Shown here in pieces: positions 1 through 32,789 of a DNA stretch of 32,789 bases (position 1 is the stretch's first letter; each line of letters opens with the position of its first letter). Under the pieces are notes generated by a model. It worked only from the letters and a program-made list of their open reading frames with translations, was not told the DNA's origin and ran no database searches. This DNA is from a virus. The stretch is from positions 1 through 32,789 of IMG/VR virus record IMGVR_UViG_3300048996_000185; one strand, written 5' to 3'. Position numbers and translations under genes: made by a program.

Positions 1-24
1 GCGCCGTGACCTCGACCTGTCAGC

Positions 25-204
25 TCAGCGACCCCGTGTGCGCCAACCCTTGCGGGCCATGCGGGAGCGCCCGGAGAAGTGGCGTCCGCCGTTGCTGATG
101 CGTGCCGCCTTCTCCTTGCTGGCGCCCTTGCGTCGTAGGGCCCGGTATGCGGCATGCCTTAATCGGTAGACGAAGCCGTAGCGGCCTCCGCGGTCTGACA
201 CCAT
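25..204 (-). CDS. small basic protein with a KGxSKxKAARIxN-type motif
   Basis: This 59-residue protein is rich in Arg, Lys and Gly. A central segment reads RALRRKGASKEKAARISNGG (residues 21-40), followed by a basic tail. That 'KG-S-K-AA-I-N' pattern recurs in short actinobacterial, plasmid and phage proteins of unknown function (DUF7218-like, from memory). The ATG at 204 is preceded by GGGAGG with six bases of spacing, which decided the start; an overlapping GTG-started frame at 211 gives a low-complexity Pro/Arg-rich product and was rejected. It is transcribed away from the small terminase gene and shares a 152-bp intergenic region with it. The high positive charge suggests nucleic-acid binding, but no function can be assigned. 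Confidence 0.65.
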   Translation of the reverse strand: MVSDRGGRYGFVYRLRHAAYRALRRKGASKEKAARISNGGRHFSGRSRMARKGWRTRGR

Positions 205-290
205 GCGGCACCTCCCGGTGATCTGCTGCCTATGGTGCCCCCGTTGTGGGTGTGCCCGGTAGAGGTGTGGGGACTAATCTGCCGACTTGG

Positions 291-305
291 CCTACGATTC
301 AAAGG
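291..305 (+). promoter_or_regulatory. recurrent 15-bp quasi-palindrome, copy A (upstream of terminase)
   Basis: The sequence is CCTACGATTCAAAGG. It sits 51 bp before the small terminase ATG, in the divergent intergenic region 205-356. It matches the motif found again at 2732, 6256, 27809 and 27841, with half-sites CCT..GA/TC..AGG. The downstream bases TAGAGGCG resemble TGAAGGCG after the 2732 copy. It is probably a promoter element or operator; the sequence alone does not say which. Confidence 0.5.
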
Positions 306-356
306 TAGAGGCGCTGATGTGTTGATGAATCGCGGGCTGAGTAAGGGGTGTTGGCA

Positions 357-956
357 ATGCCGGGAGGATCCTCGCCGTACACGAAGGCGAACAAGGCCGA
401 GCGCGCCGAACTCGCCGGTATCGTCTTCGACCTGAAGCTGTCCGGGCACAGCTTCCGCACCATCGACACCCTCAGCCAGGCCCCCGACGGACCCACCGGC
501 GGCCACCGGGTCAGCGCCACCACCGCCAAAGAACTCGTCCGCGAAGAGGTCGCCAGACGCATCGACCCCAAGGTCGACGAATGGCGGGCCTTCGAACTCG
601 GCCGCCTGGATGCCGCCCTGGTTCGCCTCGACGGCCTGGAAGCCGCAGCCCGTCAGGTGCTGGAGCGCGAGCACATCACCGTGAACAACGGCAGGATCAT
701 CGTCCTCGACGACGCGCCGCTGCCCGACGACGGCCCCGTCCTCGCCGCAATCGACCGGCTCATCAAGGTCGAGGACGCCCGCCAGCGCAACAGTGAGTCC
801 CGGCGCAAGCTCCTCGGCCTCGACGCACCTGCCAAGTATGACGCGCAGGTCACCGAGGTCACCCAGCAGGATCTCGAACTGCAGGAGATGATCCGTGACG
901 CGCAGGCGGCCGTGCAGCTGGAAGAGCGGCAGATCATCGACGGCGGCACCGCGTGA
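357..956 (+). CDS. terS: terminase small subunit
   Basis: This 199-residue protein would recognise phage DNA and recruit the large terminase at the start of packaging. The N-terminal third (about residues 8-70) is helical, with a probable helix-turn-helix around the stretch that includes LVREEVARR. The C-terminal third holds the phrase RRKLLGLDAPAKYDAQV, a pattern common in actinophage and Gram-positive small terminases. Length and position, immediately before the large terminase, fit the role. The ATG at 357 has AAGGGG eight bases upstream; a GTG at 348 in the same frame lies too close to that site. The stop overlaps the next gene's GTG as GTGA. The 291-305 motif lies just upstream. Confidence 0.8.
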   Translation: MPGGSSPYTKANKAERAELAGIVFDLKLSGHSFRTIDTLSQAPDGPTGGHRVSATTAKELVREEVARRIDPKVDEWRAFELGRLDAALVRLDGLEAAARQVLEREHITVNNGRIIVLDDAPLPDDGPVLAAIDRLIKVEDARQRNSESRRKLLGLDAPAKYDAQVTEVTQQDLELQEMIRDAQAAVQLEERQIIDGGTA

Positions 957-1192
957 CCCGCTCCACGTACTACCTCGAGTCCCTGGTCCCGGCCTGGCTG
1001 ATGCACGACGGCGGCTACCGGCACGCCCTCAGCCAACACCTGCGCGACCGCGTCGAGCACCAGGGCTACGAGATCGTCACCCCGATCCGCATCCAGCCGG
1101 TACCTGGGGACGTGCCGCCGCCGGTCGGAATGCTGATGCTGTGCGTCACAACGGAGGTCGAGGAGTTCGACGTCGAGGTCGGCGGCGACTGA
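953..1192 (+). CDS. hypothetical protein between the two terminase genes
   Basis: This 79-residue acidic protein begins MTRSTYYLESLVPAWLM and ends with an acidic tail, EVEEFDVEVGGD. No recognised domain is visible. Its GTG overlaps the small terminase stop by 4 nt (GTGA) and its own stop is 1 nt before the large terminase GTG, so it is locked into the packaging operon and probably translated by coupling. Its position suggests a role in packaging or early head assembly, but that is inference only. Confidence 0.65.
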   Translation: MTRSTYYLESLVPAWLMHDGGYRHALSQHLRDRVEHQGYEIVTPIRIQPVPGDVPPPVGMLMLCVTTEVEEFDVEVGGD

Positions 1193-1193
1193 G

Positions 1194-2738
1194 GTGGCGA
1201 CCGCGGTCCGCGCCCCCGGCTACCTCGACGGCCTCGACGCCGAGACGTTCGACCTCACCGTCTATCTCGCTCAGTTCGACGCCAAGCTCCTCGCCAAGCC
1301 CGAAGGCCGCCGCGTTCTCACGCGGCTCAACCCGCTGCTCTTCGCCCTCGTCTACGTGCGCCACCATCTCCGTGACGGCAAGGGGAAGATGACGTTCGGG
1401 GACGCGCACCTGGACTGGTGCCGGGCTGCGCGCGCCTGGATCCGACCCGCACTCCGGCCGGCCGAGCACCGCGACGCTTACATCGCGCCCAGGAACATGG
1501 GCAAGAGCACTTGGTGGTTTCTGGCGCTGCCGTTGTGGGCTGCGGCGCACGGTCATGTCCGGTTCGCCGCGGCGTTCGCGTCGTCGGCGACGCAGGCGGA
1601 GACGCACCTCGCGTCGTTCAAGCGGGAGTTGGATGTGAACCCGCTGCTGCGGCAGGACTTCCCGGACCTGTGCTCGCCGGCGAAGCGCCCGTCGGGCGGC
1701 AATGTGGCGGACACGCAGTCGATGTTCATCGCCCGCAACGGTTTCGTGTTCGCGGCCCGCGGGATCGACTCTTCCAACCTCGGCATGAAGGTCGAGGAAC
1801 GCCGCCCTGACTTGATCTTGTGCGATGACATTGAGCCGGATGAGAGCAGCTACAGCCCCGACCAGGCCCGCAAGCGACGCACCACGCTGATCGACTCGAT
1901 CTTGCCGCTCAACGTGTACGCCCGCGTCGTGATCTCTGGCACCGTGACCATGCCGGGCAGCATCATTCACGAGCTGGTCAAGCACGGCCGCGGCATCGAA
2001 AGCGCCGAATGGGTGCGTGAGGAAGGCTTCTCCGCCCACTACACGCCGCCGATCGTGCAACGTGACGACGGCACCGAGCGCAGCGTCTGGCCCGGCAAGT
2101 GGCCGCTCGCCTACCTCAAGTCCATCGAGCACACCCGGTCGTTCGCGAAGAACTACGCCAACGACCCGATGGGCGCGGACGGAGCGCTCTGGTCCCCGGA
2201 CGACTTCCGCTACCCGGGCGAGGAGGGCATCGATCCGGTGACGCACATGATGCTGTCGATCGACCCGGCGGTCACCGCGAAGAAGGGCTCGGACTACACG
2301 GGTCTGGCGGTCGTCTCCTGGTCGGCGCGCCACAAGCGGTGCACCGTGCACGCCGTGGCTGGGTTGAAGATCCAGCCGGGGCCGCTGTTGCGGGAGCGGG
2401 TCTTGGCGCTGCTCGACGAGTATCCGCAGATCGGCCTCATCCTGATCGAGGTCAACCAGGGCGGCGACACCTGGGAGGCGATCCTGCATGGCATGCCGGT
2501 GAAGGTGAAGACGGTGAACCAGTCGGAGAACAAATTCACCCGCGCGGAAGGGGTGCTGAACCACTACCAGCGCGGCCGGGTGATCCATGCCCGCAGGCTG
2601 GTGGAGGTGGAGCAGCAGATGTGTGCGTTCCCGAAAGCCCCGCATGATGACCTTGTCGATGCTGTCGGATCGGCCGTGCGGCGTTTCATCCCAACCAAGC
2701 GAGAAGTTCCCAAGGTTGGTAGCTCAAGTTACCTTTGA
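1194..2738 (+). CDS. terL: terminase large subunit (packaging ATPase and nuclease)
   Basis: This 514-residue protein is the motor that pumps DNA into the prohead and cuts it. The N-terminal ATPase shows a Walker A-like PRNMGKST at residues 99-106 and a Walker B LILCDDIE at 207-214, where the final acidic residue would be catalytic. The C-terminal RNase H-like nuclease shows three acidic clusters: SIDPAV with Asp357, LILIEVNQGG about 60 residues later, and PHDDLVDAVG at 483-492. Size and motif order are normal for the family. The GTG start follows the previous stop by 1 nt and has only a weak ribosome site, so coupling is likely. The last codons overlap a copy of the recurrent 15-bp motif. Confidence 0.92.
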   Translation: MATAVRAPGYLDGLDAETFDLTVYLAQFDAKLLAKPEGRRVLTRLNPLLFALVYVRHHLRDGKGKMTFGDAHLDWCRAARAWIRPALRPAEHRDAYIAPRNMGKSTWWFLALPLWAAAHGHVRFAAAFASSATQAETHLASFKRELDVNPLLRQDFPDLCSPAKRPSGGNVADTQSMFIARNGFVFAARGIDSSNLGMKVEERRPDLILCDDIEPDESSYSPDQARKRRTTLIDSILPLNVYARVVISGTVTMPGSIIHELVKHGRGIESAEWVREEGFSAHYTPPIVQRDDGTERSVWPGKWPLAYLKSIEHTRSFAKNYANDPMGADGALWSPDDFRYPGEEGIDPVTHMMLSIDPAVTAKKGSDYTGLAVVSWSARHKRCTVHAVAGLKIQPGPLLRERVLALLDEYPQIGLILIEVNQGGDTWEAILHGMPVKVKTVNQSENKFTRAEGVLNHYQRGRVIHARRLVEVEQQMCAFPKAPHDDLVDAVGSAVRRFIPTKREVPKVGSSSYL

Positions 2739-2746
2739 TTCCAAGG
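2732..2746 (+). promoter_or_regulatory. recurrent 15-bp quasi-palindrome, copy B (upstream of portal)
   Basis: The sequence is CCTTTGATTCCAAGG, extending to an outer ACCTT/AAGGT inverted repeat. It overlaps the last codons and stop of the large terminase gene and lies 37 bp before the portal GTG. The following TGAAGGCG resembles the bases after copy A. A TATGCT at 2755-2760 could be a -10 element, but no well-spaced -35 is evident. Confidence 0.5.
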
Positions 2747-2761
2747 TGAAGGCGTATGCTT

Positions 2762-2775
2762 CCCTTGATGAAGGG
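2762..2775 (+). promoter_or_regulatory. inverted repeat covering the portal ribosome-binding site
   Basis: CCCTTGATGAAGGG is a perfect 5-bp inverted repeat with a GATG loop. Its right arm AAGGG is also the best Shine-Dalgarno sequence for the portal GTG at 2784. It may be a degenerate second copy of the 15-bp motif. Folded in mRNA, it would hide the ribosome site; bound by a protein, it could act as an operator. Confidence 0.4.
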
Positions 2776-2783
2776 TGGCGCCT

Positions 2784-4328
2784 GTGAGTATCGATGACCT
2801 GATGCACGGCATCGACGAGCTCGCCCACGCGCGTCCCGAGTACGACAAGGCCGCCACGTACTACGACGGCTGCGCGCCGGAGATCTTCGCCAGCAGCCGC
2901 ATTCGTGCAGCTCTGCGTGCCAACGACATCGACTTCGACCTCAACTTCGCGAAAACGCCGGTCAACGCGATCTCCACCCGACTGAAGGTCGCATCGATCA
3001 CCAGCCCGGATGAGGCCACCAATGCCCTCATCTCGAAGATCTGGCAGGACAACCAGCTCAACCTGGAACTCCCCGACCTGGTGCGCAAGGCCGGCGAGTT
3101 CGGCGACGCCTACCTGATGGTGCTGCCCGTCGAGGACGAGAAGGGCAACGCCGTCAGGGTCGAGATGTTCTACAACTCGCCGCAGACGGTGCGCGTGATC
3201 TACGACGAGGAGAATCCGCGCCGCAAGAAGTTCACGATCAAGAAGTGGTGCGACGGCCCGTACCTGCGGGCCGAACTCCTCTACGACGACGGCATCGAGC
3301 GGTGGACCACCGGCAAGAACTCCAAGGGTGCGGACGCTGGCGACTGGAAGCCGTGGACCGTCGAGCCGGAGCCGGACGAAGCGGCTCCCGCAGAGCCGGA
3401 CCCCGACTCGTGGCTCATCACGCATGACTGGGGCGAGCAGCCGGTCTTTCATTTCCGCACCGAACGCCCCTACGGCGTGCCTGAGCACTACGGCGCCTAC
3501 GGCCCGCAGAACGCGATCACGAAGCTACAGGCCACCCACATGGGCACTGTTGACTATCAGGGCGCCCCGCAGCGATACGCCCTCACCGAGGCTGCCACCA
3601 CCGACACCTCCGACCTGGAGCCCGGCGACTGGGACGACGCGGACTTCCCTGAGGACACCACCGGCCGCGGCCCTTCGGACACCGGTGACGACAGCAGCCT
3701 GAAGGCCGGGCCCGGTGAGATGTGGCTGCTGCGCGGCTACAAGGCGGTAGGCCAGTTCGACGCCGCGAACCCTGAGGTGTTCCTCGGCCCGATCATGTTC
3801 AACGTGCGGGCCATGGCGCAGATCACCACTACTCCACTGCGCATGTTCGACCCGCAGTCCAGCCAGCGCTCCGGCGAGAGCTACCGCGAAGAGGACGGCC
3901 CGTTCACCGACAAGATCGAGAACCGGCAGACGTCCTACGGTGCCAGCCTCCACGCCGCCTTCACCTTCGCCCTCCGGCGCCTCGGCATCCCCGACCCGGT
4001 GATCACCGTCGACTGGGTGCCCGCCCGCTCCGTCACCGACAAGGAAGGCTGGACGACCGTCGGAGAGAAGATCAGGAATGGCGTGCCGCGCAAGCAGGCA
4101 CTGATGGAAGCCGGCTACCGGGCCGAGCAGGTCGACGAATGGCTGGAGGGCGTCGATGACGCCGAGCTGACCCGCCGCGTCGACATCCTCGCCACCGTTG
4201 CCGACTCCGCCCAGAAACTCGGCGCAGCTGCCGCCCTCGGCGTCATCGACAACGCCCAGGCGCAGGCCCTCCTCAACGGGGCGCTCTCCGACATCGAGCT
4301 GCTGGCCGGGGTGGAGGAGCGCACATGA
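2784..4328 (+). CDS. portal protein, SPP1 gp6-like
   Basis: This 514-residue protein would form the dodecameric ring at the capsid vertex through which DNA passes and to which the tail attaches. The N-terminal region (DYYDG-like YYDGCAPE, then NFAKTPVNAISTRLKV) and the later GRPYGVPE-like ERPYGVPEHYG segment fit the SPP1 gp6-like portal family. An acidic low-complexity stretch around residues 190-215 is probably a loop. The GTG at 2784 has AAGGG eight bases upstream and was preferred to the GTG at 2775, which lies inside that ribosome site. The stop overlaps the MuF-like gene as ATGA. Position between the terminase and the head protein gene is standard. Confidence 0.85.
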   Translation: MSIDDLMHGIDELAHARPEYDKAATYYDGCAPEIFASSRIRAALRANDIDFDLNFAKTPVNAISTRLKVASITSPDEATNALISKIWQDNQLNLELPDLVRKAGEFGDAYLMVLPVEDEKGNAVRVEMFYNSPQTVRVIYDEENPRRKKFTIKKWCDGPYLRAELLYDDGIERWTTGKNSKGADAGDWKPWTVEPEPDEAAPAEPDPDSWLITHDWGEQPVFHFRTERPYGVPEHYGAYGPQNAITKLQATHMGTVDYQGAPQRYALTEAATTDTSDLEPGDWDDADFPEDTTGRGPSDTGDDSSLKAGPGEMWLLRGYKAVGQFDAANPEVFLGPIMFNVRAMAQITTTPLRMFDPQSSQRSGESYREEDGPFTDKIENRQTSYGASLHAAFTFALRRLGIPDPVITVDWVPARSVTDKEGWTTVGEKIRNGVPRKQALMEAGYRAEQVDEWLEGVDDAELTRRVDILATVADSAQKLGAAAALGVIDNAQAQALLNGALSDIELLAGVEERT

Positions 4329-5368
4329 TGGCCCGCCGCCGCGCCACCAACGAGGAACTCGCCGACCTGGTGCAGGGCGAACAGACCGACGATGTCCGCG
4401 ACCTCGAGGACCGAATCACCGACCGCGCCCTGGGGGATCTCGACAGCCGGTTCGCTGTCCTCTCCCGGCGGTCGATCACCGCATGGGTGGCAGCGTTCGG
4501 GAGCGTCCAGGCCGAGGCCGGCGACCCCGCGGCGCTCCGCCGCATCCTGACCACCATCCGCGGCACGATCCGTCGCTTCCTCGGCTCGCTCGCACCGCGC
4601 GCGCAGCAGGCGTTGGACGATGCGCTGACGGAGGGCGTACTGCTCGGGGCGCGCCAGCACGCCGTGTTCCTTGAGGAAGCCACTGGACGTACCGCCCGGC
4701 CCGTCAACTCGCGGCCGTCCAGAGATCTGCGACGTCGCGCGGCAGCCATCGGCACCGCCATTGCAGAACGCCGCGACCGGGCACTGACCATGCTCCGGCC
4801 ACAGCGCGCCCGCCGCTGGTCCGACGTGCAGGCAGGCATCGGAGTGGCTCACAGCGCCCTTCCCGCCGCACGCTCCCACATCGCCACCAGCATCAACGAA
4901 GCCGTCAATGAAGCCGCGCAAGAGGCCATCGACTACCAGGGCCAGAGGAAGTTGTGGATCTCCGAGCGTGACGCGTGCGTGACCTGCGCCGCCTACGCCG
5001 GGATGACCGTGGCGGCCGACGCCGCCTTCCCGCCTGGGCTGTCGTTCGACCCCAACCAGATGGGCCGCGACGATCGGGTCCTCGATGGCCCTCCCAAGCA
5101 CCCTCATTGCCGATGCCGGATCGTCGCGTGGCAGGACAACTGGGCGCCGGAAGGCGTGCCGTCGTTCCCGGACTCGCTGCGCCGCGAGGCGCGCCGTTCC
5201 ATCGCCCGCGGCCACTCGCTGCCCACCGAATCCGGCGCCTCCCGTATCCGGGCGGCCCGCGAGCTCCTGCGCACCGGAGCAGGCCTCCCCAAGAGCGTCG
5301 AAGAGTTCGCGGCCAGTGCAGTAGCCGCGGGCCGCTTCGCCAACCGTGCTGTCCCGACAGGCCCGTGA
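4325..5368 (+). CDS. MuF-like minor head / capsid maturation protein
   Basis: This 347-residue protein resembles the SPP1 gp7/Mu gpF group, which binds the portal and enters the procapsid with it. The helical N-terminal two thirds are followed by the diagnostic C-terminal module: a CxxC motif in the DACVTCAAYAG segment near residue 217, a PPG turn, and HPHCRCRI near residue 260. The four cysteines could bind a metal or form disulfides. The first ATG of an ATGATG pair was chosen because GGAGGAG lies five bases upstream. It overlaps the portal stop by 4 nt. No ADP-ribosyltransferase or peptidase domain is fused to it, unlike some relatives. Confidence 0.82.
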   Translation: MMARRRATNEELADLVQGEQTDDVRDLEDRITDRALGDLDSRFAVLSRRSITAWVAAFGSVQAEAGDPAALRRILTTIRGTIRRFLGSLAPRAQQALDDALTEGVLLGARQHAVFLEEATGRTARPVNSRPSRDLRRRAAAIGTAIAERRDRALTMLRPQRARRWSDVQAGIGVAHSALPAARSHIATSINEAVNEAAQEAIDYQGQRKLWISERDACVTCAAYAGMTVAADAAFPPGLSFDPNQMGRDDRVLDGPPKHPHCRCRIVAWQDNWAPEGVPSFPDSLRREARRSIARGHSLPTESGASRIRAARELLRTGAGLPKSVEEFAASAVAAGRFANRAVPTGP

Positions 5369-5403
5369 TGGGCAATCCGCACCCCGTGATGGGAGCACCA
5401 TGA
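5365..5403 (+). other. possible 12-codon coupling ORF between head protein and scaffold
   Basis: A GTG at 5365 overlaps the MuF-like gene stop (GTGA). It opens a 12-codon frame, MMGNPHPVMGAP, whose TGA overlaps the scaffold ATG (ATGA). It could carry terminating ribosomes across the 31-nt gap. The sequence CCCGTGATGGG occurs twice inside it. It may simply be spacer. Confidence 0.25.
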
Positions 5404-6197
5404 ACACTCCTCCCCGCCGCGCCATGAACCGCGCAGCCCGCATCAGCCTGCCGCCCCGCACCCTCATCGGCCATGTCGCAGGCCGCCCCGTCTACAACAT
5501 CGCCGGTGGCGCTGAAGACACCGACGACCTGGACGTCGAAGTCGACGACGCCCCTGAAGATGAGCCCGAGCCGCAGCCAGACGACGACGCCGCAGAGCCG
5601 GAGGAGGAGCCGAAGCCGAAGCCTCCCGCGAAGAAGGCGGCGGAGCCGAAGCTTGGCGACGACGACTACCTCGCGCCTTCCCGTACCGAGTGGGAGCGCA
5701 CGCAGGCAGCCCTCAAGAAGGCCAACGACGACGCGAAGCGCCACCGCCTCCGCAACAAGGAGCTGGAGGAGAAAACGCGCGCGGACGAGACCGAACACGA
5801 GAAGGCGCTGCGTCTGGCCAGGGAAGAGGGCGAGCAGAAGTTCCGTGCCCCCCTCGTCCGGACTGCCGCCCGCTCAGCCCTGGTTGAGGCTGGGGCGCTC
5901 GCCTTCCTGGCGGAGGAGAAGGATCCGGAGTCGGAAGAGGCCCGCAAGAAGGGCGAGTCGAGACTGACGCGCCTGATGAAGCTGCTCGACACCGAGGCGC
6001 TGGACGTGGACGGGGAGGGGGACGTGTCGGGTCTGGAGTCGGCGGTCGATGATCTGCGCGCTGACTACCCGGAGTTGTTCGCCAGCCCGGCGCGGAAGCC
6101 CAAGGCGCGGCCGACTGGGGCGCCTCGTCCGGCGGCCCCGGACAAGCCCAAGTCGGCGGCGGAGCGGCATGCGTTGCGAGCCCTCGGCAAGGCTTGA
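5400..6197 (+). CDS. capsid scaffolding protein
   Basis: This 265-residue, highly charged protein would act as the internal template for procapsid assembly and then be lost. After a short basic N-terminus there is a long acidic, Pro-rich stretch (about residues 35-80), then a strongly helical coiled-coil segment (about 95-150) rich in Lys, Glu and Arg. The C-terminus is basic and Pro/Ala-rich and ends ERHALRALGKA, as expected for a capsid-binding tail. Composition, length and position directly before the capsid gene are typical of siphovirus scaffolds. The ATG at 5400 has GGGAG four bases upstream. Its stop codon lies inside a TTGACA and a degenerate copy of the 15-bp motif. Confidence 0.82.
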   Translation: MNTPPRRAMNRAARISLPPRTLIGHVAGRPVYNIAGGAEDTDDLDVEVDDAPEDEPEPQPDDDAAEPEEEPKPKPPAKKAAEPKLGDDDYLAPSRTEWERTQAALKKANDDAKRHRLRNKELEEKTRADETEHEKALRLAREEGEQKFRAPLVRTAARSALVEAGALAFLAEEKDPESEEARKKGESRLTRLMKLLDTEALDVDGEGDVSGLESAVDDLRADYPELFASPARKPKARPTGAPRPAAPDKPKSAAERHALRALGKA

Positions 6198-6207
6198 CAT
6201 TCCAAGG
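6193..6207 (+). promoter_or_regulatory. degenerate copy of the 15-bp motif with TTGACA/TATATT (capsid leader)
   Basis: CTTGACATTCCAAGG matches copy B at 11 of 15 positions, including ATTCCAAGG exactly. It overlaps the scaffold stop codon, just as copy B overlaps the terminase stop. It contains TTGACA (6194-6199), and TATATT lies at 6208-6213, too close to pair with it as a normal promoter. A capsid-specific promoter here is plausible but unproven. Confidence 0.35.
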
Positions 6208-6227
6208 TATATTTGGTTTTAGCTGAT

Positions 6228-6246
6228 CGATTCGGTGATCGAATCG
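6228..6246 (+). repeat. 7-bp inverted repeat in the capsid gene leader
   Basis: CGATTCG-gtgat-CGAATCG is a perfect 7-bp inverted repeat with a 5-nt spacer. It lies in the 133-bp gap between scaffold and capsid. The same bases also form near-direct repeats GATCGATTCG and GATCGAATCG. It could be a protein site or a small mRNA hairpin in the leader of the most highly expressed gene. Confidence 0.4.
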
Positions 6247-6255
6247 TCCTAGTGT

Positions 6256-6270
6256 CCTTTGATGCGAAGG
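6256..6270 (+). promoter_or_regulatory. recurrent 15-bp quasi-palindrome, copy C (upstream of capsid)
   Basis: CCTTTGATGCGAAGG is followed by CGCCCGTGATGG and lies 60 bp before the capsid ATG. The GCC-x-GTG tail also follows copy D' (TGCCTGTG) and the portal-site repeat (GGCGCCTGTG). The spacing to the start codon is similar to copies A and D'. Confidence 0.5.
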
Positions 6271-6330
6271 CGCCCGTGATGGGGCCAGAGCCCACCAGCA
6301 CCCCCATCACGCCGCCCGCAGGAGGGCACA

Positions 6331-7236
6331 ATGGCTCGCAACACCATGGAAGCCTGGATCCCGGAAGAGTACGACTCCGAAGTCATCCAGCGGATCACCC
6401 AGACGTCCGTCGTCGAGGCCGTCGCCAACCGCCTCCCCATGACGTCCGACACCCGCCACGCCCCCCGCTCCGCAGGCATGGGCGTCGAGGTCATCGACAA
6501 GGGCGGCGCCTACGGCGAGGACGTCTCCCTCAACGACGACGTGACCCTGACGGCGAAGAAGTTCGGCAAGGTCGTCCGCATCGCCGAAGAGGACATCAAC
6601 GACGCGTTGCCCAACACGCTCGCCGTGAAGATGAAGGACTGGGGCATCTCCTACGCGAAGATCCTCGACAACGCGTGCCTCGCCGTGACCGCCGTTCCCG
6701 GCGCCGGCGTCCCCTTCCAGTCGCTGTACAGCCTGCTCCACACCACGGACGCGACGCTCGGCTACACCGCCGACGACAACATCACCGTCGCCGCATCCGG
6801 CGGCGCCACCTATGACGATTTTTCCGCCACCATCGGCGACGTAGAAGGCGGCGACTACTACGACCCGGCCACGATGCTCGCCGTCGCCCACCCCGGCTTC
6901 AAGAAGTCGATGCGTGGCATCAAGGACAGCCAGCAGCGCCCTATCTTCATCGAAGGCCTCGCCGGAACCCCCGACACGATCTTCAGCGTGCCGATCCGCT
7001 GGTCCCTGGGCGCCCGCCTCCACGCGACCGCCACCAGCGCACCCACCGGCCGCCCCCTCATGGCGTTCGTCTCCACCGACCTCATGCTCCTCGGCATCCG
7101 CTCCGGCCCCGAGAGCGTGTTCATCGACGGACGCGACGGAACGTCGGCGCTCACCGACGAATCGCTGTTGAAGATGCGCGCCCGCCGCGGCTGGGCCTAC
7201 GGCCACCCCGCCGGCGCGGCCATCCTCGTCGGCTGA
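6331..7236 (+). CDS. major capsid protein, HK97-fold type
   Basis: This 301-residue protein is the probable shell subunit. It has no long N-terminal delta domain, which agrees with a separate scaffold gene. The N-terminal arm (MARNTMEAWIPEEYDSEVIQ) is followed by features common in capsids of this size: a strand-rich E-loop region (GVEVIDKGGAYGEDVSL), a spine-helix segment (IAEEDINDALPNTLAVKMKD), and later LGARLHATATS and DLMLLGIRSGPE strands. GGAGGG lies four bases before the ATG. The gene has its own 133-bp leader with several repeats and a 10-bp stem-loop behind it, which suggests independent control of its dose. The assignment rests on position, size and fold-like pattern. Confidence 0.85.
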   Translation: MARNTMEAWIPEEYDSEVIQRITQTSVVEAVANRLPMTSDTRHAPRSAGMGVEVIDKGGAYGEDVSLNDDVTLTAKKFGKVVRIAEEDINDALPNTLAVKMKDWGISYAKILDNACLAVTAVPGAGVPFQSLYSLLHTTDATLGYTADDNITVAASGGATYDDFSATIGDVEGGDYYDPATMLAVAHPGFKKSMRGIKDSQQRPIFIEGLAGTPDTIFSVPIRWSLGARLHATATSAPTGRPLMAFVSTDLMLLGIRSGPESVFIDGRDGTSALTDESLLKMRARRGWAYGHPAGAAILVG

Positions 7237-7251
7237 CCTCCACCTCCCCAC

Positions 7252-7285
7252 CCCTGCACCGCCCCTGTGGCTGGTCGGTGCAGGG
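7252..7285 (+). terminator. 10-bp stem-loop after the capsid gene
   Basis: CCCTGCACCG (7252-7261) and CGGTGCAGGG (7276-7285) form a perfect 10-bp stem with a 14-nt loop, 15 bp after the capsid stop and 19 bp before the next ATG. There is no T-tract, so it may be a partial terminator, an attenuator or an mRNA-end stabiliser rather than a full stop. Confidence 0.45.
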
Positions 7286-7304
7286 CCACCGGAAGGAGGC
7301 AGCC

Positions 7305-7697
7305 ATGGCAGCAGCACCGAAGAAGACCACGGCCCGTACCAAGCAGTTCCCTGCGCAGGAGGGGGAGCCGGAGGTCGAGGTCGACGAGCGGTCCGCCGAC
7401 GGCTCCGAAGGGACCCGGTACGTCAAGGAGTTCGTCGTCCTCAAGGCCTGGCCCGCGGGCAACGAGGCTGACGCGCACAAGGCGAATGCGGCAGCCGTCG
7501 CCAACGAGGCGATCCAGCGCGGCCTGCACCCGCGCGGCGAAGCCCGCTTCGACGGCTCCGAGGACCACCCCGACGGGCACTCCCTGACCCTCACCTACAG
7601 CGTCGAGACCGTTCCGTCGTCCATCGACACCGAGCCGGGCGAGACCACCACCCCGCGCGACGTGCTCACCGACAACGGCAAGGGCAGCGAGGACTGA
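7305..7697 (+). CDS. hypothetical protein following the capsid gene
   Basis: This 130-residue protein has a disordered Lys/Thr-rich start, an acidic linker, a core (about residues 40-105) that reads TRYVKEFVVLKAWPAG..., and an acidic Ser/Thr/Glu-rich tail. The core alternates strands and helix and includes LTLTYSVETVP. The ATG at 7305 has AAGGAGG five bases upstream, and was preferred to a start at 7278 inside the stem-loop. It ends by overlapping the next ATG by one base (TGATG). Genes in this place often encode head decoration or connector proteins, but no family is recognised. Confidence 0.6.
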   Translation: MAAAPKKTTARTKQFPAQEGEPEVEVDERSADGSEGTRYVKEFVVLKAWPAGNEADAHKANAAAVANEAIQRGLHPRGEARFDGSEDHPDGHSLTLTYSVETVPSSIDTEPGETTTPRDVLTDNGKGSED

Positions 7698-8140
7698 TGG
7701 TCGACGCCTGGGCTACCCCGCAGCAGGTCACCGACATCACCGGCGCGACGGTGAGCGATGTCCAGCTGTCGCAGGCCCAGGCGTCGATCGAAATGTTCTC
7801 CAATCGGATCTACCCCGACGCCGACCGGATGCGCACCCGCGATCTGTACTGGCTGCGCATGGCCGTCGCCTACCAAGCCGCCTGGATGCTCGGTCAGTTC
7901 GACCTGCACACGCGCATGGACGCCAACCAGGTGCAGCAGGACGGCATCGTCGCCAGCCTCGACCCGCGCGCCATGTCGCTCGGCCCGGAGGCTAAGGCTG
8001 CGCTGCAGCGGTGCTCGTGGATGCGCTCCCGGACCATCCATGTGCGATCGCCGTTCGAGAGCGCCGGCCGCTACAGCAACGCCCTCGCCGAGTCGGCCGA
8101 CGAGCAGCAGCACTGGACCCCCCTGGCGGGTGGCGCATGA
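7697..8140 (+). CDS. head-tail connector (adaptor) protein
   Basis: This 147-residue, mostly helical protein begins with a pattern typical of neck adaptor proteins: a helix starting 'ATPQQVTDITG..VSDVQLSQAQASIEMFSNR', then YWLRMAVAYQAAWM. Such adaptors sit under the portal and extend the DNA channel. Its position, the first connector after the capsid region, matches the gp15/gp6-like adaptor slot of siphoviruses. It overlaps the upstream gene as TGATG and the downstream gene as ATGA, so neck proteins are made in step. Family assignment is by position and general pattern. Confidence 0.65.
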   Translation: MVDAWATPQQVTDITGATVSDVQLSQAQASIEMFSNRIYPDADRMRTRDLYWLRMAVAYQAAWMLGQFDLHTRMDANQVQQDGIVASLDPRAMSLGPEAKAALQRCSWMRSRTIHVRSPFESAGRYSNALAESADEQQHWTPLAGGA

Positions 8141-8472
8141 ACCTCGCCACCACCCGCGTCAGCGTCCTCGGCGGCACCAGCACCGACCAGTTCGGCGATG
8201 AGACAGACGGCTCCATCGTCCTGCAGTCCGGGATCCCCGCCTCGCTGATCGAATCCTCACGCCAGGCCTCCGAGCCGGTCACCGGCCTTCCCCGCATCGT
8301 CCGCACCCACATCTGCCGCCTCCCGCCCGGCACCGACATCGACGAAACCAGACGGCTCCTCGACGAGACGACCAGCGAGGTCTACATCGTCGTCGCCGTC
8401 ACCCGCAACGCCAACCCGGTCCTCACGCAGCCGCTGCGCGTGGACCTGAAACGCACAGGACGAGCCGCCTGA
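8137..8472 (+). CDS. head closure (stopper)-like protein
   Basis: This 111-residue protein starts MNLATTRVSVLGGTSTDQFGDE and is strand-rich, ending YIVVAVTRNANPVLTQPLRVDLKRTGRAA. Size, strand content and place after the adaptor fit a head completion or stopper protein that seals the DNA channel and binds the tail terminator. The ATG at 8137 overlaps the adaptor stop (ATGA), which decided the start over a longer frame opening at 8011. A 96-bp non-coding gap follows in which only a ribosome site is evident. Confidence 0.6.
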   Translation: MNLATTRVSVLGGTSTDQFGDETDGSIVLQSGIPASLIESSRQASEPVTGLPRIVRTHICRLPPGTDIDETRRLLDETTSEVYIVVAVTRNANPVLTQPLRVDLKRTGRAA

Positions 8473-8568
8473 GGCTCCGACACAGACCACCGCCCGACCG
8501 GCACCAACGGCCCGTAAACGGTCAGCCGCAACGGCACGCAGCCCGCCGACGTAGAGGAGGTGCAGGGC

Positions 8569-8943
8569 ATGAGCGTCACGTTCCGCCTCGACGTGAACAG
8601 CCGCTGGCGAGCCGACCTCAACGCCGAGATCGCCCGCTACCTCCGCAAGCTCGCCCGGCAGATCCAAAACGACGCCGAGCGGATGGCCGCGGTCAAGACC
8701 GGCAAGCTCCGGTCCTCGATGTACCACGAGGTGAACGGCCTCACAGCCCGTATCGGCGTCCGCAACGTGCCGTACTGGTCGACAGTCGAGTTCGGATCCG
8801 GTCCGCACATCATCCGGCCCCGCACCAAGCGGGCCCTGCACTGGCCGGGCGCACGGCATCCCGTCGCGTTCGTCAACCACCCCGGCACGCCCAGCCAGCC
8901 GTTCCTCCGGCCTGCTCTCTATCGGCGGCGGGGGGCCCTGTGA
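8569..8943 (+). CDS. HK97 gp10-like neck/tail protein
   Basis: This 124-residue protein matches the pattern of the HK97 gp10-like family, found at the head-tail junction of many siphoviruses. Marks are 'DAERMAAVKTGKLRSSMY', 'YWSTVEFGSGPHIIRPR' and the end 'HPGTPSQPFLRPALYRRR'. The G(T/S)xxQPFLRPA ending and VEFGS motif are characteristic. The ATG at 8569 lies eight bases after GAGGAGG. The stop overlaps the next ATG by one base. Confidence 0.78.
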   Translation: MSVTFRLDVNSRWRADLNAEIARYLRKLARQIQNDAERMAAVKTGKLRSSMYHEVNGLTARIGVRNVPYWSTVEFGSGPHIIRPRTKRALHWPGARHPVAFVNHPGTPSQPFLRPALYRRRGAL

Positions 8944-9395
8944 TGGCGGTCATCCAGCGCGCCAACTCCGAGCTCGTCACCGTGGCCTGGCTGCAGGGCG
9001 CCGCAGGTATGGAAGCGGGCCAGGTCGCCACGACCCTTCCCGCAGACGTCTCCACATGGACGACGAACGGCTTCGTGCAGGTCTGCCCGGTCGCCGGGGG
9101 CAGCCCTCAACTGCACTACGCGCTGCGGGAGCCCGTCATCCAGGTCGACTGCTATGCCGTCAGCCCGAACTCCGGCAGGCCCCCGTGGGGCAAGGCCGCT
9201 TCGCTCATGGAGCTTGTCGTCGCTGCGACCTACGACGAGGAGCGCATGCAGCGCACCCTCACCCTTCCCGCCGGCTACCCGCAGGCCCGCGTGATGACTG
9301 CCCATCTGATGTCGGAGCCGCGCCGGGTGCCCGGCGACGAGGCCTCTTACGCCCGCTACATAGCTGACCTCGCCCTGCACTGGATCACCCTCTAG
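8943..9395 (+). CDS. tail terminator-like protein
   Basis: This 150-residue protein sits between the gp10-like protein and the major tail protein, the usual place of the tail terminator that caps the tail tube and joins it to the head. Visible elements include WTTNGFVQVCPVAGG, REPVIQVDCYAV and a C-terminal strand region, YARYIADLALHWITL. ATG 8943 was preferred to GTG 8940 because the G-rich ribosome site would be only three bases from the GTG. Assignment rests on order and general alpha/beta pattern, so it is moderate. Confidence 0.62.
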   Translation: MAVIQRANSELVTVAWLQGAAGMEAGQVATTLPADVSTWTTNGFVQVCPVAGGSPQLHYALREPVIQVDCYAVSPNSGRPPWGKAASLMELVVAATYDEERMQRTLTLPAGYPQARVMTAHLMSEPRRVPGDEASYARYIADLALHWITL

Positions 9396-9402
9396 GAGCG
9401 CC

Positions 9403-9570
9403 ATGCCGACCGTTCGTACCACTATCCAGCCGCACGTAGTCCTTGAGGTCGGCGACGCCGAGTACCTCGACCTGAAGCGTCAGGGGCTCCTCCTCGAAGA
9501 GGACGCGCCTGCTGCTGTTCCTGCCGCCGCACCGGCCAAGATCCCCGCCGCTGTGAAGAGCAAGGAGTAA
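9403..9570 (+). CDS. small protein before the major tail gene
   Basis: This 55-residue protein begins MPTVRTTIQPHVVLEVGDAE and continues YLDLKRQGLLLEED, then an Ala/Pro linker and a Lys-rich end. AGGAG lies five bases before the ATG, and AAGGAG near its 3' end serves as the ribosome site for the major tail protein, so the two are coupled. Similar tiny genes with a 'YxxLKRQGLL' segment occur near connector or tail genes of actinophages (from memory). The function is unknown. Confidence 0.6.
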   Translation: MPTVRTTIQPHVVLEVGDAEYLDLKRQGLLLEEDAPAAVPAAAPAKIPAAVKSKE

Positions 9571-9574
9571 GGCC

Positions 9575-10135
9575 ATGGCCGTCACCACCACCAACCTGAT
9601 CATGGGGCCGGGGACGCTGTACCTCGCGAACTTCGGTGCCACCGAGCCCCTCGACACCGTCGTCAACACCACCCCGGCCGCGTCCGCCTGGACGGATCTG
9701 GGCGGTACGCAGGACGGCGCGAAGCTCACCGTCGACCAGACGTACACCGACCTCGAGGTCGACCAGATCGTCGACGTGCCGGGCGCCCGTCTGACGAAGC
9801 GGCTTTTCACCGTCGAGACGAACCTGGCCGAGCCGACCTTGGAGAACCTGAAGTTCCTGCTCAACGACGGCACGGCCGCCAGCGGGGCGGGCTTCAAGAG
9901 CTTCGAGCCGATCTACGCCAGCTCGGCGACGCAGCCCACCTATCGGGCCGCGATCCTCGACGGGTTCAGCCCCGGCCAGCTGAGGCGCCGCTTCATCATC
10001 CGCAAGGTGCTGTCCAGCGACAAGGTCGAGTCCACGTACAAGAAGGACGCCCAGACCCTGTTCACCGTCAAGTGGTCCGGCTTCTACGTCAGTTCTGTCA
10101 TCGCCCCCTTCAAGTTGATCGACGAAACCTCCTAG
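9575..10135 (+). CDS. major tail protein (tube subunit)
   Basis: This 186-residue protein would stack in rings to form the tail tube. It is strand-rich with the pattern usual for siphovirus tube proteins: an N-terminal 'GPGTLYLANFGATEP', a central LTVDQTYTDLEVDQIVDVPGA segment resembling the family's 'v..q.y.di.vdq....p', and a C-terminal TLFTVKWSGFYVSS strand. It precedes the tail chaperone pair and the tape measure, the standard order. AAGGAG lies seven bases before the ATG. Confidence 0.82.
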   Translation: MAVTTTNLIMGPGTLYLANFGATEPLDTVVNTTPAASAWTDLGGTQDGAKLTVDQTYTDLEVDQIVDVPGARLTKRLFTVETNLAEPTLENLKFLLNDGTAASGAGFKSFEPIYASSATQPTYRAAILDGFSPGQLRRRFIIRKVLSSDKVESTYKKDAQTLFTVKWSGFYVSSVIAPFKLIDETS

Positions 10136-10143
10136 GAGCCACC

Positions 10144-10551
10144 GTGACCACCCGAGCGCCCAAGACCCGCACCGCTCCGGTGCCCGCCGAAGACGACGGC
10201 ATCCTCGCCCTCACCACCAGCGACAGCCCGCCGCCCGAGGAGATTCGTGAGCCGCTGTTCTCCGTGGACGGCGAGGAGTTCACCGTCCCGAAGATCATCG
10301 ACGAGCGGCTCACTTTCCTCGCCATGAACAAGCTCCGCACCGAGGGCCTGGTCTTCGGTGCGATGTACCTGCAGGAGCTCGTCCTCGGAGGCGTGCAGTA
10401 CGCCCGGCTCATCGAACTCTACGAACAGAAGAAGCTCACCCCCGAGCAGTTCGAGCAGGCCGGCAGCCTGATCAATGGCCTGTTCTTCAAGAAGGTCAAG
10501 GACGACGCAGGCGCAGCGGGAAAAGCCTCGGACGGCTCGTCGACCAGCTGA
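10144..10551 (+). CDS. tail assembly chaperone (upstream frame)
   Basis: This 135-residue product is the G-type chaperone that with its frameshifted form coats the tape measure during tail assembly. The N-terminus is disordered, followed by a compact helical domain (about residues 40-120: 'EPLFSVDGEEFTVPKIIDERL', then 'LYEQKKLTPEQFEQAGSLI'). The GTG at 10144 has AGGAG six to seven bases upstream. Near its 3' end lies the slippery sequence at 10518-10524, 27 nt before the zero-frame stop. Gene order (tube protein, chaperone, tape measure) supports the call. Confidence 0.82.
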   Translation: MTTRAPKTRTAPVPAEDDGILALTTSDSPPPEEIREPLFSVDGEEFTVPKIIDERLTFLAMNKLRTEGLVFGAMYLQELVLGGVQYARLIELYEQKKLTPEQFEQAGSLINGLFFKKVKDDAGAAGKASDGSSTS

Positions 10552-10829
10552 CCGCACACAGCTGGATCCTCGACCACGAAGAGGACGTCGACGCCGACTT
10601 CCTCGCCACCTACGGCATCGACCTCGAAGACACCGTCGTCGGCGCCAAACGCTTCCTCGCCCTCGCCAACCGCCTCCCCGTCTACGAAGGCGCCGTCGCC
10701 GCAGCGGCAGCCGCCGCACAACAGCCCGCACAGGCAGCCGCACCTGCCCAGACAGACACCCCGCAAGAGGTGACCGTCGACGCAATGAACCTGCTGATCC
10801 CGGGCTTGATTGAACGCAAGGAGGTGTAG
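10144..10829 (+). CDS. tail assembly chaperone, -1 frameshift (G-T) product
   Basis: Reading to 10524 in the first frame and resuming at 10524 in the -1 frame gives a 228-residue fusion (127 + 101 residues). The -1 frame is open to the TAG at 10827. It encodes a sensible domain: LGRLVDQLTAHSWILDHEED, then an acidic segment DADFLATYGIDLED, a helix, an Ala/Gln-rich linker and the end LLIPGLIERKEV. No convincing independent start codon with a ribosome site exists for the second frame, so frameshifting is the likely route. This follows the lambda G/GT arrangement. Confidence 0.75.
10518..10524 (+). other. programmed -1 ribosomal slippery heptamer GGGAAAA
   Basis: In the chaperone frame the site reads G GGA AAA, a perfect X XXY YYZ heptamer. 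Slippage moves ribosomes into the open -1 frame that ends at 10829. Similar sites (GGGAAAG in lambda, GGGAAAA in many actinophages) are established for tail chaperone genes. Confidence 0.8.
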
Positions 10830-10835
10830 GAGCCG

Positions 10836-13800
10836 ATGTCGTTCCTCGTCGCGTCCGGCCATGTCGAAGTCGAAGCCAAGACCGGCGACGCCGTCCGCGA
10901 CATCAACCGCGTCGTCTCCGCGCTGCGCGGCATCGGCCCCGCCGCCACCACAGCGGGCGCCGCCCTCAACCAGCTGCGCAGCCGCGCCACCACAGCCGCC
11001 ACAGCCGTCGACAAGCTCGGCACCCAAGCCGAAAGAACGTCACGGTCCCTGCGGGAACTGCGGGCGGCAGCCAGAGACATCCGGCTCCGCGCCGACCTGG
11101 ACGATCAGACCAGCTCCGGCATCGCAGCCGTGCGCGCCTCCGTACTCGAACTGCGCCGGCTCAACCCCATCAACTTGCGCGCAAACCTGGACAACCAGAC
11201 CAGAGCCGGCATTGCAGCGGTCCGCTCCGCCGTCATCGAACTACGCCGCCTGAACCCCATCAACCTGCGGGCCGACCTCAATGACCGGACCAGCAGCGGC
11301 ATTGCGACCGTGCGCGCCCACGTGCTGGAACTGCGCCGCCTGAGCCCCATCAACCTGCAGGTCCGTTTCGACGGAGCCTCCGCGGAAGTACTGACCGCCG
11401 CCCGCGCCATGCGGGACCTGCAGAGCAACGCCCGAAGCGCGAGCACGTCCCTCACAGCGCTGACTGCACGGGCCACCACAGCGGCTGTCGCCCTGCGGGC
11501 CCTGGCCGCTGCCGCCAACGATGCCTCCCGCGAACTGCGCACCCTGCGCGGTCGGGCCGCGGCGGCAGCCGCCTCCCTGCAAGACCTGCGGGACAGGGCG
11601 GCCCTCGCCGGCAATGCGCTGGGCTCGATGAATACTCGAGCCGCCGCCGCCCATGGACGCCTCGGTGACCTGTCCACCAGTACCCGCACCCTGCGGGCTG
11701 ACATGGACGACCTCGACGGGAGCTTGCGCAGGGTCGGCCCCGGAATGACAGCCCTGCGCGGTCGTCTCGGCACCCTGCGCAGCTCATCCAACGGGGCCAG
11801 CGGCGGCATGCAGAAACTGATGCAGGTAGCCCTCCTGCTGTCGCCCGCCCTCATTCCGATCGCCGCCGCCACTGTGCCCATCGTCGCGGGCCTGGGGGCC
11901 AGTGCCGTCGCGCTGGGCGTGTTCGGAATCGCCATCGGCTCGCAGATCAAGGACATCGCCGAGGCGTCGCAGGCGATGAAGAAGTACGAGACGGCTGTCG
12001 AGCAGTACGGCAAATCCTCCACCGAGGCCGCCAAGGCTCAACTCGAATACCAGCGGCTGGTCAAGGACATGCCGCCCGCCACGCGGCAGGCCGCCGCCGC
12101 CATGTCCGTCCTCAAGGACCAGTACAAGGCGTGGTCCACGGCCTTGGCGGGCGACACGATGCCGGTGGTCACCAAGTCCATGGCGGTGTTTGGGTCGCTG
12201 CTGCCCAAGCTGACACCGCTGGTACGGGGTACGTCCACTGAACTTCAGAGGATGATGACGCTCCTGGCGGGCGGTATTCAGACGCAGGGCTTCGACTCCT
12301 TCATGGCCAAGTTCACCGAGTTCGCCACGGGCGCGCTGCGGCAGGCCACGGACGGAATGGTCCACTTCTCCAGGGTCATGGCCGGGGGTGCGGGGACCGG
12401 GGCGTTCGGCGAGTTCATGAGCTACGTCCGCAGTGTCGGCCCAGCGGTCGGCGAGACGCTGGGGAACCTCGCAAAGGCGATGATCCATCTGGTGGCCGCG
12501 GCGTCCGACGTCGGCGTGGGTATCCTCACGGCGGTCAACGCCTTCGCCAAGCTGGTCAACGCCATCCCCACCGAGGCGCTCTCAACGCTCATTCAGTTCG
12601 TCGTGGTCCTCAAGGCGGTCAAGCTCGCGGCGGCCGGGATGGCGGCGTCGAGCGCCGGCATGACTGCGTTCGCCACGGGCGTCGGGGCGATGCGGACCGC
12701 CGCGGCAGGGGCATCGGGTCGTTTGACGACACTGTCCGCCGCCTTCGGGACGTTGTCGCGTAACGCGAAGGTCGCTCTGGTAGGGACGGGGATCGGCCTG
12801 CTGGTGATCGCCCTGGCGAAGCTGTCGTCGGTCGGCAAGGAGGCGCCACCGGACGTCGACCGGCTGACGACGTCGCTGGCCAACCTGGGCCGCACCGGCA
12901 AGGTGACGGGCGAAGCGGCACGGGTGTTCGGCTCGGACCTCGGCGGGCTCGCCGATTCCCTGCGCACGTTGGCCCGCCCGTCGAACGCGGAGGGCATCCA
13001 GCAGTGGGCGACAAGCCTGATCGGCATGGACTCCACCCCCGTCAAGAATGCGAAAGAGGATCTCGACGGCGCCGACAAGGCCTTGGCCAGCCTCGTCAAG
13101 GGTGGCAAAAGTGAACTCGCGGCGGCAGCCTTCGACCGGGTAGCCGCCGCGATGCGCAAGGAAGGAATGTCCGCCGGTGAGCTTCGCTCGAAGCTCGACG
13201 ACTACAAGAGCGCACTTGCGGACCAGAAGCTGGAACAGGAGCTTGCGGCCCAGGCGATGGGCGTCTTCGGGCAGCAGGCGCTTGAGGTGAAGACCAAGCT
13301 TGACGCTCAGAAGATGTCGGCGGACGGCCTGCGCGCAAGCATCATGGCCCTCAACGACACCAACCGCTCAGCCTACGACGCACAGATCGCGTTCGAGGCT
13401 GGCATCGACGCCCTGACGGCATCCTTCAAGGAGAACGGCAACAGCCTCAACACCAATACGGAGGCCGGCCGCAAGAACGGCACGGCGATGTCGCAGGCGG
13501 CCAAGGCCCACGATGAGATGCTCGCGTCCGGGCTGGCGGCGGGCGAGTCTCTCGGCTCGATGACGGGGAAGTCGGAGAGGCTGCGCTCCAAGATGATGGA
13601 GCTGGCGACGGCCACGTTCAAGAGCAAGGAGAAGGCCAAAGAGTACGTCAACACGCTGCTCGGAACCCCTGGTTCGATCAAGACGGCGGTGGAGCTGGAG
13701 CGCAAGGACGCCATATCCGGCCTCGAGTCTGTCCGGTCAGCGATCCAGAAGACGCCGGGCGCGAAGAGCGTCAAGGTCAACACGCTGAACGCGGCAGCCA

Positions 13801-15374
13801 TCAGGGCACTCGAGGCGGTGGGGCTGAAGACCCGCACGCTGAAGGATGGGCGCACCGAGGTCTACACGAAGAACGGGCAGGCCCTCGGCAGCATCGGCGC
13901 GGTGAGCCGAGCACTTAACAGCCTGCGCAACAAGACGGTCACCGTCACCACCAACTACGTCAAGAACTACCTGGTCGGCCGCTCGCAGCACGACATCACT
14001 GGCGCCACCGGCGGCCGGTTCACAGGCAGTGGCTTCCGTACCCGTTACGCCACCGGCGGCAAGGTCCACGGCCCAGGCGGGCCCACCAGCGACGACGTGT
14101 TCGCGCCCTGGCTGAGCGCAGGCGAGTTTGTCATGAAGGCCAAGGCGGTTGCCCGCTACGGCGAGCCGTTCATGCAGGCCGTCAACGACGGACAGCTCAA
14201 GCTCGGCCTCGGCTACGCCAAGGGCGGCAAGGTCAGCGAGAAGCAGAAAGCCGCGATCGCCGCCGAGAAGGCACGGCAGTCCGAGGGCAAGAAGGCACTC
14301 ACCTCCGACACGACGTTCACCACCGCCGGGCGGCTGGCGGGCTACAAGTACACCGAAACAGTCCACGACCTGGGCATGCCCGACTCGGTGGGATCGCTCG
14401 TCACCTCCGTCAACACCTACCTGTCGAACATCAAGAAGGCGTTCAGCGGCAAGACTGAGGCCACTCTCGTCGCGAAGATGACCTCGTCCGGCAAGGCGCT
14501 CCTCGACAACCAGAAGAAGCTCGAGGGCGTCAACAAGAGCTTGGACGCAGCGAAGAGCACCCTCGACGACCTGAAGGGCAAGTTCGACTCGCTCAAGACG
14601 AGCGTCTCCTCGTCCCTCGTCGGCTTCGGGAACATCACGAAGATCGGCAAGTACGGCACCAGCGCCGACACGCTCATCAAGCAGCTGCAGTCCGACACCA
14701 GCAGGACCAGCGACTTCTCCAAGCAGTTGGAGGCCCTGAAGGGGAAGGGCCTCAACGCCCAAGCCATCAGCGACATCGCGGCGGCAGGTGTGACCGGTGG
14801 CGGCATGTCCACCGCCCAGTCCTTGCTGAATGCGACGCCGGAACAGATCGCGAAGATCAACGAGCTTCAGAAGCAGCTGCAGAAGTCCGCCGACGCTGCC
14901 GGTACGACCGCCGCGAACGCCATGTACGGGGCGGGCCTTAAGGCTGCCGAGGGTGTGGTGGCGGGGCTGACGGCGAAGCAGAAGGCCATCGAGGCGACGA
15001 TGATGGCCATCGCCAAGTCGATGGAAGCCGCGATCAAGAAGGCGCTCGGTATCAAGAGCCCGTCGAAGGTCATGGAGTCCGTCGGCGACTACGCCTTCCA
15101 GGGCATCGAACAGGGCTGGGTGAAGCGCGCCGCTGCCGGAGCAACACCGATCTCCGGCAGCGCTGTGCGCGTCAACACCGGCATCGTCCCGCCCGGCGTC
15201 GGCACTGGTACCGGGGGCGGTGGGGGCATCACAGTGCAGACGCTCAACGTCAACGTCAAGGGATCTTTCGACTTCGCCTCGCCCGGAGAGCGCAAGGCCG
15301 TCGCGAAAGCCCTGGTGAAGGACATCAACGACGAGCTGCGCACCTACCAGCGTGAAAGGTCGGTGGGACGCTGA
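10836..15374 (+). CDS. tape measure protein
   Basis: This 1512-residue protein is the longest in the window and would set tail length; at about 1.5 angstrom per residue it implies a tail near 225 nm. The N-terminal 320 residues are Ala/Arg-rich and helical and include three tandem 30-residue repeats (87-176). Hydrophobic segments lie at about 328-370 and 645-665 and may insert in the host membrane. Coiled-coil stretches follow. A Gly-rich segment with YATGGKVHGPGGPTSDDV and LSAGEFVM (about residues 1070-1100) is a recurring tape-measure motif. There is no visible lysozyme or peptidase active site. AGGAG lies close to the ATG at 10836, just after the chaperone TAG. The stop overlaps the next gene as TGATG. 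Confidence 0.9.
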   Translation: MSFLVASGHVEVEAKTGDAVRDINRVVSALRGIGPAATTAGAALNQLRSRATTAATAVDKLGTQAERTSRSLRELRAAARDIRLRADLDDQTSSGIAAVRASVLELRRLNPINLRANLDNQTRAGIAAVRSAVIELRRLNPINLRADLNDRTSSGIATVRAHVLELRRLSPINLQVRFDGASAEVLTAARAMRDLQSNARSASTSLTALTARATTAAVALRALAAAANDASRELRTLRGRAAAAAASLQDLRDRAALAGNALGSMNTRAAAAHGRLGDLSTSTRTLRADMDDLDGSLRRVGPGMTALRGRLGTLRSSSNGASGGMQKLMQVALLLSPALIPIAAATVPIVAGLGASAVALGVFGIAIGSQIKDIAEASQAMKKYETAVEQYGKSSTEAAKAQLEYQRLVKDMPPATRQAAAAMSVLKDQYKAWSTALAGDTMPVVTKSMAVFGSLLPKLTPLVRGTSTELQRMMTLLAGGIQTQGFDSFMAKFTEFATGALRQATDGMVHFSRVMAGGAGTGAFGEFMSYVRSVGPAVGETLGNLAKAMIHLVAAASDVGVGILTAVNAFAKLVNAIPTEALSTLIQFVVVLKAVKLAAAGMAASSAGMTAFATGVGAMRTAAAGASGRLTTLSAAFGTLSRNAKVALVGTGIGLLVIALAKLSSVGKEAPPDVDRLTTSLANLGRTGKVTGEAARVFGSDLGGLADSLRTLARPSNAEGIQQWATSLIGMDSTPVKNAKEDLDGADKALASLVKGGKSELAAAAFDRVAAAMRKEGMSAGELRSKLDDYKSALADQKLEQELAAQAMGVFGQQALEVKTKLDAQKMSADGLRASIMALNDTNRSAYDAQIAFEAGIDALTASFKENGNSLNTNTEAGRKNGTAMSQAAKAHDEMLASGLAAGESLGSMTGKSERLRSKMMELATATFKSKEKAKEYVNTLLGTPGSIKTAVELERKDAISGLESVRSAIQKTPGAKSVKVNTLNAAAIRALEAVGLKTRTLKDGRTEVYTKNGQALGSIGAVSRALNSLRNKTVTVTTNYVKNYLVGRSQHDITGATGGRFTGSGFRTRYATGGKVHGPGGPTSDDVFAPWLSAGEFVMKAKAVARYGEPFMQAVNDGQLKLGLGYAKGGKVSEKQKAAIAAEKARQSEGKKALTSDTTFTTAGRLAGYKYTETVHDLGMPDSVGSLVTSVNTYLSNIKKAFSGKTEATLVAKMTSSGKALLDNQKKLEGVNKSLDAAKSTLDDLKGKFDSLKTSVSSSLVGFGNITKIGKYGTSADTLIKQLQSDTSRTSDFSKQLEALKGKGLNAQAISDIAAAGVTGGGMSTAQSLLNATPEQIAKINELQKQLQKSADAAGTTAANAMYGAGLKAAEGVVAGLTAKQKAIEATMMAIAKSMEAAIKKALGIKSPSKVMESVGDYAFQGIEQGWVKRAAAGATPISGSAVRVNTGIVPPGVGTGTGGGGGITVQTLNVNVKGSFDFASPGERKAVAKALVKDINDELRTYQRERSVGR
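11094..11363 (+). repeat. three tandem 90-bp repeats inside the tape measure gene
   Basis: Three consecutive 30-codon units (11094-11183, 11184-11273, 11274-11363) encode variants of 'DLDDQTSSGIAAVRASVLEL' followed by 'RRLNPINLRA'. The third unit has diverged most (LSPINLQV). Such duplications would lengthen the tail ruler in fixed steps. Confidence 0.8.
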
Positions 15375-16579
15375 TGCCACAAGGCGACTACGGAGACCTC
15401 ACCGTCGGCAGGCTGCTGCTGCGCGAGACATTCAACGCAGACGAGAGCACCGGAGAATCCCGGGGCCTGGACCTGGAAGGCCAGGAGTCCACCCCGCCCC
15501 TCACGCGTGCCGCCCTCGTGTGGCGGCACGACAACCTGTGCGCCCTCGAACGCGGGTCGATCGTCCCGGTCACGTTCACTGACAAGCCGGAACGCAACGG
15601 CTACTACCAGCTCGGTTCCACTACCGCCAAGTACACCGAGTACCGGAGCGACATCGTCACCAGCAACTGGGGCATCTCCCTAACCCGGCTCGGCACCGAC
15701 ACCGAGGTCGACCTCCAGTCCCGCCTCACCGGCGTCGTGCGGGCCAACGACTTCGCGCTGACGGGGGAGCGGTGGCACGCCCCACCGATCGGCCACTACG
15801 GATACCACACCGGAAGCAGCAACCCGACCCTGATGACCCGCACTGGCGCCGACGGCGCCATGACCGTGTACCGCACCCTGCCCGTCGGCGTGTTCCCGCG
15901 GTGGGGCTGCGCGCCGACCAGCTACCTCAACGGGCGCGTCCGGCTCACCTCGTCCAGCACCGAACTGTGCGGCGTCGACCAGGCGTTGAGCCCTGCTGGC
16001 TGGGCGTTGACGAACGGCCTCGTCAACGTCACCACATCGGCGTCCGCGACCCTCGACGTGCAGGCCTACACCGGCGGCGCCTGGCGCTCGAAACTGTGGA
16101 ACGTCTCGGTGGCAGGCTCCGCGGCCAGCATCACCTCGTGGGACGGCGCGACACTGCTCCGCAACGACCCGGAGCACATCGTCATGCGACTCACCAAGAG
16201 CATCGCGCCGGGCCGCGCGACCCTCGACCTCTCGCTGCGCCGCGGATCCCGCTTCGTCGAGGGCTACCTCCAGGTCGGCACCTCCAACACCCTGGCCGCC
16301 TACCGCAGCACGCCGGAGACCAACACTTCCTTCGCGGCCTCCGGGTACGTCGTGGCCACATCGAACGACGCCGACGGCAACAAGTTCGCCGCCGGCTCGG
16401 CCCGGACCTTCACCGCCCACACCAACGGCGGCGTACAGAAGGCAGCGACGACAGCCCTGGACTTCTGGATGGGAGTCGCAGCCGGCGGCACCGGCGCCGT
16501 ATCTGGTGACGCCGCAACCGACCTGCGCAATCAGTACGTTTCCTGCTTGCCGGAAGTGGTTTATGCGGTGAGGCGCTGA
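15374..16579 (+). CDS. distal tail / minor tail protein
   Basis: This 401-residue strand-rich protein follows the tape measure, where the distal tail protein that joins tube and tip normally lies. The first 110 residues (GDLTVGRLLLRETFNADEST..., then IVPVTFTDKPERNGYYQLGS) look like a tail-ring domain. The rest has many short Ser/Thr/Gly-rich strands and an aromatic GHYGYHTGSSNPT segment, suggesting a carbohydrate-binding-like beta domain. It overlaps the neighbouring genes at both ends as TGATG. The distal-tail role rests on position. Confidence 0.65.
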   Translation: MPQGDYGDLTVGRLLLRETFNADESTGESRGLDLEGQESTPPLTRAALVWRHDNLCALERGSIVPVTFTDKPERNGYYQLGSTTAKYTEYRSDIVTSNWGISLTRLGTDTEVDLQSRLTGVVRANDFALTGERWHAPPIGHYGYHTGSSNPTLMTRTGADGAMTVYRTLPVGVFPRWGCAPTSYLNGRVRLTSSSTELCGVDQALSPAGWALTNGLVNVTTSASATLDVQAYTGGAWRSKLWNVSVAGSAASITSWDGATLLRNDPEHIVMRLTKSIAPGRATLDLSLRRGSRFVEGYLQVGTSNTLAAYRSTPETNTSFAASGYVVATSNDADGNKFAAGSARTFTAHTNGGVQKAATTALDFWMGVAAGGTGAVSGDAATDLRNQYVSCLPEVVYAVRR

Positions 16580-19500
16580 TGACCGTCACGCAGATCCTCA
16601 CCGCCCCCGGCTCCTGGGCGATCACTCTTAAGCCGTCCACGCCGCCCGACCTGTGGGACGCCATCCAGTACTTCGGGCACATCGCGTTCATCCCAGGCCG
16701 CGCCGATCCCATCCAGTACGGCGACAATCTCCTCACCGCCGCCCGCTACGTGGGCGTCGTCCGCAAGCGCGACACCTCCGGCGATGACCGCCGCACGAAA
16801 GTCGTCGAACAGGACTACGAGCTCGGCGGCGTCGGCATGGCTATGTGGCTCGGCGACGAGGACAACAAGGGCGCCGTCATCGAAGAGCCCGTCGAGCTGA
16901 ACGGGCAGACCTTCGCCCACGCCATCCGCGCCCTCCTGCCCAACCCCGGACCGGTCACCGAAGGCACCTTCTACCCTGTCGGCGCGTCGTTCACGGGTGA
17001 AACCGCCACCGCGGCGGGCAGCAGCGCAACCGCCAACTATCTCGTCGCATCTGACGCCGACGCCGCCGACATCACCGTCGCCGACACCGTCATGCTCTAC
17101 AACTCCGGCGGCACCCTCAAAGAGGGCACCGTTTTCACGGTGACCGCCAAGCCGTCCGCGTTCGGCTTCACCAACATCACGTTCACGCCGCCCGCGCAGG
17201 CCATCACCGTCGCCGGCGACCAGTTGCGCGTGGGCACGTTCGCCACATACAGCGGACGGCACGCCTACGAATCACCGCGGCAGGCCATCCAATACGTGTG
17301 CGACACCGTCGCCGCCGCAGCCGGAACACCGGTGTCCTGGCGCGTCAACGGAGACGGCACCCTCGACGCGGGCCCCGCAGCGAGCCTGTACGTCACCAGC
17401 CCGCGGTGTGTCATCTCCAAGAAGACGGCAGGCAAGGACGTCGGTGGCCTCGAGTCCGTGTCCGGCGGCTTCGCGGTGACCCGCGACGTCGAGGACTTCA
17501 CCACCCGCGTCGTCCTCCTCGCCGAGGGGGAGGGCGAGTCGATCGCCACGGGCACCGCCGATATCAGCCCGGGCTCGAACCCTTACTCCGACATCCATGG
17601 CAACGCCCTGCGGATGACCCGCCTGGCGTCCGAGTCGGACACCACCGTCACCAACGCCGACACCCGTGCGGCCGTACTCCTCGGGCAGTACACGGGCACC
17701 CACGACGGACTGATGGTGGAGACCGACAACTACTACATCGAGGGCTCCTTCGATGTCGGCGATCAGGTGTGGGTGTACGACCCGGATTCCGGGCTCGTCG
17801 ACACCGCCAACGAGATCATCTTCCGGGGCGAGCGCCTCAACCCGATCAAGCTGCAGGTTACGGAAGCTACCTGGCCTCTCACCGAGGGCTATACAGCCGC
17901 CTTCCGGGATGGCGACGGCCGCTGGTATGACCTCACCGATTACGTCGAGTGGGACCAGGGGAACACTGTCTACGTCACGGTCGGCGGCTTCGCCCGCGCG
18001 CTGCAGCAGGCCGGTGCGGAGCCGGTCGGATCGCGGCCCAACCAGGACACGAGTGTCCCCGGCGTGCCCACGCTGGTCGAGCCGTTCGTCGGCTCCGCCT
18101 ATCTCGACTCCCGCGGCTTCACCCGCGCCCGCGTCGTCATCGCCTGGACGGCCCCGAACAACATCGACGGCTCCACCGTCCTGGACGGTGACCACTACGA
18201 GATCCGGTACGCAGTCGACGCCGACATGCTCTACCCCTCCACGTGGGCACAGGTCTCCCAGATCACGTGGGCGGCGATGGAGACGTGGGCGCAGCCGTTC
18301 GTCGCCCCCACCGGCGACTGGCAGACGATGTACGTCGCATGGGGCGAGTCCACCGCGCAACTCCAGGACTTGTCGCCCGGTGTCGGCTACGACGTGCAGA
18401 TCCGCGCCGTCGACAAGATCGGCAACACCGGCGCGTGGAGCGGCATCACCACGTTCGTGGCGTCCGAGGACAACATCCCGCCGTCCACGCCAGCCCCGCC
18501 GACAGTGGCGGGATCACGGATCGCCCTGCAGATCGTCCACGAGCTCGGCAAGAGCAGCGGCGGCACGTTCAATCTCGAGTCCGACCTGCACCATTTCGAA
18601 GTTCACGTCGACTACGAGCCGACGTTCACGCCTACCGACGACACCCTCAAGGGCAAGGTCTCCGCGACCGCAGGGATGATCCAGGCGCAGATCCCCGTCG
18701 TCTCCACCGTCCAGGTCGAAGAGACCTCCACCCGGTACGTGCGCGTCATCGCGGTCGACATCACCGGCAACAAGTCCGGACCCAGCGATGCCGCGTCCGC
18801 GACCGCCCTCCTCATCGACGACGCACACATCTCCGACCTGACCGTCAGCAAGGTCACCGCCGGGACAATCACCGCCGACTGGCTCCTCGGCGCCAGCATC
18901 CGCACCGCCACCACGGGCGCCCGCGTCGAGCTCAACGCCTCCGGGCTGCAGGCATACAACGCAGGCGGAACGCAGACCGTCAACATCGCCTCCGCCGACG
19001 GATCCGTGAACCTCCTCGGGCAGATCATCTCCGGCACCAGCGGCAGACGCCTGGAGATCATGCCAACCGCGACGTTCCTGCCCGAACTCCGCTTCTACGC
19101 CAACTCCGGAGCGAACTTCGGCTACATCAACGTCAGCTCGACCGGCACCGACGCCAACATCGGCGTCAACGGCGGCATATTCGACGACGCAGGCACCGAC
19201 GTGTACGCCCGCAGCTATCTGACGAGCGGCACCAGCGAAGTCGCGATCGTGCGCGCCGATACGCAGGAGCGGCGCGGCGCGTACACCCGCTACCAGACCA
19301 ACCAGCTAGTCACCGGATACCACTTCGCTGGCGTCGACGGCGGAATCTTCAACGCCTCAGCCACCCAGACCAAAATCGGCTGGGACAACGGCACAGCCAG
19401 TACGGCTCAGTACCTCCTGCACACCTCCGGCCGCACCCGCCACATCGGCAAGTGGGCGGACTTCCTCGCCGTCGGATCCAACGAGGGCTTGTTCACCGGC

Positions 19501-19719
19501 TCCGTTCCCGGACCCGACAGCGGCACCGGCCTGAGCCTGACGTTCGGGCCGACGATGGACTCGCAGCTGCTGCCCATCATCTCCGTCCGCGACAACCCCT
19601 CCGTCGCCAACACCCGCGGCTCGGTCATCAGCGCCAGCGACACGACCGGGTTCACCGTCCAGCTGTCCGGAACGGCGAACGGCGCCTGGTCCGTCTACTT
19701 CTGGTGCTTCAGAATCTAG
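16579..19719 (+). CDS. tail tip protein with fibronectin type III domains
   Basis: This 1046-residue protein probably forms the tail tip or hub. The N-terminal 450 residues resemble phage hub proteins of the ReqiPepy6 gp37-like kind ('IQYGDNLLTAARYVGVVRKR'), though this is a loose match. Residues about 485-625 form a fibronectin III-like domain ('VVIAWTAPNNIDGSTVLDGD', then 'YDVQIRAVDKIGNTGAWS'), and a second follows to about 745. Next comes the segment 'LTVSKVTAGTITADWLLG', then 'GARVELNASGLQAYNAGGTQ', typical of J-like central fibres. The C-terminal 250 residues are Gly/Ser-rich and strand-rich, a probable receptor-contact region. GAGG lies five bases before the ATG. Confidence 0.72.
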   Translation: MTVTQILTAPGSWAITLKPSTPPDLWDAIQYFGHIAFIPGRADPIQYGDNLLTAARYVGVVRKRDTSGDDRRTKVVEQDYELGGVGMAMWLGDEDNKGAVIEEPVELNGQTFAHAIRALLPNPGPVTEGTFYPVGASFTGETATAAGSSATANYLVASDADAADITVADTVMLYNSGGTLKEGTVFTVTAKPSAFGFTNITFTPPAQAITVAGDQLRVGTFATYSGRHAYESPRQAIQYVCDTVAAAAGTPVSWRVNGDGTLDAGPAASLYVTSPRCVISKKTAGKDVGGLESVSGGFAVTRDVEDFTTRVVLLAEGEGESIATGTADISPGSNPYSDIHGNALRMTRLASESDTTVTNADTRAAVLLGQYTGTHDGLMVETDNYYIEGSFDVGDQVWVYDPDSGLVDTANEIIFRGERLNPIKLQVTEATWPLTEGYTAAFRDGDGRWYDLTDYVEWDQGNTVYVTVGGFARALQQAGAEPVGSRPNQDTSVPGVPTLVEPFVGSAYLDSRGFTRARVVIAWTAPNNIDGSTVLDGDHYEIRYAVDADMLYPSTWAQVSQITWAAMETWAQPFVAPTGDWQTMYVAWGESTAQLQDLSPGVGYDVQIRAVDKIGNTGAWSGITTFVASEDNIPPSTPAPPTVAGSRIALQIVHELGKSSGGTFNLESDLHHFEVHVDYEPTFTPTDDTLKGKVSATAGMIQAQIPVVSTVQVEETSTRYVRVIAVDITGNKSGPSDAASATALLIDDAHISDLTVSKVTAGTITADWLLGASIRTATTGARVELNASGLQAYNAGGTQTVNIASADGSVNLLGQIISGTSGRRLEIMPTATFLPELRFYANSGANFGYINVSSTGTDANIGVNGGIFDDAGTDVYARSYLTSGTSEVAIVRADTQERRGAYTRYQTNQLVTGYHFAGVDGGIFNASATQTKIGWDNGTASTAQYLLHTSGRTRHIGKWADFLAVGSNEGLFTGSVPGPDSGTGLSLTFGPTMDSQLLPIISVRDNPSVANTRGSVISASDTTGFTVQLSGTANGAWSVYFWCFRI

Positions 19720-19728
19720 GAGCAGAGC

Positions 19729-20334
19729 ATGGCTGACACATACGAGGTCACCGGCCTCACCGAGTACTACCCGAACCCGGACACGCCCTGCTGGCTCGTC
19801 GAGGCGTTCCGCTCCGACGGCCACACGTATCGGCATATCTTCCCCAAAGCCACGCTCGCCTACCGGGCAGCCGAGTACGGAATCGACCCCGCCGACACCG
19901 ATCAGTTGATCGAGATTGTTCTGCACGAGCCGTTCGCCCCCAGCCCCGATGACGCGCTCACGGCAGCCGACGACCCGGCCATCGCCGCAGGCCTGTTCTC
20001 GCCCGCCGTCAGCGCACGCGGCACCGTCCGGGCAGGAGACACGCGCCCCACCACACTGTTCACCGCTGCGACGACGGCCGACGCCCGCGAGGCACACCTC
20101 CTGCGCATCCAGTACGCAAAAGCCCACATAGCGGAGTTCGTGATACCCAAGGGCAAGCCCGACCCGCTGAAGACCCTGCGAACGACGGCAGTGGACCGCG
20201 ACCTCGTCACAGCCCACGCCGCACGCGTAGACCAGCAACGCCTCCACCTGCAAGGCGAACGCCCCACCCGAAAGCCGGACATCGTCCTCGACACCACGAC
20301 CGCCGAACGCCTGAAGGAGGCCACCCGTGCCTGA
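19729..20334 (+). CDS. tail-associated protein of unknown function
   Basis: This 201-residue protein begins with a small strand region (MADTYEVTGLTEYYPNPDTPCW) and has a helical second half. Segments include HIFPKATLAYRAAEYGID and LLRIQYAKAHIAEFVIPKGK. AGGAG lies six bases before the ATG, and the gene overlaps the following fibre gene by 8 nt. Its place between the tip protein and a fibre gene suggests a minor tail component or a chaperone for one. No family is recognised. Confidence 0.6.
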   Translation: MADTYEVTGLTEYYPNPDTPCWLVEAFRSDGHTYRHIFPKATLAYRAAEYGIDPADTDQLIEIVLHEPFAPSPDDALTAADDPAIAAGLFSPAVSARGTVRAGDTRPTTLFTAATTADAREAHLLRIQYAKAHIAEFVIPKGKPDPLKTLRTTAVDRDLVTAHAARVDQQRLHLQGERPTRKPDIVLDTTTAERLKEATRA

Positions 20335-21151
20335 ACCGGCCACTACGAGGCTCGGCCTCTACAAGCCGCTCAACGACGGCTCCGAGAACGTCAACGTCCA
20401 GACCGACCTCAACCAGAACTTCGACAAGCTCGACCTCGCCGCGGGCTTCCAGGTCGCCACCAGCAGCACCCGGCCCGGCACCCCCTACGCGGGCAAAGGC
20501 ATCCTCGAGTCCGACAACGCCTACCGGGCCTACGTCCACAACGGCACAGCCCCAGCGTCAGCGGGATGGGTGCAGATCCCCACCGCGAGTAGCAGCTTCA
20601 ACAGCGACCTCACCCTCGTCGACGGAAAAGACGTCGTGGTCGGCACGCGGCGCACCCGCAACCAGCTGTCGACAACCACCACGACCGTCGCCAACACGAT
20701 CACGGAGACCGTCGTCGCCACCATGACGATCCCCGCCAACGACGCGATCGTCGGGGCGATCTACCGCATTGAAGCGTGGGGAATCAGCGGCGTCACCGGC
20801 ACGCCCACGTTCACCTTCCAGGGCAGACTGGGAGGCGTCGCCGGAGCGAGCATGGGCAGCACCGGAGCCATCACCGCCGGCGCCGGAACCGGGCGTTCCT
20901 GGCGGGCCCAGTTCGACCTCATCTGCGCCACCATCGGAGGCTCCGGCACCTGGCGGCCCAACCTCGCCCTGTTCCAGAACCAGACCGCCGGCGCCGGAAA
21001 CATCGGCCCCTGGCATCAGGTCAACCAGGTCGCGGCCGTCACCCGCGACACGACCATCTCCAACGCCATGGTCATCACCTGGCAGTGGGGCACCGCCAAC
21101 GCCGCGAACACCGCCACCTGCCAGGGCGTCATCGCCCAACGCATCGCCTAG
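20327..21151 (+). CDS. tail fibre-like minor tail protein
   Basis: This 274-residue protein has a modular fibre pattern. The N-terminus 'ATTRLGLYKPLNDGSENVNV', then 'DLNQNFDKLDLAAGFQ', is a recurrent tail-attachment module in actinophage fibres. It leads to a short segment with HNGTAPASAGWVQI, a linker, and a Gly/Ala-rich beta domain from about residue 110 to the end. AAGGAGG lies six bases before the GTG at 20327, which decided the start. It overlaps the preceding gene. Likely a host-binding or baseplate appendage protein. Confidence 0.68.
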   Translation: MPEPATTRLGLYKPLNDGSENVNVQTDLNQNFDKLDLAAGFQVATSSTRPGTPYAGKGILESDNAYRAYVHNGTAPASAGWVQIPTASSSFNSDLTLVDGKDVVVGTRRTRNQLSTTTTTVANTITETVVATMTIPANDAIVGAIYRIEAWGISGVTGTPTFTFQGRLGGVAGASMGSTGAITAGAGTGRSWRAQFDLICATIGGSGTWRPNLALFQNQTAGAGNIGPWHQVNQVAAVTRDTTISNAMVITWQWGTANAANTATCQGVIAQRIA

Positions 21152-21163
21152 AAGGAGATGTCC

Positions 21164-21244
21164 ATGTCCACGTTCGAAGTCATCCTGCTCATCGAGGTCG
21201 GCATCATCGCCATCGGCGCACTGCTCGGCTGGCGCCGGCCTTAA
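21164..21244 (+). CDS. 26-residue single-span membrane peptide
   Basis: This short ORF encodes a peptide beginning MSTFEVILLIEVGIIAIGAL and ending LGWRRP: one hydrophobic span followed by a positively charged tail. GAAGGAG lies six bases before the ATG at 21164. It closes the plus-strand tail operon. Its TAA shares the palindrome TTAA with the stop of the converging minus-strand gene. It could be a small holin-like or membrane-modulating peptide; the function is unknown. Confidence 0.55.
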   Translation: MSTFEVILLIEVGIIAIGALLGWRRP

Positions 21245-21423
21245 GGCTGACCGTCGGCCGTACTCATCGCATAGGTGGGTACGGACGCCGGAGCCCTCTG
21301 CGATTCGACCTCACCCTCCAGCTCGGCAACCCTCGCCTCCAGCAGCACGTTGGCTTCCAGGAGATCCATGCACTTCTTCCGCATCGCCGCATAGGCAGCC
21401 TCGATGCTGATCTGCTGGCCCAT
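21241..21423 (-). CDS. small coiled-coil protein at the end of the antisense cassette
   Basis: This 60-residue protein has a helical, heptad-like core 'YAAMRKKCMDLLEANVLLEA' followed by RVAELEGEVESQ and a short flexible tail. The ATG at 21423 overlaps the stop of the upstream glycosyltransferase gene (ATGA). It probably oligomerises; it might act as an adaptor for a glycosyltransferase, but nothing beyond co-expression supports that. Its TAA overlaps the TAA of the plus-strand peptide gene. Confidence 0.65.
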   Translation of the reverse strand: MGQQISIEAAYAAMRKKCMDLLEANVLLEARVAELEGEVESQRAPASVPTYAMSTADGQP

Positions 21424-22286
21424 CACGCCACCACCTTGTCTGCGAGCTCGCGGTACCGGTCGAGAAGGTCGGTGCCATTGAGGAACGGGTGCTGAGGGAA
21501 GAAGCTCCAGTGCGACACGATCGCGTTGCCTCGGATGACGTTCGGGCGGCCTGTCGCGAGCGGCTGGTGGATCGTGTGCCACGACTCCTCCTCGTCGGGG
21601 ACGAGGACGCCGGGCTGGGGGAGCGCTGCGTAGTCCTGGCCGCGGCTGGCGAAGCAAGAGACGGAGAATTGGGTGCCGGGCTGCAGGGGAAGGTCCTGGT
21701 AGAGGTACAAGTCTTCGACCGTGCCAGCCTCGATGTGGTCCAACAGCAGCTCGTGCAGCTTGACGGCGAAGGGCCCGTTGGCCCAGCCGACGGGGTCCAT
21801 GCAGTAGGCGCTGACGGCGCCCCACTCCAACGGCACCTTGCCGCAGGCCTGGAGGAAGTGGGAGCAGATGGCGTTGTTGAAGATGACGGGGAACACGGCG
21901 ATCGGCGCGGGCATCTCGATGCGGGCACGCACCAGGTTCTCGATCGCGTCTTCGTGCAGGTACACGACATCGTCATCGAACCGCAGGTAGACCACGTTCG
22001 GGTCGGTCATGCGCCGGTAGGCGTAGCCGGTGTTGCGCTGCTTGGGCCCCGGATGCCGGGGAATGCCGTCGGGTCGGTAGATCAGCTTGAACCACGGGAA
22101 TCGGGTGGCGAGCTCGTGGGCGTAGGCGACGTCACCCTCCTGCCCGGTCTCGTCGGTGTTCATAAAAGCCCACACCTCGTCGAGGAGGCCGCGCTCAACG
22201 TTCCGCTGCAGGTACTTGATCAGGATGCTGTAGGTCCGGAGCCGACCGTAGGGGGTCCAGGCGATGACCTTGCGTTCGTCAATCAC
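21423..22286 (-). CDS. glycosyltransferase, GT-A-like
   Basis: This 287-residue protein carries a clear metal/nucleotide-sugar motif, LRFDDDVVYL, with Asp104-Asp106 as the DxD-type site. Other marks are 'MIDERKVIAWTPYGRLRTYS' at the start and 'GPKQRNTGYAYRRMTDPNVV' before the DDD. A C-terminal stretch with HTIHQPLATGRPNVI and SHWSFFPQHPFLN is His-rich. Similar proteins occur in actinophages and Streptomyces genomes (from memory). The GTG at 22286 has AGAAGAGG five bases upstream and overlaps the preceding stop as GTGA; a much longer upstream extension of the frame was rejected. Donor and acceptor sugars cannot be told from the sequence. Confidence 0.75.
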   Translation of the reverse strand: MIDERKVIAWTPYGRLRTYSILIKYLQRNVERGLLDEVWAFMNTDETGQEGDVAYAHELATRFPWFKLIYRPDGIPRHPGPKQRNTGYAYRRMTDPNVVYLRFDDDVVYLHEDAIENLVRARIEMPAPIAVFPVIFNNAICSHFLQACGKVPLEWGAVSAYCMDPVGWANGPFAVKLHELLLDHIEAGTVEDLYLYQDLPLQPGTQFSVSCFASRGQDYAALPQPGVLVPDEEESWHTIHQPLATGRPNVIRGNAIVSHWSFFPQHPFLNGTDLLDRYRELADKVVA

Positions 22287-23035
22287 GGATGCCTCTTCTC
22301 TGTGCGGTGCCGGGGCGGCCAGATACCGGACTCGTCGGTCCACGGCAGGTCGGGGTGCAGCTTGCGGAACAGGTCGACGCTCACCGCGTGCAGCTCGCCG
22401 CGACTGTTGGACAGCTGGCCGGGGTGGACGCGCACGAAGTACAGCGGCTGCTCGATGACCGCGTACCGGGCGAACCCCGCCTTCCAGATTTTGATCCAGA
22501 ACTCCCAGTCCTCCGCGCAGCCGTAAGAGCCAGGCAGGGTGGCCTCGGGGGAGTAGCCGCCGACGGTCTGCCACGTCTCGCGCCGGATGAGCGCCTTGTC
22601 GATGAGCGGCGGCCACACTGCGAAGTCCTCCAGCGTTGCGTCCGGCAGCGACGCCTGAAGGCGGTCTGCAGCACCGAACTGCCGGGCATACGGGACGACG
22701 AAGTCGAGGCCGCCTTCGAGGGCTTTGACGCAGCGGGACACGCACTCGGGATGCAGCCGGTCATCTGCCGACGCGGTAAGTACCGCGTCGCAGCCGTCGA
22801 CGAACGCCATCTTCGCTGCGGCGTTGAGGCCGCCGGCCCAGCCGGAACGGCGACGGTTGCGCTTCAGTCGGCGCCACATGTCGGGGTGCTCGACGAGGAA
22901 TTCTCTGGTGCCGTCGTCTGACCAGTCCTCGGCCAGGTAGGCGCCTGCGGGATGCGTCTGGTCTTGGACGGAGGTGAGCATTTCCTCGATCCACGGCCGG
23001 GCGTTGCGCACGGGGATGATGACGCCGACTTTCAC
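22283..23035 (-). CDS. family 2-type glycosyltransferase
   Basis: This 250-residue protein has the GT-A fold signature: an N-terminal strand 'KVGVIIPVRNARPWIEEMLT', an acidic nucleotide-binding pair in DWSDDGT, and a TASADDRLHPE segment with Asp91-Asp92 as the DxD-like site. Later 'GSYGCAEDWEFWIKIWKAGF' is the ED motif with a catalytic-base candidate. It would transfer a sugar from a nucleotide donor in the cytoplasm. Of two adjacent GTG codons the second (23035) was chosen, because AGGGGA lies six bases upstream and it gives a GTGA overlap; 23038 is possible. No membrane span is seen. Confidence 0.82.
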   Translation of the reverse strand: MKVGVIIPVRNARPWIEEMLTSVQDQTHPAGAYLAEDWSDDGTREFLVEHPDMWRRLKRNRRRSGWAGGLNAAAKMAFVDGCDAVLTASADDRLHPECVSRCVKALEGGLDFVVPYARQFGAADRLQASLPDATLEDFAVWPPLIDKALIRRETWQTVGGYSPEATLPGSYGCAEDWEFWIKIWKAGFARYAVIEQPLYFVRVHPGQLSNSRGELHAVSVDLFRKLHPDLPWTDESGIWPPRHRTEKRHP

Positions 23036-23898
23036 CACTGTTCCCCTATCCAGTCGAGGGTGCGGCGGACGCCGTCGGTCCAGTGCATGGTGGGCGTCCA
23101 GCCTCGGACGGCGGTCACGGCGGTGTTGTCGGTGACGACGCGCTGGAGGTCCCCGGGGAGGCGTTCGTCGTGGGTGACGTCGGCTCGGGAGCCGGTCTCC
23201 AGTTCCAGGCGACTGATCAGTTCCAGTAGGCCGAGTTCGTTGTCCGGGCCGCCGCCGACCTCATAGGGCGTGGTGGTCTGGTAGGCGTCGAAGTGCTCCA
23301 CGATGTCGACGAGCAGTCGGGTGAAGTCGTCGGCGTGGAGGATGTCGCGGGATTGGGTGCCGTCACCGTGGATGGCGATGGACTTCTGGTCAAGGAAGGC
23401 GCGGAGAAACCACGTCACCCACCCGACTTCCGGGCTGCCGTCCTGGCCGGGTCCGTACACGGTGGAGGGGCGCAGGACGACGGAGGGCAGGTCGTAGAGG
23501 TCGGCGTACAGCCGCAGGTACTGCTCGCCGACGAGCTTGGACTGGCCAAGGGGGGCGATGCGCCCGTCGGCGCCCGGGTGGACCTTGACGGTGGAAGTGA
23601 AGAGGACGGGGATCCCGCCAGCGAGACGGGCTGCCTCGGCGACGTTGAACGTGCCGAGCGCGTTGTCGTGAAAGTCCTGGGCCGGATCGCGGAGGCTGAC
23701 GGAGGTGGAGCAGGAGGCGCCGAGGTGCACGATCACCTCTGGCTCGGCGCCCTCCACGGTCCGACGGAATCGGTCGAGGTCGGTGGTGGGCGTGCCGTGC
23801 CGCTTGTCTGCCGACGCGACGGTGTGGGCGTGTTCTTCGAGGCGGTGCAGCAGGTGGCCGCCGATGAACCCTGCTGCCCCGGTGACGAGAACCCTCAT
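23032..23898 (-). CDS. NAD-dependent epimerase/dehydratase-like protein lacking the catalytic Tyr
   Basis: This 288-residue extended-SDR protein starts with the Rossmann motif VTGAAGFIGG (residues 5-14), followed by VIVHLGAS and STVKVHP. 'VVLRPSTVYGPGQDGSPEVG' and 'AIHGDGTQSRDILHADDFTR' are typical of sugar-nucleotide epimerases. The usual YxxxK pair is altered: the segment reads APLGQSKLVGE, so Lys121 is present but the expected Tyr117 is Leu (codon CTT). The protein may be inactive, regulatory, or use another acid. The ATG at 23898 overlaps the preceding stop (ATGA), which fixes the start against a longer frame at 23919. Confidence 0.8.
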   Translation of the reverse strand: MRVLVTGAAGFIGGHLLHRLEEHAHTVASADKRHGTPTTDLDRFRRTVEGAEPEVIVHLGASCSTSVSLRDPAQDFHDNALGTFNVAEAARLAGGIPVLFTSTVKVHPGADGRIAPLGQSKLVGEQYLRLYADLYDLPSVVLRPSTVYGPGQDGSPEVGWVTWFLRAFLDQKSIAIHGDGTQSRDILHADDFTRLLVDIVEHFDAYQTTTPYEVGGGPDNELGLLELISRLELETGSRADVTHDERLPGDLQRVVTDNTAVTAVRGWTPTMHWTDGVRRTLDWIGEQW

Positions 23899-24116
23899 GG
23901 CCCGATCGCCTCCTGCCATGCCACGCTGCCTCGCGCCTTCTCGCCTGCGTGCAGGGTGACCAGGGCGGCTAGGAAGTGCGTCTGCGCTTCGAGTAGTTCC
24001 ATCTGCGATGGAGGCCAGTTGCCTTCAGCGTCGACGCCCTGCTCGCGCTGCTCGTCCGTGACGGGCTGGCCGGCGAGCAGACGCTCACCCTTACGGAAGT
24101 GCTCCGGGCCGTTTAT
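23895..24116 (-). CDS. small protein with a probable AUA start codon
   Basis: This 73-residue protein begins (M)NGPEHFRKGERLLAG and has a second helix, WPPSQMELLEAQTHFLAALV. It resembles short helical phage proteins that begin 'GPEHY..AE.LL' (from memory). No ATG, GTG or TTG lies at the expected start. Instead an ATA at 24116 overlaps the upstream gene's TAA as ATAA, mirroring the ATGA overlaps of the neighbours, and has a strong GGAGAGGGGG four to five bases upstream. Alternatives are GTG 24155 (86 residues, no good ribosome site) or the internal ATG at Met39. Its stop overlaps the next ATG as ATGA. The function is unknown. Confidence 0.6.
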   Translation of the reverse strand: MNGPEHFRKGERLLAGQPVTDEQREQGVDAEGNWPPSQMELLEAQTHFLAALVTLHAGEKARGSVAWQEAIGP

Positions 24117-25126
24117 GACGTCCCCCTCTCCGGCACCGTGAGTGCCGTCTCCCACTGCCGGTTGAGCGCCTGAAGGATCGACCCGGATGCTTCCGCGCGG
24201 GCCGCCATGCCGATGCGCTGCCGCAGTCCGGGATCGTCCGCGAGAACTTTGAGGTAGCGGCCCCACTCGTGCTCGCGCTTGACGAGGAACCCGTTCTCGC
24301 CGTGGCGGATGACTTGCCGGTACGGTTCGATGTCCGACGCGATCAGTGGGATGCCGAGCATGCTCGACTCCAGGAACTTCGTCGGATACTTCGCAGCGTT
24401 GAACGTGGTGTCCCGGTACGGCGCCACCCAGACGTCGAAGCCCTTCACGGCATGCAGATACTCGCTGAAGTTCTGCACCCAGCCCAGCGCCCCCACCCGC
24501 TTGCCCCTCAGCCCGCAAGCAAGAGCCGTCCGCGAGTCGATGCCGACCAGCTTCACCGCCACCCCGCCGGGCCGCCGGTACTCGGCGATCCGGTTCAAGG
24601 CCCGCACCGCCTCCGGCAGCTCATGCACCGTCGACGCCGTTCCTGCCCAGCCCACCGACAGCTCCTCGGGGCTGTAGTCGCGGACGTCGCCCAGGTACTG
24701 CGCGGGCAGGCCGTTGAGGACGACGCGCACGTCGTCGTGGTGTTCGCGCAGTGCAGCGGCGAGCGGCTCCGAGCAGCAGGTGACTGTGTCCGCCACCTGC
24801 ATGTTGGCGATCAGCCGCTTTTGGATCTCGCGGTTCGACCAGAGCTGGTGGGCGACGGTGTTGCTCGGGTCGATGTGGAAGTAGTCGTCGTCGAGGTCCA
24901 TCACCAGCCGGATCCCCGCGTCGCGCATTTCCCGCCAGGTCCGGGACGGTTCGGGCTGCACGACCCGGCAGCCGACCACCACGTCGAGCCCCAGCTCGCG
25001 CCAGTCCTCGGGAAGCCGCCGTCCGGCCGAGACCTGGTGGCCGAGCCAGTCGAGGGACATGGCGGGGAGGATGCCGCGGTACATCCCTGACCCGTGGTCG
25101 TCGGCCGTCCAGAAATGGATGCGCAT
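24113..25126 (-). CDS. family 4-type glycosyltransferase
   Basis: This 337-residue protein fits the GT-B fold. The N-terminal half has 'DDHGSGMYRGILPAMSL' and MDLDDDYFHI. The C-terminal half opens with LSVGWAGTASTVHELP and carries the nucleotide-sugar-binding signature 'YPTKFLESSMLGIPLIASDI', continuing to EPYRQVI and a GENGFLV turn (residues about 257-292). Glu263 and Glu277 are candidates for the family's paired acidic residues. It is retaining by family, with unknown donor. The ATG at 25126 overlaps the epimerase stop as ATGA. The central third prefers G-ending codons while its flanks prefer C-ending ones, perhaps a mosaic history. Confidence 0.82.
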   Translation of the reverse strand: MRIHFWTADDHGSGMYRGILPAMSLDWLGHQVSAGRRLPEDWRELGLDVVVGCRVVQPEPSRTWREMRDAGIRLVMDLDDDYFHIDPSNTVAHQLWSNREIQKRLIANMQVADTVTCCSEPLAAALREHHDDVRVVLNGLPAQYLGDVRDYSPEELSVGWAGTASTVHELPEAVRALNRIAEYRRPGGVAVKLVGIDSRTALACGLRGKRVGALGWVQNFSEYLHAVKGFDVWVAPYRDTTFNAAKYPTKFLESSMLGIPLIASDIEPYRQVIRHGENGFLVKREHEWGRYLKVLADDPGLRQRIGMAARAEASGSILQALNRQWETALTVPERGTS

Positions 25127-26079
25127 CAGGCCGCCAGATGGCCGGGCAGCCAGCTGCTCGCGTAGTAGTCGACGGTCCGCCGGATGCCCTCGTCGAGGGG
25201 TACGAAGTCGGTGGCGTCGAGGCCGATCTGCTTGAGCGTGTCGGTGTCGGAGGTGACGACCGCGTTGGGGATTTCGCCGGGCCGCATGGGCAGGTGGGTG
25301 ATCGCGACGGGTTCGTGGCCGGTGAGGTTGGCGGCGTATTCGGCGACGAGGCGGGCGATGTCGTTGACGGTCACGGAGTCGAGCGGCCCGACTTCGACGG
25401 GGCGTTCCGTGGGCCCGTGTTCGGCGGTGTGCTCTAGGGCTTCGACGAAGGCGCGGGCGGCGTCTTCGACGTACACGCAGTCGCTGATCTGGGTGCCGTC
25501 GCCGTACACCTCGATGGGGGCGCCGGTGAGGGCTCGGCAGGAGAGGGCGGGGAGGATCTTCCTCACCTTGCTCGTGCCGTAGGGGCGGGCCACGCTCTGG
25601 CCGGGGCCGTAGGCGTTGACCGGGCGGACGATGGTGATCTGGCCGCCGTCGCGGTAGAGGTTGTACATGCGGGCGAGGTCTTCGGCCGCCGACTTGGTGA
25701 TCGTGTAGCAGCCGGTGCCGATGAGACGAAAGGCGTGATTGCCCACCCCGGCGTAGACCGTCGGCAGGTTGTACTGCGTCGCGGCTTCGAAAACGTTGAG
25801 GCTGCCGATGATGTTCGTCTCTGCAGACGGGCGCGGGTTGCTGATCGTCTCCTGCGTGCCGAGGACGGCGGCGAGGTGGATGATCCCGTCGCAGTGCGCA
25901 GCGGCCTCCGTCACGGCGGTGGCGTCACGGACGTCGCCGAGGAAGAACTCCTCACCGTCGGCGAGATGCTGGCGGCGGTCCTGGTGGTCCATGACGAGCA
26001 CCTGATGGCCGCGCGTGAGGAGTTCGCGCCTAATCCACGTACCGATGAACCCGGCGCCGCCGGTCACGAGGGTCTTCAT
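25126..26079 (-). CDS. NAD-dependent sugar-nucleotide epimerase/dehydratase
   Basis: This 317-residue extended SDR begins with VTGGAGFIGT (residues 5-14). It has DVRDATA for adenine binding, HLAAVLG, an intact YTITK active site (Tyr125, Lys129), 'IVRPVNAYGPGQSVARPYGT' and 'EVYGDGTQISDCVYVEDAAR'. The pattern matches UDP-glucose 4-epimerase-like enzymes, which would supply an activated sugar to the linked glycosyltransferases; the exact substrate is unknown. The ATG at 26079 overlaps the preceding stop as ATGA and has GGAAAGG upstream. It is the intact counterpart of the altered SDR at 23032. Confidence 0.87.
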   Translation of the reverse strand: MKTLVTGGAGFIGTWIRRELLTRGHQVLVMDHQDRRQHLADGEEFFLGDVRDATAVTEAAAHCDGIIHLAAVLGTQETISNPRPSAETNIIGSLNVFEAATQYNLPTVYAGVGNHAFRLIGTGCYTITKSAAEDLARMYNLYRDGGQITIVRPVNAYGPGQSVARPYGTSKVRKILPALSCRALTGAPIEVYGDGTQISDCVYVEDAARAFVEALEHTAEHGPTERPVEVGPLDSVTVNDIARLVAEYAANLTGHEPVAITHLPMRPGEIPNAVVTSDTDTLKQIGLDATDFVPLDEGIRRTVDYYASSWLPGHLAA

Positions 26080-26636
26080 GCTGTGGTGCCTTTCCAGTGG
26101 GGGCCGCGTAGGGCGGGCGAGACGTCAGCGGTCGCCCCGATGCCGGGTGGAAGGACTCCACCGAGCGGCTTGACCTTGGGGCGCGGCGGCGTCTGAGGGC
26201 GGTCGAAGCTGGCGAGGATCTCGTCGGTCAGACCGTGCGCGTAACCGAGGTCGAGCAATTCCGGGCACTCGTTGAGGTTGTCGGTGACGGGGTCGTCGCA
26301 GTCGCCTTGGGTGCCGCATCCGTGGCAGGGCGCTTCAAACGCCCACTCCCATTCGGTTGCCAGCCGGTGGCGGGCCAGGATGCGGCGGTCGGCTTCGCAG
26401 CGGCGCAGCACGGCAGCTGGATCGTGCATGACCATGTGGTCAGCGTTCAGATGCCCGTTGTACTGATTGTCCAGGATGCAGAGCACCTTGCCCTGCACGA
26501 CGAGTGCGGCTTCGGGGTCGTCACCCCAGTGGCGTGGCTCGGGGTGATCGGCGCACCAGGGACCCTCGGTGGCATCGCGTGCAACCTCCTCGACCTGGGC
26601 TACCTGTTGGGCGATCCACTCGGGCAGGCAGGTCAC
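26076..26636 (-). CDS. DUF6221-like protein
   Basis: This 186-residue protein starts MTCLPEWIAQQVAQVEEVAR and has the segment 'HMVMHDPAAVLRRCEADRRI' followed by LARHRLA. This resembles DUF6221, common in Streptomyces and their phages. A Cys cluster, CHGCGTQGDCDDP (about residues 105-117), with a later Cys could bind zinc. The C-terminal 50 residues are Pro-rich and probably unstructured. The GTG at 26636 overlaps the upstream stop as GTGA with GGGAGG upstream, and was preferred to GTG 26648. The function is unknown. Confidence 0.72.
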   Translation of the reverse strand: MTCLPEWIAQQVAQVEEVARDATEGPWCADHPEPRHWGDDPEAALVVQGKVLCILDNQYNGHLNADHMVMHDPAAVLRRCEADRRILARHRLATEWEWAFEAPCHGCGTQGDCDDPVTDNLNECPELLDLGYAHGLTDEILASFDRPQTPPRPKVKPLGGVLPPGIGATADVSPALRGPHWKGTTA

Positions 26637-26818
26637 GTCGCCTCCCACGGCGAGGCGCTCTGCGCGGCGCGGGTGACGGCATCCCAGAACTCTCGGGCGG
26701 CGGCCTCGGGTTCGTAGCGGGGCCCAGTCTCGATCTGCCCGTCAGGGCGGACGCCGACGAGGAGCGTGCCGCCGTCCTCGTACAGGGCGACCACGAAGTC
26801 GGACTGAGGCGCGGTCAC
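26633..26818 (-). CDS. small hypothetical protein
   Basis: This 61-residue protein has a strand-like first half (SDFVVALYEDGGTLLVGVRP) and a helical second half (EAAAREFWDAVTRAA). GAGGAGG lies four bases before the GTG at 26818, and both ends overlap neighbours as GTGA. No family is recognised. The coupled position and clean ribosome site support it being real. Confidence 0.65.
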   Translation of the reverse strand: MTAPQSDFVVALYEDGGTLLVGVRPDGQIETGPRYEPEAAAREFWDAVTRAAQSASPWEAT

Positions 26819-27198
26819 GGCGCCTCCTCGTGGATGATCTCCATGACCCGCCTCATCGCCGCGCGGTAGCCAGCCGGGTAGCTGTCCGGGAGAGGCGCTG
26901 CGATGGCTCGGATATCGGCGATGCAGCGGATTCGGTAGATCGCGGCGTCCGCCGCCCGCAGTTCCTCAACAGCACCCTTGTGGTCTGCGATTACACACTG
27001 CTGAGCGGTCTCCTGCGCACCGAGAATGGCTTCGGCCATCCGAAGACGACGAGCTGGCGTGGCCCGATTCCACTTCCAGATCCATTGGGCTGGAGTGGGC
27101 ACGACGCGACTATCGGTGTACGGCTCCTCGCCTTCATGGAACTGGGCCAGCTGGGCTTCCGGTTCTGTTGGATCGGACGTGCTCTCAGGATCGTTCAT
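26815..27198 (-). CDS. hypothetical helical protein
   Basis: This 127-residue protein has a disordered acidic N-terminus, then 'TPAQWIWKWNRATPARRLRM' and a long helical region of Ala/Glu/Arg repeats (AILGAQETAQQCVIADHKGA). A 'QWIW.WN..TP..R' segment recurs in Streptomyces phage proteins of unknown function (from memory). The ATG at 27198 overlaps the upstream stop as ATGA with AGGAG six bases upstream. A GTG at 27222 with GAGGAG five bases upstream would add eight residues. The stop overlaps the next GTG. Confidence 0.65.
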   Translation of the reverse strand: MNDPESTSDPTEPEAQLAQFHEGEEPYTDSRVVPTPAQWIWKWNRATPARRLRMAEAILGAQETAQQCVIADHKGAVEELRAADAAIYRIRCIADIRAIAAPLPDSYPAGYRAAMRRVMEIIHEEAP

Positions 27199-27587
27199 CG
27201 CGAACTCCTGCTGCTCGGCCACGGCGTCTCCTCGACTGGCAGGATGTGGGCGCCTTCGACGCAATGGCTGGAGATGCAGCGACCAAGGGGCGTGGCGTCC
27301 AACGCGGCGTGTACGGCGCGCCAGATGACCGCGTTGCGGTGCGCAGGGTCAGGCGGCAGGTAGGCGCCGAGTGCGCGGATGTACTCGTACACAGCGTCGT
27401 AAGCGAGCTGGCGACGATCGGGCTGAACCGGAAGAGCGGAGCTCAACTCATCCTCGGTAGGCGGCTCGGCGTGCCCCTCGTTCGCGGAGGAGTCCTCGGC
27501 CTCGGGCCCGTGGCTGTCGGGGCAGGGGGTCGCGTTGCCGTAGCCGTCCGCGTGTTTCACGGCGCATCCGATCTCGGGCTCGCTCAT
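27195..27587 (-). CDS. hypothetical protein
   Basis: This 130-residue protein has an acidic, low-complexity first half with three Cys/His-containing spots and a helical second half with 'RRQLAYDAVYEYIRALGAYL' and 'HRNAVIWRAVHAALDATPLG'. The ATG at 27587 overlaps the stop of the membrane peptide gene (ATGA) with GGGAG seven to eight bases upstream; a longer upstream frame opening at 27890 crosses that peptide gene and the promoter region and was rejected. No function is recognised. Confidence 0.62.
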   Translation of the reverse strand: MSEPEIGCAVKHADGYGNATPCPDSHGPEAEDSSANEGHAEPPTEDELSSALPVQPDRRQLAYDAVYEYIRALGAYLPPDPAHRNAVIWRAVHAALDATPLGRCISSHCVEGAHILPVEETPWPSSRSSR

Positions 27588-27691
27588 CGGCTGCTCCCGA
27601 CTGCGGGCACGTAGTCGATGCGCGCCTCCACGGGCTGCGCGAGGACGAGGTAGGCGAAGAGCAGCGCGGTAGCTGCGGCGATCAGGATCAT
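27584..27691 (-). CDS. 35-residue single-span membrane peptide
   Basis: This short peptide starts MILIAAATALLFAYLVLAQP, one hydrophobic span, followed by a polar tail VEARIDYVPAVGSSR. CAGGAG lies six bases before the ATG at 27691, and the stop overlaps the next ATG (ATGA). It is the first gene of the antisense cassette. A longer same-frame ORF from 27775 is Pro-rich and overlaps the leader hairpin. It may act at the membrane; the function is unknown. Confidence 0.58.
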   Translation of the reverse strand: MILIAAATALLFAYLVLAQPVEARIDYVPAVGSSR

Positions 27692-27735
27692 GCCGGGCTC
27701 CTGTGCGGGTGGTGTGCGGGTGGGCGCGGGTTGGT

Positions 27736-27775
27736 GTGGCGGGGAGGTAGACCCGCACGGCCACATCCCCGCCAC
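27736..27775 (-). promoter_or_regulatory. 9-bp stem-loop in the leader of the antisense cassette
   Basis: GTGGCGGGG (27736-27744) and CCCCGCCAC (27767-27775) form a perfect 9-bp stem around a 22-nt loop. It lies between the motif at 27809-27823 and the first minus-strand start at 27691. It could be an untranslated-leader structure or an attenuator for the cassette. Confidence 0.4.
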
Positions 27776-27808
27776 GGGTCCCTGAGCTAGAACCCAACCC
27801 CAACGATA

Positions 27809-27823
27809 CCTGTGATTCGTAGG
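27809..27823. promoter_or_regulatory. recurrent 15-bp quasi-palindrome, copy D (divergent region)
   Basis: CCTGTGATTCGTAGG has symmetric CCT..GA/TC..AGG ends. Read on the minus strand it is CCTACGAATCACAGG, very close to copy A. It lies 117 bp upstream of the minus-strand cassette and 87 bp upstream of the plus-strand gene at 27911, so it could serve either. Confidence 0.5.
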
Positions 27824-27840
27824 TGAAATCAGGTAATGGG

Positions 27841-27855
27841 TCTACGATTTGAAGG
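27841..27855 (+). promoter_or_regulatory. recurrent 15-bp quasi-palindrome, copy D' (upstream of lysis block)
   Basis: TCTACGATTTGAAGG is followed by TGCCTGTG and lies 55 bp before the GTG at 27911, the same distance range as copies A and C from their genes. With copy D it forms a pair 17 bp apart in the divergent region 27692-27910. Confidence 0.5.
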
Positions 27856-27910
27856 TGCCTGTGTTTCGGGAGTTCAACACCGATGCGCAACCCAGCCGAA
27901 AGGCCCGCCC

Positions 27911-28399
27911 GTGACCGTCCACATCTGCTCGCTCATCCTCGAAGAGCCACAGACCATCCCCGACGACGGCCAATACCACGTCGTGCGCTTCCCCTTCGGC
28001 ACCGCCGAGTCCTACGACGACCACGGCATGCACCAAGTCGCCCAGCCCGACGGCTACCGGGTCAGCCTGTGGCGTACCGACGACCGCGCCGGACTCATCT
28101 GGCCCGCCGTCGAAGGCTGGGCAACCCTCACCGCGGTCATCCAGTGGGAAGACGGCCAGTACACGGAGCTCCGCGACCGCTTCGAACGCGACCCGCTGAA
28201 CCTCTCCACCGGCGCGGACTCGACAGCGACGGACCACCGCGCCCGCACCCCCGGCCTCAACCCGTTCACCAAGCACCACGAACTGTTCGTCCACCCCGGC
28301 ACGCCGATCGCGTTCAAGGCAGCCCACAACTCCAGCCGCCCCGAACGGATCACGCACGCCCAGTTCAAAGTCGCCATCCACCCAGTCGAGGAGGCCTGA
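27911..28399 (+). CDS. hypothetical protein preceding the endolysin
   Basis: This 162-residue strand-rich protein begins MTVHICSLILEEPQTIPDDG and contains 'HVVRFPFGTAESYDDHGMHQ', YRVSLWRTDDRAGLIWP and a C-terminal 'HAQFKVAIHPVEEA'. The GTG at 27911 has GAAAGG about seven bases upstream; the longer frame from 27836 runs through the copy D' motif and was rejected. A GAGGAGG near its 3' end serves the amidase gene. Its position suggests a virion or lysis-associated protein, but no family is recognised. Confidence 0.65.
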   Translation: MTVHICSLILEEPQTIPDDGQYHVVRFPFGTAESYDDHGMHQVAQPDGYRVSLWRTDDRAGLIWPAVEGWATLTAVIQWEDGQYTELRDRFERDPLNLSTGADSTATDHRARTPGLNPFTKHHELFVHPGTPIAFKAAHNSSRPERITHAQFKVAIHPVEEA

Positions 28400-28401
28400 T
28401 C

Positions 28402-29304
28402 GTGGCCACACCGCCATCCGCCGGATCGTTCCTCGACCTGCTGCGCGACGAGGGCCTCACCGTCGTCGAAGTCGGCGACTGGGAGCACCACAACCGCAAC
28501 CACAGAGGCGCGTGGGGTCCCGTCCACGGCGTGATGATCCACCACACGGTGACATCCGGATCGGACCGCACGGTCGCCATCTGCCGCGACGGGCACGCCT
28601 CGCTGCCGGGCCCGCTGTGCCACGGTGTGATCACCAAGGACGGCCGCGTCCACCTCGTCGGCTACGGCCGCGCCAACCACGCCGGGCTCGGAGACGACGA
28701 CGTACTGACCGCGGTCAAGAACGAGACCGGGCTTCCGCCGGACAACGAGGCGAACACCGACGGCAACCGCCACTTCTACGGCTTCGAGTGCGAGAACCTC
28801 GGCGACGGCGAAGACCCATGGCCCGCCGCGCAGCTCCTCGCCATCGAGCGGGTGTCCGCCGCGATCTGCCGCCACCACGAATGGGGCGCCGGATCCGTCA
28901 TCGGACACCTCGAATGGCAGCCCGGCAAAGTCGACCCCCGCGGCTTCACCATGCAGACCATGCGCGGACGCATCGCTGCACGCCTCGACGGCAACGACCC
29001 CAAGCCCGAACCGCAGAAGCCCAGCCCGCCGACGCCACAGTACGAGCCGTTCCCCGGCGCCTCCTTCTTCATGAAGGGCAACAAGCCCGCCCTCGGCAAG
29101 CAGTCCCCGATCTTCACCGCGGTGGGAAAACGGCTCGTCGCCGTCGGCTGCGGCCGGTACACGGTCGGCCCCGGCCCAACCCTCGGCAAAGCCGACATCG
29201 AGTCCTACGAAGCGTGGCAGCGCAAATGCGGCCACACCGGGACGGCCGCCAAGTGGCCGCCCGGAAAGCAAACCTGGGACCAGCTCAAAGTCCCCAACGT
29301 CTGA
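28402..29304 (+). CDS. endolysin: N-acetylmuramoyl-L-alanine amidase
   Basis: This 300-residue enzyme would cleave the amide bond between muramic acid and L-alanine of peptidoglycan to lyse the host. The catalytic domain (about residues 35-190) is Amidase_2/PGRP-like: VHGVMIHHTVT with His47, PLCHGVITKDGRVHLVG, and VIGHLEWQPGKVDPRGF with His169 and Asp178 as the remaining likely zinc ligands. After a Pro-rich linker (195-215) is a C-terminal peptidoglycan-binding-like domain, FPGASFFMKG... to DQLKVPNV, frequent in Streptomyces lysins. GAGGAGG lies seven bases before the GTG. There is no signal peptide, so export would need a holin. Confidence 0.9.
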   Translation: MATPPSAGSFLDLLRDEGLTVVEVGDWEHHNRNHRGAWGPVHGVMIHHTVTSGSDRTVAICRDGHASLPGPLCHGVITKDGRVHLVGYGRANHAGLGDDDVLTAVKNETGLPPDNEANTDGNRHFYGFECENLGDGEDPWPAAQLLAIERVSAAICRHHEWGAGSVIGHLEWQPGKVDPRGFTMQTMRGRIAARLDGNDPKPEPQKPSPPTPQYEPFPGASFFMKGNKPALGKQSPIFTAVGKRLVAVGCGRYTVGPGPTLGKADIESYEAWQRKCGHTGTAAKWPPGKQTWDQLKVPNV

Positions 29305-29330
29305 CCCCTTCTCTGAGAACGGAACCCGCC

Positions 29331-29651
29331 ATGGACGTCAACCTCGACTCGGCCTACTGGCTCGGCCTCGCCATCAGTGTCGCCTTGCCCGTACTCGTCG
29401 GCCTCGTCACCACCCGCGTCACCCACGCCGGGACCAAGGCAGTCCTCCTCCTCGGCCTCACCGCGCTCAACGGGTTCCTGATCGAACTCCAGGCGGGCGG
29501 CGACGGCTACGACGTCGGCGCCGCCGTCACGCTGACCCTCGTCTCCTTCGGCACGGCAGTGCTCAGCCACTTCGGCCTGTGGAAGCCAACCGGTGTGAGC
29601 GGCAAGGCGCAGGACAGCCTCGTCACGGCCAACTCCGTCCAGGGCGTCTGA
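29331..29651 (+). CDS. holin-like membrane protein
   Basis: This 106-residue protein has three hydrophobic spans at about residues 8-29, 35-52 and 62-82, with a short N-terminus and a polar C-terminal tail. Size, spans and place just after the amidase gene fit a class I holin that would let the endolysin reach the wall. The ATG at 29331 is 27 nt after the amidase stop; the ribosome site (CGGAA) is weak. Confidence 0.7.
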   Translation: MDVNLDSAYWLGLAISVALPVLVGLVTTRVTHAGTKAVLLLGLTALNGFLIELQAGGDGYDVGAAVTLTLVSFGTAVLSHFGLWKPTGVSGKAQDSLVTANSVQGV

Positions 29652-29682
29652 TCCTGCCCCATGCAAGCGGCTCGGAGGTGGC

Positions 29683-29949
29683 ATGGACGCCGCCATGGTC
29701 ACGGCAATAGCCGCGCTCATCGGCGCACCCGTGGCCGGAGCGGCAGCCGTGTACGGCTCCCGAGCCGCAGGACGGGCCCAACGGGAAGGCGGAGTCATCG
29801 GCGGCTACAACAGCCTGACGGACCAGCTCCAGGAGGAACGCAAGGAGCTGCGCGCCGACGTGGCCGCACTCCGCCTGGAACTAGCCACAGAGAAGGCAGA
29901 GACGGCACGCCTGAAGCTGCTAGTCCAGTCCCTCGGAGGGCAACCGTGA
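29683..29949 (+). CDS. second small membrane protein, holin/spanin-like
   Basis: This 88-residue protein has one N-terminal hydrophobic span (about 5-25: '[20 protein letters not shown]') followed by a charged, heptad-rich coiled coil (40-85, including [20 protein letters not shown]). The arrangement suits a holin or anti-holin, or an accessory lysis protein. GGAGG lies four to five bases before the ATG. Its stop overlaps the GTG of the next gene (GTGA). Confidence 0.62.
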
Positions 29950-30647
29950 CCCGCGCCGAGCTCGCCCTCGCCCGCCGCTGGAAGACCATCGCCATCGTCG
30001 CCACCCTTCTGTTCCTCGGCGGGGGAGTCGCCCTCTCCCTCCTCCTGGTCCAGCGCGAGGCGACGGCCCGCCAGCAAGTCGCACACGAAGCAGACCTCCG
30101 CGGCACCGCCGTCTCCACCCTCGCCGGCGATGTACGCCAACTCCGCTCCCAGCTCAAGGCGAAGGGCGAGAAGCCTTCAGTGCCGGACCCGTCGAAGGCA
30201 GTCGAGGATCTCCCCGACCGGGCGGAAGTCCCCGTGCCGATCCCTGGACCGCCTGGCCCGAAGGGCAGCAAGGGCGACAGCGGCAAACCGGCCCCCACCA
30301 TCACGCCCAACGACGGGAGTCCCGGTTCTCCGGGCGCTCCGGGCGTCGACTCCACAGTGCCCGGCCCGCAAGGGCCGCAGGGCGAACCAGGCAAGCCGGG
30401 CGCGGATGGGCCCCAAGGTGAGCAAGGCCCCTCCGGGGAGCGCGGGGAGCAAGGCCCTCAGGGGCCTGCGCCATCCGGCTGGGCGTACACCGACGGGCAG
30501 GGTACCGCCTACGAATGCACCCCCGACGGCGACAGCTCCTCCCACTACACGTGCCGCGCCACCAGCAGTTCGGAATCGTCGTCGCAGAGCCGGAACCTCC
30601 TGGGCGCTGGGGTGCTCGCGATGACCGCGGCATACAGGAGGCTGTGA
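29946..30647 (+). CDS. membrane-anchored collagen-like protein
   Basis: This 233-residue protein has an N-terminal hydrophobic span at about 15-35, a helical stalk (38-75), and Gly-X-Y triplets from 101. These run [13 protein letters not shown], then after a 12-residue break [10 protein letters not shown], then an almost continuous block to 179 (including [20 protein letters not shown]). It ends in a small domain, [17 protein letters not shown], with two Cys (191 and 203) that could form a disulfide. It would trimerise as a rod at a membrane or virion surface. GGAGGG lies five bases before the GTG. Collagen-like repeats are common in phage fibres; here the span at the N-terminus and the lysis neighbours make a host-envelope role possible. 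Confidence 0.72.
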
Positions 30648-30883
30648 TGCCGCTGCCTGCTGGCCTCACCGGCGCGTACTTCCACCTCTACGACCAGGAG
30701 GCCCGACGGCCTTCCCTGGCGGCACCCCCACAGTCCTCGTCACCCCCTGCGGCGGAGCGCCGTATACGCACCAACTACATGCAAGAACTGGAGCGACCAT
30801 GGCCACCATCGTCTTCAACATCGCCCTCAGCAGGGTCGGCTACTACGCCTCACTACCTGCCGCGAACGACGGCCTCGTCCTGA
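30647..30883 (+). CDS. small ORF, possibly frameshifted or truncated
   Basis: This 78-residue frame begins [26 protein letters not shown] lies five bases before its ATG and it overlaps the previous stop as TGATG, so translation very likely starts here. After about residue 20 the product turns Ser/Pro-rich, and the last 28 codons overlap the next gene. The alternative frame from about 30700 reads PTAFPGGTPTVLVTPCGGAP and runs open into the ATG at 30799, so a shift may have broken one longer gene. Confidence 0.4.
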   Translation: MPLPAGLTGAYFHLYDQEARRPSLAAPPQSSSPPAAERRIRTNYMQELERPWPPSSSTSPSAGSATTPHYLPRTTASS

Positions 30884-31245
30884 TCGCCCTGGAGAGCAGC
30901 GGCCTCGAAAACGACTCCGTACTGCGCGACAAGGACACCTTCGCCGACCTGGTCGCCGGGACCACCAACGAGCAGACCACCGTGGGCCGCAAACCCCTCG
31001 CCAGCGTCACAGTCACGGTGAACGACACCGCCGACCGTGTCGACCTCGACGCCGCCGACGTCACCTGGACCTCGCCAACCGGCAACCCCATCGGCGCCCT
31101 CGTGATCTGCTACGACCCCGACACCACCACCGGCACAGACGCCGACCTGATCCCCCTCACCAAGCACGACCTGACCTGGACCCCGGACGGCAACGCCTTC
31201 ACGCTGACGATCGCAGACTTCTACCGGGCCAGCTCCACCGCGTAA
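30799..31245 (+). CDS. phage structural protein of unknown function (tail-associated)
   Basis: This 148-residue strand-rich protein starts MATIVFNIALSRVGYYASLP. It contains 'LVAGTTNEQTTVGRKPLASV', TVTVNDTADRVDLDAAD, VTWTSPTGNPIGALVICYDP and a final FTLTIADFYRAS. The phrases 'TNEQTTxGRK' and 'GALVICYxP' recur in actinophage proteins encoded near tail fibres (from memory). GGAG lies five bases before the ATG. The three genes from here to the end look like one surface-appendage group placed after the lysis genes. Confidence 0.65.
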   Translation: MATIVFNIALSRVGYYASLPAANDGLVLIALESSGLENDSVLRDKDTFADLVAGTTNEQTTVGRKPLASVTVTVNDTADRVDLDAADVTWTSPTGNPIGALVICYDPDTTTGTDADLIPLTKHDLTWTPDGNAFTLTIADFYRASSTA

Positions 31246-31247
31246 CC

Positions 31248-32342
31248 ATGGCGAGCTTCAGCGACGACTTCAACCGCGCCGACAACACTGACCTGGGTGC
31301 CGGGTGGGCCGAGGTGAGCGGCGACTGGTCGATCATCTCCAACCGGCTCTCGCCAGGCGTGGATACGGGCACCGTCATCCTGCGTGCCGCCGGTGCGATG
31401 GACAGCAGCGACCACTCCGCGCAGGTCACCATCGCCGTCCCCGCGGTAGCCAGCCTGGGCGTGTGGTGCCGCGGCAACTCCAACATCTCCAGCGGCTACC
31501 TGTGGCGCAATGACGGCAGCACCTGGGATCTGTTCTCCGTTGTCAGCAGCACTTTCAACGTCATCGCCACCTACGCCGAGCCTGCCGCGCCCGGCGACGT
31601 CGCCAGAGTGCAGGCCGTCGGCTCGACGATCAAGGCTTTCGTCAACGGGATCGAACGCGCCTCGGTCACCGACACCGCGGTCGCCTCGGGAACCAGCGTC
31701 GGCCTCCGCACCGGGACCGTCACCGGGATCCGCTACGACGATTTCACCGCCGCAGACGTCACCGCCGGCGCAACCCTCAGCACTGCGACCGCGGCCGAGG
31801 CCGCGCAGCCGCTCATGGGAACGAAGGTCGCCGCCCTCGGCACTGCCACAGAAGCTGGCGGCGCGCTAACCCTCATAGGTGCCAAGGCTGCCACGCTCAC
31901 CCCCGCCGCCGAACAGGCAGCAGCGCAAGAGCTGCTCGGCGCCAAAGCACGCGCACTCGATGTCGCTGGCACCGTCGAGTCCGCTCATCCCCTCACCGGA
32001 GCCAAGACAGCCACCCTCCCGCCAGCTGCCGAGCAGAGCACCGCCCAGACCGTCGCCGGGGCAAAGACGGGCACGCTCGGCACGGCCGGAAGCGTCGAAA
32101 CGGCACAGCCGCTCACACAGGTCGACGGCGTGACACTGCCCACCGCCAGCACGACCGAGACGGCGCAACCGCTCACAGGCGCCAAGACCGCCACTCTGGC
32201 ACCGGCGCTGGAGGTTTGCACGGCGCGTCCGCTCGCACCGCAGCCCACCACCGTGTCCAGCCCGGAGCGCACACTCCAGGTCCCCGCCGAGCACCGGCGG
32301 CTCGTCGTGGCCGCCGAGGGCCGCACGCTGACAGTGAGGTAG
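31248..32342 (+). CDS. fibre-like protein with LamG-like domain and eight 20-residue repeats
   Basis: This 364-residue protein has two parts. Residues 1-170 look like a concanavalin/LamG-type jelly roll: 'MASFSDDFNRADNTDLGAGW', GVWCRGNSNISSGYLW, and a VNGIERASVTDTAVASGTSV segment near its end. Residues 177-336 are eight exact-length 20-residue units (e.g. LPTASTTETAQPLTGAKTAT), followed by a basic tail ending RRLVVAAEGRTLTVR. It begins 2 nt after the preceding stop with no clear ribosome site, so coupling is likely. It is probably a glycan-binding surface appendage with a repetitive stalk. Confidence 0.7.
   Translation: MASFSDDFNRADNTDLGAGWAEVSGDWSIISNRLSPGVDTGTVILRAAGAMDSSDHSAQVTIAVPAVASLGVWCRGNSNISSGYLWRNDGSTWDLFSVVSSTFNVIATYAEPAAPGDVARVQAVGSTIKAFVNGIERASVTDTAVASGTSVGLRTGTVTGIRYDDFTAADVTAGATLSTATAAEAAQPLMGTKVAALGTATEAGGALTLIGAKAATLTPAAEQAAAQELLGAKARALDVAGTVESAHPLTGAKTATLPPAAEQSTAQTVAGAKTGTLGTAGSVETAQPLTQVDGVTLPTASTTETAQPLTGAKTATLAPALEVCTARPLAPQPTTVSSPERTLQVPAEHRRLVVAAEGRTLTVR
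31776..32255 (+). repeat. eight tandem 60-bp repeats in the fibre-like gene
   Basis: Eight units of exactly 60 bp encode variants of a 20-residue pattern, roughly LxTAxxxExAQPLTGAKTAT. The best conserved parts are AQPLTGAK and the leading Leu. Units differ enough at DNA level to be old, but length is strictly kept, suggesting a structural period. Confidence 0.85.
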
Positions 32343-32344
32343 CC

Positions 32345-32623
32345 ATGTCCGACAGCTTCATCAAAGCCCCTGCTGAACTCCTGGACTACGGCTGGGACTG
32401 GGCCCCTTGGCTGGCAGAGGTAAACGACACCATCAGTGCTGCGACGGTCTCTGTGCCCGAAGGGCTTACGGCTGTCGGGTCACCGGTCGTCGATGACGCT
32501 GTCGTCACGCAGCGAGTGACGGGCGGGGCCGAGGGTGCCACCTGCAAGATGGTCTTCCAGATCACAACCGCAGGTGGGCTGATCGGCCAGCGGTCCATCT
32601 ACCTGACGATCCTGGAGCGGTGA
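32345..32623 (+). CDS. small phage surface protein of unknown function
   Basis: This 92-residue protein begins MSDSFIKAPAELLDYGWDWA and continues with a strand-rich region, 'TVSVPEGLTAVGSPVVDDAV', VTQRVTGG and a final GLIGQRSIYLTILER. The layout (a DYxxDW-type opening, 'WL...D.I....V..P.GL', 'Q.S..L.I..R') matches a small beta-sandwich protein often found near fibres or head-tail genes of phages (from memory). GAGG lies close before the ATG, and the gene follows the fibre gene by 2 nt. Confidence 0.6.
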   Translation: MSDSFIKAPAELLDYGWDWAPWLAEVNDTISAATVSVPEGLTAVGSPVVDDAVVTQRVTGGAEGATCKMVFQITTAGGLIGQRSIYLTILER

Positions 32624-32755
32624 GGAGAAGCGGGGCTGTGACGGTGCCGGCACGAACGCATACGTCCCCCCAGGGTTGAGCTAGAGGGACACCGTAGGGC
32701 AGAAGCGGCGAGCGGGGGAGTGCGGGCGGTGGGGCTGTGACATGCGGATACGACT
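32624..32755. other. non-coding stretch after the last gene
   Basis: No convincing ORF is seen. GGGGCTGTGAC occurs twice (32632-32642 and 32731-32741), exactly 99 bp apart, and AGAAGCGG also occurs twice (32626 and 32701). This hints at an old duplication. The meaning is unknown. Confidence 0.3.
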
Positions 32756-32785
32756 GCGCCCCGCTCTCATCCGAGGGCGGGGCGC
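32756..32785 (+). terminator. strong hairpin terminator at the window edge
   Basis: GCGCCCCGCTCT (32756-32767) pairs with AGGGCGGGGCGC (32774-32785) across a 6-nt loop, giving a 12-bp stem with one U-G wobble. It lies 132 bp after the last gene. A T-tract cannot be judged because the window ends 4 nt later. It probably ends the fibre-gene transcript. Confidence 0.6.
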
Positions 32786-32789
32786 GGTC

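Follow-up and report, generated by a model that had tools for sequence, protein, structure and literature searches.

An exchangeable antisense cassette of predicted glycan enzymes with a late-type site and a conserved leader RNA in Streptomyces phages

We analysed a window of 32,789 nucleotides (positions 1 to 32,789 of the IMG/VR virus record IMGVR_UViG_3300048996_000185). Twelve genes on the minus strand (g01 to g12, numbered from the left) occupy positions 21241-27691, flanked on the plus strand by a tail gene (20327-21151) to the left and, to the right, by a gene at 27911 and the amidase endolysin gene at 28402. The initial annotation, made from the sequence without database searches, described them as a twelve-gene antisense cassette between tail and lysis genes. 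The open reading frame listing and tracing of starts and stops confirmed that this cassette is real, with neighbouring genes overlapping by 1-7 bases each. All twelve genes could be traced, but g05 (23895-24116), a 73-aa protein of the 'MTGPEHYxEGERLL' family, lacks a canonical start and was missed by the gene caller. Its start codon is ATA in the window and mostly ATG or GTG in relatives; given this codon, g05 is possibly poorly translated here. The interval from g01 to the tail gene yielded no simple terminator.

The enzymes of the cassette are a GT-A-fold enzyme, a GT2, a GT4 and two nucleotide-sugar SDRs. Pfam matches bore out the proposed identities of the GT2, the GT4, both SDRs and a DUF6221 protein. 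The GT2-family glycosyltransferase g03 (22283-23038) matched Glycos_transf_2 (PF00535; 8.3e-15, 55.6 bits against a cut-off of 23.3). The GT4-type glycosyltransferase g06 (24113-25126) matched PF13692 (3.8e-11) and phrog_7162 (3.5e-45), and scored 43.9 bits against Glyco_trans_1_4 (cut-off 27) and 38 bits against Glycos_transf_1 (cut-off 26.4). Two extended SDRs, g04 (SDR1; 23032-23898), which resembles nucleotide-sugar epimerases/dehydratases, and g07 (SDR2; 25126-26079), which resembles nucleotide-sugar dehydratases/epimerases, each matched Epimerase (PF01370) at about 138 bits (3.3e-40 and 2.5e-40, respectively). The best PDB relative of SDR1 is CDP-tyvelose 2-epimerase (4.9e-32). The chemistry of SDR1 and SDR2 is uncertain because, judged from the alignment, neither has the complete Ser/Thr-Tyr-Lys triad. 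SDR1 carries a conserved Leu in place of the usual catalytic Tyr, with P-L-G-x-S-K conserved in 21 homologues; SDR2 retains YxxxK and has the expected motif without its Ser/Thr.

The 287-aa protein g02 (21423-22286) had no match in Pfam, PHROG or NCBIfam, and a search of PDB sequences with the GT-A profile returned chance matches only. An AlphaFold model based on 12 sequences reached a pLDDT of 54, and one based on 47 sequences reached a pLDDT of 95 and a pTM of 0.92. When the latter was compared to the PDB using Foldseek, the top matches were GT-A enzymes (best E 2.1e-6, TM about 0.5). The residues D104-D105-D106 are invariant in the 47 sequences and correspond to an acidic metal-binding (DxD-type) motif. 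The model thus upholds the earlier 'GT-A-like' call, and g02 is predicted to be a GT-A-fold glycosyltransferase.

A profile search with the GT-A protein detected the cassette in 43 viral contigs and five Streptomyces genomes, including S. capoamus JCM 4253 and S. stelliscabiei DSM 41803. Nearly all of the cassettes are antisense and have the same tail gene on one side and the endolysin on the other, and most of the 48 loci share the same core and the same site. SDR2, GT4 and GT-A occur together in all 37 complete cassettes of this type (type A), an association far beyond chance; relatives that keep only scattered single genes, which the initial annotation had named as the contrary outcome, were not the pattern that we found. 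The exact twelve-gene set, whose order it had suggested looking for elsewhere, was not found in any relative. GT2 (19 of 37) and SDR1 (16 of 37) are optional components. Within cassettes, there is turnover of most small genes as well as of HNH ORFs and an intein. A DNA-similarity search of the phage collection returned a 40-base endolysin match only, and at that sensitivity the clade appears to be absent from the collection.

The small proteins had been put forward as possible dedicated partners of the enzymes. This fits g01 and partly g12, but not the remaining small genes, which turn over fast. The last cassette gene, g01 (21241-21423), encodes a 60-aa coiled-coil-like protein present in 34 of the 37 type A cassettes, with HMM matches in most type B loci. 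The first cassette gene in the window, g12 (27584-27691), encodes a 35-aa peptide with one hydrophobic segment and is present in 26 of 37. Elsewhere in the cassette set, one 56-aa protein has two hydrophobic segments. The small protein g09 (26633-26818) occurs in 15 of 37 cassettes and the DUF6221 protein g08 (26076-26636; PF19730, 2.9e-13) in four of 37. Three cassettes including that of the window encode g11 (27195-27587; phrog_4125, 4.8e-6), and g10 (26815-27198) is confined to the window, with no relative in the cassette set. A PADLOC-DB scan of ten cassette proteins (all except g05 and g12) gave 0 of 10 matches to anti-phage defence proteins.

In other relatives, the same slot is filled by different glycosyltransferase, methyltransferase and oxygenase cassettes, which encode GT2s, methyltransferases and a 2OG-Fe(II) oxygenase. 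Cassette types have been exchanged between close relatives, with at least nine changes between A and B/C on the tail-tip tree (starred branches), whereas presence or absence of a cassette requires only three changes. The component kept across types A, B and C is GT4. In four relatives that lack the cassette, a single GT4-type gene is found at another place in the genome, and in one of them (L115) this gene lies directly 5' of head-completion-like genes.

Beyond what the initial annotation had described, the cassette is preceded by a DNA site that it shares with other promoters and by a conserved leader RNA. The near-palindromic site CTACGAWTCNNAGGT lies ahead of the terminase gene, and two divergently oriented copies of it are located between the lysis genes and the cassette. 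The copy in front of the cassette (CTACGAATCACAGGT; 27808-27822, minus strand) recurs in relatives, its partner (CTACGATTTGAAGGT; 27842-27856, plus strand) precedes the lysis genes, the first of which starts at 27911, and a third copy (CTACGATTCAAAGGT; 292-306, plus strand) precedes the first late gene (357) and the terminase. A degenerate copy with two mismatches (2733-2747, plus strand) lies before the portal gene, and a -10-like TATCGT (27803-27808, minus strand) aligns with TANNNT in most relatives. The three matches in the window compare with 0.14 expected and 0 of 100 shuffles. The site is present in 21 of 23 cassette-bearing records, where a reversed control pattern gave none, and a single separate copy lies 5' of the small-terminase homologue in 10 of 13 fetched sites of relatives. 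It was detected in six of seven type B records, versus two divergent matches in 17 relatives without a cassette in the slot. The site is common to terminase, lysis genes and cassette, which suggests late expression of the cassette. Alternatively, a repressor might bind the site as its operator, or the site might mark features that are not late promoters.

A 5' leader RNA (27692-27807, minus strand) separates this site from the first cassette gene and has two hairpins, H1 (27776-27795) and H2 (27736-27775), the loop of the latter being GUGCGGGU (27751-27758). Copies of ACCCGC(A/G)C follow downstream of H2, the first at 27724-27731. In an alignment of 41 leader sequences, 95.6% of cells were paired and 11 of 22 pairs had double changes, with 0 of 500 shuffles as high. 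The pseudoknot loop also covaries, and H2 loop GUGCGGGU likely pairs with ACCCGCAC. The support for the structure comes from covariation, not single-sequence folding, because the window leader folded alone was not unusual (z -1.0). An Rfam scan of 27500-28100 returned 0 matches at E<=1. We tentatively suggest, short of considering it probable, that the leader represents a new class of regulatory RNA, with two hairpins and a pseudoknot near the ribosome-binding site, and that it acts with the late-type site as a cargo-independent unit controlling a slot in which whole glycan pathways are exchanged. As a sensor, the leader may respond to a sugar or nucleotide sugar, or to a late protein of the phage.

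The initial annotation had proposed that the cassette glycosylates the virion or remodels the host surface. Our results support a dedicated glycan cassette and, between the two options, lean towards the virion because the cassette shares its cis-element with terminase and lysis promoters, because no multi-pass protein for glycan export or flipping was found among the 398 called proteins of the 37 cassettes, and because cassette type is independent of tail-fibre type. Our best reading, which we consider moderately probable, is an exchangeable late cytoplasmic glycan pathway in a fixed antisense slot that acts on virion proteins. The carriers belong to a lineage of Streptomyces phages, many with an integrase, and the cassette genes would be switched on with the structural and lysis genes through the common cis-element, with the folded leader at the 5' end of the mRNA probably controlling translation or elongation. 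SDR2, with SDR1 where present, would make or alter a nucleotide sugar. GT4 would then put the first sugar on an acceptor shared by these phages, GT-A and the optional GT2 would lengthen the glycan, and exchange of the remaining genes would change it. Because the enzymes look cytoplasmic and late, a virion protein is the most likely acceptor, and the first candidate would be the adjoining tail protein (20327-21151). The N-terminal domain of this protein and the glycosyltransferases are both present in 50 loci and both missing in 15, with three exceptions; on the tree this link is not significant, with 2-3 independent pairs only. Virion glycosylation by phage glycosyltransferases has been reported for the mycobacteriophages Che8, Corndog and Myrna (Freeman et al. 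2023, as cited in PMC12363180).

Instead, the soluble enzymes might decorate a precursor of the cell wall, such as teichoic acid, in the cytoplasm of a lysogen or an infected cell, which would block adsorption of other phages. The S. aureus prophage enzyme TarP, which acts on wall teichoic acid, is a precedent (PMC9650247), a GT4 relative is filed as a moron in PHROGs, and many relatives are temperate, with integrases in 12 of 20 records and five cassettes in Streptomyces genome contigs. Exchange of cassettes also resembles serotype switching, but receptor masking predicts that cassette type follows tail-fibre type, and we looked for such co-variation and saw none. Since the shared site predicts late expression, not expression in a quiet lysogen, and the cassettes encode no flippase, polymerase or multi-pass protein, we regard modification of the host envelope as rather unlikely.

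The slot could also be a generic antisense one, in which site and leader drive any insert and glycan enzymes are the commonest cargo, benefiting themselves or the host. The turnover of small genes, HNH ORFs and the intein agrees with this, as does one relative (L167) in which the gene behind the leader, antisense and beside the endolysin, is an unrelated one of 185 aa. However, GT4, SDR2 and GT-A are never lost from the complete type A cassettes and GT4 persists through type changes, and we consider indiscriminate cargo improbable. We give still less credence to late intracellular transfer of sugar to another target, such as a host protein or phage DNA, although the enzymes look soluble and the DNA of some phages is modified by glycosyltransferases. 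Hypermodification of DNA is disfavoured by the lack of any thymidylate-synthase/hydroxymethylase family protein in 20 related records (control positive); no Tet_JBP match was found either, but the control for this family was also negative. DNA modification also fits poorly with late timing and exchangeable decorating enzymes.

Annotation of phage glycosyltransferases usually proceeds gene by gene, and their acceptors are seldom known. Here, a whole glycan pathway behaves as one swappable module while its control region stays fixed, and the common late-type site is a concrete reason for examining the virion in preference to the host wall. Replacing surface glycans as a set would be relevant to adsorption and to stability in the environment. 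As a regulatory element, the leader is a new candidate, and the carriers in named Streptomyces genomes may make prophage induction, proteomics and RNA structure probing feasible. A literature search of partial coverage did not find the cassette or leader described.

We compared the cassette to known systems. As described in the citing source, Che8, Corndog and Myrna likewise use phage-encoded glycosyltransferases in actinobacteriophages; for the present cassette, the proposed logic is that soluble enzymes act late on structural proteins. Unlike what is described there, this cassette is multi-enzyme and antisense, occupies a fixed slot, is exchanged as a unit and has its own late-type site and leader RNA. 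The known virion-glycosylating enzymes differ from those of the cassette in how they are encoded, and at the sensitivity used g02 is no homologue of theirs, with no match in a search of mycobacteriophage records. TarP and the gtr serotype-conversion modules are also exchangeable glycosyltransferases of temperate phages. A Gtr-type lysogenic conversion module consists of a membrane flippase and a polytopic glycosyltransferase beside a bactoprenol glucosyltransferase. The present cassettes, in contrast, have no such membrane partners, as the same 398-protein check showed, and share a control element with structural and lysis genes. The gene 5/6 region of the Streptomyces phages KimJongPhill and Zuko has a sugar cluster next to structural genes, with UDP-glucose dehydrogenase, methyltransferase and glycosyltransferase before the terminase, and this cluster encodes a GT4 homologue (32-33% identity). 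Unlike the present cassette, that cluster lies on the terminase strand and has other partners, and no GT-A homologue was found there. The only distant phage homologue of g02 is gp354 of Synechococcus phage B23 (22% identity), which belongs to a large cyanophage and a different operon, but likewise lies inside a glycosyltransferase/nucleotidyltransferase cluster.

The window, a viral record of 32.8 kb from IMG/VR, carries a late region that runs from terminase and portal through tail and tail-tip (16579-19719) genes to two more tail genes (19729-20334 and 20327-21151), followed by an antisense block (21241-27691) and the lysis genes. The ORF listing gives twelve minus-strand genes in this block, the cassette, with neighbours overlapping by 1-7 bases and transcribed in the order g12 (hydrophobic, 35 aa), g11, g10, g09, DUF6221, SDR2, GT4, g05, SDR1, GT2, GT-A and g01. 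Pfam matches back the GT2, GT4, SDR1, SDR2 and DUF6221 assignments. The GT-A-like protein had no matches in the family libraries searched; its AlphaFold model from 47 sequences (pLDDT 95) has GT-A enzymes as its closest PDB matches. The g05 gene of the window has lost its canonical start codon. Judged by alignment, the catalytic triad typical of SDRs is incomplete in both the SDR1 and the SDR2 family, and SDR1 (23032-23898 and homologues, 21 sequences) has a conserved Leu at the catalytic Tyr position (PLGxSK).

We assessed the conservation of the cassette. The GT4 protein as query found 11 relatives, and a profile built on GT-A hit 43 viral contigs plus five from Streptomyces genomes. Gene maps of the relatives show a single order, SDR2-GT4-(SDR1-GT2)-GT-A-g01, antisense to the tail genes, with the same tail gene on one side and the endolysin on the other in nearly all loci (exceptions, L051 and L059). 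Among 37 complete cassettes, SDR2, GT4 and GT-A were each present in all, g01 in 34, g12 in 26, GT2 in 19, SDR1 in 16, DUF6221 in four and g10 in one. The cassette therefore consists of a fixed enzyme core and changing small genes. L010/L033 shares the same seven enzyme-region genes with the window; none of the relatives mapped has its exact twelve-gene set.

Individual cassettes carry further elements. SDR2 contains an in-frame insertion in three relatives (L018:6604-8280, L021:6879-8570 and L053:6271-7947); that of L018 has matches to LAGLIDADG and intein-splicing families, and this would be an unusual location for an intein. HNH-type endonuclease ORFs lie inside other cassettes (L027:10876-11385 and L043:10891-11469; similar in L019 and L045), with HNH_3/NUMOD4 matches where scanned, and are a possible route for cassette exchange. 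Extra decorating enzymes at L008:8712-9347 and L051:9351-10001 are a rhamnosyl O-methyltransferase/CmcI-family protein and a sulfotransferase.

Relatives without GT-A, found by scanning with the tail-tip protein, often have different antisense cassettes at the same position: one kind comprises GT4, small GT2s, methyltransferases and a 2OG-Fe(II) oxygenase, another GT4, a methyltransferase and GT2. On the tail-tip tree, at least nine changes between the GT-A type and other types fall on supported branches, and cassette presence or absence needs three. The 20327-type tail protein and the slot glycosyltransferases are both present in 50 loci and both missing in 15, with three exceptions; this association is suggestive only, because the tree gives just 2-3 independent pairs. 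Cassette type did not track which type of C-terminal domain the 20327 protein has. Four cassette-less relatives have a GT4-type gene elsewhere, in one case (L115:16-777) on the late strand immediately before head-completion-like genes. In 13 relatives (L030:5165-5998 and 12 others), the lysis region begins with a homologue of papain-like cysteine proteases, on a weak Pfam match.

A conserved site, CTACGANTNNNAGGT, emerged when the sequences upstream of the cassette's first gene were aligned. In the window it precedes the first late gene (292), the lysis genes (27842) and, on the strand opposite to the lysis-gene copy, the cassette (27808): three matches against 0.14 expected, a number reached in 0 of 100 shuffles. 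The portal gene has a weaker copy in front of it. Site and leader statistics were drawn from related phages: the site occurs in 21 of 23 records, where the reversed control pattern had no matches, and ten of 13 fetched single sites precede a small-terminase homologue. It is present in 6/7 relatives with alternative cassettes and matched in 2/17 without a cassette in the slot, both deviating from the AWTC core. A TANNNT -10-like hexamer follows it in most cassettes. Most simply read, the conserved site is a late-promoter or activator site of the phage that ties the cassette to the lysis genes and terminase; as a repressor site, it would couple these genes too.

A leader of ~115 bases separates this site from the first cassette gene and is found before cassettes with GT-A (type A) and the alternative types B and C. 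In 41 sequences, counted on the same alignment from which the structure was derived, 95.6% of named pairs form and 11 of 22 pairs have both-sided changes; the controls are clear, as 0/500 shuffles equalled the number of compensated cells and sliding the partners destroyed the pairing support. The second-hairpin loop GUGCGGGU can form pairs with a ACCCGCAC copy that lies downstream, close to the ribosome-binding site, and its first base co-changes with its partner (37 sequences with G and C, five with U and A, one exception). Rfam gave no matches for the leader. Across 121 Streptomyces genomes, the leader model matched the genome with the cassette prophage and just one more locus (L167:11816-12450, E 0.004), at which it precedes an unrelated 185-aa antisense gene adjoining an endolysin. 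This second match suggests a control unit that can carry cargo other than the cassette.

The shared late-type site predicts late expression of the cassette. Among 398 proteins of the 37 cassettes, there is no multi-pass membrane protein other than a 56-aa protein with two hydrophobic segments; the cassettes therefore do not encode a pathway for a lipid-linked, exported glycan. Soluble enzymes that are predicted to be made late and are encoded next to tail genes fit best with modification of virion proteins, which is the most likely function, although target and sugar are inferred; such modification is reported for mycobacteriophages (PMC12363180). GT4 persists in every exchanged cassette type and is the obvious candidate to add the first sugar, and the exchanged enzymes would determine the outer sugars. 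Alternatively, the enzymes may act on the host wall: 12 of 20 records have an integrase, five cassettes were found in bacterial genome contigs, and TarP is a precedent as a soluble prophage enzyme working on wall polymers (PMC9650247). Modification of DNA is less likely. Downstream of the endolysin, the window encodes a predicted protein (29661-30647) with a below-threshold collagen-repeat match, which is a possible glycosylation substrate.
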